Assembly: GCF_029625335.1 (NCBI RefSeq)
Contig: NZ_CP121111.1
Coordinates: 186,001-250,000 of the forward strand
Direction: 5' to 3'
Source: Flavobacterium nitratireducens
Lineage (GTDB): Bacteria; Bacteroidota; Bacteroidia; Flavobacteriales; Flavobacteriaceae
DNA: 64,000 bases
A program made the position numbers and the translations under genes. Below, piece after piece: positions 1 through 64,000 of the stretch. Each line of letters starts with the position of its first letter. The stretch's first letter is position 1. The notes below the pieces were generated by a model. The model was not told where the DNA came from and made no database searches. It was given only the letters and a program-made list of their open reading frames with translations.

Positions 1-1
1 A

Positions 2-625
2 GGTACTTTTACCGCTTCAGCTTTTATCAATAATATGAAAAGCATGGTAGATGCTTTGGTTTATGAAGTACGAAAGGAAACTACTCATGCTAATATTTCG
101 CATACAGCAAGTATTCAAAAACAGGAGGCTGCAGTCGAGAAAAAGCAGTCAGCGGGAATTGCTGCTGAGGTTTGTCCTAAATGTAAAACGACCACTTTAA
201 TAAAAGGAAAATCGGCTTTTGGATGTAGAAACCACAAGTCTGGTTGTGATTTTGTATTGCCTTTTGTTTTTGCAGAGAAAAAAATATCCGAAAATCAATA
301 TTTGCGTTTGCTCCAAAAAGGTTCAACCGTAAATCTAAAAGATTTTAAAACAAAATCCAGAAATGTAGAAGGTTTACTTCGTTTTGATGATGATTTTAAA
401 TTGGTTTTAGAACCAAAGAAAACCGTTCAAAAAGAACCTTCTGATGCTTTGTTTTGTCCTAAATGTCAACAAGGAACTATCATGAAAGGGAAAACTGCTT
501 ATGGCTGTAGTTCATTTCGATTGGGATGTGATTTTAGGGTCTCTTTTGATACGGTTAGAGAAAAATTAAAAGACCAAAAACCTACTAAAGAATTGGTTTA
601 TGCTATTTTGAAAGAGGGGTTTTAG
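2..625 (+). CDS. topB: DNA topoisomerase III, C-terminal part (5' end outside window)
   Basis: The reading frame is open from the first bases of the window, so only about 207 C-terminal residues are seen. They contain two zinc-ribbon-like modules, each starting CPKC and followed by a K-G-K-(S/T)-A-(F/Y)-G-C segment and a final CDF. This is the usual tail of Bacteroidota type IA topoisomerase III, which relaxes and decatenates DNA by passing single strands. The catalytic tyrosine domain lies upstream of the window. The first ATG in frame (base 35) is internal, because the frame continues upstream of it. A strong hairpin terminator follows the stop codon. Assignment rests on the tail only, so a different type IA topoisomerase paralogue is possible. 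Confidence 0.8.
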   Translation, partial: GTFTASAFINNMKSMVDALVYEVRKETTHANISHTASIQKQEAAVEKKQSAGIAAEVCPKCKTTTLIKGKSAFGCRNHKSGCDFVLPFVFAEKKISENQYLRLLQKGSTVNLKDFKTKSRNVEGLLRFDDDFKLVLEPKKTVQKEPSDALFCPKCQQGTIMKGKTAYGCSSFRLGCDFRVSFDTVREKLKDQKPTKELVYAILKEGF

Positions 626-648
626 ATATTTCTTTTATTCAATTATTT

Positions 649-680
649 AAACTCGTAAACAATTTGTTTGCGAGTTTTTT
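649..680 (+). terminator. Rho-independent terminator after topB
   Basis: A 14-bp stem (bases 649-662 with 664-678, one G-T wobble) with a very short loop is followed by a run of T. It lies 24 bases after the topB stop and points in the same direction. Confidence 0.8.
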
Positions 681-719
681 TGTAAGTAGTATTTAAAGAG
701 TTATTTTCTGTTGATTAAA

Positions 720-1202
720 TTACAAGATTATGTTTTTTTCATTAACGGAATATTGATACTTTAGAAATTCTCTTGTATGACATAGTGCAGTTTCATATTT
801 CTTATAAGTGTTAATCGAGAATTCTTTTCCAATTAAGTCTTTCATTCGTTTGTTATGGTCTTCAAAAATTAAAATCAGTTTACGTTGTTTTTCTTCAATA
901 CCTAAAAATTTATTCTTGAAAGTTTGAGCATTAATTTCCTGGTTGTTGTTAACCATCCATTTTTCTGTTTCATAGGCTTTGTTTTTTAAAATATCGAGGT
1001 AACTATTTAATATCCTGGCTTCTTCTGAATTCCCTTTAATTTTGCCTGCTGTAACATTCCATTTTGATTTTTCTACAAACTTTGATGTGCTTAATTCAAT
1101 TCGAGTGCCGTTAATTGTTATTCTTTTATAAATGGGAAGTAAGCCGTTTTTTGAAGCTTTTGAACTTTTCACGTATAAAAGTATAGACATTTTGTGTTTC
1201 AT
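720..1202 (-). pseudogene. Truncated tyrosine recombinase/integrase (N-terminal part)
   Basis: The 160-residue product resembles the N-terminal half of Bacteroidota tyrosine recombinases. Residues about 1-95 match the arm-DNA-binding domain (start MKHKMSILLYVKSSK, then a segment around residues 50-60 with KSKWN), and residues about 100-155 the SAM-like core-binding domain. Complete members are about 400 residues and carry the R...HxxR...Y catalytic domain, which is absent here. The gene begins 372 bp downstream of the tmRNA 3' end, a classic integration site. I read it as the remnant of an element once inserted at ssrA. No other element genes are visible between them. Confidence 0.75.
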
Positions 1203-1298
1203 ATTGTGGTGACTTTATAGTTATTCAAATTAATTATTTACCTCTTAGTTGTCAAGATGTTCATCTTTTGAACTGCTTGCTATCACTGGCTTCAGAAG

Positions 1299-1343
1299 AA
1301 AATCGGTTACCCTAATTTTGCTTTTTTTGGGGTAACCGATTTT
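1299..1343. repeat. Perfect 14-bp inverted repeat upstream of the integrase remnant
   Basis: AAAATCGGTTACCC (1299-1312) and its exact complement GGGTAACCGATTTT (1330-1343) are separated by 17 bases. It lies about 100 bp upstream of the integrase start on the minus strand. It could be a recombinase or excisionase site, or a hairpin in the integrase leader. The rest of the 371-bp gap between the integrase remnant and ssrA holds only the two hairpins listed next. Confidence 0.6.
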
Positions 1344-1394
1344 ACCACCAATGATTTGAGATTTAATAGATAATTTGAATAGTACCAAAAACAA

Positions 1395-1428
1395 AAAAGC
1401 CTGTAAATCATACGATTTACAGGCTTTT
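1395..1428. terminator. Hairpin, probable terminator
   Basis: AAAAGCCTGTAAATC (1395-1409), loop ATAC, then the exact complement to 1428. A-runs flank the left arm and the right arm ends in TTTT, so it could stop transcription from either side. No gene ends immediately before it on the plus strand. Confidence 0.55.
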
Positions 1429-1531
1429 GAATCAATTTGAATTTGTTTTAGTGGAGTGAATGGTGTTTTAATTGAACACCTTCTTCCAATTTTAACTTTT
1501 TTAGATAGAATTAAAAAGCATTAATATAAAA

Positions 1532-1565
1532 AAATGACGCCAATTGTCTTTCAATGGCGTCATTT
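1532..1565 (-). terminator. Terminator of the tmRNA gene
   Basis: The 11-bp arms AAATGACGCCA (1532-1542) and TGGCGTCATTT (1555-1565) lie just past the tmRNA 3' end on the minus strand and are followed by a T-rich stretch on that strand. Confidence 0.75.
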
Positions 1566-1573
1566 GGCATTTG

Positions 1574-1968
1574 TGGAGTCGCCGGGAATCGAACCCGGGT
1601 CCAAACAAGCAACTAAAGAGCTTTCTACACGCTTATTTCCTGATTGAATTTTCGATAGGATGCTAGGCCAGAAACAGCCACATACTACTTAGCTTCTTAA
1701 TTTTCGAAATCTGCCCGAAGCTAACAGAAATCTAGGTCTATTTTTACGGTTCCCCTGTACTGACCGCCATAAACCAAGGCTTTCAAGGAGAATCCAGCTT
1801 CCCTACCTTGTAGGGACGTGGCGTAATCGTACTATAATTCGGATTATGCAGCTAAAGCGTAAGTATTTTCGCCGTTTAAAAGTTCGAGATCTTATATTTA
1901 CGAGCAAGGTCTCAATGCTCGACGTGCTTACTGTTCAATTCGACTTGCTGTCAAAACCAGTCGACCCC
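1574..1968 (-). ncRNA. ssrA: Transfer-messenger RNA (tmRNA)
   Basis: tmRNA rescues ribosomes stalled on broken mRNA and tags the nascent peptide for proteolysis. The 5' end (1968) begins GGGGTCGACTGGTTTTGACA, and the 3' end reads GGTTCGATTCCCGGCGACTC followed by CA. The 7-bp acceptor stem GGGGTCG/CGACTCC forms with one G-T pair, the T-arm GGTTCGA is intact and CCA is encoded (3' end at 1574). The resume codon GGC is at 1871-1873 and the tag reads GENTYALAA, followed by TAA at 1844-1846. With the charged alanine the tag is AGENTYALAA, a typical Bacteroidota form. About 395 nt, transcribed on the minus strand. Confidence 0.96.
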
Positions 1969-2055
1969 CAGTTTTGTAAAGTATTCAAATCATAATTTGA
2001 GTGCGCGAATATACAATTTTATAGTTTAATATCACTATTAGCATAGTAGCAAAAA

Positions 2056-3261
2056 TTATTCCTCATTATCATCTTTACCTAATTTAAATGGATAGTCTCC
2101 AAATAAGGGAGCTAATTTTTTAACCTGATAGGTCTTTGTAGTGTATTTATTTGATAAGGAGATAATGGTCACATGTTCTTTCAGCAAGGTTATATACGAT
2201 GATGTATTCCCATGCCACCAACCGTTATGGAAATAGAAATTTTGTCCTGTTTCCCAATTAATCATTCGGATTCCTAATCCATAATTTTTTTCTCCTTTAC
2301 GTTCTTGGCTAAAAGGGGTATAGACCATTTTTAATAATTTTGGATTTAAAAAATTTGGATTATTTCGAGCCAAATCAAATTTTAGTAAATCTCTAGGTGT
2401 CGAATAAATGTTTTTGTCTCCGTATATGGCATCTAGATAATCTTTTCCTATTTCGACTTTGTTTCCTTTGTAGGAAGGAACAATGGAATCTTTATCTCTT
2501 TCATAATCAAAAACAAAAGTGTGGTTCATACCCAAAGGTTTGAAAATCATACGTTCCATTGCTTTATGGTAACTTTGACCTGTCGCTTTTTCGATAATTA
2601 ATGCCAAAACGGCATAATTGGTGTTGCAATAAGCAAAACGAGTATTTGTTCTGGATTCTAAGCCAATTTCTTTTGTGGCCATTAAGTGAACAATATCTTT
2701 GTTGCTTAGAATATTATGTCGATCCCAAACACCATCTTTTTTGTCTGTAAAATAGGCGTAATTGCGCATACCACTTCGATGATTTAGTAGCATTTTTACT
2801 GTTACTTCGGGAAAAGGAAAATTTCGAATTATGGTATTTACTTTTTGATCTAAACCAATTCTTTTGGCATCAATTAATTTTAGTACGGCAGCCGCTGTTA
2901 GAATTTTACTAACTGATGCTAAATGCAATGGGGTCGTAGCAGTAATAGGCCTCTCGTCTCTAAAATTAGCCATACCTTCATATTTTTCAAAGATAATTTT
3001 GCCATTTTGAGCCACTAAAAAACTACCATTCATGCTGTTATTAGGCCAGTTTTTATTGTAAAAACGTTCAATAGCATTTTTTTTAGTATATATATATTGA
3101 GCGGATAATTTTGGGAGTTTTTTAGTTGGAGGCTCCATGTGAGGCATGGTGTCCTTTGGTTTTTGGTTTTCAGCAGCCTCTTTATTCTTTTGATTACAAG
3201 AACTCAAAACTAAGATTAGGAGGAGTAATTGTAGTATATTTGTCTTTTTTATAAAATTCAT
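2056..3261 (-). CDS. Serine hydrolase, class C beta-lactamase-like lipoprotein
   Basis: A 401-residue exported protein with a lipoprotein signal: basic start, leucine-rich core and lipobox LSSC (Cys22), so it is probably anchored to a membrane. The beta-lactamase/transpeptidase fold (PF00144) shows the SxxK motif ASVSK (Ser116, Lys119), a Y-C-N motif in the middle (second catalytic motif YxN) and a C-terminal HNG in place of the HTG/KTG motif. Members are DD-peptidases, esterases or peptidases; the substrate cannot be told from sequence. It is transcribed alone, between ssrA and a divergent dehydrogenase gene. The start is supported by the signal peptide that follows directly. Confidence 0.85.
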   Translation of the reverse strand: MNFIKKTNILQLLLLILVLSSCNQKNKEAAENQKPKDTMPHMEPPTKKLPKLSAQYIYTKKNAIERFYNKNWPNNSMNGSFLVAQNGKIIFEKYEGMANFRDERPITATTPLHLASVSKILTAAAVLKLIDAKRIGLDQKVNTIIRNFPFPEVTVKMLLNHRSGMRNYAYFTDKKDGVWDRHNILSNKDIVHLMATKEIGLESRTNTRFAYCNTNYAVLALIIEKATGQSYHKAMERMIFKPLGMNHTFVFDYERDKDSIVPSYKGNKVEIGKDYLDAIYGDKNIYSTPRDLLKFDLARNNPNFLNPKLLKMVYTPFSQERKGEKNYGLGIRMINWETGQNFYFHNGWWHGNTSSYITLLKEHVTIISLSNKYTTKTYQVKKLAPLFGDYPFKLGKDDNEE

Positions 3262-3281
3262 TTTCGCGAGTACTATATTCG

Positions 3282-3289
3282 CAAATATA
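3282..3289 (-). promoter_or_regulatory. Bacteroidota -7 box for the serine hydrolase
   Basis: TATATTTG on the minus strand matches TAnnTTTG, the Bacteroidota -7 element, 21 bases upstream of the start codon. No well-placed -33 TTG was found. Confidence 0.45.
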
Positions 3290-3445
3290 TAGAATCAAAT
3301 AATTTTGGGCGTTGTTTTTTTTAACGTTAACAGATTTTTTTGAAAGTTTTGAGGAGCATTTTTTCTATGTTTTTGGCTTTCAGCTTCTAATGAATTTTGA
3401 AGAATAAAATAGATTTATCACAAGAAATATAAGGAATCTTACATT

Positions 3446-4654
3446 ATGAAATTTGGAATACTACAAGAAAGAAAAATCCCTGCTGACAGACGTGTTGTTT
3501 TTTCTCCTAAAGAGCTAATAAAATTACAATCGCTTTATCCTGAATTAAGTATAAAGGTAGAAAGTTCTCCAATTCGAGTTTTCTCTGATTTGGAATATCA
3601 AAATGAAGGGATCGTTGTTAGTGATGATGTTTCTGATTGTGACGTTTTAATTGGAGTAAAAGAAGTTCCTGCAGCGCATTTGATTCCAAATAAAACTTAT
3701 TTCTTTTTTTCACACACTATTAAAAAGCAGCCTTATAATAGAGGTTTACTTCAAGCTTTATTGGCTAAAAATATTGATTTTTATGACCATGAAACCCTTG
3801 TAGATGTTCAAAATAACCGTTTAATTGGTTTTGGTCGTTATGCAGGAATGGTAGGAACTTATAATAGTATTCGTGCATTTGGAATTAAATTTGAGTTATT
3901 CAAATTGCCTAAAGCCGAAACACTTTCAGGAAAGGAAGATTTAATTCGCTATTTAAAACGAGTGGTACTTCCACCGATTAAATTTGTGGTGACGGGAAAA
4001 GGAAAAGTAGGCGCTGGTGTCAAAGAAATTTTGGATGCTATTAAGGTGAAATCGGTAAAGGTTGAGAATTTCTTGACTAAAAATTATACACAATCGGTAT
4101 ATACGCAAATCGATGTTTTGGATTACAATCAAAGAAAAGACGGAGCAGTTTTGGATAATAACGATTTCTTTAAAAATCCTAAGGATTACGAAAGTAATTT
4201 TGAACGATTTACCAAAGTTTCGGATATAGTAATTACAGGTCATTTTCATGCCAATGAATCTCCTGCGATTTTAACGCAAGAGATGTTAAAGGCTAAAGAT
4301 TGTAAAATAAAAGTAGTAGGCGATATCTCTTGTGATATCAACGGTCCTGTTGCCTGTACTTTGCGTTCCTCTACTATTGATGAACCTTTTTATGGTTATT
4401 TACCTTCAGAAAACAAAGAAGTTGATATCTTTCATCCTGCTGCTATTGTGGTGATGGCAGTCGATAATTTACCTTGCGAATTACCTAAAGATGCCAGTGA
4501 AGGTTTTGGTCAAATGTTCATCGAAAAAGTAATCCCTGCTTTTTTTGATGGCGATAAAGATGGAATTCTAGAAAGAGCCAAAATCACTGAAAATGGTAAA
4601 TTGACAGCTAGGTTTTCGTATTTGCAAGATTTTGTAGATAATAAATATGTCTAA
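3446..4654 (+). CDS. Saccharopine dehydrogenase (lysine-forming)/alanine dehydrogenase family oxidoreductase
   Basis: The 402-residue product belongs to the alanine dehydrogenase/transhydrogenase superfamily. It opens with MKFGILQERKIPADRRVVF, the usual substrate-side start. Residues about 125-140 hold GFGRYAGMVGTYNSIRA, typical of lysine-forming saccharopine dehydrogenases, followed by a nucleotide-binding segment with FVVTGKGKVGAGV. The family oxidises saccharopine or a related amino acid with NAD. In Bacteroidota the physiological substrate is often unproven, so I give no gene symbol. It is monocistronic and convergent with fumC across a palindrome-rich junction. Confidence 0.75.
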   Translation: MKFGILQERKIPADRRVVFSPKELIKLQSLYPELSIKVESSPIRVFSDLEYQNEGIVVSDDVSDCDVLIGVKEVPAAHLIPNKTYFFFSHTIKKQPYNRGLLQALLAKNIDFYDHETLVDVQNNRLIGFGRYAGMVGTYNSIRAFGIKFELFKLPKAETLSGKEDLIRYLKRVVLPPIKFVVTGKGKVGAGVKEILDAIKVKSVKVENFLTKNYTQSVYTQIDVLDYNQRKDGAVLDNNDFFKNPKDYESNFERFTKVSDIVITGHFHANESPAILTQEMLKAKDCKIKVVGDISCDINGPVACTLRSSTIDEPFYGYLPSENKEVDIFHPAAIVVMAVDNLPCELPKDASEGFGQMFIEKVIPAFFDGDKDGILERAKITENGKLTARFSYLQDFVDNKYV

Positions 4655-4657
4655 AAA

Positions 4658-4782
4658 TAACCGCAAAACACGCTAAGAAATTGTTTAAGAAATTTAAATG
4701 AAAACGCAAAGTTCGCAAAGCTTTGTGGACTTTGCGTTTTATCAATACAATCCGAATAAAAAACTTGCGAACTTTGCGGTTA
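4658..4782. repeat. Nested palindromes between convergent genes (dispersed CGCAAAG-type repeat)
   Basis: The outer arms are TAACCGCAAA (4658-4667) and TTTGCGGTTA (4773-4782). Inside, bases 4701-4720 and 4721-4740 form a 20-bp palindrome with no loop bases and only two mismatches, both able to form G-U pairs in RNA. It probably acts as a two-way terminator for the dehydrogenase and fumC. Similar CTTTGCG/CTTTGTG phrases occur near 22010, 50440, 53940 and 57950. Confidence 0.7.
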
Positions 4783-4786
4783 AAAA

Positions 4787-6172
4787 TCACACCATCTCTT
4801 CTGGTTTTACCCAATTATCAAAATCCTCAGCAGTTATATAGCCCAAACGGATAGCTTCTTCCTTGAGATTAGTGCCGTTTTTATGAGCCGTTTGAGCAAT
4901 TTCGGCAGCTTTGTAATATCCAATTTTAGTATTCAATGCGGTAACCAACATTAACGAATTGTCCAATAATTCTTTGATACGTTTGTAATTGGGTTCGATG
5001 CCTTGAGCACAATGTTCATCGAATGAGGCACAGGCATCTCCTAACAAGTTTGCCGATTGTAGAAAGTTGGCTGCTATCATGGGTTTAAAAACATTCAGTT
5101 CGTAATGTCCTTGCATACCTCCGATACTTATTGCCACATCATTTCCCATAATTTGAGCACAAACCATAGTTAATGCTTCGCATTGAGTAGGATTGACTTT
5201 TCCAGGCATGATGGATGAACCGGGTTCGTTTTCAGGAATTAGAATTTCACCAATTCCTGATCGTGGTCCTGATGCAAGCATTCTGATATCATTGGCAATT
5301 TTGTTCAAAGAAACAGCTAATTGTTTCAAAGCGCCGTGTGATTCTACCATCGCATCATGTGCCGCTAAGGCTTCAAATTTATTGGTTGCAGTTACAAATG
5401 GAAGCCCAGTAAATAGGGAAATATATTCGGCTGCTTTTGTGTTATAGCCTTTTGGTGTGTTTAGTCCGGTTCCTACGGCGGTTCCTCCTAAAGCCAATTC
5501 CGACAAATGAGGAAGTGTGTTTTTTAATGCTTTCAATCCGTGGCTGAGTTGAGCTACATATCCTGATAGTTCTTGACCTAAAGTGATTGGTGTAGCATCC
5601 ATTAGATGAGTTCGGCCAATTTTTACTACATCTTTAAATGCTTTCGATTTCAAATCTAATGTATCTCGTAATTGTTCAACTCCAGGAATTGTCTTTTCAA
5701 CAAGGGTTTTATATGCAGCAATGTGCATTGCAGTAGGGAAGGTGTCATTAGAAGATTGTGATTTGTTCACATCATCATTGGCTTTTATAAAAGAGGCGTC
5801 TTCGCCAATTTTCAATCCTTTTAAAATTTGTGATCTGTTAGCAATGACTTCATTGACATTCATATTGCTTTGTGTTCCGGAGCCCGTTTGCCAAATCACT
5901 AAAGGGAATTGATCTTCTAACTTTCCTTCTAAAATTTCATCACAAACGCTCGCAATAGCATCTCTTTTATCAATACTTAAAACACCTAAATCACAATTAG
6001 CGAAAGCAGCTGCTTTTTTTAAATAAGCAAAACCAATAATAATTGCTGTAGGCATTGCAGCCGAAGGACCAATTTTGAAATTATTTCGGGAACGTTCGGT
6101 TTGTGCGCCCCAATATTTGTCAGCAGGAACTTTAACTTCTCCCATGGTGTCTTTTTCTATTCGGTATTGCAT
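4787..6172 (-). CDS. fumC: Class II fumarate hydratase
   Basis: The 461-residue enzyme reversibly hydrates fumarate to malate in the TCA cycle, without an Fe-S cluster. The superfamily signature [11 protein letters not shown] lies near residue 318. The fumarase phrases [18 protein letters not shown] (near 95-115), [13 protein letters not shown] and [10 protein letters not shown] are all present, separating it from aspartase and argininosuccinate lyase. Length is normal for the homotetrameric class II type. The start [22 protein letters not shown] is the family's usual N-terminus. It is monocistronic, on the minus strand. Confidence 0.95.
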
Positions 6173-6284
6173 GATTATGAATTTGTTTTTAGGCGATTTT
6201 AGCTTGATTGACTTTTTTAATTAACAAAAGGCTGTTTAAATGTACGCATAAATGTATTTTTATGAAAATTGACAGCTGATTTTA

Positions 6285-6315
6285 TTGCTAAGAAAAAAAT
6301 TAACTGCTACATTTG
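6285..6315 (+). promoter_or_regulatory. Bacteroidota promoter for a small membrane protein
   Basis: TTG at 6285-6287, 20 bases, then TACATTTG at 6308-6315. This fits the TTG-N19-TAnnTTTG promoter. Transcription would start near 6320, so the ATG at 6342 rather than any upstream start is the translation start. Confidence 0.7.
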
Positions 6316-6341
6316 TGGCTACATTCAAAATTCCGGAAAAC

Positions 6342-6506
6342 ATGTTTGAATTTTCACAGTATTTAGGCTTTTTACTTTTCTTAACCATCCTTACTATGGG
6401 ATTTTGGTTAATGTTTTTCCTAGTGAGCTTCGTATCTTATTGGGTAGGTGGTGCTGCTTGGGAAAGATTCAAAGAAAAGAAAGCAAAAAATCAAGAATCT
6501 CTATAA
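6342..6506 (+). CDS. Small membrane protein of unknown function
   Basis: A 54-residue product starting MFEFSQYLGFLLF. Residues about 7-38 are strongly hydrophobic (one or two membrane segments), and the tail is basic and charged (KEKKAKNQE). No family is recognised. It is supported as a real gene by a well-formed promoter directly upstream, the start position 27 bases past the -7 box, and a strong terminator 15 bases after the stop. It is a self-contained single-gene unit between divergent fumC and the convergent beta-barrel gene. Confidence 0.6.
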   Translation: MFEFSQYLGFLLFLTILTMGFWLMFFLVSFVSYWVGGAAWERFKEKKAKNQESL

Positions 6507-6520
6507 TGGAGATTTAATAA

Positions 6521-6550
6521 AAAAGGATTCGTTTTACGAATCCTTTTTTT
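6521..6550 (+). terminator. Terminator of the small membrane protein gene
   Basis: AAAAGGATTCG (6521-6531), loop TTTTA, CGAATCCTTTT (6537-6547), then more T. A perfect 11-bp stem. Confidence 0.85.
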
Positions 6551-6580
6551 ATGTTCAAAAATTAAATTCCAATAAAAAAT

Positions 6581-6619
6581 CCAAATTCCAATATTTACAT
6601 TTGGAATTTGGCTTTTTTT
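6581..6619. terminator. Second hairpin with T-run
   Basis: CCAAATTCCAA (6581-6591) and TTGGAATTTGG (6601-6611) pair perfectly and are followed by CTTTTTTT. It may back up the preceding terminator, and on the other strand may end the beta-barrel gene whose stop is at 6639. Confidence 0.75.
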
Positions 6620-6638
6620 ATTTGGGTATTCTTAAATA

Positions 6639-9128
6639 TTATCCTGGGAATTCACCGCCGTCACCACCGCCGTCATTGTTATTTCTTTGTTGCTTAGGTT
6701 TATCCGTTTTTTTCATGTTCAAACGGTAAGTAAAAGATAGATTGAATTGTCTTCTTCTCCATTGGTATTCACTATATGAAATAACACTTGGTAAGTTTAC
6801 ATCATTTTTCATTTTTCTGGAATTGAAAAGATCACTCACATTAAAAGCAATTGTTCCTTTATCTTTCAAAATATCTTTACTAAATGCCGTATTGATAACG
6901 TAGTTTCCTAAACTCTTACCTTGAGCTGTTTTTCTTGGTCCAAAATACATTCCATTAATTTGCCAATCAATTTTATATGGTAATGTTAATCTAGAACTTA
7001 CTCTAGAGAACCAAGAGAAAGCCTCATTATTAAGTTCTTGTGTTTTTACTTCGTTGTTAACATTGGTATAGGTATAACTTCCAGTAGTTTTAGAATTTGA
7101 TAAATTGAAACTACTATTTAATTTCCATGTTTTGGTAGGATTGTAATTTAGTGTAAATTCAAATCCAAATTGTTGTTCCTTAGCAAGATTGATAGGACTA
7201 CTTAAAACTACAGGATTATTACCCACATAATCTCCTGTTTCTGTTCTTACAAAAGAGAAAACATCTTTTGTGTTTTCAAAAAACATCGAAGTACTAAATG
7301 TTACTTTTTCCCATTTTTTTAAATATCCTAAATCAAATTTATCTGTAAATGAAGGATCTAAATCAGGATTACCTCTAAACAGGTTAATATTACTCGAATA
7401 GTTGGTGGCTGGATTTAAGAAACGTCCTCTAGGTCTTGATAATCGTTTACTGTAACTTAAAGAAACACTGCTTTCATCTGAAATTTCATAGTTGATGAAT
7501 GCGCTTGGGAAAAAGTTATTGTACTTTTTGGTATTGAAATTTTGGGTATCTAAAAGGTTTACGTCAATTTTAGTATCTTCCCAACGTAAGCCAAATAGAT
7601 AAGAGATTTTCTTTAATTTAAATCCATATTGTGTGTACAAAGCATTGATACGCTCATTGTATTCTAAAGTATTCGATAGGAAACTATTTATTGGATTTCC
7701 TTGATCATCAGTGGTAACACTATAAATGTTGTCTAGGTTATTAAAATTCCCTTTATATCCCATTTCAAATTGGCTACCATTTTCAAAAGGTAAAACATAA
7801 TCAGTTTGAACTTGAATCATGTTTTGTTTTTGTTTGTTAAAGGTAGAGTCATACGTTGCTGGGGTGTTACTGTTTAAGGTTTCATCGGTAATTAGAGCAT
7901 TTTCAGTGTCATTATTCGTAGCGTATGAAAAATCAACGGTTAATTTGTGCCCATTATCATTGAAGTTTTTTAAGAAGTTAGAAGCAAACTCGGTGTCGTT
8001 TCCATTATCATCTCCTTCGCTTAAACGGTAACGTTTAGAGATGAAATTATAACTTCCATCAAAAAAATTATAGTTAACTAAATCATTATTACTACCTCGA
8101 TCATCTCTGTAACTTATAGAATTTGTCCAAAAAGTATTAGGAGCTACGGTCCATTCTACACCTGTTTTACTGGAAATTCCTTTTCTTATACGTTCAGTAT
8201 TTTTATCTTCATTAGTATAACCAATGGTGTTTTTATTACTATCTAATAATTGAGAATAGGTTAAACCTGCACCTTCACTAGTTCTATAGTTGTATCCTGT
8301 AGAAGTGAAGAAGTTTAATTTTTTAGTTTTAAAATTCAAATCACCACTTAAACCATAGGTTTCTGGAATACCTGTTGAAGCGATAAAACTTCCATTAAAA
8401 CCTAAATTTTTTCCTTTTTTCAAAACAATATTTAAAATACCAGCACCACCTTCGGCATCGTATCTAGCGGATGGATTAGTAATTACTTCTACTTTATCGA
8501 TAGCATCTGCAGGAATTTGACGTAGTGCTTCGGCCATATTTAATGAGTTAGAAGGGCGTCCGTCAATAAAAATACGGACATTTTCATTACCACGTATACT
8601 TACATTTCCTTCTACGTCAACTGTTACCGAAGGTACATTTTCAAGCACATTGCTCACTGTTCCACCTTTTACAATCATATCTTGACCTACATTGTACACT
8701 TTTTTGTCTAATTTTATTTCAACTGTAGATTTTTCGGCACGTACAACTACTTCATTCAAAACAGCGGCGTCTTCAGAAAGAGCGATTGTTCCTAAATCGC
8801 TATTTTTTTCAAAAGAGCGATTGTTGAATTCAACCGCTTTAAAAGAAATAAATTCAATTTTGATGTTGTAGATTCCTGGTGCAACTTCAATTGCAAATCC
8901 TCCCTTAGCGTTCGTAATTCCTCCCGAAATCACTTTTGGATTTTTTGAATCAGTAATAGTAATTGTTGCGTATTCCAGCGGTTGTTTAGTTGTTTTTTCG
9001 ATTACTGTTCCAGTGATTTTCACTTTTTCCTTTGCTGGATCATTCACAGGGTCTATTGTTTTTGCGTAATTAGTAAGGCAAATAAAAAATAAACTAAGGC
9101 TTAAAAATAATTTAAAAGGTCGTTGCAT
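6639..9128 (-). CDS. TonB-dependent receptor-like outer membrane beta-barrel protein
   Basis: Chosen start is base 9128 (MQRPFKLFLSLSLFF), which gives a clear signal peptide; an upstream in-frame start would add 19 residues and bury it. The mature protein has a carboxypeptidase-regulatory-like Ig domain (VKITGTVIEKTTKQPLEYAT), then a plug domain (with GGTVSNVLENVPSVTVD and SIRGNENVRIFIDGRPS), then a long barrel matching the outer membrane protein beta-barrel family PF14905. The tail is rich in Asn, Asp and Gly. Such proteins resemble TonB receptors but often lack a SusD partner, as here; the cargo is unknown. It is monocistronic. Confidence 0.85.
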   Translation of the reverse strand: MQRPFKLFLSLSLFFICLTNYAKTIDPVNDPAKEKVKITGTVIEKTTKQPLEYATITITDSKNPKVISGGITNAKGGFAIEVAPGIYNIKIEFISFKAVEFNNRSFEKNSDLGTIALSEDAAVLNEVVVRAEKSTVEIKLDKKVYNVGQDMIVKGGTVSNVLENVPSVTVDVEGNVSIRGNENVRIFIDGRPSNSLNMAEALRQIPADAIDKVEVITNPSARYDAEGGAGILNIVLKKGKNLGFNGSFIASTGIPETYGLSGDLNFKTKKLNFFTSTGYNYRTSEGAGLTYSQLLDSNKNTIGYTNEDKNTERIRKGISSKTGVEWTVAPNTFWTNSISYRDDRGSNNDLVNYNFFDGSYNFISKRYRLSEGDDNGNDTEFASNFLKNFNDNGHKLTVDFSYATNNDTENALITDETLNSNTPATYDSTFNKQKQNMIQVQTDYVLPFENGSQFEMGYKGNFNNLDNIYSVTTDDQGNPINSFLSNTLEYNERINALYTQYGFKLKKISYLFGLRWEDTKIDVNLLDTQNFNTKKYNNFFPSAFINYEISDESSVSLSYSKRLSRPRGRFLNPATNYSSNINLFRGNPDLDPSFTDKFDLGYLKKWEKVTFSTSMFFENTKDVFSFVRTETGDYVGNNPVVLSSPINLAKEQQFGFEFTLNYNPTKTWKLNSSFNLSNSKTTGSYTYTNVNNEVKTQELNNEAFSWFSRVSSRLTLPYKIDWQINGMYFGPRKTAQGKSLGNYVINTAFSKDILKDKGTIAFNVSDLFNSRKMKNDVNLPSVISYSEYQWRRRQFNLSFTYRLNMKKTDKPKQQRNNNDGGGDGGEFPG

Positions 9129-9217
9129 TTTTGTTGTTTTATGTTTTTCCTTTGAATAAAAAAAACCGATTAGGTTTAAAACCAAGGATGTTAAATTGCT
9201 GTTAAAAAGTTATTTGT

Positions 9218-9562
9218 TTAACTAAAGAAAGCTTCAATTTTATCCATATCGCGAGCAATTATGGCTTCGTTTCCTTTGATGATGATAGGTCTTTCAATTA
9301 AAATAGGATGATTGACCATTGCTTGAATAATAGCTTCATCTGTCATTTCTTGATTTTTGTAATTTTCAATCCAGATTTTTTCTTTTTGACGAATAAGATC
9401 TATAGGTTTCAATTTTAGCTTTGTTAATACTGATGTAAGTTCATCAGTACTAGGAGTTTCTTCTAGATATTTAATAATTGTATATTCTTGATTTGCATTT
9501 TCTAAAAAAGCCAAACAATTTCTTGATTTTCCACAATGTGGATTATGATATACTTCAATCAT
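9218..9562 (-). CDS. arsC: ArsC/Spx-family reductase (glutaredoxin-type arsenate reductase)
   Basis: A 114-residue thioredoxin-fold protein of the ArsC family. It has the catalytic Cys10 in the phrase NPHCGKSRNCL and the arginine-containing segment RPIII near residue 92. Glutaredoxin-linked ArsC reduces arsenate to arsenite through this cysteine. There is no ars operon around it, so a general stress or unknown reductase role is equally possible. A TATTTTTG -7 box lies on the minus strand at 9610-9617, between this gene and the divergent CPBP gene. The start is fixed by the beta-strand MIEVYHNP typical of the family. Confidence 0.8.
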   Translation of the reverse strand: MIEVYHNPHCGKSRNCLAFLENANQEYTIIKYLEETPSTDELTSVLTKLKLKPIDLIRQKEKIWIENYKNQEMTDEAIIQAMVNHPILIERPIIIKGNEAIIARDMDKIEAFFS

Positions 9563-9658
9563 GAATTCTGGTTTTATAATGTGAAATAAAAAAGGTAATT
9601 TCGAAGTAGCAAAAATAACTTACGAAAGTTTAATACTACTATTTAAATCGTTAAAAAA

Positions 9659-10582
9659 ATGTTTATAGAGCAAAGTATTCGAAAAGACAATCCATTTTGG
9701 AAGTATCTATTGGGTTCAGCAATAATTATTGGAATGTCTTTTATAGGTCAGCTTCCACTTATAATCGCTATTATGACCAAAACGATGACAACAGGCGAAA
9801 GTTATCCAATGACACAAGAAGCAGTGATGCATTTTTTAGAATCAAATTTGACTCTTTTCTTATTATTACTCTCTTTTGTTTTTGCATTTGCTGCGATTGT
9901 TTTTGTTGTAAAATTTTTCCATAAACAAACGATGCTTTCGGTTACAACCTCCCGAGACAAAGTTGACTGGGGTAGAATTGGCTTTTCTTTCGGAATTTGG
10001 GCCTCCATATCAATTGTTTCTACATTAGTGTATTATTTTTTAAATCCTGATTTGTACATTGTAGATTTTAAACCGCTTCCTTTTGCTGTTTTAGTGCTTA
10101 TTGCTGTTGTTTTAATCCCTTTTCAGACCAGTTCAGAAGAATATATTTTTAGAGGATATTTGATGCAGGGATTTGGTAATTTGGCTAAAAATAAATGGTT
10201 TCCATTAGTGATGACTTCGCTAATATTTGGAGCTATGCATTATTTAAATCCTGAAGTTGATAAGATTGGAAACCTAATATTTGTCTATTATATTGGTACA
10301 GGATTGTTTTTAGGAATCATCACATTGATGGACGACGGAATGGAGTTGGCACTAGGTTTTCATGCCGCTAATAATTTAATAGGAGCTTTGTTGGTTACCT
10401 CAGATTGGTCTGCTTTTCAAACCTATTCTATATTTAAAGACATGTCAGAACCTCGTGCAGGCTTAGATATTATTCTGCCAGTAGTCTTGATTTACCCTTT
10501 ACTTTTACTTATATTTAGTAGAAAATACAAATGGAGTAATTGGAAACAAAAGTTATTTGGTTCAATCGATACTATTTTCTAG
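9659..10582 (+). CDS. CPBP family intramembrane glutamic endopeptidase
   Basis: A 307-residue polytopic membrane protein with about seven hydrophobic segments. The CPBP (Abi/Rce1-like, PF02517) motifs are all seen: EExxxR as EEYIFR (Glu160, Glu161, Arg165), FGAMH with His194, and a late HAANN. The family includes prenyl-protein endopeptidase Rce1, bacteriocin self-immunity proteins and regulated proteases; the substrate here is not known. The gene lies 3 bases upstream of the menE-like gene and is surely co-transcribed with it. Confidence 0.88.
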   Translation: MFIEQSIRKDNPFWKYLLGSAIIIGMSFIGQLPLIIAIMTKTMTTGESYPMTQEAVMHFLESNLTLFLLLLSFVFAFAAIVFVVKFFHKQTMLSVTTSRDKVDWGRIGFSFGIWASISIVSTLVYYFLNPDLYIVDFKPLPFAVLVLIAVVLIPFQTSSEEYIFRGYLMQGFGNLAKNKWFPLVMTSLIFGAMHYLNPEVDKIGNLIFVYYIGTGLFLGIITLMDDGMELALGFHAANNLIGALLVTSDWSAFQTYSIFKDMSEPRAGLDIILPVVLIYPLLLLIFSRKYKWSNWKQKLFGSIDTIF

Positions 10583-10585
10583 TTT

Positions 10586-11635
10586 ATGAAAAAGGTTATC
10601 TATAAAAACATTCATAATTATTTTAAATTCAACGGAGTTCACTTAAATGGTGAGGAATTAAGAGTGGCGGCTTATTACTTTATTAAGGAAGGCGATGAGC
10701 ATGAAAAAGCGCTGGGGGAATTTTTATTGGATTGGTTTGATGATAATTGGTATATCGATTTGCAAACATCGGGTACCACAGGAGTTCCAAAGATTATTCG
10801 AAAAAGCAAACAAGCTCTTGTGAATTCAGCCTTAGCTACGGGTGATTTTTTTGGTTTAAAACCAGGTGATACGGCTTTATGTTGTTTGCCTGTTCAGTTC
10901 ATTGCTGGTAAGATGATGTTGGTGAGAAGTTTTATTTTAGGTTTAGAAATTGATATTGTTCCACCTAGTTCGACTCCATTAACTTTATTGAATAAAAAAT
11001 ATGATTTTGTTGCAATGGTGCCTATGCAAGTTCAAAACTCTTTTCATGATTTGCACAAAGTTAACCAACTTATTGTGGGTGGCGCTAAAATGGATAGTAG
11101 TTTAGAGCAAAAATTAGTAGGTTTAAAAACTAAGGTTTATGAAACCTATGGTATGACCGAAACCATAACACATATAGCAGCAAAGCGAGTGGGAGAAACA
11201 GCATTTTCGATATTACCCAATGTGCGTATTTCGCAAGATGACAATGAATGTTTGGTTATAGATGCACCGTTGGTGAGCGAAGAGCGATTGTTTACTAACG
11301 ATTTAGTCCAGATGATAAATGAAAACCAATTTATTCTTTTAGGACGTATTGATAATGTGGTTAATAGTGGCGGTGTCAAATTGATTCCTGAAAAAATTGA
11401 GGAAAAATTGAGCAATAGTATTTCTTCTCGTTTTTTTGTTGGAGGTATTCCAGACGCTGTTTTAGGCGAAAAATTAGTTTTAGTTATAGAAAGTAACAAT
11501 AAAGATTTTGACGATACAATATTTCATTTGTTAGAAAAATATGAAAAGCCAAAAGCTTTGTTTTTCGTCCCTGAATTTGAAACTACTGAAAGCGGAAAAA
11601 TTAAGCGTAAAGCGATTTTAAAATCTTTAGTTTAA
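10586..11635 (+). CDS. menE: AMP-binding enzyme, probable o-succinylbenzoate-CoA ligase
   Basis: A 349-residue short acyl-CoA synthetase of the ANL family. The P-loop TSGTTGVPK is near residue 60, YETYGMTET near residue 190, and the C-terminal lysine phrase ESGKIKRK near the end. MenE activates o-succinylbenzoate with CoA and ATP in menaquinone synthesis. In many flavobacteria this short form is the assigned MenE. menC, menA, menB and menD lie 34-48 kb away in this window, so the link is by family and not by operon. It ends 5 bases before the stop of the convergent FNR-like gene. Confidence 0.75.
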   Translation: MKKVIYKNIHNYFKFNGVHLNGEELRVAAYYFIKEGDEHEKALGEFLLDWFDDNWYIDLQTSGTTGVPKIIRKSKQALVNSALATGDFFGLKPGDTALCCLPVQFIAGKMMLVRSFILGLEIDIVPPSSTPLTLLNKKYDFVAMVPMQVQNSFHDLHKVNQLIVGGAKMDSSLEQKLVGLKTKVYETYGMTETITHIAAKRVGETAFSILPNVRISQDDNECLVIDAPLVSEERLFTNDLVQMINENQFILLGRIDNVVNSGGVKLIPEKIEEKLSNSISSRFFVGGIPDAVLGEKLVLVIESNNKDFDDTIFHLLEKYEKPKALFFVPEFETTESGKIKRKAILKSLV

Positions 11636-11640
11636 TTTTT

Positions 11641-12339
11641 TTATTTGTGTTCGGCGATTTCAGCATTCAATTTGTTGAGCTGTAAGATTCCAATTTTTTT
11701 ATTAACGATTTTAATTACACCTTCTTTTTTTAGACTCGAAAGTATACGAGTTACTTGTTCATCGGTTGTACCAGCAAAATCAGCAATTTCTTTTCTTGAT
11801 AAGTTGATATTGAGTAAGTTGTTAGTGTGTCCGAATTTTTTATGCAAATACAAAAGGATGTCGATTACTCTTTCGCGAACATTCATTTGAGCAATTTTTT
11901 TCACTCTGTTTTCACTTTTGTTCAGTTCTTCGGCATAGAATAACATCATATCATAAGTAAATTCAGGAATTGATTTTAGGATGGCGTGCATTACATTGTT
12001 ACTAAAATTGCATAAAACAGTATCTTCAATTGCCGAAGCCGCAATTAGATAGCGATTCGTGGTTCCAAATCCTCTAAAGCCTAAAGTATCTCCATCAGTA
12101 GTAAGGCGAACAATTTGTTCTTTGCCGTAAATTCCCGTTTTTAAAACCTTTACCTTTCCTTTATGGATAAAATACAAACCTTGCATAGGAGCGCCTTCAA
12201 TCATGAATTGTTGCCCTTTTTTGCAAGTATAATTTGTTTTTTCTAAAACAAAATCCTGCATTTTTTCTAGATGTATGTGCTTTTTAATAAAACAATTTGT
12301 GTTGATGCAGTTTGTACATTCAGTAGTAATTCCTCTCAT
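11641..12339 (-). CDS. Crp/Fnr-family regulator with probable [4Fe-4S] cluster (FNR type)
   Basis: A 232-residue protein with an N-terminal cysteine cluster, a cyclic-nucleotide-type beta-barrel (about 30-115), a dimerisation helix and a C-terminal winged HTH. Cys8, Cys11 and Cys16 (C-x2-C-x4-C), plus Cys110 in EDTVLCNF, sit where E. coli FNR has Cys20, Cys23, Cys29 and Cys122. An oxygen-labile [4Fe-4S] cluster is therefore likely. The recognition helix TTDEQVTRIL keeps the Glu and Arg that read TGA half-sites. I infer control of low-oxygen genes. It is monocistronic and convergent with menE. A TATTTTTG box lies at 12383-12390 upstream. Confidence 0.85.
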   Translation of the reverse strand: MRGITTECTNCINTNCFIKKHIHLEKMQDFVLEKTNYTCKKGQQFMIEGAPMQGLYFIHKGKVKVLKTGIYGKEQIVRLTTDGDTLGFRGFGTTNRYLIAASAIEDTVLCNFSNNVMHAILKSIPEFTYDMMLFYAEELNKSENRVKKIAQMNVRERVIDILLYLHKKFGHTNNLLNINLSRKEIADFAGTTDEQVTRILSSLKKEGVIKIVNKKIGILQLNKLNAEIAEHK

Positions 12340-12537
12340 TTGTTTTATATTTTAGATGAGTTGAACTCAGTTATCAATAAAACAAAAATAAATAAAACAA
12401 GTATTAATACTTAATTTTTATAGTTTAAATTACGTAGTTTTGAGTCTTTTTATGAATTTAAGAAATGGAGTTGTTCTTTTTAGGATAATTGTATTTTTTA
12501 GAAATAAAATATATCAAATTCTCAGTTGATGAGTTGG

Positions 12538-13085
12538 TTATGCTTCTTCATTGTACATTTTTAGTAAATGTGTTACCGTATTCCAGTTACGTATTGTAGC
12601 CGTAAGATTTAGTTTTTTTCAATATATTTTTGGTCTAATCTTGTCTTTCCAGCCGAAACAGCATATTTTATAAATATTTTATTGCTGTCTATATGAACTT
12701 CATCTGGTTTTACTTGACTCATTTTAAGATCGTGAATTCTGTCTTTATGCAATTCCATTGAAACAAATGCTACGTAGAGTTTTTTAGTATCTACATTGTT
12801 TTCTTTCAAAAAGGGATTGTTTTCTTGACAAGCAATTAAATCTTCTTTGTTAATAACAACTACAGGGACATCATGGCCAAAGGTTTTAAAAATTTCTTGT
12901 TTGATTTTAAATCCTACTGCAGCTGGACTTTCTTCTTCGCTAGTGACAAAAACATTACCCGTTTGAATATAGGTTTTAACATTAGTAAAGCCCATATTTT
13001 CAAGCATTTTTTGTAATGCATCCATTTTCATCATGTTGTGTCCAGACACGTTGATGCCGCGAAGTAAAGCCAAATGTGTTGTCAT
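12538..13085 (-). pseudogene. DUF1697 protein, frameshifted near the C-terminus
   Basis: The N-terminal 158 residues are a typical DUF1697 protein (start MTTHLALLRGINVSGHNMMK; later QTGNVFV). The frame stops at 12609 just after KYIEK. One extra base in the A7 run (bases 12613-12619 on the plus strand) would continue as KKLNLTATIRNWNTVTHLL and end at 12538. This is the family's normal C-terminus with its conserved RNWNTV. Full length would be about 182 residues, normal for the family. The biochemical function of DUF1697 is unknown. The break is either a sequencing error or a fresh mutation. Confidence 0.85.
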
Positions 13086-13100
13086 TTTTAATGAAATAAG

Positions 13101-13736
13101 TTAGTGTAAAAGTAAGTTAAGTTGTGTCATATCGTCAAAAAGCGGAATATTCATTTGCTGTAAAGCATCAAAATTAGCATGATTAGTAAATCCAAAAACA
13201 TCAAATCCACCACTCAAAGCTGCCTGGACTCCTGCAGGACTGTCTTCGATAATGACACAGTCTTTGACGTCAAATCCCATGATTTTTGCGGCATGTAAAT
13301 ATAATTCAGGATTGGGTTTCCAGCTATTGATGTCGTAAGCACTAAATATATTACCCTCAAATTTATCAATCAGTTGGGTGGTTGTTAAGTTGAGTCTTAT
13401 TTTATCAGCTGGACCATTTGATGCAACGGCAATTGGTATGTTTATTTTGGCTAACAAATCATGAATTCCTTTAATAGGTTGTAATTCTTTTTGAAAAGCC
13501 TCAAAAGTTCGTTTTCGAAATTCTTCCTCAAAATTTTCAGGTAATTTTTTTTGAGCCAAACCAGCAATGTAGTCAAAACAAAATTCAAGCGATTTCCCCA
13601 AGAATAATTGATGTGCGTAATCTAGATCAATACTAGCTCCATGAGATTTTGCCATTTCAACTAATGTACCTATGGAAATAGCTTCGCTATCTACCAATAC
13701 ACCGTCACAATCAAAAATGATGCATTTGTATTTCAT
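13101..13736 (-). CDS. HAD-superfamily hydrolase, beta-phosphoglucomutase-like
   Basis: A 211-residue subfamily IA HAD enzyme. Motif I is DCDGVLVDS at residues 9-17 (nucleophile Asp9), motif II AVASNGP near 110, motif III the KPNPELYLHAA lysine near 147, and motif IV the EDSPAGVQAA acidic pair near 170. The cap starts after motif I, as in sugar-phosphate phosphatases and beta-phosphoglucomutases. The substrate cannot be assigned. It lies 15 bases upstream of the DUF1697 gene and 21 bases after another HAD gene on the same strand, so the three may be co-transcribed. Confidence 0.85.
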   Translation of the reverse strand: MKYKCIIFDCDGVLVDSEAISIGTLVEMAKSHGASIDLDYAHQLFLGKSLEFCFDYIAGLAQKKLPENFEEEFRKRTFEAFQKELQPIKGIHDLLAKINIPIAVASNGPADKIRLNLTTTQLIDKFEGNIFSAYDINSWKPNPELYLHAAKIMGFDVKDCVIIEDSPAGVQAALSGGFDVFGFTNHANFDALQQMNIPLFDDMTQLNLLLH

Positions 13737-13757
13737 GTTGTTTGTATTACAGGCTAT

Positions 13758-14405
13758 TTATAAAAGTTTCAGTAATTCTAACGGATGTTCAATAAGGGCT
13801 TGCGCTCCTTCTGCTACTAATTCCTCTTTTGGTCGATAACCCCAAAGAACTCCCACAGCAAACATACGGGCGTTTTTAGCAGTTTGCATGTCTATTCCAG
13901 AATCGCCTACATACAGTATTTCTTCTGGTTTACAACCCAAAGCAGCACTGATTTCAAGAGCTGCAATCGGATTAGGTTTTTTCGTTGATTCACTTTTCAA
14001 TCCCATAACGATTTCGAAATAGTTTGGGAATAAGGTGTTCCCAATTTTCTTAGTTAATTCATCTGCCTTATTCGATAAAATGGCAAGTTTGATATTTTTT
14101 GCTTTTAGTGAGTATAATAATTCCATGACTCCATCATAAGCAATGGTTTTGTTAGTGCAATTTTTCCCGTAAATGGTCATCATCGCCCCGAAAGTTTTTG
14201 TGATTGTTTCGCTATCTTGATGAGTAGTTGGAAGGGCTTTTGTAACTAAAACATGCAGTCCGCTGCCAATGAAATTATTAACAACTTCATAGCTATGTGT
14301 GGGTAAATTACTTTCTTGAAGAACAAAGTTAATAGAATCGGCAATGTCTTTTAATGAGTTGACTAGGGTCCCGTCTAGGTCAAATAGTACGGCTTTGTAT
14401 TTCAT
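13758..14405 (-). CDS. HAD-superfamily hydrolase, phosphoglycolate phosphatase-like
   Basis: A 215-residue HAD enzyme of the Gph type. Motif I DLDGTLVNS is at residues 9-17, motif II AILSNKADE near 112, the KPNP lysine near 145, and motif IV YVGDSGIDMQTA near 165. Gph dephosphorylates 2-phosphoglycolate, a product of DNA repair and oxygenation side reactions, but related enzymes use pyrophosphate or sugar phosphates. It starts 4 bases after the peptidase gene ends, which suggests one minus-strand operon: peptidase, two phosphatases, DUF1697. Confidence 0.8.
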   Translation of the reverse strand: MKYKAVLFDLDGTLVNSLKDIADSINFVLQESNLPTHSYEVVNNFIGSGLHVLVTKALPTTHQDSETITKTFGAMMTIYGKNCTNKTIAYDGVMELLYSLKAKNIKLAILSNKADELTKKIGNTLFPNYFEIVMGLKSESTKKPNPIAALEISAALGCKPEEILYVGDSGIDMQTAKNARMFAVGVLWGYRPKEELVAEGAQALIEHPLELLKLL

Positions 14406-14408
14406 TTA

Positions 14409-15424
14409 TTATTTTTTATCTACCACAATTCTTTCGTTTCTATTTGCAATTTCCCATGCGATGTTAAATGCTAGTTGCGCTCTTTTTGCTAAAGCGTCAT
14501 ACTCAATTTTGTCGGCAGTGTCTGTAGGTTTGTGATAATCGGCATGTGTTCCGTTAAAAAGGAAAACAGAAGGGATGCCTAAGGCAGCAAAATTATAATG
14601 ATCCGAACGACGATAGTAATTGTTTGGATCGTTGGCCGCATTGTATTTATAATCAATGTCTAAATGGGTGTAATTTTCGTTTACTTCCTTACAAATTTTA
14701 TCCAAATCACTTGAAAGTCTGTCGGCACCAATTAAATAAATATAGTTGTTAGTATCTTTATGTGCTACATCACGACGCCCAATCATATCGATATTGATGT
14801 TGGCAACAGTGTTTTTGATTGGGAATAATGGATTTTCAGTATAATAGCGAGAACCATGTAAGCCGTGTTCTTCACCTGTAACATGCAATATTAAAATAGA
14901 GCGTTTAGGTCCCTGTCCATGTGCTTTTGCAAGTTGAAAAGCTTGGGCAATTTCAAGAAGAGCTACAGTTCCTGAACCATCATCATCAGCACCATTATAA
15001 ATAGCATTGTTTTTAGTACCCACATGGTCGTAATGGGCAGATACCACAACGATTTCATCTGGTTTTTCAGTCCCCTCGATGAAAGCCCAAATATTCTCTG
15101 AATCAGGAAGATTCTCATTTCTTCTGGCATTTAAAAAAGCAGCAGGAACCGTTTGATAATAATTTTGAGCTCCTTTTGGAAACGGTATTTTGTCTTTTTT
15201 ATATTGATTAATTAAATAGTTTCCCGCTTTTTTTTGTCCTACAGAACCTGTTTCTCTACCTTCCATAGAATCACTAGCAACGATGTAAAGGTGTTTTTTT
15301 AATTCTTCAATTGTAATAGAATTAGAATATTTAATTGGGCTAATTGTTTTTTTGACGAGACTTCTTTTGTACCTTGACAAGAAGCCAACGCACTAAAAGC
15401 AAGTAGAAAAAGAAATTTTCTCAT
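14409..15424 (-). pseudogene. M28-family zinc aminopeptidase lipoprotein, signal peptide out of frame
   Basis: Residues encoded from 15380 downward form a full M28 peptidase core. The di-zinc motifs are SAHYDHVG, GADDDGSG, TGEEHGLHGS, NIDMIG and a final RRSDHYNFAA. The export signal is in another frame: from 15424, MRKFLFLLAFSALASCQG is a lipoprotein signal with lipobox ASC. The two frames join if the A7 run (plus-strand 15347-15353) had one more A, reading ...VSSKKTISPIKYS. As printed, the secreted enzyme cannot be made. The break is probably a homopolymer error; otherwise the gene is inactive. Confidence 0.85.
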
Positions 15425-15580
15425 AAATTGATATCTGCTGGTTGTGATTGTATTTTTTACAAATATCTGAAAATTAATTTGATAAAACCTAGTGATTCTA
15501 TGCTGATGAAGCTGTTTTTTATGTAAAAAAGAGAGAATAAATCGCTTCGTTTTCTTCTGTTTAAGGCTTATATTAAGGTT

Positions 15581-15610
15581 TTGATAGGCAATAAAATATA
15601 CGTATTTTTG
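15581..15610 (+). promoter_or_regulatory. Bacteroidota promoter of rocD-rocF
   Basis: TTG at 15581-15583, exactly 19 bases, then TATTTTTG at 15603-15610. The rocD ATG follows 24 bases later. A close match to TTG-N19-TAnnTTTG. Confidence 0.75.
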
Positions 15611-15634
15611 TAACTTAGAAAATAAATAGAAATC

Positions 15635-16885
15635 ATGGAACAAATACAGGAAATTCACTCTCCAAAATCGGAAGAATTAATTAATAAAGAAAATAATTAT
15701 GGAGCTCATAATTACCATCCTTTACCAGTAGTTTTGGAAAAAGGAGAAGGTGTATTTGTGTGGGATGTAGATGGAAAAAAATATTACGATTTTTTATCGG
15801 CTTACTCAGCGGTTAATCAAGGACACTGTCATCCTAAAATTGTGGGAGCAATGCTTGAGCAAGCCCAAAAATTAACCTTAACTTCTCGTGCATTTTATAA
15901 TGATAAATTAGGTGTTTACGAAGAATTTGTAACGCAATATTTTGGTTTTGATAAGGTTTTACCAATGAATACAGGAGCAGAAGCTGTCGAAACTGCTGTG
16001 AAGTTATGTAGAAAATGGGCCTATGAAGTAAAAGGAATTGCTGAGAATCAAGCACAAATCATTGTTTGTGAAAACAATTTTCATGGAAGAACTACAACTA
16101 TTATTTCTTTTTCGAACGACGAAACGGCTCGCAAAAGTTTTGGGCCTTTTACGGAAGGATTTATAAAAATAGAATATGATAATCTGGATGCATTGGAAAA
16201 AGCATTGGAATCTTCAAAAAATATTGCTGGCTTTTTAGTAGAACCTATTCAAGGTGAAGCAGGAGTTTATGTTCCTAGCGAAGGATATTTGGCGAAAGCC
16301 AAAGCATTATGCGAAAAACACAATGTGTTATTTATTGCCGATGAAGTTCAAACAGGTATTGCTCGTACTGGAAAATTATTGGCAGTACAACATGAAAACG
16401 TACAACCCGATATCTTAATTTTAGGAAAAGCCATTTCAGGAGGTGTATATCCTGTTTCGGCTGTTTTGGCTAATAATTCAATAATGAATGTAATCAAGCC
16501 AGGGCAACACGGTTCTACTTTTGGGGGTAATCCTGTCGCTGCTGCGGTAGCAATTGCTGCATTAGAAGTTATCAAAGAGGAGAAGTTAGCCGAAAATGCT
16601 GAACGATTGGGTGTGATTTTGAGAAAAGGACTAAACGAAATTGCAGCTAAGAATTCATTGATTAAGCTAGTAAGAGGAAAAGGTTTATTGAATGCAATAG
16701 TAATTGATTGTGATGAAGAATCAGATTTAGCATGGAATATCTGTTTGAAATTCAGAGATTATGGTTTGCTGGCTAAACCTACACATGGCAACAAAATTCG
16801 TTTAGCGCCACCGTTAGTGATTACAGAAAATCAAATACAAGACTGTTTGTCAATTATCGAAAAAGCGTTAAACGATTTTAAATAA
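15635..16885 (+). CDS. rocD: Ornithine--oxo-acid transaminase
   Basis: A 416-residue class III PLP aminotransferase that converts ornithine and 2-oxoglutarate to glutamate semialdehyde and glutamate. The PLP phosphate-site phrase [10 protein letters not shown] is near residue 113, the aspartate in [14 protein letters not shown] near 236, and the Schiff-base Lys265 in ILGKAISGG. The N-terminal [13 protein letters not shown] is characteristic of ornithine aminotransferases and separates it from acetylornithine aminotransferase. It is followed after 6 bases by an arginase-family gene, giving a two-step arginine breakdown unit under the promoter just upstream. Confidence 0.93.
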
Positions 16886-16891
16886 AACGGT

Positions 16892-17854
16892 ATGGATCGG
16901 GTAATTAAATTAATAAAAAATCGCTCGGATATTGGTGGTGGAACTCGTGGTTCTGATTTAGGAGTGGATGCATTAGAAGTTGCAGCAATCAATCATGGAA
17001 GTGAATATTTTAATCAATTTACCTTCGAAGATGTTAAGACGCATAACGAAACCATTTACGATAAGAATCGAAATACATTTGCGAAACGTATTGAGTTTGT
17101 TTTAGAACAATGTACTCGTGTTTCCTATGCAATTAAGCGTACTTTAGAAGCCCATTTTTTACCTATTGTTTTATCAGGAGATCATTCTTCAGCTTTGGGA
17201 ACTATTAGCGGAATTAAAGCTATGTATCCTCATAAAACATTAGGTGTTGTGTGGATTGATGCTCATGCTGATTTGCATTCGCCTTATACTTCTCCTTCAG
17301 GAAATATTCATGGAATGCCTCTTGGAGCTGCTTTAGGTTTTGATAATTTAAAATGTCAAATCAATGAAGTAATTCCGGAAACGCAACTTCATTGGGAGGA
17401 AATGAAAAATATTGGAATTCCTGGTTCTAAATTAGAGGCTGAACATTTAATTTATTTTGGAGTACGGGATACTGAGGAGGCTGAAGACTTCCAAATTGCA
17501 CAATTAGGTATTAAAAATTTCCGTGTTGAGGAGGTTCGTTATAAAGGTTTAGCTAATTGTGTAGAAAGAGCATTGTCGAAATTAGAACATTGTGATATGA
17601 TATATGTTTCATTTGATGTTGATTCTTTAGATTGTGATTTGGTATCAAATGGAACAGGAACACCGGTTTCAAAAGGTTTTGATCACTATGAAGTAATTGC
17701 TATAATTAATCAAATTATTGCTTCTCGAAAAGTAATTTGTGTAGAATTCTGCGAAATCAATCCGCTTTTGGATACCAAAGGAAACAAAATGGCGGAAACC
17801 GCTTTTGAGGTTTTAGAACAAATTACATCCAGTTTGGTTTTGCCAAATGAGTAG
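16892..17854 (+). CDS. rocF: Arginase family protein
   Basis: A 320-residue ureohydrolase. The binuclear Mn ligands are visible: GDHSS (His), DAHADLHSP (Asp-x-His-x-Asp) and SFDVDSLD (Asp-x-Asp). Arginase splits arginine into urea and ornithine. Its tight coupling to ornithine aminotransferase supports arginase over agmatinase or formimidoylglutamase. Flavobacterial forms of this length are somewhat divergent, with an insertion around residues 150-180. No terminator is obvious in the 230 bp before moeA. Confidence 0.85.
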   Translation: MDRVIKLIKNRSDIGGGTRGSDLGVDALEVAAINHGSEYFNQFTFEDVKTHNETIYDKNRNTFAKRIEFVLEQCTRVSYAIKRTLEAHFLPIVLSGDHSSALGTISGIKAMYPHKTLGVVWIDAHADLHSPYTSPSGNIHGMPLGAALGFDNLKCQINEVIPETQLHWEEMKNIGIPGSKLEAEHLIYFGVRDTEEAEDFQIAQLGIKNFRVEEVRYKGLANCVERALSKLEHCDMIYVSFDVDSLDCDLVSNGTGTPVSKGFDHYEVIAIINQIIASRKVICVEFCEINPLLDTKGNKMAETAFEVLEQITSSLVLPNE

Positions 17855-18034
17855 TTTTTAGCTTGTTTAGCAAGTGAAATTCTGAAGTTAATCTGTTTTT
17901 GTGAAAATTCACTTTAAAGATTTATAACAAAAAGCAATTAAAAATTTGTTTTTTTGCAATTAATAGAGGGTTAATTTTATTTATGACATTTCGCTCCTTA
18001 AAAGCGTTAATTTATAACATCACTAATCAAAATT

Positions 18035-18052
18035 ACTTATATTTGCATAAGT
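18035..18052 (+). promoter_or_regulatory. Inverted repeat overlapping the moeA -7 box
   Basis: ACTTAT (18035-18040) and ATAAGT (18047-18052) flank 6 bases. The -7 box TATATTTG (18038-18045) lies inside, and no -33 TTG is seen. An activator or repressor site is likely. Related ACTTA/TACGTA words appear in the nitrate control region at 30440-30470 and 30982-30990. Confidence 0.45.
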
Positions 18053-18084
18053 ATTTATACTTAGTTTTAAAAAATGAAATTTTT

Positions 18085-19258
18085 ATGATTCAAGTAGCCG
18101 AAGCTTTAAATATTATAGCTGAGAATAGTTGTAAAATGCCAATTGCAAAAATTAAAGTGAGTAAATCACTGGGGTATGTTTTGGCAGAAGCGGTTTATTC
18201 TCCAATAAATATGCCTCCTTTTCGTCAGTCGGCGATGGATGGATATGCTTTTACTCATAATGGATCGAATCAATTTGAAGTGGTAAATACATCACAAGCC
18301 GGAGATTTTCTGGATGATAAAATTGAGGAAAATCAAGCGGTTCGTATTTTTACAGGTGCTTTTGTTCCTGATGATACTGATACTGTGGTGATGCAGGAGC
18401 ATACAACAAGAACGGACAATTTGCTTCAAATTGAAAAAATGCCTGTTGCTTGTGCTAATATTCGTGAAAAAGGAGAGCAGATTAAAAAAGGCGAATTGGT
18501 TTTTGATGCCAATACGGTGATTACTCCTGCGGCTATTGGTTTTTTAGCCTGTTTGGGAATTACAAAAATCAAGGTGATATGAAAAACCAAGAGTAGCTAT
18601 TTTAGTTACCGGAAATGAATTAGTGCCGGCCGGAAATAAATTGCCAAAAGGAAAAATTTACGAAAGTAATTCGCTAATGATAGAAGCGGCTTTACAAACA
18701 ATCGGGATTAAAAAAACGACTGTTTTTAAGGTTAAAGATAGTCTGAAAAAAACGATTAAAGCAGTAGAAAGCTGTTTGGCTAATTTTGATGTTTTGTTGA
18801 TTTCAGGCGGAATTTCGGTAGGGGATTATGATTATGTCAAAGAAGCTTTGTTGAAAAACGGAGTGACTGAGTTGTTTTATAAGATCAATCAAAAACCGGG
18901 TAAGCCTTTGTTTTTTGGAACAAAAGAAAATAAAATTGTCTTTGCTTTACCGGGAAATCCCGCTTCTTCACTGACTTGTTTTTATGTATATGCTTTTCCT
19001 GCTTTGAAAAAGTTGATGGGATTTGAAGCAATACATTTGCCGGAAATGAAGAAAAAGATAAGTACAGATTTTAAAAATACAACTGGAAAGACCTTGTTTT
19101 TAAAAGCGCTTTACGGAGATGAAAAAGTAACGGTTTTGGAGAGTCAGAGTTCGGCAATGTTGAATACTTTTTCGGTTGCAAATGGTTTAATTGTCATACC
19201 ACATGATATTACTCATGTTAAGGCGAATCAGGAAGTTGTAGTTTTGCCTTTTAATTGA
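18085..19258 (+). pseudogene. moeA: Molybdopterin molybdenumtransferase MoeA, frameshifted
   Basis: MoeA inserts molybdate into adenylated molybdopterin, the last step of Moco assembly. Translation should start at 18085 (MIQVAEALNII), 40 bases after the -7 box. Domain I and III phrases (PPFRQSAMDGYAF, ITKIKV) stop at a TGA at 18580-18582. The rest resumes one frame over: KPRVAILVTGNELVPAG, then SGGISVGDYDYV and LPGNPASSL. Removing one base near 18577-18580 gives a continuous KVYEKPRVA, as in intact MoeA. Because nitrate reductase needs Moco, a real loss would be surprising, so an assembly error is the simpler reading. Confidence 0.88.
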
Positions 19259-19265
19259 AAGAAAA

Positions 19266-19838
19266 ATGAAAAAAGTAACTGTATCAATTCTTTGTGGAGG
19301 CAAAAGTAGCCGAATGCAATCGGAGAAAGGATTAGTGCTTTTTCAGGGAAATCCATTTATTGAGCATATCATTGAAGCGGTTAAGCCTATTAGTAATGAA
19401 ATACAATTAGTGACAAATACAGCAAATTATGATTATTTGCCGTATCAAAAAATAAAAGATATTGAAATAGACAAAGGACCTATTGGCGGAATTTATTCGG
19501 CTTTGGTTCATTCTCAATCGGAAACTAATTTGATATTGAGTTGTGATATTCCGCTGATTTCAACCGAAATATTATTGGAATTGATTAACAAACATACAAC
19601 AGATTTTGAGGTTTCTGTTTTTTCAGATACCAATAAAATCCATCCTTTGATAGGAATTTATTCGAAAAAAATAATTCCGGTTCTAAAAAAGGCTATAGAA
19701 GAAAATGAATTAAAAATGATGCACTTGTTAGCAAAAGTGAATCATCAAATAATAGAAGTTACAGGCGAGAAAAGCAAGCAATTTAGAAATGTCAATTCGC
19801 TAACCGAATTGCAAGAACTGAATACCAATTTATACTGA
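19266..19838 (+). CDS. mobA: Molybdenum cofactor guanylyltransferase
   Basis: A 190-residue nucleotidyltransferase that adds GMP to Moco to give the bis-MGD form used by DMSO-reductase-family enzymes such as the nitrate reductase encoded nearby. The GTP-binding loop LCGGKSSRMQSEKGL is at residues 9-23, IGGIYSAL near 75 and the Mg-binding phrase SCDIPLIS near 98. It starts 7 bases after moeA and ends 5 bases before cobA, inside the Moco operon. Confidence 0.9.
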   Translation: MKKVTVSILCGGKSSRMQSEKGLVLFQGNPFIEHIIEAVKPISNEIQLVTNTANYDYLPYQKIKDIEIDKGPIGGIYSALVHSQSETNLILSCDIPLISTEILLELINKHTTDFEVSVFSDTNKIHPLIGIYSKKIIPVLKKAIEENELKMMHLLAKVNHQIIEVTGEKSKQFRNVNSLTELQELNTNLY

Positions 19839-19843
19839 AGATT

Positions 19844-20644
19844 ATGAAAGAGGCAAACACACCAAGATTAACAATTGTAGGAGCTGGTCCTGGCGATGTG
19901 GAATTAATTACCATTAAAGCCATCAAAGCTTTAGGAGATGCGGATGTAGTGCTTTATGATGCGCTGGTGAATGAGGATTTGTTACAATATGCTGCTGCAG
20001 GAACCGAAATAGTTTTTGTGGGTAAGCGTTTTGGTTGTCATGCCTATACTCAGGATCAGATAAATGAATTGATTGTGGTTATGGCTCAAAAACACGGTCA
20101 TGTGGTGCGATTAAAAGGAGGTGATCCGTTTGTTTTTGGTAGAGGAAGTGAAGAAATTGAATTTGCTCAAAAACATGGTCTGGAAACGGCTATTGTTCCG
20201 GGAATATCTTCGGCTTTAGGAGTTCCGGCTTCTAACGGAATCAGTTTAACACAACGCGGAATTTCAGAAAGTTTTTGGGTAATTACAGGAACAACTTCGG
20301 CACATAAATTATCGACTGATGTTAGTTTGGCAGCGCAGTCGTCGGCTACGGTGGTGATTTTAATGGGAATGAATAAACTGGACGAAATTGTATCTATTTA
20401 TCAAAACAACAGAACCGATGATTTGCCGGTGGCTATCATTCAAAACGGAACGAAAGACACACAGAAAAAAGTAATAGGAACGGTAAGTACCATCAGTAAA
20501 TTAGTAGCTGAACACAAACTGGCTTCACCGGCTATTATCGTAATTGGAGAGGTGGTAAATCATACTTCAGAATTAGCTGTTTTTACTAAAGCGGCTTATA
20601 GTGATGACGAATTTATTTTTCAAAATTTAAATGTAACTGAATAA
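19844..20644 (+). CDS. cobA: Uroporphyrinogen-III C-methyltransferase
   Basis: A 266-residue SAM-dependent methyltransferase that converts uroporphyrinogen III to precorrin-2, the precursor of siroheme. SUMT motifs are clear: VGAGPGDVELIT at residues 11-22, VVLYDALV, LKGGDPFVFGRG near 87-98, and PGISSALGVPA. Only the methylase domain is present, with no CysG oxidase/chelatase domain. Siroheme would serve an assimilatory nitrite or sulfite reductase, which fits its place in this island. Its stop codon overlaps the moaD start by one base. Confidence 0.92.
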   Translation: MKEANTPRLTIVGAGPGDVELITIKAIKALGDADVVLYDALVNEDLLQYAAAGTEIVFVGKRFGCHAYTQDQINELIVVMAQKHGHVVRLKGGDPFVFGRGSEEIEFAQKHGLETAIVPGISSALGVPASNGISLTQRGISESFWVITGTTSAHKLSTDVSLAAQSSATVVILMGMNKLDEIVSIYQNNRTDDLPVAIIQNGTKDTQKKVIGTVSTISKLVAEHKLASPAIIVIGEVVNHTSELAVFTKAAYSDDEFIFQNLNVTE

Positions 20645-20880
20645 TGCTAAGTGTAAAATATTTTGGTGCTGTAGCCGAGAAAACAAAAGTTCAAGGAGAG
20701 AATATTCCTTTTTCTAATTTATCTTTACAGGAATTAGTAGATGAATTAGAACAAAAATACGATTTAGGCTCGCTTTCTTATAGTATTGCGGTCAATCAAA
20801 AACTGGTACAAGACAAAAACAGTTACATGTTAATGACTAATGATGTTGTTGCTTTGTTGCCTCCTTTTGCCGGAGGTTAA
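20644..20880 (+). CDS. moaD: Molybdopterin synthase sulfur carrier subunit
   Basis: A 78-residue ubiquitin-fold protein ending in the diglycine tail PPFAGG. MoeB adenylates this tail and it carries the thiocarboxylate sulfur to MoaE for dithiolene formation. It overlaps cobA by one base. MoeB and MoaE follow directly, so the whole sulfur-transfer module is contiguous. Confidence 0.9.
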   Translation: MLSVKYFGAVAEKTKVQGENIPFSNLSLQELVDELEQKYDLGSLSYSIAVNQKLVQDKNSYMLMTNDVVALLPPFAGG

Positions 20881-20908
20881 AAAAACAATTTCTTAATTGG
20901 TAGCAATT

Positions 20909-21976
20909 ATGCGATACAATCGACAAATTATACTTCCTGAAGTGGGTGAAAAAGGCCAGGAAAAACTAGGCCAAGCTAAGGTATTGATTATTGGTGCCGG
21001 TGGTTTGGGTGCGGCAATTTTACCGTATTTGGTAGCAGCCGGAATTGGAGAAATAGGGATTATTGATGATGATGCTATCGAAATCAGTAATCTGCAACGG
21101 CAGGTAATCTATAAAAGTGATGCCATAGGAAAATCCAAAGCATTAGAAGCTAAGGCGATGGCTTTGTCTTTGAATCCTTCGATTCAGATTAATGCCATTA
21201 CCGATACTTTGAATGCTAAAAATGCCATTCCTTTATTCGAATATTATGATATTATGGTCGATGCGACCGATAATTTGCAAACCAAATATTTGATAAATGA
21301 TGCCTGTCAAGTAACCAACAAGCCTTTTGTTTACGGATCTATTTATAAATTCCAAGGTCAGATTTCGGTTTTTAATTATCAAAACGGACCTACCTACCGT
21401 TGTCTTTTTCCGGATGAATCTTCAAACAGTAAAAACTGTGTAGATGCCGGTGTAATGGGAATTTCAGTTGGGATTATTGGCATGTTTCAGGCTAATGAAG
21501 TTTTAAAAATGGTTCTGGGAATTGGCAATGTACTTTCGGGCGAATTGTTGATTTATAATATGCTAACGAATGACCAACAAAAATTTGATTTAGTAAGAAC
21601 TTCGGAAAATTCATTAAGTAAATCAGATTTTGAAAAGAAATATAATAGCATTCCTGCTCCAGTTTTAGAGATTTCTGCCCGATTAGCATTGGAAAAAATT
21701 AATGATAGTCAAGTGCTTTTTTTGGATGTTCGAAATGTAGAAGAATTGCCTAAAGTTAGATTTCGAAACGGTATTCAAATCCCGCTTTCAGAATTAGAAA
21801 ATAATCTTTCAATATTAGATTCAAATAAAAAAATATTGGTGTATTGCCAATCAGGAATAAGAAGTAAAACCGCCGTTGAAATTTTGAAAAAGAATCAATT
21901 TCCAAATGTTCAAAGTGTTTCAGGTGGTGCTTTGAAATTAGAAGAAGTTATAGCCAATAATATTCTTTCGATTTAA
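20909..21976 (+). CDS. moeB: MoeB/ThiF-type adenylyltransferase with C-terminal rhodanese domain
   Basis: The E1-like domain (residues about 1-240) has MRYNRQIILPEVG, the nucleotide loop IGAGGLGAAI and SNLQRQV. The rhodanese domain (about 255-355) has DVRNVEEL and the active-site loop CQSGIRS with its cysteine. The fusion activates MoaD and may also supply its sulfur, as eukaryotic MOCS3/Uba4 do. The ATG at 20909 is preferred to the TTG at 20897 because the family begins at MRYNRQ. The zinc CxxC pairs of some MoeB proteins are not evident. Confidence 0.88.
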   Translation: MRYNRQIILPEVGEKGQEKLGQAKVLIIGAGGLGAAILPYLVAAGIGEIGIIDDDAIEISNLQRQVIYKSDAIGKSKALEAKAMALSLNPSIQINAITDTLNAKNAIPLFEYYDIMVDATDNLQTKYLINDACQVTNKPFVYGSIYKFQGQISVFNYQNGPTYRCLFPDESSNSKNCVDAGVMGISVGIIGMFQANEVLKMVLGIGNVLSGELLIYNMLTNDQQKFDLVRTSENSLSKSDFEKKYNSIPAPVLEISARLALEKINDSQVLFLDVRNVEELPKVRFRNGIQIPLSELENNLSILDSNKKILVYCQSGIRSKTAVEILKKNQFPNVQSVSGGALKLEEVIANNILSI

Positions 21977-22048
21977 AAATAATAACTACAGATTCAAAAA
22001 AATATAAAAGTTTATAATTTGCGAATTTGCGGTAAAATTAAAAAAAAA

Positions 22049-22483
22049 ATGAGTAAAAAAGTTTTCATAGAAGGAGCCATAACTCCTGAATTTATAGCCG
22101 ATTCCATCGCGAAACATCAAGGAAAACATACCATAGGAGCACATAATATTTTCTTAGGTCAAGTTCGCGCCGATGTGCATGAAGAAGAAAATGTAGTAAA
22201 AGCGATTGAGTATACAGCTTATGAAGAAATGGCAAATGAAGCTCTGGCGGTTATACGTGAAAGAGCTTTTGCTCAATTTGACTTGGTTTGTATGCACATT
22301 TATCACAGTTTGGGTGTGGTTAAAGCCGGTGAAATTTGTTTGTTTGTCTTTGTTTCGGCGGGACATCGCACTCAGGTTTATGAGGCTACTGAGGCTATCG
22401 TGAATTGGATTAAAACCGAAGTGCCTATCTTTGGTAAGGAAATTTTTGAAAACGAAGACTTCATTTGGAAGCAAAATAAATAA
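22049..22483 (+). CDS. moaE: Molybdopterin synthase catalytic subunit
   Basis: A 144-residue protein that transfers sulfur from MoaD to precursor Z to make molybdopterin. Family phrases are GAHNIFLGQVRADV, IEYTAYEEMA, IYHSLGVVKAGE and the C-terminal TEVPIFGKEI, whose lysine is the catalytic-site residue. The ATG at 22049 (MSKKVFIEGAIT) is chosen; a TTG 30 bases upstream would add unrelated residues encoded by a CTTTGCG-type intergenic repeat. Confidence 0.92.
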   Translation: MSKKVFIEGAITPEFIADSIAKHQGKHTIGAHNIFLGQVRADVHEEENVVKAIEYTAYEEMANEALAVIRERAFAQFDLVCMHIYHSLGVVKAGEICLFVFVSAGHRTQVYEATEAIVNWIKTEVPIFGKEIFENEDFIWKQNK

Positions 22484-22503
22484 CGTCTAAAAAGCTGTAC
22501 ACG

Positions 22504-22658
22504 AACCCGCCTGTCGGCGAGGCAAGTTGTATAAATAGTCACAAATAAAATAAATTGAAAATAGGACACAAATTGCAATCTCATTCAATGATTTGTGAAA
22601 TTTAAACGAATTTTAATTTGTGTGAATTAGTGTAACCCGCCTGCCGGCGTGGCAGGTT
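22504..22658. repeat. Pair of GC-rich REP-like palindromes
   Basis: Two 25-base copies at 22504-22528 and 22634-22658 share 22 bases. The core is CCTGCCGGCGTGGCAGG in the second copy. They lie in the moaE-moaCB gap and are far richer in GC than their surroundings. The core can form a hairpin. They may modulate the operon transcript or be mobile REP-type sequences. Confidence 0.75.
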
Positions 22659-22679
22659 TGTGATGAAAAAAAATAAAAA

Positions 22680-23594
22680 ATGGTTGATATTACCCATAAA
22701 ATAAGTACGTTACGTTCGGCAACTGCCATGGCAACTGTAAAAGTAAGTTTGCCAGAAACCATAGAAGCTATTCAGAAAAATTTAGTTCCTAAAGGAAATG
22801 TGCTTGAAATGGCTAAAACTGCAGGTTTGTTTGCAGTAAAAAATACACATTTATCCATTCCTGATTGTCATCCTTTGCCTATTGAATATACGGCGGTGGC
22901 TTATGAAATCAAGGATTTAACGATTGATATTCTTTTTACGGTTAAAACCGTTTATAAAACAGGAGTTGAGGTTGAAGCTATGCACGGCGCGTCTATTGTG
23001 GCGTTGACGATGTATGATATGTTGAAACCTATCGATAAGAATATCGAAATTTCGACTATTAAATTAGTGGAGAAAAAAGGAGGAAAGTCTTCGTATAAAA
23101 ACAGATTCCGCAATGTTTTAAAAGCGGCTGTTTTTGTTTGTTCCGATTCTATTTTTGCAGGAGATAAGGAAGACCGTTCCGGAAAAGTTATCGTTGAGAA
23201 ATTAGAATCTTACGGTGTGGAAACGACTCATTACGAAATTATTCCTGATGAAGTTGATTTTATCCAGAACAGAACTAAAAAGTATGTTGAAGATAACCAA
23301 TTGGTGATTTTTACCGGAGGAACCGGGCTTTCGCCAAGGGATGTTACGCCGGAAGCATTAGAGCCATTATTAGAAAACAGGATTCCGGGAATTGAAGAAG
23401 CCATCCGCAATTACGGTCAGGATCGTATGCCTTATGCGATGCTTTCGCGTTCGGTGGCGGGAACTATAGGAGACAGTTTGGTTTTGGCTTTGCCAGGTTC
23501 GGTTAATGGTGCCAAAGAATCGATGGATGCTGTTTTTCCACATGTTTTGCATGTTTTTCACATCCTAAAAGGGAGTAATCATGATACCAAATAA
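22680..23594 (+). CDS. moaCB: Bifunctional MoaC-MoaB molybdenum cofactor protein
   Basis: A 304-residue fusion. Residues about 1-145 are MoaC (MVDITHKISTLRSATA; HPLPIEYT; EVEAMHGASIVALTMYDM), which with MoaA makes cyclic pyranopterin monophosphate. Residues about 150-304 are MoaB/MogA-like (VFVCSDSIFAGDKEDRSG; FTGGTGLSPRDVTPEA), which adenylates molybdopterin. Fusion forms are known in Bacteroidota. The last 14 bases overlap the start of moaA, so the two are translationally coupled. Confidence 0.92.
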   Translation: MVDITHKISTLRSATAMATVKVSLPETIEAIQKNLVPKGNVLEMAKTAGLFAVKNTHLSIPDCHPLPIEYTAVAYEIKDLTIDILFTVKTVYKTGVEVEAMHGASIVALTMYDMLKPIDKNIEISTIKLVEKKGGKSSYKNRFRNVLKAAVFVCSDSIFAGDKEDRSGKVIVEKLESYGVETTHYEIIPDEVDFIQNRTKKYVEDNQLVIFTGGTGLSPRDVTPEALEPLLENRIPGIEEAIRNYGQDRMPYAMLSRSVAGTIGDSLVLALPGSVNGAKESMDAVFPHVLHVFHILKGSNHDTK

Positions 23595-24588
23595 CACCAT
23601 ATTGACGGATGATTTTGGTCGTAAACACAATTATTTACGTATTTCTTTAATAGAAAAATGTAATTTACGTTGTACTTATTGCATGCCGGCTGAGGGAATT
23701 GCATTGACTCCCAAAAAAGAGTTAATGACCGCCGATGAGGTTTTTGCTATCGCCCAGACATTCGTAAATAATGGAGTTAACAAAATTAGATTGACAGGAG
23801 GGGAGCCGCTGTTGCGAAAAGATTTTCCTGAAATCATAGAAAAATTATCCCAATTAGAAACCGAGATTTCGATTACTACTAACGGAATTCTAATTGACAA
23901 ACATCTGGAAGTATTAAAGCAATTTAAAGTCAAAAACATCAATTTGAGTTTGGATACTTTGGTAGCAACCAAATTCAATACGATTACACTTCGCAATCAG
24001 TTTGAAAAAGTAATAGACAATTTACATTTGCTTTTAAATAATGATTTTAAGGTAAAAGTAAATGTGGTGTTGATTAAAGGATTCAATGATAATGAAATCG
24101 TTGACTTTATTAACCTAACCGAGTCTTTGCCGATTTCCATTCGTTTTATTGAATTCATGCCTTTTGCAGGAAATGAATGGGACAGGAGTAAGATGATATC
24201 ACAAAAGCAAATTCTGGACCAAATTAACACTCATTTTTCTGAAGAAAATTTGGAGAAATTAGAAGATGAGCAACATTTTACCGCCAGAGAATTTAAGATA
24301 AATAACTTTTTAGGAAGTTTTGGAATCATAAGTTCAATTACCAATCCGTTTTGTGATGGTTGCAATAGAATTCGGCTTACGGCAAATGGGAAAATCAAAA
24401 ATTGCCTGTTTTCCAATATTGAAACCGATATTTTGACTCCGTATCGCAACGGTGCTCCAATTGAAACCGTGATTAGCAATGCCATTAAAAGCAAGAAAAA
24501 AGTTAGGGCAGGAATGACAACTCTTGAAGATGTTGATAATCCGGTTTTAAATCAGGATAATCGTTCTATGATTGCGATTGGGGGGTAA
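23581..24588 (+). CDS. moaA: GTP 3',8-cyclase (radical SAM)
   Basis: A 335-residue enzyme that starts Moco synthesis by rearranging GTP. The N-terminal radical-SAM cluster is CNLRCTYC (residues 22-29), followed by MPAEG and RLTGGEPLLRKD. The C-terminal cluster is CDGCNRIRLTANGKIKNC, which binds the second [4Fe-4S] and GTP. The chain ends in the conserved GG. It is the last gene of the plus-strand Moco operon; a terminator follows 68 bases later. Confidence 0.95.
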   Translation: MIPNNTILTDDFGRKHNYLRISLIEKCNLRCTYCMPAEGIALTPKKELMTADEVFAIAQTFVNNGVNKIRLTGGEPLLRKDFPEIIEKLSQLETEISITTNGILIDKHLEVLKQFKVKNINLSLDTLVATKFNTITLRNQFEKVIDNLHLLLNNDFKVKVNVVLIKGFNDNEIVDFINLTESLPISIRFIEFMPFAGNEWDRSKMISQKQILDQINTHFSEENLEKLEDEQHFTAREFKINNFLGSFGIISSITNPFCDGCNRIRLTANGKIKNCLFSNIETDILTPYRNGAPIETVISNAIKSKKKVRAGMTTLEDVDNPVLNQDNRSMIAIGG

Positions 24589-24656
24589 CCACTCGAAAGA
24601 TTTTCAGCGTTCAGTTTGTCATCCTATGTTTGTAGAATTGAAAATTCATAAATACA

Positions 24657-24684
24657 AAAAGCACAGCGTTACACTGTGCTTTTC
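24657..24684. terminator. Terminator after moaA
   Basis: AAAAGCACAG (24657-24666), loop CGTTACA, CTGTGCTTTT (24674-24683). It lies between convergent moaA and the thioesterase gene and can act both ways. Confidence 0.85.
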
Positions 24685-24747
24685 GCGTTTTTAGAAGTTG
24701 TTTATAGATTCGGCCGTTTTAAAAAACGGTCGTATTTATGGCAACTC

Positions 24748-25299
24748 TTAATTTTCAAAATCTACTCTTACTTTGTATTCATTTGATTTTAATATTGTCT
24801 CAATAGAACCAAATGTGGCTACCGTTTTTTGGTATTCTTTTTCTTTTTTCAAAGCGATTTGTCTCAATGCATTTTGAAAGCGACTCACTTCTTTTAAGGT
24901 AGTTAAAATTAATCCAGGGACAGGAGTGTTATTTCCTTCTTTGTCTTTGGCCACCATAGTAAAATATGAAGAATTACAATGTTTGACAACACCTGTTTGA
25001 ATGTTTTCAGATTCAACGCGTATACCAATTATCATAGAGCTATTCCCTACATAATTTACACTAGCTTTCATAGTTAGTAATTCGCCTACTTCAACAGGTT
25101 TTAGAAAGTTTACGGTATCAACCGAAGCCGTTACACAGTAGTTTCCTGAAAATTTAGAACCACAAGCAAAGGCAATCTGGTCCATCAAGGATAAAATATA
25201 ACCACCGTGAATTTTTCCACTGAAATTAGTGTGCGATGGCAGCATTAATTCTGAAATCGTAATTTTTGAAGAATCAACAGTTTTATATTCGATACTCAT
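24748..25299 (-). CDS. Acyl-CoA thioesterase (hotdog fold)
   Basis: A 183-residue single-hotdog thioesterase. The phrase NFSGKIHGGYILSLMDQIAF (about residues 25-44) holds the N/D-x-x-G-x-x-x-GG signature of the YciA/Acot family. TASVDTVNFLKPVEVGE follows at about 64-80. Such enzymes hydrolyse acyl-CoAs and control CoA and fatty-acid pools. It lies 27 bases downstream of the rubredoxin-type gene on the same strand, so it may be the tail of the nitrate reductase transcript, although no functional link is known. Confidence 0.85.
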   Translation of the reverse strand: MSIEYKTVDSSKITISELMLPSHTNFSGKIHGGYILSLMDQIAFACGSKFSGNYCVTASVDTVNFLKPVEVGELLTMKASVNYVGNSSMIIGIRVESENIQTGVVKHCNSSYFTMVAKDKEGNNTPVPGLILTTLKEVSRFQNALRQIALKKEKEYQKTVATFGSIETILKSNEYKVRVDFEN

Positions 25300-25326
25300 A
25301 AAAGGTATTTTTAGGATAATTTTAGT

Positions 25327-26772
25327 TTAGATATCTTGTTTTTCTGTAGCCAAAAGTACGAAATCTGATTTTGGTGCTTCACATAAAGAGCAACAATAGT
25401 CAGCAGGTAGCTCTTTAAAAAGAATTCCTTTGTCAATTCCTTGTTCGATATCACCAAATTCTGGATTGTAAATAGTGAGACATTCTGAACATTGGTAAAT
25501 ATCATGCTCTTGTTTTTCTTTTTTTGTTGCAGCAGTAGCTGTGTTATTTTCTACAGAAGTGATATTACCCAGTTCATTAAAGTATTTTTTACTTAATTCG
25601 ATTAAAATACTTGGTAATTCTAACTTGTCAATATCTTGAGTGTGAACAATGTATTCACGAGTATTTGGGTCAAAATGTTTGGCATACAAGACATTATAGG
25701 TGTCTCGTATTTTTATTGTTTCTAAATCTTTGGGTAACTTATTTTTCTCAATTACTATTGAAGTAAAATAATGCCCATCACGATTGTAATCAGAAATACC
25801 AAAGGTAAGTCCATAAGTACTAATATCAAATTGGTCTAAGGTCCTAACTAAGAAAGTTTTTAGATTTAAGGACCAATCAGTAGCTACAGGTAAATGCCAG
25901 TTTAATTCTAAAAGCGAATGACGTACATTAATTCCGTTTTTGCCAAGGAATTTTTCCCAATCTAATTTTCGGTCTTTTGGAATCCCTTTTACGATGAAGG
26001 ATTTCCATGGTGTGATACATATTTTTCCAATTTTGCAATCAAAACATAAGTCGCACATTTCATTTAGAAATGCTAAATCATACAGGTTGTTTCTCCAATA
26101 TAAACCTAGCCAGTATTGGTCTATACCCAAACGGTTCATTCCTTCATAATAAGGGAACGGATAAAAAGGAATTGTTAATGGCTTGTCAATCGTACGGTTA
26201 TTAGAATCAATATTCTCACTCACTAAGTTGAATATCATTTCGATTCCCATGGATTCTTCACTAACCAAACGTTCTATTTCGTAATATATTTTAGCAATAT
26301 CCCAGCTGTAAATTAGTACTGGATATACTTCCATACGTTGCCAATTAGGTAGTCGAATATATAAATACCAATAATCTTCGTGCTCAGAAGCAATAAAATT
26401 AATATGTCCAGTAAACAAGGGTACTAATTGTTGTTTAGGGTCGGTAATATTTACTTTTAAAACAGGTTGTTCTTTAAATTGTTCTAATACATACAGGAAC
26501 TTGTTACCTGTAAGCCAAGGGGTATTTCTAAAAATATCTGTTGATACATAAGATGATACAATGTTATTTCCACTTTGTTCATTAGGATAAACAATGTGTA
26601 GCTTGGCATTATTTTCTGATTCTATATACTTAAAACCATTAGGAAAAATAATGTCTTGCCTAGAGCCAAAAGAAATGTTTTTCAAACCTTGTTCCAGACA
26701 TAAGTTTACAATGTTTTTTAGCTCACCTGGCGAAATAACGCCCCCTTTTATTATTAATCGTGTTAATTCCAT
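25327..26772 (-). CDS. Redox protein: nitrite/sulfite-reductase half-domain-like region plus C-terminal rubredoxin
   Basis: A 481-residue protein. The C-terminal 55 residues are a rubredoxin: two metal-binding CxxC knuckles (YQCSEC; CCSLC), one iron, electron transfer. The N-terminal 20 residues (RLIIKGGVISPGELKNIV) and the phrase ICITPWKSFIVKGIP resemble the ferredoxin-like half domains of NirA/CobG reductases. The cysteines near residues 245-258 (CDLCFDC, then C) do not match the usual siroheme ligands. It lies directly downstream of the fused nitrate reductase on the same strand, which suggests it passes electrons to nitrate or nitrite reduction. The middle region is not recognised. Substrate not assigned. 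Confidence 0.65.
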   Translation of the reverse strand: MELTRLIIKGGVISPGELKNIVNLCLEQGLKNISFGSRQDIIFPNGFKYIESENNAKLHIVYPNEQSGNNIVSSYVSTDIFRNTPWLTGNKFLYVLEQFKEQPVLKVNITDPKQQLVPLFTGHINFIASEHEDYWYLYIRLPNWQRMEVYPVLIYSWDIAKIYYEIERLVSEESMGIEMIFNLVSENIDSNNRTIDKPLTIPFYPFPYYEGMNRLGIDQYWLGLYWRNNLYDLAFLNEMCDLCFDCKIGKICITPWKSFIVKGIPKDRKLDWEKFLGKNGINVRHSLLELNWHLPVATDWSLNLKTFLVRTLDQFDISTYGLTFGISDYNRDGHYFTSIVIEKNKLPKDLETIKIRDTYNVLYAKHFDPNTREYIVHTQDIDKLELPSILIELSKKYFNELGNITSVENNTATAATKKEKQEHDIYQCSECLTIYNPEFGDIEQGIDKGILFKELPADYCCSLCEAPKSDFVLLATEKQDI

Positions 26773-26786
26773 GTTTTTTATTTTTT

Positions 26787-26852
26787 AGTCCTTAGTTTTT
26801 AGTCCTAAGTCCTTAGTAGTATGAAACGCTAGGGACTAAGTACTAAGTACTT
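26787..26852. repeat. AGTCCTTAG/ACTAAGTACT repeat between rubredoxin and nitrate reductase genes
   Basis: Three AGTCC(T)TTAG-like units are followed by inverted ACTAAGTACTAAGTACTT, giving an imperfect hairpin of about 60 bases. Similar words form the element at 54957-55159, so this is probably a dispersed intergenic repeat. It sits inside the presumed operon and may weaken read-through. Confidence 0.6.
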
Positions 26853-26858
26853 TTCAAC

Positions 26859-29800
26859 TCATTTACACTTTGCTAAAATCTCTTTTACTTCAGTTTTACA
26901 GCTACCACATCCAAGACCTGCACCTGTAGATTTACATAATTCGGTGAAGTTGGTTGTTCCAGTTTTGATTGCTACTTCAATGTTTCCTACACCAACCTGG
27001 CTGCAAGAACAAACAAGTTTACCTATTACTGGTTTTGCACTAGCGTTACTTCCTCTTAGCAGTTGGTTTCTTTTCTCAGACAGTTCAATTTTGCTTTCAA
27101 TCATGGTTTTGAATTCGGCAAATTCACTTTTGTCACCCATTAAAATAGCCCCTACTAATAAATCGTCTTTAACGATACATTTTTTATAATATCGTTTTTT
27201 CAAATCAGCGAAAACAATTTCTTCGTAGCTGTCGTCATTTTCAGGGATATTAATATCGCCAATGCTACAAAGATTAATATCCTCTAATTTAAGAATATTC
27301 ATTAAAACAGATCCTTTGTAAAAACTACTAATATCTCCAGCAAAATAATTCGCTAATATATCGGCTTGTTCTTCGGCAGCAGAGGTAATTCCAAATAATT
27401 TGCCTTCAAACTCCGCAATTTCTCCAATAGCAAAAACATCTGGATTAGAAGATTGAAGGTATTGATTTACTTTTACACCACGGCCACAAACAATACCAGC
27501 TTCTTTAGCAATTTCAATATTAGGAATTGTTCCAATGGCATATACAATGGCATTAGCGGTTAGGATTCTACCACTTTTAAGTGCTATTTCTAACTCGTTT
27601 GGAAAATCGGACTCAAAAACAGTACTTACTTCATTATCAAAATAAATTTGGATATCTCGAAGTTGTACTTCTTCAGCTAATAATTTACAAGAGATTTGAT
27701 CCAATTGACGTTCCATCAATCGGGAAGCTCTTTGAATAATGGTTATTTTTACTTTTTTATGTTTTAGAGCTGCGGCTAATTCTAAACCTAATAAACCACC
27801 ACCTACAATTACTACATGTTGGTCTTCTGGGGCTAAATTGGTTTGATCCAAATAGTTTTTCAATTTATCGGCATCGTCTTTTCTACGCATAGTAAAACGA
27901 CCAGGTAAATGTAATTGTGCATTTTCTGGAATAAACGGACGACTACCTGTTGCCAGAATTAAACGGTCAAAAGTATGGGTTTCGCCTTGACTGTCTGTGA
28001 TTGTTTTGTTGATAGTATCTACATTATCAATACTCACAGCAGCTTTTAATTTTATATTTAGTTTACTTAAGCCATCATCCGTTCTAATTTTTAATAAATT
28101 TTCCCAAGATAATTCATTGGTTACATATTCAGGTAACAGTACACGGTTGTAAAAAGGATTGGCCTCGTTAGAGAAAACAATAATCTCATCGGTTGTGTTT
28201 AATTCTCTGTAGTTTTGAATGAATCGGAAAGAAGCTGCTCCAGCCCCTACGATAGCTATTTTTTGAAATGTTTTTTCGTATTTTTTTACAGCTACTGCGG
28301 TATACTTAAAATCAGGTTCTTTAGAAACAGGATCAACAAGAGTATTTGTTAGATTGTTAGTTCTATTTAGATCGTTTTCTAATTGTTTGCCCCAATGCAT
28401 AGGTAAAAATACGACTCCTTCTTTAATGGTATCTGTTACTTTAACCTTAACTCTTACTTCTCCATTTCGGCTATTAACCACTGCAACATCCCCATTTTCA
28501 ATACCTGTTTTGAAGGCATCTATTGGATTGATTTCGAGGTAAGGACTAGGAATATGAGATAGTAAACGAGAAACTTTCCCAGTCTTAGTCATGGTGTGCC
28601 ATTGGTCTCTGATTCGACCAGTAGTAAGAATAAGAGGGAAGTTGTCATCAGGTTCTACAGAGGTGTTTTCAATTGTTGTAGGTAAATTGAAAATGGCTTT
28701 TTGAGAAGGTGTATAGAATTTTTTATCGGTAAAAAGGCGAGGAGTACCAGGATGTCCATAATCTGGGACAGGCCATTGAAAAGTTCCTTCTTGTTTTAAT
28801 CGGTTATAGTTAAGGTAAGAAACATCAATATGCGTATTTTTTGTCATTTGTGAATATTCCTTATAGACATCTTCGGTAGTATTGAAATTAAAACCTGTAA
28901 ATCCCATTTTTTTGGCAAATCGGATAAGGATTTCAAAGTCAGGAAGCGCTTCACCAGGAGGGTTTATTCCTTTTGGGAGATAAGAAATTCTTCTTTCCGA
29001 ATTGGTCATAGTTCCTTCTTTTTCTAACCATCCCGCAGCAGGAAGCAGTAAGTCGGCAAATTTAGCTGTATCGGCATTGTGTGATATCTCTTGAACCACA
29101 ACAAATTTAGCATTTTTCAATGCTCTTTCGGCTTGTCTGGAATTAGGTAAGCTTACCATTGGATTGGTACAAATAATCCATACGGCTTTCATTTTCCCTG
29201 ATTCTAAAGCGGCAAACATTTCGGTTGCTGTTAGTCCTGGTTTTTCGGAAATGGAATCTACTCCCCAAAAATCAGCAACTTCTTGGCGGTGTTCAGGGTT
29301 GGCTAATTCTTTATGAACGGCAAGTAAATTTGCCATTCCACCCACTTCACGGCCACCCATTGCGTTGGGTTGTCCAGTTAATGAAAATGGTCCTGAACCC
29401 GGTTTCCCCACATGTCCTGTTAGTAAAGAAATGTTAAGCAAAGCAGTATTCTTATCAACACCTACGGCACTTTGGTTCAATCCCATTGCCCATAAGGTAA
29501 GGAATCCTTGGGCTTTACCTATTAAATCTACGGCTAGATCAATTTCTTTTATTGAAATACCACACAATTGAGTTGCTTTTTCTAATGAAGTAGAGAGTAC
29601 TAAATCCTTATATGCTTCAAAATTTTCAGTGTGTTTTTTGATGAAATCAATATCAGCATAGCCTTTTTCGATAATTCTTTTTGCCAATGCATGGTATAAG
29701 ATAATATCGCTCCCTGGTAAAATTTGCAAATGTAAATCGGCAGATAAAGCAGTATCTGTTTTTCTTGGGTCGATTACAATTACTTTTACATTAGGGTTTT

Positions 29801-30383
29801 TCTCCTTATGCTGTTCTAAACGTCTAAACAAAATAGGGTGGCACCAAGCAGGATTAGCACCCGTTATCAAGAAGGTATCTGCTAATTCAATATCTTCATA
29901 GGAGATAGGTACCGAATCTTCTCCAAATGTTTTTTTATAGCCTGCTACGGCCGAACTCATACACAAACGAGAATTAGTATCAATATTATTGGTTTTTAGA
30001 AAACCTTTGACCAATTTATTAACGAGATAATATTCTTCGGTTAAGCATTGTCCTGAGATATAAAAGCCTACACTATCAGGTCCGTGCTTTTTTATAATAG
30101 AAGAGAATACGGCTGCGGCACGATCTAAGCCTTCATCCCAAGTGACACGCTCCAAAGGGTGTGATTTGCTCCAACGCATTTCAGGATAAAGAATTCTATC
30201 AGAAGTGTCGTTGGCTACATAATGTAGGTTCATTCCTTTAGAACACAACATCCCGCGATTAACTGGATGATCGACATCTCCTTTTACTGTAACTCCATTG
30301 CTAGAATCCTTGCTTACAATTATTCCACATCCTACTCCACAATAGGAACATGTAGTTTTGATTTCTGAATTTTGCATTAGCAT
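26859..30383 (-). CDS. Fused assimilatory nitrate reductase: molybdopterin domain + FAD/NAD(P)H reductase + BFD [2Fe-2S]
   Basis: One 1174-residue chain. Residues about 1-690 are a DMSO-reductase-family catalytic subunit with an N-terminal [4Fe-4S] motif (CSYCGVGC and a later MLCSKG) and the NasA phrases VGFYISGQ, GANPAWCHP and SLTGQPNAMGGREVGG. From about 705 (IAIVGAGAASF) to 1080 is a pyridine-nucleotide disulfide reductase-type FAD domain like NirB/NasC, with a second GGGLLGLE loop. The last 60 residues (VCSCSQVG; GCGSC) are a BFD-like [2Fe-2S] domain. So oxidase and reductase subunits, separate in Klebsiella NasA/NasC, are joined. It reduces nitrate to nitrite in the cytoplasm. MQNSEIK at 30377 is an alternative start. 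Confidence 0.88.
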   Translation of the reverse strand: MLMQNSEIKTTCSYCGVGCGIIVSKDSSNGVTVKGDVDHPVNRGMLCSKGMNLHYVANDTSDRILYPEMRWSKSHPLERVTWDEGLDRAAAVFSSIIKKHGPDSVGFYISGQCLTEEYYLVNKLVKGFLKTNNIDTNSRLCMSSAVAGYKKTFGEDSVPISYEDIELADTFLITGANPAWCHPILFRRLEQHKEKNPNVKVIVIDPRKTDTALSADLHLQILPGSDIILYHALAKRIIEKGYADIDFIKKHTENFEAYKDLVLSTSLEKATQLCGISIKEIDLAVDLIGKAQGFLTLWAMGLNQSAVGVDKNTALLNISLLTGHVGKPGSGPFSLTGQPNAMGGREVGGMANLLAVHKELANPEHRQEVADFWGVDSISEKPGLTATEMFAALESGKMKAVWIICTNPMVSLPNSRQAERALKNAKFVVVQEISHNADTAKFADLLLPAAGWLEKEGTMTNSERRISYLPKGINPPGEALPDFEILIRFAKKMGFTGFNFNTTEDVYKEYSQMTKNTHIDVSYLNYNRLKQEGTFQWPVPDYGHPGTPRLFTDKKFYTPSQKAIFNLPTTIENTSVEPDDNFPLILTTGRIRDQWHTMTKTGKVSRLLSHIPSPYLEINPIDAFKTGIENGDVAVVNSRNGEVRVKVKVTDTIKEGVVFLPMHWGKQLENDLNRTNNLTNTLVDPVSKEPDFKYTAVAVKKYEKTFQKIAIVGAGAASFRFIQNYRELNTTDEIIVFSNEANPFYNRVLLPEYVTNELSWENLLKIRTDDGLSKLNIKLKAAVSIDNVDTINKTITDSQGETHTFDRLILATGSRPFIPENAQLHLPGRFTMRRKDDADKLKNYLDQTNLAPEDQHVVIVGGGLLGLELAAALKHKKVKITIIQRASRLMERQLDQISCKLLAEEVQLRDIQIYFDNEVSTVFESDFPNELEIALKSGRILTANAIVYAIGTIPNIEIAKEAGIVCGRGVKVNQYLQSSNPDVFAIGEIAEFEGKLFGITSAAEEQADILANYFAGDISSFYKGSVLMNILKLEDINLCSIGDINIPENDDSYEEIVFADLKKRYYKKCIVKDDLLVGAILMGDKSEFAEFKTMIESKIELSEKRNQLLRGSNASAKPVIGKLVCSCSQVGVGNIEVAIKTGTTNFTELCKSTGAGLGCGSCKTEVKEILAKCK

Positions 30384-30392
30384 TTCTGTTTT

Positions 30393-30415
30393 TTTATAGC
30401 GAACTCCTTATTCAA
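30393..30415 (-). promoter_or_regulatory. 23-nt shared element, copy 1 (nitrate reductase leader)
   Basis: Read on the minus strand it is TTGAATAAGGAGTT, then C, then GCTATAAA. It ends 10 bases before the nitrate reductase start. It contains TAAGGAG, a Shine-Dalgarno-like word that is rare before Bacteroidota genes. Confidence 0.6.
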
Positions 30416-30857
30416 ACTTGATACTTGTATTTAAAATGTAAAAGTACGTATTAATTACGTATAAGTACTTATTTTTTTGGATTTTTTTTTTTGAGTTTGA
30501 CAAAAAAGTAAAAGAAACTCAAAATATTGTTTTTAATGTTTTTTTTGCTTTGAAAAACGATGATTATTCAAAAACATCCCTTTTGTAATCAAGATATATT
30601 ATCTGGTAAACGTACAGTTTTAAATAAAAATCAACTTTTTTTAAACAAAATTTAACTAACTGAAAAGGCTACTTTATTACATATTATATAGTAATGATAT
30701 TAAAAACCGTCTACTAGTGAAATCTACTGTAGATGATGTAGTTTTCAGTTTAAACAAACATGAAATCTATTTTAGAAGAAGAATTTTTAATCCATTAATT
30801 TCTTTTAGTAACAATACGTTGTAATAACTACGTATATTATGAAGTCAAAAATCCATG

Positions 30858-30880
30858 TTGAATAAGGAGTTAGCTATAAA
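30858..30880 (+). promoter_or_regulatory. 23-nt shared element, copy 2 (nrtA side)
   Basis: TTGAATAAGGAGTT, then A, then GCTATAAA. It is identical to copy 1 at 22 of 23 bases and points toward nrtA, 169 bases before its start. Confidence 0.6.
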
Positions 30881-30981
30881 TGTTGTGTTTTGGCAGTTTT
30901 TTTTAATGTTTAGGTACTAGATTAAACTGTGATAAAAAACTGTTTTTGATTGGTTTTTAGGTGATTTTTAAGTAAATATAC

Positions 30982-30994
30982 TTACGTAAATTTG
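30982..30994 (+). promoter_or_regulatory. nrtA -7 box overlapped by TTACGTAA palindrome
   Basis: TAAATTTG (30987-30994) matches the Bacteroidota -7 box. No TTG lies at -33, and the 8-bp palindrome TTACGTAA overlaps the box, which suggests control by a DNA-binding protein. Confidence 0.5.
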
Positions 30995-31049
30995 CTTCAT
31001 ACAAAATAAGAATCTCAATAAGTAAGTTTTAATCATTAAAAAAATCGAT

Positions 31050-32282
31050 ATGAAAAAAACAACACAAAAAATAGCAAAACTTTTTTCAAGATTGATGCTA
31101 GCAGGATTGGTAACCTTGGTTTCATTAACATCAATTACAACAAGCGCACAAGGTGATCCTATCAAATTAGGTTTTATTCCTCTTACGGATTGTTCACCTA
31201 TTGTAATGGCCAAAGAGTTGGGTTTGTTTAAAAAATATGGTGTAGAAGTAATTGTAACCAAAGAATCTTCTTGGGCAAATGTTAGGGATAAAATCTTAAC
31301 AGGAGAATTAGATGGAGCACACTGCTTGTATTCGATGCCTTTCTCAGTATACACAGGAGTGGGGGGAAAAGCAGGATCGGAAATGAAAATAGCGATGATG
31401 CTTAATTCAAATGGTCAAGCAATTACATTGTCAAATGATTTTTGTGGAAAAGTTGGTTTTAAAGATATGGCAAAAGTAGCTCCAGTAGTTGCCGCTAAAT
31501 TAAAAGCCGAAAAAGAAGTAACGTTTGCAATGACTTTCCCAGGAGGAACACACGATTTGTGGTTACGTAACTGGTTAGCTATTGCAGGGGTGAATCAAAA
31601 AACATCAAAAATTATCACTATTCCACCTCCACAGATGGTTGCAAATATGAAAGTGGGTAACATGGATGGATTCTGTGTAGGAGAGCCTTGGGGTGGTGTT
31701 GCTGCTATGCAAGGAGTAGGGTTTACTCAAATTGCCACACAAGATATTTGGAAAGATCACCCAGAAAAAGCATTGGTCGTAAACAAAGATTTTGCTGCCA
31801 AAAGGAGAGAAGATCTTAAAAAAGTAATGAAAGCAATTTTAGAAGCGTGTATATGGTTAGATGTTCCTGCTAATCGTAAAAAAACAGCCGATATCATAGG
31901 AAGAGCACCTTATGTAAATGCTAATAACGATGTTATTCAGGATCGTTTGAATGGTGAATACAATCTGGGTTGTAAGTTAGGACAAAAGATTTATAAAGGT
32001 GACCAAATGGTTTTCCACAAAGGAGGATTGGTGAATTTCCCTCGTAAATCGTATGCAATTTGGGCTATGGCGCAGTATGTAAGATTTGGATATTTGAAAG
32101 AAGCGCCAAATTATAAAGCAATTGCTGATAAATTAATTCTACAGGATTTATACAAAGAAGTGGCTGCAAGTATGAAAGTAAAAGTACCTGCGGATGATAT
32201 GAAGCCATTTTCATTGACAATTGACAAAACGGTTTTTAATCCTGCAAATCCAGCGGCTTACCTAAAAGTAGTAAGAAAATAA
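31050..32282 (+). CDS. nrtA: Nitrate ABC transporter substrate-binding protein
   Basis: A 410-residue protein with a Sec signal (residues 1-34, ending ITTSAQG). The NMT1/CmpA-NrtA fold is shown by IKLGFIPLTDCSPIVMAKEL, a GGTHDLWLRNWL phrase near 170 and GFCVGEPWGG near 208. NrtA-type proteins bind nitrate or nitrite outside the cytoplasmic membrane and hand it to NrtB. Permease and ATPase genes follow, and the nitrate reductase is divergent, so nitrate is the likely ligand. Cyanate or bicarbonate relatives cannot be excluded by sequence alone. Confidence 0.9.
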   Translation: MKKTTQKIAKLFSRLMLAGLVTLVSLTSITTSAQGDPIKLGFIPLTDCSPIVMAKELGLFKKYGVEVIVTKESSWANVRDKILTGELDGAHCLYSMPFSVYTGVGGKAGSEMKIAMMLNSNGQAITLSNDFCGKVGFKDMAKVAPVVAAKLKAEKEVTFAMTFPGGTHDLWLRNWLAIAGVNQKTSKIITIPPPQMVANMKVGNMDGFCVGEPWGGVAAMQGVGFTQIATQDIWKDHPEKALVVNKDFAAKRREDLKKVMKAILEACIWLDVPANRKKTADIIGRAPYVNANNDVIQDRLNGEYNLGCKLGQKIYKGDQMVFHKGGLVNFPRKSYAIWAMAQYVRFGYLKEAPNYKAIADKLILQDLYKEVAASMKVKVPADDMKPFSLTIDKTVFNPANPAAYLKVVRK

Positions 32283-32303
32283 CAAAGCAAAACATCAAAT
32301 AAT

Positions 32304-32326
32304 CCCTCTCTTTTGAGAGGGGTTTT
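32304..32326 (+). terminator. Attenuating hairpin between nrtA and nrtB
   Basis: CCCTCTC (32304-32310), loop TTTT, GAGAGGG, then G and TTTT. A short stem, so probably a partial terminator that lets nrtA be made in excess of the permease. Confidence 0.6.
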
Positions 32327-32400
32327 AAAACAAATTATCAAGCATAACTAAACAATTGAAACAAACAATACAATTAAGTTAAACTAAAAAAGAAGGAATC

Positions 32401-33287
32401 ATGGCAGAAAGAGAAACATTAACAATTGATGCTCTAGAGGAGGCAAATATTGCTGTAGAATCAACATCTCAGAGTGTAGAAATCAAAAATGAAAAATTAA
32501 GTTTATTCATTGAAAAAGTAGTAACTAAATCAAAATCAGTTTTTTTAGCAATCTTAGGATTGGTTATTTTTGGAGGAGTATGGGAATTAGTAAGTAGTCT
32601 TACCGAAGGTGCTTTGCCAACTCCTATAGCAACATTGACAGTTTTGTATGAAATGCTTAGTGATCCATTTTATGATTATGGACCTAACGACAAAGGGATA
32701 GGATTACAATTAATAAACTCTATTAAAACCGTATTATTGGGTTTTTTTTAGGTTCTTTAGTAGCTATTCCTATGGGAATTTTGATGGGAGCAAGTACAAT
32801 TTGCAAACAAATATTTTATCCTATTGTACAACTTTTAAAACCAGTTTCACCATTAGCATGGTTTCCTATTGGGTTAGTTGTATTTAAAGACACAGGATTA
32901 GCAACAATTTTTATTGTCTTTATTACCTCATTATGGTCAACATTAATTAATACTTCTTTTGGTATAGCATCTTTACCACAAGATCATAAAAATGTAGCCA
33001 AAGCATTTGGATTTTCTAAAATGAGATACCTGACTAAAATTTTAATTCCTTTTAGTTTACCTCATATCATTACAGGTTTACGTTTGAGTATCAGTGTTGC
33101 CTGGTTGGTAATCGTGGCAGGTGAAATGTTGTCAGGAGGTGCAGGAATTGGATTCTTTGTTTGGGATAGCTGGAATGCATTAAGTCTTGAAAAAGTAATA
33201 TCAGCAATTATTATCATTGGAGTCGTTGGATTATTATTTGATAAATTATTCACCTATATCGAAAGTAAAGTAGCATACAAAGCGTAA
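32401..33287 (+). pseudogene. nrtB: Nitrate ABC transporter permease, frameshifted
   Basis: The first 116 residues hold a cytoplasmic tail and the first membrane segment (AILGLVIFGGVWELV), and stop within the phrase SIKTVLLGFF. The other 171 residues (from MGILMGAS) hold the remaining membrane segments and the EAA loop (NVAKAFGFSKMRYLTKILIP). The break is in a run of eight T (32742-32749). Nine T would give LLGFFLGSLVAIPMGILMG, the family's normal sequence. The intact protein would be about 295 residues, a normal NrtB. As nrtA and the ATPase are intact, a sequencing error is likely. Confidence 0.88.
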
Positions 33288-33369
33288 TAAAGAGATTGAG
33301 GTTCAGCTTAGCTAAGGCTTAAAGTTCTGAAATCTAAAATCATCAGTCAAAAATCTAAAATTGAAGATC

Positions 33370-34176
33370 ATGAGTTATTTAGAAATCAAAGATTTGGAAA
33401 TTTCATTTCCAACACCAAAAGGGAAATATACAGCCGTTAGAGATATTAATTTATCCATTAATAAAGGCGAAATCATATCAATTATTGGACACTCAGGTTG
33501 TGGTAAATCAACTATCTTGAATGCAATTGCAGGAATGTTAACTCCTACAGCTGGTTCAGTTGTGTTAAATAATGAAAGTATTAAAGGACCTGGTCCTGAT
33601 AGAGGAATTGTTTTTCAAAATTACTCACTTTTACCTTGGTTAACGGTGTATCAAAACTTGTTTCAAGTTGTCGATTCGGTTGTAAAAGGGACTGTTGCAG
33701 AAAAACAGGAAATTGTGGAAAAAAATCTTAAGATGGTAAATTTGTTTGAACACAAAGACAAATTACCAGGACAACTTTCGGGAGGAATGAAACAAAGAGT
33801 AGCCATTGCTCGTGCCTTTGCAATCAATCCAGGTGTCTTATTAATGGATGAACCTTTTGGGGCTTTAGATGCCTTGACTAAAGGATTTATGCAATTAGAG
33901 GTATTGAAATTATGGAATCTTGATAATCGTGAAAAAACGATTGTGATGATTACTCATGATATTGAAGAAGCGTTATTCTTGTCTGATAGAATTATTGTTT
34001 TAAATAATGGTCCATCTTCAACTATAAAGGAAATTGTTGAAGTTCATTTGCCAAGACCAAGAAACAAAATTGAAATTGTAAAAATGCCTGAATATATTGA
34101 TTTGAGAGATAAATTGTTACACTTGCTAACTGATCACTTCTCAATTGAAGACATGGGAATGAAATACAAAAATTAG
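33370..34176 (+). CDS. nrtD: Nitrate ABC transporter ATP-binding protein
   Basis: A 268-residue ABC ATPase energising the NrtAB importer. Walker A GHSGCGKST, the Q-loop FQNYSLLPW, signature LSGGMKQRVAIARAF, Walker B VLLMDEPFGALD and the H-loop MITHDIEEA are all present. The ATG at 33370 (MSYLEIKDLEISF) is chosen over a TTG three codons upstream. It is a single nucleotide-binding domain without the NrtA-like extension of cyanobacterial NrtC, hence NrtD-type. The symbol is by analogy. Confidence 0.9.
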   Translation: MSYLEIKDLEISFPTPKGKYTAVRDINLSINKGEIISIIGHSGCGKSTILNAIAGMLTPTAGSVVLNNESIKGPGPDRGIVFQNYSLLPWLTVYQNLFQVVDSVVKGTVAEKQEIVEKNLKMVNLFEHKDKLPGQLSGGMKQRVAIARAFAINPGVLLMDEPFGALDALTKGFMQLEVLKLWNLDNREKTIVMITHDIEEALFLSDRIIVLNNGPSSTIKEIVEVHLPRPRNKIEIVKMPEYIDLRDKLLHLLTDHFSIEDMGMKYKN

Positions 34177-34197
34177 TTTAATTTGTTTTGTTTGTTT

Positions 34198-34232
34198 AAA
34201 TCCCTATCGTAGTTGTACGATAGGGATTTTTT
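34198..34232 (+). terminator. Terminator after the nitrate transporter operon
   Basis: AAATCCCTATCGTA (34198-34211), loop GTTG, the exact complement (34216-34229), then a T-run. A 14-bp perfect stem. Confidence 0.9.
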
Positions 34233-34278
34233 AGTGTCGTTGAAAATTTTCTTTTTTATAATTTAAAATCGATATCAA

Positions 34279-34828
34279 ATGAGTAATACAATATTTGAAT
34301 TTATTGGAGGAGATTCAGGAGAGTGGAAGCTAAGGGATATGCAGCTTTTGAAAGGAGAGCCACTGAAAATGGTAGAATATTTAAACAAAGTACCTGGTTC
34401 ATTAGAAAAATCCAAACATGGAATTTGGTCTTTGAAAGGAATTATTAGTAATCTTAGATATACAGAAAAAGCAGAAAAAGAGCAACTGCTTGCTATTCAG
34501 GAAGATTTAGGAAGACCTTCTGCAACTTATGCCGCTTTTATACCTTTAAAAAAATCCGTTGATTGGTGGAATTTGGCCCAGGATGAAAGGAGAAAAAATC
34601 ATGGAAGAAAGTTCTAAACATACTCAAACAGGTTTACAATATTTACCAGCTATTGCTCGAAAATTATTCCATAGCAGGGATATAGGGGAGTCTTTTGATT
34701 TTTTAACCTGGTTTGAATACGCACCTTCTGATGAAAAAGCTTTTGAAGAATTACTGTATAAACTTCGACAAACGGAGGAATGGAATTATATTGAGAGGGA
34801 GGTGGATATTAGGTTGATGAAGGTTTAA
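34279..34828 (+). pseudogene. Chlorite dismutase-family protein, frameshifted
   Basis: Two overlapping frames make one protein of about 182 residues. The first ends at 34617 after WWNLAQDERRK, and the second continues IMEESSKHTQTGLQYLPAIA, ARKLFHSRDIGESFDFLTWF, EYAP and ends REVDIRLMK. The family (PF06778) binds heme; the conserved histidine in KLFHSRD is the likely proximal ligand. The A6 run at 34593-34598 would be in frame with five A. Relatives lie near nitrate assimilation genes in other bacteria; the reaction is unknown and chlorite is not implied. Confidence 0.75.
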
Positions 34829-34851
34829 TATCAGAATATATATCAAACAAT

Positions 34852-34880
34852 AAAGCTCGTTTATATCAAACGAGCTTTGT
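34852..34880. terminator. Terminator between the chlorite dismutase-like gene and the AraC-type gene
   Basis: AAAGCTCGTTT (34852-34862), loop ATATC, AAACGAGCTTT (34868-34878). It lies between convergent genes. Confidence 0.8.
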
Positions 34881-34918
34881 TATTATATCTCTTTATTGTT
34901 TTGATTTTTTTTTGCTTC

Positions 34919-36076
34919 TTAAGCAATCTGAATGTTATTAAGATATTCATTTGGAGCCAAACCAATAATTTCTTTAAAACTTGTAAAAAAAGGATTGTAT
35001 GAAGTGAAACCAATTTCTCTTGATAAAGAATCTAAAGTATTATTTTTAAGGTATCCTTCATTAATAAGTTTTATAGCATAATGGATTCGTACTGAATTTT
35101 TAAATTCAGTAAATGATATGCTACAGTGGTATTTAAAAACATACGATAAGTGACTTTTAGGAATATTTATTCGACTCGCTAAATCGGTTAGAGTGAGTTT
35201 TGAATCTTTAAAAATTTTATCTTCGAGGGCTGTCTTTTCAATGACTTCGAAGTAATTTTGAAGATTAGCATCTATTTTTTCTTTTAAAACTCGATGTTGG
35301 ACATTGCTAATTTTAATCATAGGTTGCAATTGCCAAATTTCATCAAAAATTAAATTTGAACTTCTGTTTTCCTGTACTTTATCAGTTAGAATTTTATAAC
35401 CATAAAGAATTTCTGGAGTTACTATTATTTTGACTAAAATTATCATCAATATGATTGCTGACACCCATTGAAAAGACATTCCTCTTATTGCCTCACCATT
35501 TATAAGTTCTACAAATAAAGAAATGGTTAATCGCAAAGTAACGAGCAGCATGGCAATGAATAAAAAGACTGTCCAATGATAGGTTTTCCGTAATTGTTTT
35601 TTTGTGAATTTATTTTCTCCTTTTTTGTTCCAAATAGTGTTTTTTAAAGTTTTGAAACTTAAGTACAAATAAATTATTAAAAAGAGTACAAAGATTAAAT
35701 ACAATACGAATCTAAGTAGAAATAATGGTTTGAAATAGTTGTTTATTTCAAAAATTAATAAAAAATATGCAACTGGGAAGATAAAATGTAATAAATCTTT
35801 TTTCTCGAATGATTTAAGAGCTGTTATCTTCTTAAAATACAAATAACATAATGGAATGACTACGAAAGAAATGTTAGAATAACTATCATAATGTATTCTT
35901 TCTACATTGAATAGTAAATTGAGAATTCCATAACTAAAGTAACGTGTTGAGATGACAAAAATTAATAGAACAATATAAATGTTCATTATTGGATTTGATT
36001 TTCTATTGGCAAATAGAATTCCACTAATTATATAGCCAATTAAACCCGATATGATGTATAAGGAATCAAATATCAT
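34919..36076 (-). CDS. AraC-family regulator with N-terminal membrane domain
   Basis: A 385-residue protein. Residues 1-235 contain about seven hydrophobic segments (starting MIFDSLYIISGLIGYIISGI). Residues about 280-385 are a two-HTH AraC DNA-binding domain (LTDLASRINIPKSHLSYVF; then SREIGFTSYNPFFTSFKEII, with G(F)xSxxxFxxxFKxxxG). This architecture is common in Flavobacteriia; the membrane part probably senses a signal or partner. It is monocistronic, with its start about 260 bp from the divergent fibre locus, so it could regulate that locus. The target is inferred from position only. Confidence 0.8.
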   Translation of the reverse strand: MIFDSLYIISGLIGYIISGILFANRKSNPIMNIYIVLLIFVISTRYFSYGILNLLFNVERIHYDSYSNISFVVIPLCYLYFKKITALKSFEKKDLLHFIFPVAYFLLIFEINNYFKPLFLLRFVLYLIFVLFLIIYLYLSFKTLKNTIWNKKGENKFTKKQLRKTYHWTVFLFIAMLLVTLRLTISLFVELINGEAIRGMSFQWVSAIILMIILVKIIVTPEILYGYKILTDKVQENRSSNLIFDEIWQLQPMIKISNVQHRVLKEKIDANLQNYFEVIEKTALEDKIFKDSKLTLTDLASRINIPKSHLSYVFKYHCSISFTEFKNSVRIHYAIKLINEGYLKNNTLDSLSREIGFTSYNPFFTSFKEIIGLAPNEYLNNIQIA

Positions 36077-36338
36077 TTGTTTTTTAGATAGCTTTAATAA
36101 AAATTATATTGAATTAAATCTTCTTAAAAAAAATCAAATTTAGATTAAAAAACCCGATTAACTACACGTTTTTTTGTTTTTTTTTTAAAATTAAAGTAGG
36201 AATAGTTTTGTTTTTAATAGACATTTGTTTACTAAAAAGTGAAAAAGCATTACTATTTGCTTTAAATTTTATCGACGAAACGCATAAAACATCGTTAAAA
36301 TGAAGATTTGTTTTATTTTTGTTTTAAAATTATATTTT

Positions 36339-36809
36339 ATGAAGTTTATACTGTTTTTTATCACTCTTCCTTTTTATGGTCAGGTGTTGCATCATCAAAT
36401 GTTGTCCTCACAAGGAACTTCCAAAAAAATAGCTAACGGTTATATTATTAGTCAGACAATAGGGCAACAAAGCACTGTAGGAAATTCTGATAAGAACGTT
36501 GTCGCTATTCAAGGTTTTCAGCAAAGCAATTGGAGTACTATTATTTCTTCAAATGAAACTAATCAAATTACAACTTTAACGTTTCCTAATCCTTTTGCTG
36601 AGGTTGTAAATTTTCAATTCTCGCAAGCTATAAAAGAGGAGATGTCCATTTATGTTTTTGATATCGCGGGTCGTTTGGTTTACCAACAAAAAAAGCAGGT
36701 AACAAATCAGCTTTTATCTATAAATCTATCTAATTTACCTCAATCGGAATACTTAGTTAAACTTCAAAATAACACGCTAACTTACTATACTAAACTTGTA
36801 AAACTATGA
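36339..36809 (+). CDS. Small T9SS type A sorting-domain protein
   Basis: About 156 residues from the chosen start at 36339 (MKFILFFITLPFYGQV, a signal peptide). The N-terminal part carries HQMLSSQGTS and ISQTIGQQSTVGN...IQGFQQSNW, a widespread Bacteroidota motif. The last 75 residues are a type IX secretion C-terminal domain (FPNPF start, IYVFDIAGRLVYQQ, ending LVKL). So it is exported through the T9SS to the cell surface or medium. It overlaps the next gene by 4 bases and opens the five-gene fibre locus. Confidence 0.8.
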   Translation: MKFILFFITLPFYGQVLHHQMLSSQGTSKKIANGYIISQTIGQQSTVGNSDKNVVAIQGFQQSNWSTIISSNETNQITTLTFPNPFAEVVNFQFSQAIKEEMSIYVFDIAGRLVYQQKKQVTNQLLSINLSNLPQSEYLVKLQNNTLTYYTKLVKL

Positions 36810-37435
36810 TAAAAAACTACTTTTTAGGTCTGTTTTTTTTAACAACGGCTACATTATTTTCCCAGGAAATTTATTTGAAAACAGGAAAAAATTACACCAA
36901 GTATAAGTATAAAGACTCGAATCTTCAGAGCAATCCTAATCTTCAAAGTGGAACGGGGAGTTTTTATGAAATTGGATTTATAAAACCTTTAACCAATAAA
37001 AAAATCTATTATTCATTAGGACTTTCCTTGAATGATTATAATGCTATTGGAGGAAACATGGCGAATTCCTATCGTTGGGATACCCAATATTTGGGTTTAC
37101 AATCTGGTTTGCAATACCAATTATTTTCATTCAAAACGAATAAAAAAAATGCTATTGATGTAGTGGTTAAAACTGATTTGAATATATCTTCTATGATTTA
37201 TGGGAAACAAGAAATCAATGGTGTTTATTATGATTTGAAGAAACAAGAAGAATTTTCAGGAATCCTTTTAGAATCATCATTAGGCTTACAGTTTAAGTAC
37301 CGAATTCCTGCTATTGGAGGATTGAGTTTAGGCTATGATTTTGCTCAAACAGTAAATGTAGGAAGCTCATCCAAAGAGCACTTGTCTTACAATACAAATC
37401 AACTCGAATTAGGGATCCATTTCAATATTAATTAA
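36806..37435 (+). CDS. Predicted small outer-membrane beta-barrel protein
   Basis: A 209-residue protein with a Sec signal (MIKNYFLGLFFLTTATLFSQ). The mature part alternates polar and aromatic residues in strand-like stretches (SFYEIGFIKPL; KIYYSLGLSLNDYNAIGG; LELGIHFNIN), ending in an aromatic/hydrophobic C-terminal strand as in outer-membrane barrels. It lies between the T9SS protein and the giant fibre protein, with a 4-base overlap upstream and 8 bases downstream. It is much shorter than PorP/SprF (about 300 residues), but could play a similar anchoring role. Family not recognised. Confidence 0.6.
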   Translation: MIKNYFLGLFFLTTATLFSQEIYLKTGKNYTKYKYKDSNLQSNPNLQSGTGSFYEIGFIKPLTNKKIYYSLGLSLNDYNAIGGNMANSYRWDTQYLGLQSGLQYQLFSFKTNKKNAIDVVVKTDLNISSMIYGKQEINGVYYDLKKQEEFSGILLESSLGLQFKYRIPAIGGLSLGYDFAQTVNVGSSSKEHLSYNTNQLELGIHFNIN

Positions 37436-37443
37436 TCAAGGAT

Positions 37444-40164
37444 ATGAAAAAAATAGTACTATTATTTATATTTTTTGTAGCAACACAAGTTTTTGCACAA
37501 AATAAAGGAATTACCTATCAAGCAGTAATTTTTAATCCTAAAGGAGAGCAACTTCCGGGGGTAAATAATTCAAATAGTCCGTTAGTAAATAAAAATATCT
37601 GTTTACAGTTTAAGTTTGTAGATGAATTTTCTAATGTTGAATACCAAGAAACTATTCAAACCCAAACCGATTCTTTTGGTATGGTTAATCTAGTAATAGG
37701 TTCAGGAACTCAAACAGCAGGTTACGCACCCTCTTTTAATGGTATAGTTTGGAATAATACCAAGAAGAGCTTAATAGTTGGAATTAATGCTCAAGGGACT
37801 TGTTCTAATTTTGTTGAAATAAGCAATCAAGTATTTACCTATGTTCCATTGGCTTTTACTGCTGTAAATGCAGAGAATGTTACCGGAGTTGTGGGGATTG
37901 AAAATGGAGGAACTAATGCTACAACAGTACTAGGCGCTAGAACTAATTTAGGAATCAATAATGTTGATAACACAAGTGATGCAAATAAACCAATTAGTCT
38001 TGCAACACAAGTGGCTTTAAATCTGAAAGAAAATGTAGCAAATAAAAGTACAAATGTTACAACTGATGGAGCTTCTGATACAAAATACCCAAGTGTAAAA
38101 TCGGTTAAGACCTATGTTGATGCAAGTGCTGCAACTGCTTCTACTGCATTGGCTAATGAAATCACAAGAGCAACTGCTGCAGAGACTACAATTGCAACCA
38201 ATTTAACAGCAGAAACTACAGCAAGAACAGCAGCTGATGCAACTTTTACAACTAATTTAGCTACTGAAGTAAACAATAGAACAGCTGCCGACTTACTGAA
38301 AGAAGATGTTGCTAACAAAAGTACGAATGTTACCACCGATGGAAATTCGGATGTAAAATACCCAAGTGTAAAATCGGTTAAGACGTATGTTGATGCCAAT
38401 GCTACAACCTCTTCTACAGCTTTAGCCAATGAAGTAACAAGAGCAACCACTGCAGAAACTACAATTGCAACCAATTTAACTGCTGAAACAACAGCCAGAA
38501 CAGCAGCAGATGCTACATTAACAACTAATTTAGCTACTGAAGTAACCAACAGAACCGCTGCCGACTTACTGAAAGAAGATATTGCTAACAAAAGTACAGA
38601 TGTAACCACCGACGGAAATTCGGATGTAAAATACCCAACTGTAAAATCGGTTAAGACCTATGTTGATGCAAGTGCTACAACTGCTTCTACAGCTTTAGCC
38701 AATGAAGTAACAAGAGCAACCGCTGCAGAAACTATAATTGCAACCAATTTAACAGCAGAAACCACAGCTAGAACAGCAGCTGATGCCACTTTGACAACCA
38801 ATTTAGCTACCGAAGTAAGCAACAGAACCGCTGCCGATTTATTAAAAGAAGATCTAGCCAACAAAAGTACTGATGTAACTACTGACGGAACTTCGGATAC
38901 GAAATACCCAAGTGTGAAATCGGTTAAAGATTATGTTGATAATGCTACTAGTTCTATAAACACTTTAGAAAATGGAAAAATGTACATTGGTAATGATAGT
39001 AATCAGGCAACTGAGGTAGCTATTTCAGGTGATGTAACAATAGATAATTTGGGAGTTACTGCTATAGGGGCTAATAAAGTGATCACTTCTATGATTGCAG
39101 ATGATGCAGTTGAAACTAACAAAATCAAAGATGCTAGTGTAACTTCTTCCAAATTGACAACTTCTATTGATTTGTCGGGTATTCCTACTGCACCAACAGC
39201 GGATGAAGGGACAAACACAACACAGATAGCAACTACTGCTTTTGTTACTTCAGCAGCATCTTCATCAAAGTTTGTTGATTTATCTAGTCATCAAACTATT
39301 GGAGGAAATAAAACTTTTAATGAACCTTTAAATGTAAAATCTGGAGATGGACAATTAGCCAAAATTGGTACTATAGGAAATGTAGATAACTTGTATTTTG
39401 GTCAGGCTAATTTTGTATATGCCCCATCGGTAGGAAGAAATAATACAGTTATGGGAACTTTTGCTTTTACATCTTCTGGAGGAAGTAATAACACTGTTAT
39501 TGGAAAAGATGCGATGAGACAAGGGAATGGAAGTGGAGGAGATGATAATACAGCTTTAGGATTTAGAGCTTTGTCTAATGCTCAAGAAGGATCAAGAAAC
39601 ACTGCTGTAGGTACAAGTACTATGGAAATGGGGATGGGAACTGACAATGCATCTTTAGGTTATCGAGCTGGAGTAAATTTAACCACTGGTTCAAAAAATA
39701 CAATTATAGGAAGTAACGCAAATGTTTCAAATGGAGCTTTAACGAATGCTACTGCTATAGGTTATGGTGCAACGGTAGCAAATAATAATACTATTCAATT
39801 GGGGAATTCAGATATTAGTAATGTAAATACTTATGGTTCTGTAACGGCTAATGCAGCAATTACAGATGAGATAACTTCCGATTTAACTATTGATAGTAAT
39901 AATGTCGAGCAATATAAAAGTAAAATACTAATATGTAATCCTAGTAGTCCTATCACGATCACATTTGCTAATGGATTACCAAGAGGGTTTAATTGTATGA
40001 TTTTGCAAAAAAGTGATGATGCAAATAAAATTAATATTTCAGGAGGGCTAGGAGTAACGATGAAAAACAGAAATAATTATACTGCAACGGCTGGTAATTA
40101 TGCAATTGCAACAGTTGTGAGTATAGGTGGGGATATTATTGTTACTGCAGGAGATATGCAATAA
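37444..40164 (+). CDS. Exported fibre protein: tail-fibre-like shaft, tandem coiled-coil repeats, YadA-like head
   Basis: A 906-residue protein. Residues 1-19 are a signal peptide, and about 20-150 an N-terminal beta domain (GITYQAVIFNPKGEQLPG) frequent in Flavobacteriia. About 155-190 has the phage tail-fibre phrase LGINNVDNTSDANKPIS. About 198-500 holds three 91-residue repeats and a partial fourth (ANKSTxVTTDGxSDxKYPSVKSVK, then AETTIATNLTAETTARTAAD). About 660-790 are YadA-head-like NT(A/V)(I/L/M)G repeats. No T9SS domain is visible. Trimerisation is inferred from these motifs. Probably a surface fibre or adhesin. Confidence 0.72.
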   Translation: MKKIVLLFIFFVATQVFAQNKGITYQAVIFNPKGEQLPGVNNSNSPLVNKNICLQFKFVDEFSNVEYQETIQTQTDSFGMVNLVIGSGTQTAGYAPSFNGIVWNNTKKSLIVGINAQGTCSNFVEISNQVFTYVPLAFTAVNAENVTGVVGIENGGTNATTVLGARTNLGINNVDNTSDANKPISLATQVALNLKENVANKSTNVTTDGASDTKYPSVKSVKTYVDASAATASTALANEITRATAAETTIATNLTAETTARTAADATFTTNLATEVNNRTAADLLKEDVANKSTNVTTDGNSDVKYPSVKSVKTYVDANATTSSTALANEVTRATTAETTIATNLTAETTARTAADATLTTNLATEVTNRTAADLLKEDIANKSTDVTTDGNSDVKYPTVKSVKTYVDASATTASTALANEVTRATAAETIIATNLTAETTARTAADATLTTNLATEVSNRTAADLLKEDLANKSTDVTTDGTSDTKYPSVKSVKDYVDNATSSINTLENGKMYIGNDSNQATEVAISGDVTIDNLGVTAIGANKVITSMIADDAVETNKIKDASVTSSKLTTSIDLSGIPTAPTADEGTNTTQIATTAFVTSAASSSKFVDLSSHQTIGGNKTFNEPLNVKSGDGQLAKIGTIGNVDNLYFGQANFVYAPSVGRNNTVMGTFAFTSSGGSNNTVIGKDAMRQGNGSGGDDNTALGFRALSNAQEGSRNTAVGTSTMEMGMGTDNASLGYRAGVNLTTGSKNTIIGSNANVSNGALTNATAIGYGATVANNNTIQLGNSDISNVNTYGSVTANAAITDEITSDLTIDSNNVEQYKSKILICNPSSPITITFANGLPRGFNCMILQKSDDANKINISGGLGVTMKNRNNYTATAGNYAIATVVSIGGDIIVTAGDMQ
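38038..38940 (+). repeat. Tandem repeat of 273 bp inside the fibre gene
   Basis: The repeat unit restarts at 38038, 38311, 38584 and 38857, an exact 273-base period (91 codons), three full copies and part of a fourth. The copies differ mainly at synonymous sites. Such a tract can lengthen or shorten by recombination and so vary the fibre length. Confidence 0.9.
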
Positions 40165-40208
40165 TTTGAGTTAAATAGATAAAATTTTAAGTTAATAAAA
40201 GAATAGTT

Positions 40209-41699
40209 ATGAAAAAAAATATACTGATAATACTAATTGTGCTTTTTGCAAGTTACACTAGAACTGTTGCAAATAATTTGATAATGGGAACGCCAAGTGT
40301 AAGCGGAAATTCTGTTACTTTCACGATTAAATGGGATAATAGCTGGAATGTTACTACAGGACCCTCTAATTGGGATGCTGTATGGGTATTTGTTAAAAGG
40401 CAATCATGTGTTAATGGTGCCACAAGTCCTTGGATTCACGCCGATTTAGCAACTTCTGGTCAATCTGTTTCAGGGGCTCAACTTCAGGTTGATTTAGTTA
40501 CTGATAACAAAGGGGTTTTCATAAGAAGAAATGCTCCAGGAATTGGAATTATAAACGAGGCAACAGTTACATTAACTTTGGCAACAGCTGTTGGAGCAGA
40601 TAATATAGGTGTTTATGGAATAGAAATGGTCAACATACCTCAAGGACAATTTTATATTGGTGATGGTAGGGTAGATATGCGTAGTTTTTCAGAAGGTGGT
40701 ACTGATGCTCCAAAATTAATCGATGCTACTGTTCAAACTAACGGTCTAGGGGCTGCTTCAAATTATCAAAAACAATCATTAGGTTCTGCAGGTAATTTAC
40801 CTTCAACATTTCCACTAGGGTATAATCGTTTTTATTGCATGAAATATGAAATTACTGCTGCACAATACGTTGCTTTTTTAAACACACTTTCTTACAAACA
40901 ACAATTGAGAATGCAACGTGATTATAATTCGAATACAACACCACCTACATCTCCGGCTGGTACCCAATTTCATTGTTGGCCTTGTTCTAATCGATCTGCG
41001 AATATTGTGATAGCAACACCGGCACAATCATTAACACAAATGTCTCCTGCGGTATATGCTAATGACTTTGATAACGATGGTGTATATAACGAAGATGAAG
41101 ATGGTTTAGGTTTGCCAGTGGCATTGAATATGAAAAACTTCTTTGCATTTTTAGATTGGGCTGCCATACGTCCTATGACTGAATTTGAATATGAAAAAGT
41201 GTGTAGAGGACCTGTTACTCCTACAGCTAATGAATATGCTTGGGGTTCGACCGATTTATTCAGGGAATTTGATGTGGTAGATAGAGGAAAATCGACAGAA
41301 CAAAATAGAAAAAATGGTTTAGGACCAACGAATAGTGGGTATGATACTTTTTATAGAACAGGTATGTTTGCTACAGCAAGTTCTGATAGATTGCACGCTG
41401 GAGCTACTTATTATGGCGTGTTAGACATGACTGGTGGAGTATGGGAATCTTGTATAGGTGGATGGGGTGTTGATTATTCAAATTTTACTACTGCCAATGG
41501 AGATGGTAATTTGTATGAAAGTGGAGAGTCAATGAATAATGGTTCAACAGATATGGCAGAATGGATTCCTAATAGAATTATTGTAAAGGGAGGAGGAGCA
41601 AACTGGCAAGGAGAATGGATGGGTGTATCGCCTCGAAATTGGGTGAATTTTGATAGTTATGGTTTTTTTCAAGGAGGACGTGGAGTGAGATCTTATTAA
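40209..41699 (+). CDS. Formylglycine-generating-enzyme-like (SUMF1/PvdO) exported protein
   Basis: A 496-residue protein with a signal peptide (MKKNILIILIVLFASYTRTV). Residues about 25-135 are a beta domain of unknown type. Residues about 140-496 match the FGE-sulfatase fold: GVYGIEMVNIPQGQFYIGD, YCMKYEITAAQYVAFLN, WAAIRPMTEFEYEKVCRGP, GVLDMTGGVWE and GGRGVRSY. FGE homologues are C-type-lectin-fold proteins; some make formylglycine with copper, others are structural or ligand-binding. No sulfatase lies nearby, so a structural or modifying role for the adjacent fibre proteins is more likely. Inference only. Confidence 0.75.
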   Translation: MKKNILIILIVLFASYTRTVANNLIMGTPSVSGNSVTFTIKWDNSWNVTTGPSNWDAVWVFVKRQSCVNGATSPWIHADLATSGQSVSGAQLQVDLVTDNKGVFIRRNAPGIGIINEATVTLTLATAVGADNIGVYGIEMVNIPQGQFYIGDGRVDMRSFSEGGTDAPKLIDATVQTNGLGAASNYQKQSLGSAGNLPSTFPLGYNRFYCMKYEITAAQYVAFLNTLSYKQQLRMQRDYNSNTTPPTSPAGTQFHCWPCSNRSANIVIATPAQSLTQMSPAVYANDFDNDGVYNEDEDGLGLPVALNMKNFFAFLDWAAIRPMTEFEYEKVCRGPVTPTANEYAWGSTDLFREFDVVDRGKSTEQNRKNGLGPTNSGYDTFYRTGMFATASSDRLHAGATYYGVLDMTGGVWESCIGGWGVDYSNFTTANGDGNLYESGESMNNGSTDMAEWIPNRIIVKGGGANWQGEWMGVSPRNWVNFDSYGFFQGGRGVRSY

Positions 41700-41720
41700 A
41701 TTATTTAATACTAATAAGGC

Positions 41721-42227
41721 ATGAAAAAAATAATCTTACTGACTTTATTTTATTTTAGTTGTAATTACCTTCAAGCGCAAATTGGTTTGCCAAGCATGAG
41801 AGGGGTAATATCTGCTGGATCAAAAATTATTCCTACTATGTATTCTGGTGGGAAAGGAATTGGTTCAGATCAAAAAGAAATAATTCAAAATAATTGTACG
41901 CCTTTACTTGTTGAATCTATATTTTATGGAGGTCAAGGATATGGCTCTCAAGATAATATTTTGTCTCAAACGGTATGTTCCCCTGCTATTGTTGAGTCCA
42001 TATTTTATGGAGGTCAAGGATATGGCGCTCAAGATAATGTTCTAGTACAATCTGTTTGTAGTACACCTGTTGTTGAATCCATTTTTTATGGTGGAAAAGG
42101 GTCAGGAACTATAGATAATTTTGTTATACAATCCATTTGTACTAATCCATTAACTGAATCCATTTTTTTTGGGGGTAATGGTTATGGTGATCAACAGAGT
42201 ATTGTTATTCAAACCATTTGTCAATAA
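41721..42227 (+). CDS. Exported 27-residue-repeat protein
   Basis: A 168-residue protein with a signal peptide (MKKIILLTLFYFSCNYLQAQ). About 130 residues are made of five 27-residue repeats of the form ESIFYGGxGYGxQDNxxxQxxC followed by five variable residues; the first copy is degenerate and the last is cut. Each repeat has one cysteine and a Gly-Gly-x-Gly turn, giving regularly spaced cysteines suited to disulfide or metal cross-links. No known family is recognised. It is last in the fibre locus, 21 bases after the FGE-like gene, and before a strong terminator. Confidence 0.7.
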   Translation: MKKIILLTLFYFSCNYLQAQIGLPSMRGVISAGSKIIPTMYSGGKGIGSDQKEIIQNNCTPLLVESIFYGGQGYGSQDNILSQTVCSPAIVESIFYGGQGYGAQDNVLVQSVCSTPVVESIFYGGKGSGTIDNFVIQSICTNPLTESIFFGGNGYGDQQSIVIQTICQ

Positions 42228-42246
42228 TTAAAATAGAATAAAATAG

Positions 42247-42294
42247 AAAAGGATAAATGAACTAAACATAAGAAAGTTCATTTATCCTTTTTTT
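42247..42294 (+). terminator. Terminator of the fibre locus
   Basis: A 17-bp perfect stem (42247-42263 with 42275-42291), then further T. It marks the end of the five-gene unit, and faces convergent dus. Confidence 0.88.
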
Positions 42295-42318
42295 ACGAAT
42301 AGTTAACTAGTTTTATGT

Positions 42319-43263
42319 TTACCCCTCCTTTATAATCTCTCTCACTGCCTGCTCATAATTACGGATGCTTTTTGCTTTTTTAATTTTTTTATGGATTTTG
42401 TGGGGATTGGAAAAGATCACTGAAAAGTATTCCCAGAGGTGATGCATTTTCAATAAAATGTGTGTTGCTCCCGATAAGGATTCACTATAACCGGCGTATA
42501 AAGTATCGTGAAAATCGCTGAACAATTCCATTTTGTTTGATGGATATTCGCTGCTGTTGCTTTTGATCATCGAAGGTAAAAAAGGATCAGCAATTAATCC
42601 GCGACCTATCATCCAATGGTCGATGGTAGGAAAGCGTTCCTGCATTTTTTGAAATTGAGCCACCGAAGTAATATCACCGTTATAATACAATTTTAGTTTG
42701 GTGTTGTCTACACATTGTTGGAAACCGTCTAAATTCACTCCACCATTGTACAATTGTTTCCCAATGCGGGCATGAATTGCCACATTCTTAATCGGGTATT
42801 TTTCTAAAAGAGGTAAAACATTCAGAATTTCTTCGGGAGTTTCATAACCCAAACGCATTTTCATCGAAACAATAATATCCGATTCGGCATGAACTCTTTC
42901 CAGAATATGATCAATTTTTTGTGTTTGGCAAATCAATCCGGATCCCATGCCAGATTTGGTTACCATTGGATACGGACAACCTAAATTCCAATTCAATTCT
43001 TTATATCCTAATTCCTGAACATATTTCGAAACAAATAAAAATTCATCCGCATCATTACTAATGATTTGAGGAATAACTTCTAAATCCTGATTGTTCTCAG
43101 GAAGTAAGTCACGTTGGTAGGAAGATTTTACAACCAGTTTTCCGTTTAAGCGAATGTAAGGAGAATAAAAAGTATCAATACCGCCAAAATATTTGTTTTG
43201 CGCATTTCTAAAGCGAAAATCAGTAAATCCTTGAAGAGGAGAGGAAAGAAGGGTATAGCTCAT
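42319..43263 (-). CDS. dus: tRNA-dihydrouridine synthase family protein
   Basis: A 314-residue FMN-dependent enzyme that reduces uridine to dihydrouridine in tRNA. It starts MSYTLLSSPLQGFTD (43263; a longer start at 43281 has no support). The catalytic-loop cysteine is in NWNLGCPYPMV (family LNxGCP), followed by VSMKMRLGYETPEE, AIHARIGKQLY and a GRGLIADPFL phrase. Size and the short C-terminal domain suggest a DusC-like class; which tRNA position it modifies cannot be read. A promoter overlaps the upstream terminator. Confidence 0.87.
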   Translation of the reverse strand: MSYTLLSSPLQGFTDFRFRNAQNKYFGGIDTFYSPYIRLNGKLVVKSSYQRDLLPENNQDLEVIPQIISNDADEFLFVSKYVQELGYKELNWNLGCPYPMVTKSGMGSGLICQTQKIDHILERVHAESDIIVSMKMRLGYETPEEILNVLPLLEKYPIKNVAIHARIGKQLYNGGVNLDGFQQCVDNTKLKLYYNGDITSVAQFQKMQERFPTIDHWMIGRGLIADPFLPSMIKSNSSEYPSNKMELFSDFHDTLYAGYSESLSGATHILLKMHHLWEYFSVIFSNPHKIHKKIKKAKSIRNYEQAVREIIKEG

Positions 43264-43278
43264 AAAAAAATAATTGTG

Positions 43279-43311
43279 CAAATATAATCAATGGAAACCA
43301 GAACTATACAA
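43279..43311 (-). promoter_or_regulatory. Promoter of dus
   Basis: On the minus strand TTG (43309-43311), 22 bases, then TATATTTG (43279-43286). The -33 TTG lies inside the last bases of the neighbouring terminator stem. Confidence 0.55.
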
Positions 43312-43352
43312 AACGTAAAAAGACTTTCGCTAGAAAGTCTTTTTACGTTTTG
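43309..43352 (-). terminator. Perfect 20-bp terminator of the sigma/anti-sigma operon
   Basis: Bases 43309-43328 and 43333-43352 are exact complements around a GCTA loop, with internal A5/T5 tracts. One of the longest perfect stems in the window. Confidence 0.9.
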
Positions 43353-43416
43353 AACTAAATTCTAAGATTATTAATTGCTTAATCAACTTGACTTGTTAAT
43401 GGTATAAATGTCTATT

Positions 43417-44202
43417 TTATACTTTACCTAAAGTGTATAATTGTTCTAATGTAGGAGTTAAACTTCCTCCAGCAGGTTCCAATGTAATACCGAAAGCTTC
43501 AGCTTCGGCAATATTATTAACGGCAAAAAAGCGCTCGTTATTGTCTTTAAATTTATCCAATAAACCAATACTGGTAGGTGTAAGAGGATTTAATTTTAAA
43601 GCCCAAACTTGGTAAACCATTCCTTTTGGAGGTTCTGGTAATCCAGAAGCATCTACATAAACCGTTTGCGTATCTTTGTTCCAATATACTTTTGCAGAAG
43701 ATTCTGGGGAAACCGTTTGTCCTCCAAGTGTGATTACGGTGTTTTTGTCGTCTTTGATAACAGCCAAATGAGTTTCGATAGCGGCTTTTTTAGTCGCTAA
43801 TTCGTTACGTTCTTTTTCGATTTTTACTTTTTCTAAGTTGGTAGTTACTATTTGATTATTAGTAAGTTCTAATTGATTGTATTGAAAACCAATTCCTGCC
43901 AAGAGTATAATAGCGGCTGCCCAACCGACGTATTGAGCCCAATTTCTTTTTGGACTCATGTTGATAACTTCAGGGGTGCTCAAGTTTAGTTTTTCTTTTA
44001 TAGCGGCATAATTTTTAACCGATTGAAAAGGAGCAAAGCTAGACGATAAGGCCAACATTGATTTTTCGATAGCTATAATTTCGGCATTAATTTCAGGATA
44101 TTTTTTAGCCATTTCAGCAACCTCTTCACTTTCGGTTTCTGATAATGAACCAAAAACATAAAGTTCTAATATACCTGATTCTATATATTCTTTCGTTTCC
44201 AT
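43417..44202 (-). CDS. Anti-sigma factor, RskA type
   Basis: A 261-residue membrane protein. Residues 1-75 form the cytoplasmic anti-sigma domain (ESGILELYVFGSLSETESEE, a zinc-less ASD). One membrane segment lies around 88-105 (YVGWAAAIILLAGIGF), then a periplasmic coiled coil and the RskA domain (VYWNKDTQTVYVDASGLPEP, GMVYQVWALKLNP). It sequesters the ECF sigma factor encoded 4 bases upstream and probably releases it after regulated proteolysis. Confidence 0.88.
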   Translation of the reverse strand: METKEYIESGILELYVFGSLSETESEEVAEMAKKYPEINAEIIAIEKSMLALSSSFAPFQSVKNYAAIKEKLNLSTPEVINMSPKRNWAQYVGWAAAIILLAGIGFQYNQLELTNNQIVTTNLEKVKIEKERNELATKKAAIETHLAVIKDDKNTVITLGGQTVSPESSAKVYWNKDTQTVYVDASGLPEPPKGMVYQVWALKLNPLTPTSIGLLDKFKDNNERFFAVNNIAEAEAFGITLEPAGGSLTPTLEQLYTLGKV

Positions 44203-44206
44203 CGTA

Positions 44207-44755
44207 CTATACTTTCAAATAGTTTCTTAAATCATTAATACAGTTTCTGTTGTGTGTTTTTACCGTTCCTAATGGAATTTCAAGTTCATCAGCAGCTTCC
44301 TGTTGGGTATAACCTTTAAAAAACAATAAGTCTATTATTTGGATACATTTAGGTTTTAATCGTTTGATGAAATCCTGCAGTCCTATTCCGTCTACTTTAT
44401 TGGTCAATTTGTTATTGTCTTCAAATAGATTTACGAAATTATCTGAAGAAAGGTTTTTTTGACTGTTGTTAAAGTTTTTAGAACGTAATCTATCAATCGA
44501 AGTATTTCGTGCGATATTTAGAATCCAAGTGTAAAAACGTCCTTTATTTTCGTTATAAGTATCTAAGTTTTTCCAGATTTTAACAAAAACCTCTTGGAGT
44601 ACGTCCTCCGCTTCTTCTGTGTTTTTGATTAAGTTACTTATAACCGCAAATAAACTTTTGGCATACATATCATAAAGATGTGTGAATGCTTTTTCGTCCT
44701 TTCTGTAAATTAAAGCTAATAATTCGTCTTGACTCATCGTTTTTATATTTTGCAT
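44207..44755 (-). CDS. ECF-type RNA polymerase sigma factor
   Basis: A 182-residue sigma-70 family protein. Region 2 is at about 10-85 (AFTHLYDMYAKSLFAVI; EEAEDVLQEVFVKIWKNL; GRFYTWILNIARNTSIDRLR), and region 4 at about 125-180 with the HTH YTQQEAADELEIPLGTVKTH. It pairs with the RskA-like anti-sigma gene and would redirect polymerase on a cell-envelope or stress signal. The start could be base 44755 or the second Met six codons later. Confidence 0.92.
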   Translation of the reverse strand: MQNIKTMSQDELLALIYRKDEKAFTHLYDMYAKSLFAVISNLIKNTEEAEDVLQEVFVKIWKNLDTYNENKGRFYTWILNIARNTSIDRLRSKNFNNSQKNLSSDNFVNLFEDNNKLTNKVDGIGLQDFIKRLKPKCIQIIDLLFFKGYTQQEAADELEIPLGTVKTHNRNCINDLRNYLKV

Positions 44756-44927
44756 TACAAACTTAGGGAAACTTATTTGATATCTTAAAACTTTTCTTAA
44801 AATCGGGTTTAAAAATTCTTGTTATTAATCTAATATAGAATATTTAACAACAGTTTAATACTTTTTATCTCTTTTTCAAAAGGAAAAATGAATGCAAATT
44901 ACTTACTTTTATCAAAAATATATTTTT

Positions 44928-45497
44928 ATGAAAAAAATAATAATGTTGGCTTTCAGCGCTATGTTTCTTTTTAGTGGATTCGTTCAAGCACAAAATAAAA
45001 AATCAAAAAAGGTAGATACGCAAAGTATTTATCAGTTTAAGGTTAAAACATTAGATGGGGAAACTTTTGATTTTTCTACTCTAAAAGGTAAAAAAGTACT
45101 AATTGTGAATACCGCTTCCAAATGTGGTTATACACCACAATATGAGCAATTAGAAAAAATTTATAAGGAATATAAAGCCAAAGGATTTACAGTTATAGGT
45201 TTCCCAGCCAATAATTTTAATGGTCAAGAACCAGGAACTAATGAAGAAATTGAATCATTTTGTAAATTAAATTATGGAGTTACTTTCCCGATGATGGAAA
45301 AAATTTCGGTTAAAGGTGATGACATAAGCCCGATTTATCAGTTTTTAACACAAAAAGCAAAAAACGGACTGAAGGATTCAGAAGTAAAATGGAATTTTCA
45401 AAAATATTTGATTGACAAAAAAGGACATTTGGTAGAAGTGTATTATTCTAAAACAAAACCGGATGCACCCGAAATTGTGAATTGGATAAAAGAATAA
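44928..45497 (+). CDS. Glutathione peroxidase (cysteine type), exported
   Basis: About 189 residues from 44928 (MKKIIMLAFSAMFLFSGFVQAQ, a signal peptide). The thiol peroxidase core has NTASKCGYTPQYEQL with the peroxidatic Cys, a GFPANNFNGQEPG phrase with the catalytic Gln/Asn side, and VKWNFQKYLIDKKG with the catalytic Trp. It reduces peroxides, probably with thioredoxin, in the periplasm. It is divergent from the ECF sigma gene across about 170 bp, which invites a test of sigma dependence. Confidence 0.9.
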   Translation: MKKIIMLAFSAMFLFSGFVQAQNKKSKKVDTQSIYQFKVKTLDGETFDFSTLKGKKVLIVNTASKCGYTPQYEQLEKIYKEYKAKGFTVIGFPANNFNGQEPGTNEEIESFCKLNYGVTFPMMEKISVKGDDISPIYQFLTQKAKNGLKDSEVKWNFQKYLIDKKGHLVEVYYSKTKPDAPEIVNWIKE

Positions 45498-45513
45498 ATA
45501 ATAGACAAAATGG

Positions 45514-45556
45514 AAAAAGCGATTTTTAATGATAAATTAGAAATCGCTTTTTTTTT
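45514..45556 (+). terminator. Terminator of the glutathione peroxidase gene
   Basis: AAAAAGCGATTT (from 45514) pairs with AAATCGCTTTTT (45541-45552), followed by T. Confidence 0.85.
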
Positions 45557-45613
45557 GAGATATGATCATTTAAAAATCAGTTCTAAAATTTATAAAATAG
45601 CAATCCATCTTTG

Positions 45614-45621
45614 TATCTTTG
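45614..45621 (+). promoter_or_regulatory. -7 box of menD
   Basis: TATCTTTG, 21 bases before the menD ATG. It shows that the TTG at 45619, which overlaps it, is not the translation start. Confidence 0.55.
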
Positions 45622-45642
45622 TTTCTTATTGAAAAACAAAGA

Positions 45643-47304
45643 ATGATTTACCCCAAAATACCTTTAGCGCAAAGTATCCTTGAGATTTGTTTGGCCAAAG
45701 GAATACAGCAAATTGTCATTTCTCCAGGTTCCAGAAATGCACCACTAACCATAGGTTTTGCAAATAATCCTGATTTTAAATGTTATAGCATTGCCGATGA
45801 ACGCTGTGCTGCTTTTTTTGCCTTAGGTATTGCACAACAAATCAAACGTCCGGTAGCTCTAGTTTGTACTTCGGGTTCGGCATTACTCAATTACTATCCC
45901 GCTATTGCAGAGGCTTTTTATAGTCAGATTCCTTTGATTGTAATTTCGGCCGATAGGCCACAAAGTAAGATTGATATTGGCGACGGTCAGACCATTCGCC
46001 AAGAAAATGTTTTTGCAAACCACTCTTTGTACAATGCCAATTTATCAGAGGAAGCATCCAAAGAAAATGATTTTAAAATCAATGAAGCAATAGATGCTGC
46101 TTTTTATAAAAAAGGTCCAGTACATATTAATGCGCCTTTTGAAGAACCTTTATATGAAACGACAACGGAACTTTCGGTAGATGTAATGGTGAATCATTTT
46201 GCCAGTTTAAATTCCGTTAATCAATTAGAGGATTTAACTGAATTTGCTGCAAGCTGGAATCAATCGGCTAAGAAATTAGTGTTAGTAGGAACCAATGATC
46301 CTGGTTTGATTTCAAATGCAACCATTGAAGCTTTGGCTAACGATGAATCAGTTGTGGTCATGACCGAAACAACTTCTAATTTGCATCATCCAAATTTCGT
46401 TGCCAATATCGATACGATAATAACGCCTTTTACAGATGCTGATTTTGAAGACTTTTGTCCGGATATTTTAGTCACTTTTGGCGGAATGATTGTGTCTAAA
46501 CGCATCAAAGCCTTTTTAAGAAAATACAAACCCAAACAGCATTGGCATATTGATTCTTTGCGTGCTTATGATACTTTTGGGGTTTTGACGAAACATTTTG
46601 AAGTAAATCCGGGTACTTTTTTCGAAACATTTTTGCCTTTAACAACTGCTGTTAAAAGCGAGTATTTTGCTAAAATGGAAAAGATAAAGGCGCTTCGAGA
46701 AGAAAAACAAGAAGTCTTTTTGTCAAAAGTTTCGTATTCTGATTTTTTAGTTTTTGATAGCATAATAAAGTCTTTGCCTCAAAACAGCCAATTGCAAATC
46801 AGTAATAGTTCTGCTATTCGATATGCCCAATTAATGAAAATAGATCCTTCAATTGAGGTTTTTTGTAACCGAGGAACTAGTGGAATTGACGGAAGTACTT
46901 CGACTGCTATTGGAGCAGCCGTAGCTTCAAATAAACCAGTTGTTTTTGTTACTGGTGATGTGAGTTTTCTGTATGACAGCAATGCGCTATGGAATGCTTA
47001 TATACCCAAAAATTTCAAAATTATTCTTGTAAATAATGGTGGAGGAGGTATTTTTAGAATTTTACCAGGACATCAAGAAAATGCTGTTTTTAATACTTAT
47101 TTTGAGACATCGCATCAATTAACAGCAGAACATTTGGCTAAAATGTATGGTTTAGTTTATATAACTGCTTCTGAAAAAGAAAGTTTAGTTAATAGTTTGA
47201 ACCAATTATATTCACTGAATACTCAGCCAGCAATACTAGAAATTTTTACTCCAACAGCTGAAAACGATGTTGTTTTAAAGCAGTTTTTTAGGGAGTTGGT
47301 TTAA
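45643..47304 (+). CDS. menD: 2-succinyl-5-enolpyruvyl-6-hydroxy-3-cyclohexene-1-carboxylate synthase
   Basis: A 553-residue ThDP-dependent enzyme of menaquinone synthesis, joining isochorismate and 2-oxoglutarate. It starts MIYPKIPLAQS at 45643. MenD phrases are VISPGSRNAPLTIGF (residues 24-38), DERCAAFFALGIAQ, CTSGSALLNYYPA, the central NRGTSGIDGSTSTAIGAA, and the ThDP-Mg loop GDVSFLYDSNAL...NNGGGGIF. Length is normal. It is the first men gene of the right-hand cluster and ends at a strong terminator. Confidence 0.95.
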   Translation: MIYPKIPLAQSILEICLAKGIQQIVISPGSRNAPLTIGFANNPDFKCYSIADERCAAFFALGIAQQIKRPVALVCTSGSALLNYYPAIAEAFYSQIPLIVISADRPQSKIDIGDGQTIRQENVFANHSLYNANLSEEASKENDFKINEAIDAAFYKKGPVHINAPFEEPLYETTTELSVDVMVNHFASLNSVNQLEDLTEFAASWNQSAKKLVLVGTNDPGLISNATIEALANDESVVVMTETTSNLHHPNFVANIDTIITPFTDADFEDFCPDILVTFGGMIVSKRIKAFLRKYKPKQHWHIDSLRAYDTFGVLTKHFEVNPGTFFETFLPLTTAVKSEYFAKMEKIKALREEKQEVFLSKVSYSDFLVFDSIIKSLPQNSQLQISNSSAIRYAQLMKIDPSIEVFCNRGTSGIDGSTSTAIGAAVASNKPVVFVTGDVSFLYDSNALWNAYIPKNFKIILVNNGGGGIFRILPGHQENAVFNTYFETSHQLTAEHLAKMYGLVYITASEKESLVNSLNQLYSLNTQPAILEIFTPTAENDVVLKQFFRELV

Positions 47305-47365
47305 ATGTATAACTCAATTACTGACTTCGTTTTGTTTTAAATAATTCATTATAAGATAAATAGAT

Positions 47366-47408
47366 AAACTCTTCTGTGGTTACTACAGAAGAGTTTTTTT
47401 GTTTTTTT
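47366..47408 (+). terminator. Terminator of menD
   Basis: AAACTCTTCTGT (47366-47377) and ACAGAAGAGTTT (47385-47396) form a perfect 12-bp stem, followed by T-rich sequence. Confidence 0.88.
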
Positions 47409-47415
47409 AATACAG

Positions 47416-47426
47416 GACAGTACAGG
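47416..47426 (+). repeat. GACAGTACAGG motif, copy 1
   Basis: The same 11 bases recur at 50101-50111. Each copy lies upstream of one of the two adjacent disrupted genes. Possibly an operator of a polysaccharide-utilisation type regulator. Confidence 0.5.
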
Positions 47427-47561
47427 TTAGTTAATTGGTTTGAAGTGTTTATTTTAGTAAACTTTAACTTATCTATTTATTACCAAGTGTACATTTGTTT
47501 GTAAGCTAGTTTGTAATAAATATAAATTGAGGTCTTATCATTTAATATAATTTTTTTTCAC

Positions 47562-49996
47562 ATGGTTAAAGCGTTATTGGGTAGTTTAAATTGTGGTTTA
47601 GTTTGTTTCTTCTTTTTAATTTCATTAGGTTTTTTACAAGCTCAGGAACAAAAAACAAACCCAGAAATCGAAAAAATATATCTACATACCGATAGAACCC
47701 GATATTTTATTGGCGAAGACCTTTGGTACAAAGCTTATGAGGTTCGGGCTATTAAAAATATATTGTATGATAACAGTAATCTTTTGTATGTAGAGTTAGT
47801 TTCATCTGATTCTAAAATAATAGCGCGAAATAAAACGAATATCGAAATGGGTTTGGGTTATGGCGATTTTAAATTAGCCGATTCGCTAGGGGTAAAACCA
47901 GGGGTTTATCAGATACGCGCTTATACCAATTGGGATCGAAATTTTGGAGAAGACTTTGTTTTCAAAAAAAATATTGAAATCATAGATGCTTTTGAACTTA
48001 ATTCTAAAGTAAAGAAAACACAGAGTTTTACTGTTGAGTCAAAAAGTATCGTAAATGTTCCAAAGAGTACCAAGCAATTGGGTGGTATTGTAGATTTTTT
48101 CCCCGAGGAGGTTCCCTTCTTGAAAATGTAGCTAGTATTGTGGGATTTAAAGCAGTTGATGGTAGTGGAGTACCAATAGACATTTCAGGAGAAATTTATG
48201 ATTCCGATAACGAATTGATTACAGCATTTCAGAGTTCATATGATGGGATGGGAAAATTTCAAATATTACTTACTGAAGGAAAAAGTTATTATGCTAAGAT
48301 TAAAACAGCAACTGGTGCTGAATTGAAACAAAATTTGCCTCAAACTATTAAAACAGGGTATATCCTAGGGTATAGACTTTTTAAAGGAAGAAATATCGTT
48401 ACGATTAATACTAATGATGCCACCTTAATTCAAAATCCTAATGCGCAATTAACAGTGGTTTGTAAAGCAAAAGGAATTCCATATTTAGAAACTACGCAAA
48501 CACTTACATCAACAACTTTATCTTTTGAATTAGGTAAAGACAAGATGCCGGAAGGGATAAGCCAAATCACATTAATAGATGCTAATCATAAACCGCATAG
48601 TGAGCGATTAGTGTTTTTTGAAAAAGATAAAGATTTAGTGGTGCAACTAGCTACAGATAAAGCGAGTTATCAACCAAGTGAAAAAGCGACTATTACTGTT
48701 GGTTCAAAATCTAAAGAAGGTCAAGTAAAATCGGCTAGTTATTGCATGAGTGTTACCGATTTGAATGGAATGGAAGATAACGAGTTTGAATCGAATATTT
48801 GTTCTTATTTTTTGATGGAATCTGATATTAGAGGGAAAGAGTATCATCCCGCTTATTATTTTGATTCAAATAACCCAAAACGTTTAGACCATTTAGATAA
48901 TTTACTTTTAACACAAGGCTGGCGAGATTTTCTTTGGAAAACAGTTCCTCAAATTAAAGAATCAAACAGTTTTAAAGTTGATAAGGGAATTACAATTTCA
49001 GGGAGAGTCAAACAAGTTTTTGCCGACAAACCTCTTGAGAACAGTTTTGTTTCATTGTCTTTATTGAATAAAAAACGAAGAAACTTTTTTAGTGTGAAAC
49101 CTGATGCTGCCACAGGAAATTTTAAATTTGAGAATATAATGTTTTCTGGAAAAACCAATATGTTTTTAAGTTCAATAAATGAAAAAGGAAAATTCAGAGG
49201 CGAAATTCTTTAAGATTCCATCGAAAAAGAGCCTATACCGGTTACTTTTAGAGAGAATTTTAGCAATTGGTCTAAAATGACATTACAAGAGGCGCAGAAT
49301 GTCTTTAGAAAAAATGTAGCTTTTGGAGTAAAACCTGAAAACATTTTGGATGAAGTAGCTATAGTTTCTAAAAAAGAAAACCACTTCAAGATCGTTTTTT
49401 GGATTACCTGAAAATAGTTACATAGCAGATGCAGATGCAAAAACTTTTACTAATATTTATGAATTAATTGCTCAAAAAATTCCAGGAGTAATGTTTAATG
49501 GTGATTCAGTGACTTTTATTCGTAATAATGCTTCACCTTTTTATGTATTGAATGGTTTTGAAGTAACCAAACAGGAAATTGACGTTATTCAGCCTATTGA
49601 TATTGAGAGAATTGATGTAATTAGAGGATTGCAAGCAACAATGTTTTTTGGTGAAGCGGCTGAAAGTGGATTTATAGCCATTTATACCAATCCAAATGCG
49701 CCAAAAAGGATTAAAGAAAAAACATATGCTATTCAAAAAGAAATCGATGGTTATTATGTTTCAAGAGTTTTTTATTTACCTACACCAGAACAGGTAAAGT
49801 TAGATTTAGATAATAAATTGGCAGTAAGAAACACATTGTATTGGAATCCTTATGTACATCCTGATAAAACAGGTGTTGCAAATGTGAGTTATTTTAATAC
49901 ACAAAAGTTGAAACTAAAGTAAAAGTAGCTTTAGAAGGGATTACTGCAACTGGAATCCCAGTGGTTAAAACAGCATATTATACAATAGTTAAGTAA
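47562..49996 (+). pseudogene. Macroglobulin (MG2)/TonB-plug-type exported protein, multiply disrupted
   Basis: Signal-like start (MVKALLGSLNCGLVCFFF), then EIEKIYLHTDRTRYFIGEDL typical of MG2-domain proteins of Bacteroidota, later LLLTQGWRDFLWK, and finally a TonB plug-like part (IYELIAQKIPGVMF, RIDVIRGLQATMFFGEAAES). The frame is broken near 48108 (one G missing), stopped by TAA at 49211-49213, shifted near 49377 and again at 49395-49400, and shifted near 49897. After the last shift it ends at 49996 with TAYYTIVK. Five lesions in 2.4 kb, including a nonsense codon, suggest real decay. Function in intact relatives is unknown. Confidence 0.8.
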
Positions 49997-50049
49997 TTTT
50001 AGTTAGTTTACAGCTAAGAAAAATTAGCTTTTATTTTTTTATCTATTCT

Positions 50050-50093
50050 AACTCCTAAGTAAAAATAGAAAGATTTTACTTAGGAGTTTTTTT
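50050..50093 (+). terminator. Terminator after the MG2 pseudogene
   Basis: AACTCCTAAGTAAAA (50050-50064) and its exact complement (50074-50088), then T-run. Confidence 0.88.
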
Positions 50094-50163
50094 ATTGCTA
50101 GACAGTACAGGATGATTGAATGTTTTTTCTAAGTTATTTTTAGATCTTCTAATATTCAACAAA

Positions 50164-50399
50164 ATGATAATAACGAATAGTTCGGTTCGATTTAGTTTTC
50201 AGCTATTGCTAGTTACAACGGTTTTTTATTTGTAAAAACAAAAGTTGTTGCACAATTTCAAAATATAAAAAATGATATTTTTTGGGATACAAAAGAGGGA
50301 TTGCCAATTTATAGCCAGGGAGGTGGATTTTTAAGTTTCTTTGCTAATGGAAATGCTAATTCATTTTGTTTAGTGGATGATGTGACTTTGGTGAAATAA
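50164..50399 (+). pseudogene. Remnant of a glycoside hydrolase family 43-like gene
   Basis: From ATG 50164 there is a signal-like stretch (NSSVRFSFQLLLVTTVFY), then a frameshift. The next frame reads AQFQNIKNDIFWDTKEGLPI, YSQGGG, which resembles the start of a GH43 beta-propeller enzyme, and then jumps to SFFANGNANSFCLVDDVTLV, which looks like the end of a carbohydrate-binding domain. Everything between, probably more than 1 kb, is deleted. A GACAGTACAGG motif lies at 50101-50111. It cannot encode an active enzyme. Confidence 0.6.
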
Positions 50400-50494
50400 T
50401 AAACACAGATTAACACGGATTTTTTTGAAAATACACTTTGTCTTCTTTGCGAAAAACTTTGTGTCTTTTGTGGTTAAATTATTTCTTAACATCG

Positions 50495-50502
50495 TACCTT
50501 TG
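50495..50502 (+). promoter_or_regulatory. -7 box of cvfB
   Basis: TACCTTTG, 21 bases before the ATG at 50524. A TTG at 50468-50470 is 24 bases upstream, slightly far. Confidence 0.5.
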
Positions 50503-50523
50503 CCACTTATAAAATGGAATACA

Positions 50524-51378
50524 ATGCTTAAAATAGGAAAATACAATAACTTAACTATATTGCGTGATACTAAAGTTGGTTTGTTTTTGGGCAACCCAGA
50601 AACGGATCCTGAAGGAATTCACGATGTATTACTACCCAACAAATACGTTCCTAAAGTATTTGAAATTGGAGAAGAAATAGTTGTTTTTGTGTACTTGGAT
50701 CACGAGCAACGTCCTGTTGCAACTACTTTAGAACCTTATATTTTATTGAACGAATTTGCACTTTTACGTGTAAATTACATCAATCAGGTTGGGGCTTTTA
50801 TGGACTGGGGAATGGAAAAAGACATTCTGGTGCCGTTTAAGGAACAAGCCCGACCAATGGAAAAAGGAAAGCGTTATCTGGTTTATCTTTACATGGATCA
50901 AAAGACGAATCGTTTAGTGGCTTCTAGTAAAACCAATCAATTTTTGAGTAATGATGAACTTACAGTTGAAAAAGGCGAAGAAGTAGATTTAATTGTTTCT
51001 CATATTACAGAAATAGGGATTAATGTAATTATCAACGAAAAACACAAAGGGCTTTTATACAAAGACGAAGTGTATGATGATAGTATTCGTACTGGAGACA
51101 GAATGTGTGGTTACATTAAAAATATCCGACCTGATCATAAAATAGATGTTTCGTTGCAAAAATTAGGCTATGAAGGAGTCGAACCTAATGCTGATAAGAT
51201 ATTGGACGAATTAAGAGCTAGCCGTGGATTTTTAAGATTAAATGATAATTCGCATCCAGAAGATATCAAAACGGTGCTTAAGATGAGTAAAAAGACTTTT
51301 AAGAAAGCAATTGGTGCTTTGTACAAAGAAAAACTGATAGAAATTAAAGAAGACGGAATTTATCTTGTAAAGGAATAA
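50524..51378 (+). CDS. cvfB: S1-like RNA-binding protein, CvfB family
   Basis: A 284-residue protein with three S1-like barrels and a C-terminal winged helix. It starts MLKIGKYNNLTILRDTKVGL; later LRVNYINQVGAFMDWGMEKD and DLIVSHITEIGINVIINEKH are S1 modules, and the tail VLKMSKKTFKKAIGALYKEK is the winged helix. CvfB was described in Staphylococcus as an RNA-binding virulence regulator; the role here is unknown. An upstream TTG start would add residues encoded by a CTTTGTG-type repeat, so the ATG downstream of the -7 box is preferred. Confidence 0.88.
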   Translation: MLKIGKYNNLTILRDTKVGLFLGNPETDPEGIHDVLLPNKYVPKVFEIGEEIVVFVYLDHEQRPVATTLEPYILLNEFALLRVNYINQVGAFMDWGMEKDILVPFKEQARPMEKGKRYLVYLYMDQKTNRLVASSKTNQFLSNDELTVEKGEEVDLIVSHITEIGINVIINEKHKGLLYKDEVYDDSIRTGDRMCGYIKNIRPDHKIDVSLQKLGYEGVEPNADKILDELRASRGFLRLNDNSHPEDIKTVLKMSKKTFKKAIGALYKEKLIEIKEDGIYLVKE

Positions 51379-51383
51379 AAAAA

Positions 51384-51416
51384 GAAAGACTAATCCTGAT
51401 GGTTAGTCTTTCTCTT
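51384..51416 (+). terminator. Terminator of cvfB
   Basis: GAAAGACTAA (51384-51393) with TTAGTCTTTC (51403-51412), T-rich tail. Confidence 0.8.
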
Positions 51417-51443
51417 TTATAAGCTCTCTTATTTTTGGACAAC

Positions 51444-51780
51444 TTATAACTTATTAAACAATTGGAAACTATGTTGTAGTTTCACGTTAACCGTTCTTTC
51501 TTTATCTTTTTTTAACGCTAATTGAAGTTTGGAATCTCATTTTGCATTACAGCCTTTGGTAGAAAAAATAATGTTGGATTTTACACTTTTATTTTAAAGA
51601 TATTACATCTGTGTATAGTAATCCAAAATGGTTACCGTAGGTGCTACTTTGAATAAATTCTAACCGCTTTCAGTGTTCCCCAATTGGGCTCTTTCTTTCC
51701 GTAGAACAAATTTAATAACATACTAAAAAGAGTGATAAAGCTTGTTGATTTTTTCAATATTCTTTTTTTAAGTTAATAAA
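51444..51780 (-). pseudogene. Possible decayed coding segments in the cvfB-kinase gap
   Basis: The 602-bp gap 51379-51980 has no long frame. On the minus strand short coding-like stretches remain: YGKKEPNWGTLKAVRIYSK, then in another frame VAPTVTILDYYTQM and stop, and further down DSKLQLALKKDKERTVNVKL ending at a TAA at 51444-51446. They may be remains of one or two genes, but no family is recognised. The other bases of the gap show nothing I can name. Confidence 0.3.
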
Positions 51781-51980
51781 TCAGTTAGAAACTCTATAGC
51801 TAATTTGAATTGTAAATTATTCACCAATTCTAGAACTAACTACATTTAAAATTAATAAAAAAAGTTTTAGTTGATAGAAAAAAAGGATATAATCATAAAA
51901 ATTAACATTTTTTAGGACTTTAACCTGAGAATGATTACTCTTTAAAATCAATACTTTTTCAAGGTCAGAAAACGGAAAAA

Positions 51981-52823
51981 TCATTTGTATTTTGAACTTA
52001 CATTTTCTGATTTAGTTACAATTTCTTGAATTACAGTATCTAACTCTTCGCTGGAAACAATTATACTGTCTATTAAAAATTCCTTTTCTTCTTCACTATT
52101 TTTATTCTCTTTAAGCAAGTTGGTTATAGCTAATATTCTGGATAAAGGGGTTCTAACCACATGCGATTGTATCCATGTTATTTCTTTTAATACTTCATTT
52201 TGGTTTTCAATTTTTTTGGTGTGTTCGATGTTGTTTTTAAAACTTTCTTCAAGACCGTTAAATAATTTAGGAACTAAGGAACAAATTAAAAAGCTAAGGA
52301 AGATTAAATTGGAAAAAACAGCGAAGAGTTCGTTGGTTTTAAACGTTACTAGATGTGAGGGTGTTAATTCAAGGTAATAAAGACTGATATATAAAATGGA
52401 GATGTATAAATTTATGAGTGCTGGTGTAAATTGATTTTTAAAGGTGTAAATAAAAGTAGACAAAAAACAGGCAGCTAGTAAATAGAGTGTACTATTTAGA
52501 CCAACAAAATAGATAAGTGAAAAACTTAAGGTATAGACTGTTCCAATAAATAAGAGTTTACGTTTTTTAATCTTAATTCCTTTTTTAATACCAATGAACA
52601 ATGCCGTAGTAACGGATAGTAAATCAATCCAAACCATAACATAGAGTTTGGCATCATTAGCCCAAATTACAGATGGGACCAGGGCAATAACACTTAGAGG
52701 GATGATGTAAACAATAGTATTGACAAACATGTCATCGCGCCAAAATTCTAAATCTTTATTTTCATTGTTAGAAAATAAGATATTCTGTCTGATTGCAGAG
52801 GTATATTTGTTCCATAAATTCAT
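51981..52823 (-). CDS. Membrane protein with a DHp-like histidine domain and no ATPase domain
   Basis: A 280-residue protein. Residues about 35-195 hold six hydrophobic segments. After a coiled coil (NNIEHTKKIENQNEVLKEI) comes a DHp-like helix pair, IQSHVVRTPLSRILAITNLL, with the phospho-acceptor-type His-x-x-x-(T/A)-P box, ending LDTVIQEIVTKSE. No HATPase_c domain follows and the stop comes at once. DHp-only proteins of this kind recur in Bacteroidota. They may be phosphorelay partners of another kinase or dead scaffolds. Downstream sequence shows no obvious ATPase remnant. Confidence 0.65.
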   Translation of the reverse strand: MNLWNKYTSAIRQNILFSNNENKDLEFWRDDMFVNTIVYIIPLSVIALVPSVIWANDAKLYVMVWIDLLSVTTALFIGIKKGIKIKKRKLLFIGTVYTLSFSLIYFVGLNSTLYLLAACFLSTFIYTFKNQFTPALINLYISILYISLYYLELTPSHLVTFKTNELFAVFSNLIFLSFLICSLVPKLFNGLEESFKNNIEHTKKIENQNEVLKEITWIQSHVVRTPLSRILAITNLLKENKNSEEEKEFLIDSIIVSSEELDTVIQEIVTKSENVSSKYK

Positions 52824-53033
52824 AATAAAGCTATATTTATGGTAGGAATTATTGTAAATATACTAATAAAAAAGAAATAAAAGTGTGTTTTAAGTAGGAA
52901 ATTTTAGCTAATGAACTTTTCGTTAATAATAAGGGGTAAAAGAGTGTTCTCTTTTTTAACTAAAATAAAACTTCGAATAGATTAAGTCTAAAAAATGAAT
53001 TAATTTTACACTATAATAATTAAAACCATTACA

Positions 53034-53867
53034 ATGGATTGGATAACTGCTAAAGAATACGAAGATATCACTTATAAAAAATGCAACGGTGTTGCTAGAA
53101 TTGCTTTCAATAGACCAGATGTTCGAAATGCTTTTCGACCTAAAACTACTTCAGAACTTTTAGATGCTTTTCATGATGCCCAAGAAGATACTTCGATTGG
53201 TGTTGTCTTGCTTTCTGCTGAAGGTCCAAGTACTAAAGATGGAATTTGGTCGTTTTGTAGTGGAGGGGATCAAAAAGCACGTGGACATCAAGGATATGTA
53301 GGTGAAGATGGTTATCATCGTTTGAATATTTTAGACGTTCAAAGATTAATCCGTTTTATGCCAAAAGCAGTTATTGCTGTCGTTCCAGGATGGGCTGTAG
53401 GAGGAGGTCATAGTTTGCATGTAGTGTGTGATATGACTCTGGCTAGTAAAGAACACGCTATCTTTAAACAAACCGATGCTGATGTTACTAGTTTTGATGG
53501 AGGTTATGGATCGGCGTATTTAGCTAAGATGGTCGGGCAGAAAAAAGCCAGAGAAATTTTCTTCTTAGGACGTAATTATTCCGCTCAAGAAGCTTTTGAG
53601 ATGGGAATGGTGAATGCTGTTGTTCCTCATGACGAATTAGAAGCTACCGCTTACGAATGGGCTCAGGAAATATTAGCAAAATCACCTACATCAATCAAAA
53701 TGCTAAAATTTGCCATGAATCTTACAGATGACGGTATGGTAGGGCAACAAGTTTTTGCAGGAGAGGCCACACGATTAGCTTACATGACAGAAGAGGCTAA
53801 AGAGGGGAGAAATGCGTTCTTAGAAAAAGAAAACCAAATTTTGAAAAGAAATGGTTACCTTAATTAA
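53034..53867 (+). CDS. menB: 1,4-dihydroxy-2-naphthoyl-CoA synthase
   Basis: A 277-residue crotonase-fold enzyme that closes the naphthoquinone ring of o-succinylbenzoyl-CoA. MenB-specific phrases are NRPDVRNAFRPKTTSELLDA (near 23-42), FCSGGDQKARGHQGYVG, PGWAVGGGHSLHVVCDMTLA and QTDADVTSFDGGYGSAYLA, with the oxyanion-hole GG and the catalytic Asp of the last phrase. menA follows after about 100 bp. Confidence 0.96.
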   Translation: MDWITAKEYEDITYKKCNGVARIAFNRPDVRNAFRPKTTSELLDAFHDAQEDTSIGVVLLSAEGPSTKDGIWSFCSGGDQKARGHQGYVGEDGYHRLNILDVQRLIRFMPKAVIAVVPGWAVGGGHSLHVVCDMTLASKEHAIFKQTDADVTSFDGGYGSAYLAKMVGQKKAREIFFLGRNYSAQEAFEMGMVNAVVPHDELEATAYEWAQEILAKSPTSIKMLKFAMNLTDDGMVGQQVFAGEATRLAYMTEEAKEGRNAFLEKENQILKRNGYLN

Positions 53868-53964
53868 GTAAGTAGAATGCAGTTTTAAGTAAGCAGTAAC
53901 TGAACTGATTATTAAACGAATCGATTTTTAAATTTTGTGCCTTTGTGGCAAGAAAAAAGAATAT

Positions 53965-54954
53965 ATGAAACACTGGATTGAAGCCGCAAGATTGCGCACT
54001 TTACCTTTATCGGTATCAGGAATTATAGTAGGAAGTATGTATGCTTTGGCTAATCCTACCGATGCAATATTAACACCAACAGAAGTATTCAATTGGAGAC
54101 TTTTTGGTTTTGCTATTCTTACCACCTTAGGATTGCAAATTCTTTCCAATTTTGCCAATGATTATGGCGATGGTATGAAAGGAACCGATAATGAAGACCG
54201 AATAGGGCCTAAACGTGCTATCCAAAGTGGCGTTATTTCGCCAGCTGCTATGAAACGCGCTATTGTAATCACCTCGTTTTTGACTTTGCTTTCGGCAATT
54301 GCATTAATTTATTATGCTTTTGGGTACGAGCATTTGTACTATTCTATTTTTTATTTGGTATTAGGGATTTTAGCGATTTTATCGGCTATTCGTTATACAG
54401 TTGGGAACACAGCTTATGGATATCGCGGATATGGCGATTTGTTTGTTTTTATTTTCTTCGGCTTAGTTAGTACTTTAGGCGTTAATTTTTTGTATTCTAA
54501 AGAGGCAGAGCCTTTGCTTATTTTGCCAGCAATGGCTGTAGGTTTTCTAAGTGTTGGGGTTTTAAATCTAAATAATATGCGAGATGAAGCCTCGGACAAA
54601 AAAGGGGGTAAAAATACCATTGTGGTTAAAATTGGAGGTGAAAAAGCTAAAAAGTACCACTATTTTTTAGTTGGTGGCGCAATGTTTTTAGTGTTCCTTT
54701 TTGCAGTTTTATTTGATTTATATGCTGATCCTTATCCAGGGCAAATTAATTTTGATTTATATCTTTTTCTTGTAGCTTATTTCCCTTTGATTAAACATTT
54801 AATAAGGGTATCAAAAAATAAAGAACCTAGAGATTTAGATCCAGAATTAAAAAAGTTAGCCTTAAGTACTTTTGCGCTTTCGGTATTGTTGTCATTGTGT
54901 ATGATTTACTTTTTCTCAGATATTATTGTTAATGCCTTTTTAGGCGGAAGGTAA
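53965..54954 (+). CDS. menA: 1,4-dihydroxy-2-naphthoate polyprenyltransferase
   Basis: A 329-residue membrane enzyme of the UbiA family with eight to nine membrane segments. It attaches the isoprenoid chain to DHNA. The first Asp-rich motif is NDYGDGMKGTDNEDR (residues about 62-76), the second NNMRDEASDKKGGKNT (near 200). It starts MKHWIEAARLRTLPLSVSGI, as MenA proteins do; an upstream TTG would extend into a CTTTGTG repeat. Confidence 0.95.
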   Translation: MKHWIEAARLRTLPLSVSGIIVGSMYALANPTDAILTPTEVFNWRLFGFAILTTLGLQILSNFANDYGDGMKGTDNEDRIGPKRAIQSGVISPAAMKRAIVITSFLTLLSAIALIYYAFGYEHLYYSIFYLVLGILAILSAIRYTVGNTAYGYRGYGDLFVFIFFGLVSTLGVNFLYSKEAEPLLILPAMAVGFLSVGVLNLNNMRDEASDKKGGKNTIVVKIGGEKAKKYHYFLVGGAMFLVFLFAVLFDLYADPYPGQINFDLYLFLVAYFPLIKHLIRVSKNKEPRDLDPELKKLALSTFALSVLLSLCMIYFFSDIIVNAFLGGR

Positions 54955-54956
54955 GC

Positions 54957-55159
54957 TAGTACCTAGTACCTAGTACCTAGTACCTAGTGATTAGTAAATT
55001 ATAAATTATAAAATGAAAAGTGAATTACGAATTACCAACCGCAAAAAAACAATGGCTAACCACTGGTAATCAGTGATATATGATAAATAAGCAAGAATAA
55101 AGTGAAAAAAATAAAGAGAATAGATGCTAAAAGCTAAGAACTAGTTACTAATCACTAGG
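54957..55159. repeat. TAGTACC tandem repeat and 12-bp inverted repeats, MITE-like
   Basis: TAGTACC is repeated four times from 54957 to 54984. The word CCTAGTGATTAG (54983-54994) has an exact inverted partner CTAATCACTAGG (55148-55159), with 153 bases between. Similar words occur at 26787-26852. Probably a small dispersed non-autonomous repeat between menA and the hydrolase gene. Confidence 0.65.
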
Positions 55160-55191
55160 CACTAAGGACTACTCACTCAAAAACAAAAAAT

Positions 55192-55869
55192 ATGAAAATA
55201 ACCTATTACGGACACGCTGCTTTAGGGATTAAAGTAGGTGGAAAACACATTATTGTTGATCCTTTTATTTCGGCAAATCCTTTAGCGGAACATATAGATA
55301 TTAATGAATTAAAAGCCGATTATATTTTGATCACGCACGCACATGGAGATCATGTTTTGGATGTAGAAGCTATTGCGCAACGAACAGGAGCAGTTGTCGT
55401 TTCTAATGCTGAAATTGCGGGTCATTATGCTGCCAAAGGTTTTCAGGCACATCCAATGAATCACGGTGGAAGTTGGAATTTCGACTTCGGGAAAGTAAAA
55501 TATGTTAATGCGGTGCATTCTAGTTCGTTTCCTGATGGAACTTATGGGGGAAATCCAGGTGGTTTTGTAATTGAAGGCGAACATAAAAACATTTACATTG
55601 CTGGCGATACTGCTTTGACTATGGATATGAAATTGATTCCTATGCGAACCAAACTCGATTTGGCTATATTCCCTATCGGAGACAATTTTACGATGGATGT
55701 TCAAGACGCTATTTTAGCTTCTGATTTTGTGGAATGCGATAAGGTATTAGGTTATCACTATGATACTTTTGGCTATATCAAAATTGATCATAAAGCGGCA
55801 ATTCAGGCCTTTTTTGATAAAGGAAAAGATTTGATGTTGCTTGAAATTGGTGATAGTATCGAATTGTAA
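55192..55869 (+). CDS. Metallo-beta-lactamase-fold metal-dependent hydrolase (UPF0173)
   Basis: A 225-residue protein with the metallo-beta-lactamase signature THAHGDH (residues about 49-55), a second His in NAVHSSSFPDG and Asp in IAGDTALTMDM. UPF0173 proteins are widespread; the substrate is unknown. Its place among menaquinone genes may reflect a conserved flavobacterial gene order rather than a known step. The start MKITYYGHAAL is the family start. Confidence 0.9.
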   Translation: MKITYYGHAALGIKVGGKHIIVDPFISANPLAEHIDINELKADYILITHAHGDHVLDVEAIAQRTGAVVVSNAEIAGHYAAKGFQAHPMNHGGSWNFDFGKVKYVNAVHSSSFPDGTYGGNPGGFVIEGEHKNIYIAGDTALTMDMKLIPMRTKLDLAIFPIGDNFTMDVQDAILASDFVECDKVLGYHYDTFGYIKIDHKAAIQAFFDKGKDLMLLEIGDSIEL

Positions 55870-55876
55870 TTTTTTT

Positions 55877-56002
55877 AGGAGCTACTTCCAGCTGTACGTT
55901 TCAAACGAAGTTCACTGAACTCAAATGTAAATATAAGTTAAGTGAAGTAATCTCTTGTGGCGAACCACGCCACCAGAGGATTTTTACTTCCATCTGGGCT
56001 AG
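55877..56002. repeat. Structured intergenic element
   Basis: It begins AGGAGCTACTTCC and ends CTTCCATCTGGGCTAG. Inside, CTCTTGTGGCG (55952-55962) and CGCCACCAGAG (55968-55978) form an 11-bp stem with one mismatch and an AACCA loop. The composition and ends resemble a dispersed intergenic repeat that I have the impression occurs widely in Flavobacterium, but I could not search for it. Confidence 0.5.
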
Positions 56003-56029
56003 TTTTGTATCGTTAATAAACTACATTTA

Positions 56030-57229
56030 GTGAAAAAAATAATTTTTGTGCTATTCGTTAGCATTTTTTGTCAGAGTGTTTTTGCTCAAAAAACCGGTTA
56101 TTGGGACAAGGAAAGAGCAACCTATAAAGAAATTATGGTTTCGGCACGAGACCGAATTGTTGTAGAAACCGATGATTTTCCAGCAGGAACCACCGAATTA
56201 ATTTACAGAATTACATTGCTTGATGATAATCAAAAAATGGCTGGAAGTCTGGTTTCTGTTTTAAAATCAATTCCGGACCCAACAGGGATTAGTCAGGGTT
56301 CGGCAGGAGCTGTTTTTTTGATGTCTAAAATCTCAGGAGATGATAAATGCAAATACGCTATTTTTTCCAAAAGTGATTTGGCTAAAAATTACGGAACCAC
56401 AGGTGAAACGGTCGATGCTTGTTTGGTGCAAAATACCGCCATTAGTAAAGATGCTAAGCGACTTTCTATTGATAAATCGGCTTGTTTGAAATCCAATGCT
56501 GCTAAATTGTATTTTGGTTTCGAAAGCTCGAATTGGATTATGAAACAAAAAATCGTTCTAGAAGTAGTGCCGTGGGTAGATGCAAAATTAAGTAGAGGTT
56601 GGACACTTGAAAACAGAAAAAACATCATCAGTCAGTGTAAAACTTCGGCTTTAGCTCGAAAAATGGCTAATTCGGATGATTTTTGTGTTTGTATTGCCGA
56701 GAAAATCCAAAAACAATATACTTTTCAGGAATTCCAAAAACTGTTGCCTATGGAACAAACGAAGGCGTATAAGGATTTTGGAGCGAGTTGTTTTGAGGAA
56801 ACAGGAATTGCTAAAACGGTTTTTAATGATTTAAGAACAAAAGCGTCAAATAGCGTTAAAAATGGCGATTACAGTGCTGCAATTAAAACGTATAATGAAA
56901 TTGTTAACCAAGGAAAAGCAACCGCTACGGATTATGCTAATTTAGGAAATTCCTATTTGTTGACGAAGCAGTATGCTAAAGCAATCAAAGTCCTAAAAGA
57001 AGGGGAAAAGAAAGATGATACCGAATTGTTAGTCAAAATCAATTTGGCTCATGCATATCTATTAAATGGCGAATTCGCTAAAGCTAAAAGTATTTATAAA
57101 GAATACCAGAATCAAAATGTAACAGACAATCTTAGCTGGACTCAAAAAATCAAAGATGATTTTCAGGCTTTTGCGAAAGCTGGAATCCAAAATGATAATT
57201 TTGATAAGATTTTGAAGTTGATAAAGTGA
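56030..57229 (+). CDS. Exported tetratricopeptide-repeat protein
   Basis: A 399-residue protein with a signal peptide (KKIIFVLFVSIFCQSVFAQ) after a GTG start at 56030; no better ATG exists. The central 170-260 region has several Cys (CKTSALARKM, DDFCVCIAEKI). Residues about 285-385 contain two to three TPR units (NGDYSAAIKTYNEIV; ANLGNSYLLTKQYAKAIKVL; NLAHAYLLNGEFAKAKSIY). TPRs mediate protein binding; the rest is not recognised. It stands alone between the UPF0173 and SUKH genes. Confidence 0.75.
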   Translation: MKKIIFVLFVSIFCQSVFAQKTGYWDKERATYKEIMVSARDRIVVETDDFPAGTTELIYRITLLDDNQKMAGSLVSVLKSIPDPTGISQGSAGAVFLMSKISGDDKCKYAIFSKSDLAKNYGTTGETVDACLVQNTAISKDAKRLSIDKSACLKSNAAKLYFGFESSNWIMKQKIVLEVVPWVDAKLSRGWTLENRKNIISQCKTSALARKMANSDDFCVCIAEKIQKQYTFQEFQKLLPMEQTKAYKDFGASCFEETGIAKTVFNDLRTKASNSVKNGDYSAAIKTYNEIVNQGKATATDYANLGNSYLLTKQYAKAIKVLKEGEKKDDTELLVKINLAHAYLLNGEFAKAKSIYKEYQNQNVTDNLSWTQKIKDDFQAFAKAGIQNDNFDKILKLIK

Positions 57230-57325
57230 TTTTAACCATTAAGGCTATTAAGTTGAGTTAAGAATTTTTAAAATTTGGTTAAATATTTAAGAAAAACCTC
57301 TAGTTTAATAATAACAAAGCTATCT

Positions 57326-57867
57326 ATGTAAAATATAAGTGAAATTATTGATTCATATTCTGATAAATATTTCGCAATTAAGCAGCAAGCTCGAAAATAT
57401 ATTTTGAATGGTTCGAATGTGGATGATAAAGAACGGTTAAATATTCTACATAGACCTTGGGTTGCTCCTTTTAATTGGGGTTTAATGATTTATAAAGGTG
57501 CTAGTAAAGAAGTTATATGTGGATTTCAATATGAAAATGAAATTATAATTCCAGCTTTTTATAAAGAGTTTTTAGAGATTATTAACGGATGTTTTTTGTA
57601 TGATATGTCACTGTTTGGTATAATTGAATCATTTACAAGAAGTTTTTTGCAATGTCATAGTTTGCAAACTGCTAATGTTTATTGGAAAAATAGTTTTAAA
57701 GTTGATAAAACATTTTTTATTTTGGCGGATCTCCTTATAGTTATGAAGAAAATGTAGGTTATTTTTATGATGGGAATAAAATAATATCTATTCGTAAAAA
57801 TGGTGAGATAGTTGGTGAATGGAATGATTTCTCTATGTTTTTAAATGATGAAATTAGTAAATCATAG
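57326..57867 (+). pseudogene. SMI1/KNR4 (SUKH)-like protein, disrupted
   Basis: The reconstructed product is about 180 residues. ATG 57326 is followed at once by TAA (57329-57331), after which the frame continues NISEIIDSYSDKYFAIKQQA through HRPWVAPFNWGLMIYKG and IIPAFYKEFLEIINGCFLYD. It shifts at the T6 run 57713-57718 to FYFGGSPYSYEENVGYFYDG and GEIVGEWNDFSMFL, ending at 57867. The FYFGG and late EW phrases fit the SUKH fold, whose members are often immunity proteins of polymorphic toxins. No toxin gene lies beside it. Confidence 0.65.
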
Positions 57868-58011
57868 AAAAGAATGTTGAAAGAAACACCAGCTAACATT
57901 AAATTAATAGTTATGGATTAAAATAGGGCTAGTTCTAATGTACTTAAAAACTTTGCGAATACTTTGAGTCCTTCGCGGTAACAGAGCACCATTTGCGGTA
58001 AAATATAATAA

Positions 58012-59064
58012 ATGAAAGCAACATACCATAATTACATCCTCAATTTTAAACGACCATCAGGGACTTCTCGTGGTGTGATGACTGACAAAGAAACCTGGTT
58101 TCTTGTTTTGGAAAAAGACGGTAAAAAAGGAATAGGAGAGTGCGGAATCTTAAGAGGATTAAGTGCTGATGATCGACCAGATTATGAAGAAAAATTGCAA
58201 TGGACTTGCGCTAATATTCATTTGGGCAAAGACGTGCTTTGGGAAGCATTGATTGAATTTCCTTCGATACAGTTTGGAGTCGAAATGGCTTTTCTATCCT
58301 TAGCAAGTGAAACGCCTTTCTTGCTCTTTCCATCAGCCTTCACTAATGGGGAGAAATCAATCGACATTAACGGTTTGATTTGGATGGGTGAGGCTGCTTT
58401 TATGAAGGAACAAATCGAGGAAAAACTAGCTCAAGGTTTTCGTTGTGTCAAACTTAAAATTGGCGCCATTGATTTCGAAAAAGAACTAGAATTACTACGT
58501 TATATTCGTCAATATTTTACTCCGGAGCAGGTTGAAATTAGGGTAGATGCTAATGGTGCTTTTGGTTTAGATGAAGCTTTAGATAAATTAAATAAATTAT
58601 CTGTATTTCAATTACATAGTATAGAACAGCCTATTCAAAAAAACAATACTGACAGGATGTCAGAGCTATGTAAAACAACGCCTTTTCCGATTGCTTTAGA
58701 TGAGGAATTGATAGGTGTGTTTTCATTGGAAGAAAAAGAACAATTACTGCAAAAAATTAAGCCGCAATACATCATTTTAAAGCCAAGTTTTGTAGGTGGT
58801 TTTAAAGGAACTCAAGAGTGGATTAGCCTAGCCGAAAAGTATCAAATTGGCTGGTGGATTACCTCTGCATTAGAAAGTAATATAGGTTTAAATGCTATCG
58901 CGCAATGGACGTATACATTGCAAAATCCGATGCCTCAGGGTTTAGGAACCGGTGCTTTGTACACCAATAATTTTGATTGTCCGCTTGAGGTTTCAGCAGG
59001 GCAATTATGGTATAAAACAAATAAAAACTGGGATTTTTATTTTGATCAATTAGCTGTTTTATAG
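58012..59064 (+). CDS. menC: o-Succinylbenzoate synthase (enolase superfamily)
   Basis: A 350-residue enzyme that dehydrates SHCHC to o-succinylbenzoate. The enolase-superfamily residues are visible: the KxK pair in CVKLKIG (near residue 146), metal ligands in VDANGAF and SIEQPI, then LDEELIG, and the later ILKPS lysine. A dipeptide epimerase would look similar, but the nearby menB, menA and menD genes and the WITSALESNIGLNAIAQW phrase favour MenC. It starts 15 bases after a CTTTGCG/TTGCGGT repeat. Confidence 0.88.
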   Translation: MKATYHNYILNFKRPSGTSRGVMTDKETWFLVLEKDGKKGIGECGILRGLSADDRPDYEEKLQWTCANIHLGKDVLWEALIEFPSIQFGVEMAFLSLASETPFLLFPSAFTNGEKSIDINGLIWMGEAAFMKEQIEEKLAQGFRCVKLKIGAIDFEKELELLRYIRQYFTPEQVEIRVDANGAFGLDEALDKLNKLSVFQLHSIEQPIQKNNTDRMSELCKTTPFPIALDEELIGVFSLEEKEQLLQKIKPQYIILKPSFVGGFKGTQEWISLAEKYQIGWWITSALESNIGLNAIAQWTYTLQNPMPQGLGTGALYTNNFDCPLEVSAGQLWYKTNKNWDFYFDQLAVL

Positions 59065-59116
59065 TTTTTTACTTAGCTTAGTTGTAGTTATAATTGAATA
59101 GAAGTGATTTTAATTA

Positions 59117-60739
59117 TCAAGCTGTATTTAAATGAATGCTAAAAGTACTACCTAATCCAAGTTCGCTTTCAACACCAATAGTTCCATTTTGAGCTTCAAT
59201 AAATTCCTTAGAAATAGCGAGTCCTAATCCTGTACCTGATTTATGACTGCCCGGAATTTGGAAGTATTTTTCAAAGATTTTGTTTTTATAGTGGCTATCA
59301 AATTGCGTTAGTTAAAAAATTGATTAACACCCAACTTGTTTTTTCTTTGTCGGCTTTGACTAAGGGCAAATTGGCTTCTGCGACAATGCTTATTTCAATT
59401 TGCTTTTGTTCGGTCTTTGTTTTGACGGCTTTAGTTGCATGGCTAACAATTTCGTAGGGATTGCTTTTCTCAATATTTAATTGGATTTTACCTGTTTCTA
59501 CTTGAGATAATTCTAATAATTCCCCCGTAATTTTTAGTAATTGCTGACTATCGTCTTTAATACTTTCAATAAGTTGTTTTTGGTCTTCATTGATACCGCC
59601 TGTGTTTGGGTTTTCAAGTAATTGCAAACTCATTTTTATAGAGGAAATCGGCGTTTTTAATTCATGAGAAACCGTTGCTATAAAATTGGTTTTCGCAAAG
59701 TTCAATTCTTTAAAAAAAGTAATATTGCGCAATATGATTACATTCCCAATTTCAATAGCTTTCTCTTCGCCTGTGGGAGTAATGGTGATATTTACCTGCT
59801 CTTTTTCGAAATAGCTTTCTTTCGAATCGGCATAAATTTTCATTGGTTTTTTTGAATTTTCTGCATCATTCAATACAAGAGAACGCATCAAGTCATTTGT
59901 TTTAGCAATTTCTATAGCTGCTTTCCCAATACTATCTTCTTTTTTTAATCCTAAGATTTTCAGTGCTTCATCGTTGATGAATAGAATGATTCCTTCATAA
60001 TCCAAACCAATAATAGGGTCGTGCATATTATTGATTAAGGTTTCCAAACGTTTTTTTTCAAAAGATAATTTATACAAGTAATGTTGTGGTATTCTTGAAG
60101 TTTTTCGGCCATGGTATTGAATGATTTGGCTAAATCTCCAAATTCATTATGATGCCAAAAATGCACTCTTTCGGAGTAGTTTTTATTTGCGATTTCTTTA
60201 ATACTGGCGGTCAATTCTTTGATGGGATTGGCTATGTTATTGGGCAAATTAACTAATAAGTTAAAAGCGATTAAAAAACACAAAGTGCCTACTACAGCAA
60301 TAGTAAAATTAGCGGTTTCGGCGGTGTGCTTGGCAATATCACTTTTTACTTTAATGGCATTCATATTGAGCTTCATAATCTCAAAAATCGTCTGCCTGAT
60401 TCGCGCTTTAATGGTTTCGCTGTTTTGGTTTTCTTTCAGTATATTAAAATCAGATTGTAATTTTTGAGTAACTTGATCTTCATTTACTTCCGTAATATTA
60501 GCCATTTGTTTTTTTAGGTTCAATTCAAAAATAGCCGCTGCTTTTTCTTTTTGAATAGGCATTGCGTCTATTGAAAGCAGCATATTACGCGCATATTCTA
60601 AGGTATTATAATTGGCCGTTAGAATGTTTCCCGTATCTTTTTTAATTGAAAATACAGAGTAGGAACTAACCAAGGAAAGTATAAAGATTAATATAAATAA
60701 TAAGCCAACGCCTAAATTTAATTTAGTTTTAATTCTCAT
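59117..60739 (-). pseudogene. KdpD-partner type sensor histidine kinase, frameshifted and internally deleted
   Basis: Two frames plus a tail. From 60739: two membrane helices around a sensor, then HAMP (LVNLPNNIANPIKELTASI). A shift near 60079 (one T missing in ATTACTTGT) leads to PAS (MHDPIIGLDYEGIILFINDE), HisKA (FIATVSHELKTPISSIKMSL) and the N-box NFLTNAI, where the frame ends at 59298. Further down, another frame resumes with [31 protein letters not shown] and ends at 59117. About 25 codons including the G1 box (DxGxG) are missing between. The kinase cannot be active as printed. Confidence 0.85.
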
Positions 60740-60740
60740 A

Positions 60741-61868
60741 TTAAGAAAGTATTACAAGATCAACATTTGATTTCGCCAGCTTATTTAATAGCTTTCTGAA
60801 AATTGTTGTTGACAAAATTACCTTAAATAAACTAAAATGTGGTTTTCCAATACAAACAGTTGTGATGTTTTTTTGAGCAACTATCTTTAGTATTGTTTCA
60901 CTGATGTTTGTATCCTCAACTTTGATGACTTCTGCACCTAATTGAGTGGCCAATTTGAAATTATTGATAAGATGACGTTGTTTGTCTAATGCTATTTTGT
61001 CGGAACTTTCTCTTGGTGTTTCTACATACAATACATACCAGCTCCCGTTGTAATAACTAGCTAATCGTGCTGCTTTTCGTATGACCACTTTTGCTGTTTT
61101 GTCATTGCTACTTATGCAGGACAATAGTTTTTCCTGTCTTAGCGTATGTTGTTGTGTTATTTCTGTTTCAACTTTTCGGACTACTTGGCTAGCAACCTCT
61201 TTTAGTGCTAATTCTCGTAATTGTAAAATTTGATCAGCTTTGAAAAAGTTTGTTAAAGCCGTTTGAATTTTGTCTGAAGAATAGATTTTACCTTCCTTCA
61301 GGCGATTGATTAAGTCTTCGGAACTCAAATCGATATTAACAACTTCATCAGCTAATCGTAAAACTTTATCCGGAATGCGTTCTTGTACGTCAATACCGGT
61401 AATTCGTTTGACTACAGGATTCAGACTTTCTATGTGCTGAATGTTGACCGCCGAAATGACATTGATTCCCGCTTCCAGAATTTCAAGAACATCTTGCCAT
61501 CTTTTTTCATTTTTACTTCCTTCAATATTGGTATGCGCTAACTCATCAACAATGACTACTTCAGGATGCAAATTGATAATGTTTTGCACGTCCATTTCCT
61601 CTAAAATTTTTCCTTTGTAAAAAATATTCCTTCTGGCAATAATGGGCAGTCCAGCTAATAATTCCTGAGTTTCTTTTCGAGAATGGGTCTCAACATACCC
61701 AATCTGAATGTCGATTCCGTTTTTTAAAAGTGTATGCGCTTCCTGTAGCATACGATAGGTTTTGCCTACACCAGCACTCATGCCAATATAAATTTTGAAT
61801 TTTCCTTTTCGTGATTTTTTTATTTAATCAAGAAAGTACTGTACATTATTTTCTTTGTCAGGATTCAT
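60741..61868 (-). pseudogene. kdpD: KdpD N-terminal sensor protein with a nonsense codon near the start
   Basis: The product from 61781 (346 residues) is the KdpD sensor domain (Walker A MSAGVGKT, VIVDELAHTN near 75-85) plus a universal-stress-like domain. Upstream the frame is open in KKSRKGKFKIYIGMSAGVGK. In the same frame ATG 61868 gives MNPDKENNVQYFLD and then TAA at 61824-61826. Reading that codon as Leu would complete a normal N-terminus. Restarting at 61781 would lose the first Gly of the P-loop. The protein normally reports K+ starvation with its kinase partner. No kdpFABC genes are in the window. Confidence 0.75.
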
Positions 61869-62018
61869 CAAACAAAAGGAGTTAGCGTTGTTTAAAAGTG
61901 ATTTAGATGATTTTTGTGGTTGTTTTTCTTATAATGAAATAGCAAGTGAAGTTATATAAATGAAAGCTATTTATGGATTAATCCAAAAAAGAATGAATTA
62001 AAAGGGGATGTACCCCGA

Positions 62019-63809
62019 TTGGATTATTTATGTAATAATGTCCCGGAAACTTTTACACCCTTAAGTAGAGGATTTCATTTAGTTGGCGAAGTCTATAAAT
62101 TATATCAAGAAGAATTTAAAAAAATAATGACTGAGCGACAGGTAAATACTTTCTTGTTCGTGCCTATTTTTGATAATGATTTTTTTTGGGGATTTTTAGG
62201 ATTTGAGCATTGCATGGATGTAGTCTGGGATTTGGATGTTATTGAATCAATTAAACTCATTACAAAAAATATATCTATTAAGATTAATGAAGTTAGATAT
62301 AAAGAAAAGATAGGTCCGAGTTTTGATATTTTTAAATATTATGACAATGGTATACTCGAAGGCTTTTGGGAATTAGATTTAGTTACTAATGAACTTAAAT
62401 TATCAAATAATTGGGCTAATTTACTGGGGTTTTCAATTTATGAAGTTAAACAAACATATGAGTTTTTAAAAAGCAGGTATCATCCCGATGATTTTCTTGA
62501 GATAGAGGATAAACGTAAAAAATTTATCTCAGGGGAGATTGGTGAATATTCGGGTATAGCCAGAGTTAAAAACAAGGATGAGAAATATATTTGGGTGAAG
62601 TATTCGGGATCTCTCAGAAGAAATACCAATGGAGAAGCAGTTAAATTATTTGGAACAATTGTAGACGTCAATGATATCGAAGTTAATAAAATAGCTTTAG
62701 AAGAATCTGAAAAGAAAATGCGTTTTATTCTCGAGCATTCTACAGATTTGATAACCCAACGTGATATTAACGGTAAGTATCTGTATGTTTCTGAATCGTC
62801 AACAGAAATATTAGGTTATACTCCCCTGGAATTGATGGAATTAAATTCGAATTATGAATTGTGTCATCCTGCTGATTTGGATGATCTACTGGTAAAACAG
62901 TCTAATTTTATACATGATAAAAGTCGTTTGAGTTTTATATTTAGTGTACAGATGAAAAAGAAGAATGGTGATTATGTATGGTTGGAGGTGATTTCTAAAA
63001 AAATTATTGTTAATCATTCTTTGGTTTGTATTCAAAGCACTGCCAGAGATATTAGTCTCCGAAAAAAATTAGAACTTCAAAATTTGAAAGCTTTGGAAAG
63101 GGAAAAAGAATTGTATGATTTGAAAGCGAAATTTGTGACTATGGCTTCGCATCAATTTAGAACACCATTAACGGTAATCTACTCTAATGCGGAATTAATT
63201 GAAATAAAAACCAAATTGTTAGATTTCAAATTGGCAGAGAATTTTACAGCTATAACAAACAGAATTAAATTTGAAATTGAACGAATGTCTGAATTGATAG
63301 ATAATATTCTGGTTTTTGGAAAATATGATGTCAGAGAAAATTTTAGTCTTAAAATCGAAGCTATCAATTTTGATGAGTTTATGACAAATTTGATTGTTAC
63401 CTATTTTAATCATGAAGCTGATGGAAGGGGGGTAAAGGTTGTTACTATTGGTTCTTCAAAACCAGTACAGTCTGATACTTCACTTTTAATACATATCTTT
63501 ACAAATTTATTAAATAACGCCTTTAAATATTCCAAAGGAAAACCAAATCCTGAACTTAAAGTTATTTATTTGAATCAAAAAATTCAGATTGAAGTGATTG
63601 ATTATGGAATTGGTGTTCCAGAACAGGATGTCAAAAAGCTTTTTAAATCTTTTTACAGGGCATCAAATACATCTACAATTGTTGGTTCAGGATTAGGATT
63701 GACGATTGTAAAACAATTTACACGAATGCTAAAAGGAAAAATTAAGCTAAAAACAAAACAAAATTCAGGAACTAAAATAACTATAACTTTCCCTTATGAA
63801 CAAAAATAG
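62019..63809 (+). CDS. GAF/PAS sensor histidine kinase (5' end uncertain)
   Basis: The frame from the TTG at 62019 gives 596 residues: end of a GAF domain (FLFVPIFDNDFFWGFLGFEH), two PAS domains with PAC (about 100-230 and 235-350), HisKA (VTMASHQFRTPLTVIYSNAE) and HATPase_c (NLLNNAFKYSKG; DYGIGVPEQDV; GSGLGLTIVKQ), all boxes intact. The GAF coding continues upstream in frame to 61950 (ESYLWINPKKNELKGDVPRL). One more A near 61949 would join it to a frame from the TTG at 61888. So the true N-terminus lies upstream or is frameshifted. It overlaps the response regulator by 14 bases. Confidence 0.85.
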   Translation: MDYLCNNVPETFTPLSRGFHLVGEVYKLYQEEFKKIMTERQVNTFLFVPIFDNDFFWGFLGFEHCMDVVWDLDVIESIKLITKNISIKINEVRYKEKIGPSFDIFKYYDNGILEGFWELDLVTNELKLSNNWANLLGFSIYEVKQTYEFLKSRYHPDDFLEIEDKRKKFISGEIGEYSGIARVKNKDEKYIWVKYSGSLRRNTNGEAVKLFGTIVDVNDIEVNKIALEESEKKMRFILEHSTDLITQRDINGKYLYVSESSTEILGYTPLELMELNSNYELCHPADLDDLLVKQSNFIHDKSRLSFIFSVQMKKKNGDYVWLEVISKKIIVNHSLVCIQSTARDISLRKKLELQNLKALEREKELYDLKAKFVTMASHQFRTPLTVIYSNAELIEIKTKLLDFKLAENFTAITNRIKFEIERMSELIDNILVFGKYDVRENFSLKIEAINFDEFMTNLIVTYFNHEADGRGVKVVTIGSSKPVQSDTSLLIHIFTNLLNNAFKYSKGKPNPELKVIYLNQKIQIEVIDYGIGVPEQDVKKLFKSFYRASNTSTIVGSGLGLTIVKQFTRMLKGKIKLKTKQNSGTKITITFPYEQK

Positions 63810-64000
63810 AATATTGCTGGTTGAAGATGAAATAAACTTAAGAGAAACCATCTGTGAATATTTAAAACATGAAAATTATGATGTTGTAGCAGCTGAAAAC
63901 GGACAAGAAGCCTTGGATATTTTAGATTACTGGATACCAGATTTGATTCTTTGTGATATAATGATGCCGGTAATGGATGGTCATCAATTTCAGGAAATTT
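63796..64000 (+). CDS. Response regulator, receiver domain (3' end outside window)
   Basis: It starts MNKNRILLVEDEINLRETI inside the last codons of the kinase gene. The receiver motifs are the acidic pair ED and the phospho-acceptor Asp in LILCDIMMPVMDG. The sequence runs off the window, so the output domain is unknown. The 14-base overlap shows translational coupling with its cognate kinase. Confidence 0.92.
   Translation, partial: MNKNRILLVEDEINLRETICEYLKHENYDVVAAENGQEALDILDYWIPDLILCDIMMPVMDGHQFQEI

What the first reader, a model, noticed from the sequence alone, without database searches (positions are those of the whole stretch)
36339..42227. Five-gene exported fibre locus, best candidate for an undescribed system
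Five consecutive plus-strand genes, spaced by -4 to +44 bases and closed by one strong terminator, all encode exported proteins: a T9SS-sorted mini-protein, a small barrel, a 906-aa tail-fibre/YadA-like protein, an FGE-like protein and a cysteine-periodic 27-aa-repeat protein. I infer a surface appendage with anchor, shaft, head and a modifying or capping factor. The upstream divergent AraC-type membrane regulator may control it. The combination is not one I can name as a known system.
Basis: partly seen in the sequence, partly recalled or inferred. Interest (0 to 1): 0.8.

Follow-up and report, generated by a model that had tools for sequence, protein, structure and literature searches.

The report
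Bacterial surface fibre with swappable tips
A five-gene locus in a Flavobacterium appears to build a surface fibre on a conserved anchor, with an interchangeable tip and matching separately made tip proteins, and a second genome of the same species carries a different version at the same place.

Summary
The five genes, spacing, exported look and terminator are confirmed. The locus is a conserved three-gene anchor plus an exchangeable end. In 40 of 40 loci found with the barrel gene, the T9SS mini-protein lies directly upstream and a fibre with the same N-domain directly downstream. That domain weakly resembles the Bdellovibrio mosaic-adhesive-trimer N-domain. Shaft and tip vary, and tip type predicts the next genes. 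The window's tip (T1) is followed by the FGE-like and Cys-repeat genes in 6 of 6 strong matches among 398 genomes, two of them not used to build the model. Another tip (T0) is followed by unrelated exported proteins sharing a ~38-residue motif (KNG): 28 of 31 motif-bearing genomes carry T0 just upstream. One C-terminal domain is found behind either kind of linker. A same-species draft genome is 97-99% identical in both flanks but has a diverged anchor and another tip and cargo. The FGE-like protein lacks a conserved C-terminal Cys pair, so it is probably no FGE. Most likely: a trimeric adhesive fibre whose tip docks matched binding proteins. Docking and function are inferred.

The parts
34919..36076 (-). 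REG: membrane AraC-type regulator, divergent from the operon
   Evidence: HTH_18 43.2 bits, cut-off 33.6; divergent relative upstream in 29 of 40 barrel loci; membrane part judged by eye
36339..36809 (+). G1: exported T9SS type A mini-protein, 156 aa (alternative ATG 36300)
   Evidence: PF18962 and TIGR04183 above cut-off; directly upstream of the barrel in 40 of 40 loci
36806..37435 (+). G2: small outer-membrane barrel, OmpA-like; candidate fibre anchor
   Evidence: no own Pfam hit; relatives of 414 and 425 aa carry PF00691 OmpA, a 379-aa relative PF13568
37444..40164 (+). G3: 906-aa fibre
   Evidence: one match in the own genome; same N-domain downstream of the barrel in 40 of 40 loci
37444..37893 (+). 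G3 N-terminal domain (cell-proximal by inference), residues 1-150
   Evidence: 63% mean column identity over 34 sequences; NF053851 hit in 34 of 34, window 33 bits against cut-off 60; AF2 beta-sandwich, pLDDT 79; Cys53/Cys120 both present in 32 of 34, both absent in 2, never one alone
38023..38940 (+). G3 repeat shaft, 273-bp unit, 3.4 copies
39430..39858 (+). G3 YadA / tail-spike-like head, about residues 663-805
   Evidence: phrog_4636 E 7.3e-16; 27 phage records match the 287-aa C-terminal part, best listed E 1e-7
39868..40161 (+). G3 'T1' tip, last 98 residues
   Evidence: strong matches in 6 of 398 genus genomes, all followed by G4 and G5
40209..41699 (+). G4: exported protein with N-terminal domain and FGE-like domain (206-420)
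   Evidence: PF03781; family profile matches solved FGEs (6s07, E 5.1e-5); no conserved Cys after residue 415
41721..42227 (+). G5: exported 27-residue Cys-periodic repeat protein
   Evidence: period 81 bp; Cys spacing 27; 9 relatives at E 0.001 or better in a search of 5.8 billion proteins
42245..42293 (+). intrinsic terminator, 19-bp stem, 11-base loop
   Evidence: -21.3 kcal/mol, z -7.5
34830..42328 (.). segment that is diverged or absent in the same-species genome G219 although both flanks match
   Evidence: flanks 96.6% (19019-34829) and 98.9% (42329-44778); inside, matches of 65-74% only, apart from the flank's tail

Best explanation
The locus makes a cell-surface adhesive fibre with exchangeable ends. 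Shown by sequence: (1) a constant base of a T9SS-type mini-protein (G1), an OmpA-like barrel (G2) and the fibre's N-domain (G3N); (2) a repeat shaft and variable tip; (3) one or two exported proteins downstream whose type follows the tip type. Inferred: G3N binds the barrel and/or the T9SS-delivered G1 at the outer membrane, giving a cell-wall-linked foot; the shaft trimerises; the T1 tip docks G5 and G4, as T0 tips dock their KNG-motif cargo; the docked proteins (FGE/C-type-lectin-like fold, LamG, PA14, Lcl_C and others) contact glycans, surfaces or other cells. Recombination between conserved flanks swaps tip and cargo, or the whole locus, giving strain-specific binding. How the fibre itself crosses the outer membrane is unknown; no T9SS signal was found in the fibres and cargo tested.
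For: G1-G2-G3N in fixed order in 40 of 40 loci; 21 of 21 strong G3N matches beside G1, 18 of 21 with G2. Barrel fused to OmpA PF00691 in two relatives. T1 tip then G4-G5: 6 of 6 strong genus-level matches, of which G131 and G233 were not in the model, plus L107. Of 29 fibres with a readable tip, 11 of 11 T0 fibres are followed by KNG cargo; in 788 ORFs the KNG model hit, below E 0.5, only such cargo plus one protein not used for the model, in G025 at 1.5e-8, which follows a T0 tip. Genus scale: KNG in 31 of 398, T0 in 46 of 398, both in 28, all 28 on the same contig and strand with the motif 106-5770 bases after the tip; Fisher p 1.4e-27. The motif sits near the start, middle or end of unrelated proteins, and the pairing persists on fibres with another base (G010; G219), so linkage of one gene is not a full explanation. 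The same ~130-residue C-terminal domain follows the KNG motif in T0 cargo L093 and follows G5-type repeats in P0003 (59% identity) and P0007 (52%). Anchor and tip evolve separately: window vs F. flevense G3N 80%, no meaningful tip match; vs L107 G3N 59% but tip 76% and G4 68%. F. sufflavum and F. undicola: barrel 98.6% identical, tips differ, only one has KNG cargo. Same-species swap. A KNG relic lies after the T1 cassette in G312. No hit below E 0.09 of a model of G1's tail in the fibres and cargo.
Against: No binding, trimer or localisation data. For T1, co-occurrence could be plain linkage: G4 and G5 were always the same two genes, and only G131 and G233 test the model independently. Three of 31 KNG genomes lack a T0 match (G019, G211, G312). 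18 of 46 T0 genomes lack a KNG match; of the 17 with tip E above 1e-30 only 2 have one, so the rule holds for close T0 tips only. Eleven genomes with weaker T1-like matches were not inspected. With a looser BLAST clustering L111 joins the T1 group without G4/G5. Genomes are related, and 9 of 30 motif peptides checked are at least 90% identical to a training peptide, so Fisher values overstate independence. Leaving groups out of the KNG model: L087 and L096 were recovered, L121 only weakly (E 0.08), L116 not among the 18 best; with the group of seven left out only G036 was found at its right place at E below 0.001. G4-type proteins occur without fibres. The G5 model is unusable (pLDDT 47).
Confidence: 0.6

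Rival explanations
1. Hitch-hiking only: an ordinary variable fibre gene in a recombination hot spot; downstream genes are merely swapped along with the fibre end and need not touch it.
For: Adjacent genes are inherited together; the same-species difference covers the whole segment 34830-42328; several tips have no clear cargo; weaker T0 tips mostly lack the motif.
Against: Only a short motif, at different positions in unrelated proteins, tracks the close T0 tips, also on different fibre bases; one end domain is carried by either linker.
Confidence: 0.25
2. G4 is a surface-modifying enzyme (FGE-like) acting on the Cys repeats of G5 or on the fibre.
For: PF03781 fold; in the T1 loci seen G4 is followed by Cys-periodic G5; C-x-P or C-x-x-P in G5 repeats recalls the FGE motif CxPxR (recalled), and distant Cys-bearing 'FGG' repeats lie beside G4 relatives in G040, G048 and G013.
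Against: After residue 415 no alignment column has Cys in more than 1 of 10 relatives; no Arg at the motif position in the G5 repeats; a repurposed FGE fold in the T9SS PorKN ring is reported (PMC12421860, title and start of abstract in a search listing).
Confidence: 0.08
3. Prophage or tail remnant: G3 is a phage tail fibre.
For: Head resembles phage tail spikes; a T0 tip has a weak match in Sinorhizobium phage ort11 (E 2e-3).
Against: Signal-like N-termini; no phage match for G3N or G4; PHROG hits at E 0.01 among the other genes only for the regulator and one for G5 at 0.006, read as chance; the locus keeps the same flanking genes in many of the loci shown.
Confidence: 0.04
4. Diversity-generating retroelement target: G4 as a hypermutated C-type-lectin-fold protein.
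For: FGE-like folds serve as DGR variable proteins (recalled).
Against: The region's DNA matched only itself in the genome, so no template repeat was seen. Reverse transcriptase was not searched for.
Confidence: 0.02

Closest known systems
Bdellovibrio mosaic adhesive trimers (MAT; PMC10769870, abstract and passages seen)
   Same: Surface, phage-like chimeric fibres with an invariable N-domain and variable tips; weak N-domain similarity in 34 of 34.
   Different: 33 bits against a cut-off of 60; here the N-domain gene is coupled to a barrel and a T9SS mini-protein, and tips have separately encoded partners. A passage says the surface element bound by the MAT N-domain awaits identification.
T-even phage gp37 fibre with detachable gp38 adhesin (recalled)
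   Same: A separate protein caps a variable fibre tip and varies with it.
   Different: Phage virion part; no relation by sequence was tested.
T9SS type B substrate - SprF/PorP shuttle - PorE complexes (PMC12618676, passages seen)
   Same: CTD protein encoded with outer-membrane proteins linked to peptidoglycan.
   Different: G1 has a type A tail, G2 is a small OmpA-like barrel, and no CTD was found in the fibre.
Trimeric autotransporter adhesins (type Vc)
   Same: YadA-like head and repeat stalk.
   Different: No Pfam hit at all for G3, so no anchor domain; the variable end is C-terminal and taken as distal.
Formylglycine-generating enzyme family
   Same: PF03781 domain in G4.
   Different: Conserved C-terminal Cys pair missing.

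Membership tests
Mosaic adhesive trimer (NF053851) | N-domain at or above curated score 60 | tested here: not met
   33 bits, E 4.7e-8 for the window; 34 of 34 members hit, best E 9e-9, bits of the others not shown
Mosaic adhesive trimer (NF053851) | Trimeric fibre | not testable with these tools
   only monomer prediction available
T9SS type A substrate | Por_Secre_tail C-terminal domain | tested here: met
   G1: PF18962 52.6 bits (cut-off 27), TIGR04183 41.3 (cut-off 23)
T9SS type A substrate | Secretion depends on the T9SS | not testable with these tools
   needs a mutant; T9SS genes of this genome were not searched for either
OmpA-like outer membrane protein | Barrel with or without OmpA C-domain | tested here: inconclusive
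   window G2 has no Pfam hit; longer relatives hit PF00691 or PF13568; G2 structure not predicted
Formylglycine-generating enzyme | FGE-sulfatase domain | tested here: met
   PF03781 41.5 bits, cut-off 23.3
Formylglycine-generating enzyme | Two catalytic Cys near the C-terminus (position recalled) | tested here: not met
   after residue 415 no alignment column has Cys in more than 1 of 10 relatives; the match to solved FGEs ends before that region
Trimeric autotransporter adhesin | C-terminal YadA membrane anchor | tested here: not met
   G3: 0 Pfam families up to E 0.1
DGR variable protein | Template repeat in the genome | tested here: not met
   only the region itself matched at E 0.001
DGR variable protein | Reverse transcriptase in the genome | not tested
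   no search was made

The most novel reading that the evidence does not exclude
A bacterial 'socket and plug' adhesion system: a conserved T9SS/OmpA-footed fibre ends in one of several tip sockets (T0, T1, ...), each recognising a short plug (the KNG motif for T0; the 27-residue Cys repeats of G5, with G4, for T1) carried by separately encoded binding proteins. Binding domains move between plugs, and strains re-arm one fibre platform by swapping socket and plug together.
Probability: 0.5. Interest if true: 0.8.

Novelty: new variant of a known kind. Interest (0 to 1): 0.7.

Why it matters
It proposes an anchor (a barrel plus a T9SS-sorted mini-protein) for fibres whose N-domain resembles that of Bdellovibrio MATs, whose surface partner awaits identification (PMC10769870, passage). 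It offers a sequence-readable tip-to-cargo code that can be tested by simple pull-downs, and a clear case of same-species difference in a whole surface-fibre locus. It would also help to understand strain-specific attachment in a large environmental genus.

Tried and rejected
FGE enzyme, prophage fibre, trimeric autotransporter and DGR readings: see rivals and membership tests. Megablast of the region in plasmids: no match. PDB by sequence for G3 (E 0.01) and G4 (E 0.1) alone: none. G3N model against PDB and viral models: nothing at E 0.001 or better. G5 model: pLDDT 47, not used. A Bacteroidetes-type promoter pattern (recalled) gave 8 hits where 8 are expected, none before G1. In one search one query ('G3tip') was cut out of frame; it gave no listed hit and was not used. 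In one search the L088 fibre is a 70-residue fragment and was dropped (29 of 30 used), and L095's G5 is missing from that list because its ORF overlaps G4; it is seen. In one search the peptide extraction caught a wrong stretch for at least G025, G145 and G211 and had no locus for G386, so '21 of 30 below 90% identity to training, 18 of them with T0' is approximate.

Literature: nine searches, of which only listings were read except for passages of three papers, did not show this locus described; only open-licence papers are held. PMC9950754 looked promising, but its 'YadA' was an author's name (passages).
Full report
What is there. The divergent regulator has an AraC-type HTH.

The constant part. 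In 100 related genomes I searched G1 to G5 one by one. Strong matches to the fibre's N-domain (E below 1e-20) number 21 in 16 genomes; all 21 have a G1 match within about 300 bases or with G2 between, and 18 of 21 have G2 (G036, G047 and the second G019 locus lack it). A collection scan with the barrel alignment gave 40 loci, 24 of them titled Flavobacterium; in 40 of 40 G1 ends within a few bases of G2 (mostly a -4 overlap) and G3N starts within -23 to +20 bases, and the regulator is divergent in 29 of 40. Some of the 40 are the same genomes as among the 100, and a few come from one genome. Barrel relatives in L070, L084 and L085 are longer; L070 and L085 carry an OmpA domain. G3N hits the Bdellovibrio MAT N-domain model in 34 of 34 sequences but the window's score is below the curated cut-off. 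Two Cys in G3N are both present in 32 of 34, both absent in 2, never single, which suggests a disulfide. The G3N model is a beta-sandwich with no significant PDB or viral match.

The variable part. I clustered the fibre ends and the genes that follow (29 of 30 fibres usable). Eleven share tip T0; all eleven are followed by one or more genes of which one carries the motif below. These proteins differ widely (for five tested: fn3 and a weak beta-helix, glycine-rich, weak fibrinogen-like, PA14 with Ig, Lcl_C), yet share about 38 residues of the form xxKNG...YVNKNGxxG...NG. The motif lies at residues 24-61 of 219 in L087, 250-287 of 508 in L096 and 776-814 of 815 in L089. Five share the window's T1 tip in the strict sense and are followed by G4 and G5; L111 is a distant BLAST member of that cluster without G4/G5.

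Test at larger scale. In 100 relatives KNG occurs in 10 genomes, T0 in 12, both in 9, p 1.1e-9; leaving out five genomes used for the models, 4 have both, 3 T0 only and 1 KNG only among 95, p 5e-5. In 398 genus genomes KNG is in 31, T0 in 46, both in 28, always same contig and strand, motif 106 to 5770 bases after the tip. Of the 29 T0 genomes with E below 1e-30, 26 carry KNG; of the other three, G403 has it at 7e-6 when its stretch is scanned, G314 gave no hit at E 0.01, and G199's tip is 789 bases from the contig end. Of the 17 weaker T0 genomes only 2 carry it. The three KNG genomes without T0 are G019 (two motif proteins after a fibre with another tip), G211 (weak match with a stop; no ORF hit in its stretch) and G312, where a 57-residue ORF with the motif follows a complete T1 cassette and reads like the scar of a T0 cassette replaced by T1. 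Relatedness of genomes, and the fact that 9 of 30 motif peptides are near-copies of training peptides, make the p-values optimistic.

T1 itself. Strong T1 matches occur in 6 of 398 genomes (G000, G039, G131, G233, G300, G312). All six run straight into G4 and G5: G000 and G039, the other four. Eleven further genomes have weaker T1-like matches whose neighbours I did not examine. G5 relatives elsewhere carry extra C-terminal stretches; in P0003 and P0007 this is the same domain that follows the KNG motif in T0 cargo L093 (59% and 52% identity over about 150 residues). So one end domain is hung on two different linking segments, each tied to its own tip type where the tip is known. The genomic context of P0003 and P0007 is not known, and this is no proof of docking.

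Exchange. G3N is 80% identical between the window and F. flevense, with no meaningful tip match; between the window and L107 G3N is only 59% identical, but the tip 76% and G4 68%. F. sufflavum and F. undicola have 98.6% identical barrels but different tips, and only the second has a KNG protein. Between them its regulator and anchor region are only about 65-72% identical, and it carries a different fibre end, a second short fibre with a T0 tip and a 1933-aa KNG protein. So the segment from regulator to terminator appears replaced within one species. G219 is a metagenome-assembled draft (73% complete) with the locus split over contigs C15 and C4; that the two belong together is inferred from the two flanks, and a mixed-strain assembly is not excluded.

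How it probably works, and what is known. See Best explanation. Shown: order, tip-cargo rule for close T0 tips and for T1, exchange. Inferred: trimer, surface anchoring through G2 and G1, docking and adhesion. Not shown at all: how the fibre crosses the outer membrane. The closest known kinds are Bdellovibrio MAT fibres (PMC10769870), T-even gp37/gp38 tips (recalled) and T9SS substrate-shuttle-PorE complexes (PMC12618676). I file it as a new variant of mosaic trimeric fibres in working style, not as a member of the MAT family, whose cut-off it misses.

Noticed in passing
window 34279-34828: Two overlapping ORFs (112 and 89 aa) where L088 and the same-species stretch L229 have one ORF of 182 aa: the gene looks split by a frameshift in this genome, or a sequencing error.
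   Followed up: no
L231:3041-3214 (G312): A 57-residue ORF with the KNG motif directly after a complete T1 cassette, like the relic of an earlier T0 cargo gene.
   Followed up: partly
L082:3296-6769 (G039:C2): A G1-type mini-protein next to genes that look like a PorP/SprF-like barrel and a 668-aa protein, no fibre seen beside it; names judged by eye.
   Followed up: no
L024, L025, L026: G4-like FGE-fold proteins next to T9SS-type proteins of about 1036 aa with Cys-bearing 'FGG' repeats (in L024 also PKD, Ig_7 and a T9SS tail), without a fibre match: a second setting for the G4-repeat pairing.
   Followed up: partly
L153:4407-12008 (G010): A T0-tipped fibre with a different N-terminal base and no G1/G2, still followed by a KNG-motif protein and with a divergent REG relative upstream.
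   Followed up: partly
L194:9471-10832 (G219): An unidentified 453-aa ORF between the KNG cargo and the conserved right flank.
   Followed up: no
L097, L109, L113, L115, L117: Records titled Bifidobacterium breve, Chryseobacterium gleum and Chitinophaga pinensis carry the locus as seen in Flavobacterium; the titles may be wrong.
   Followed up: no
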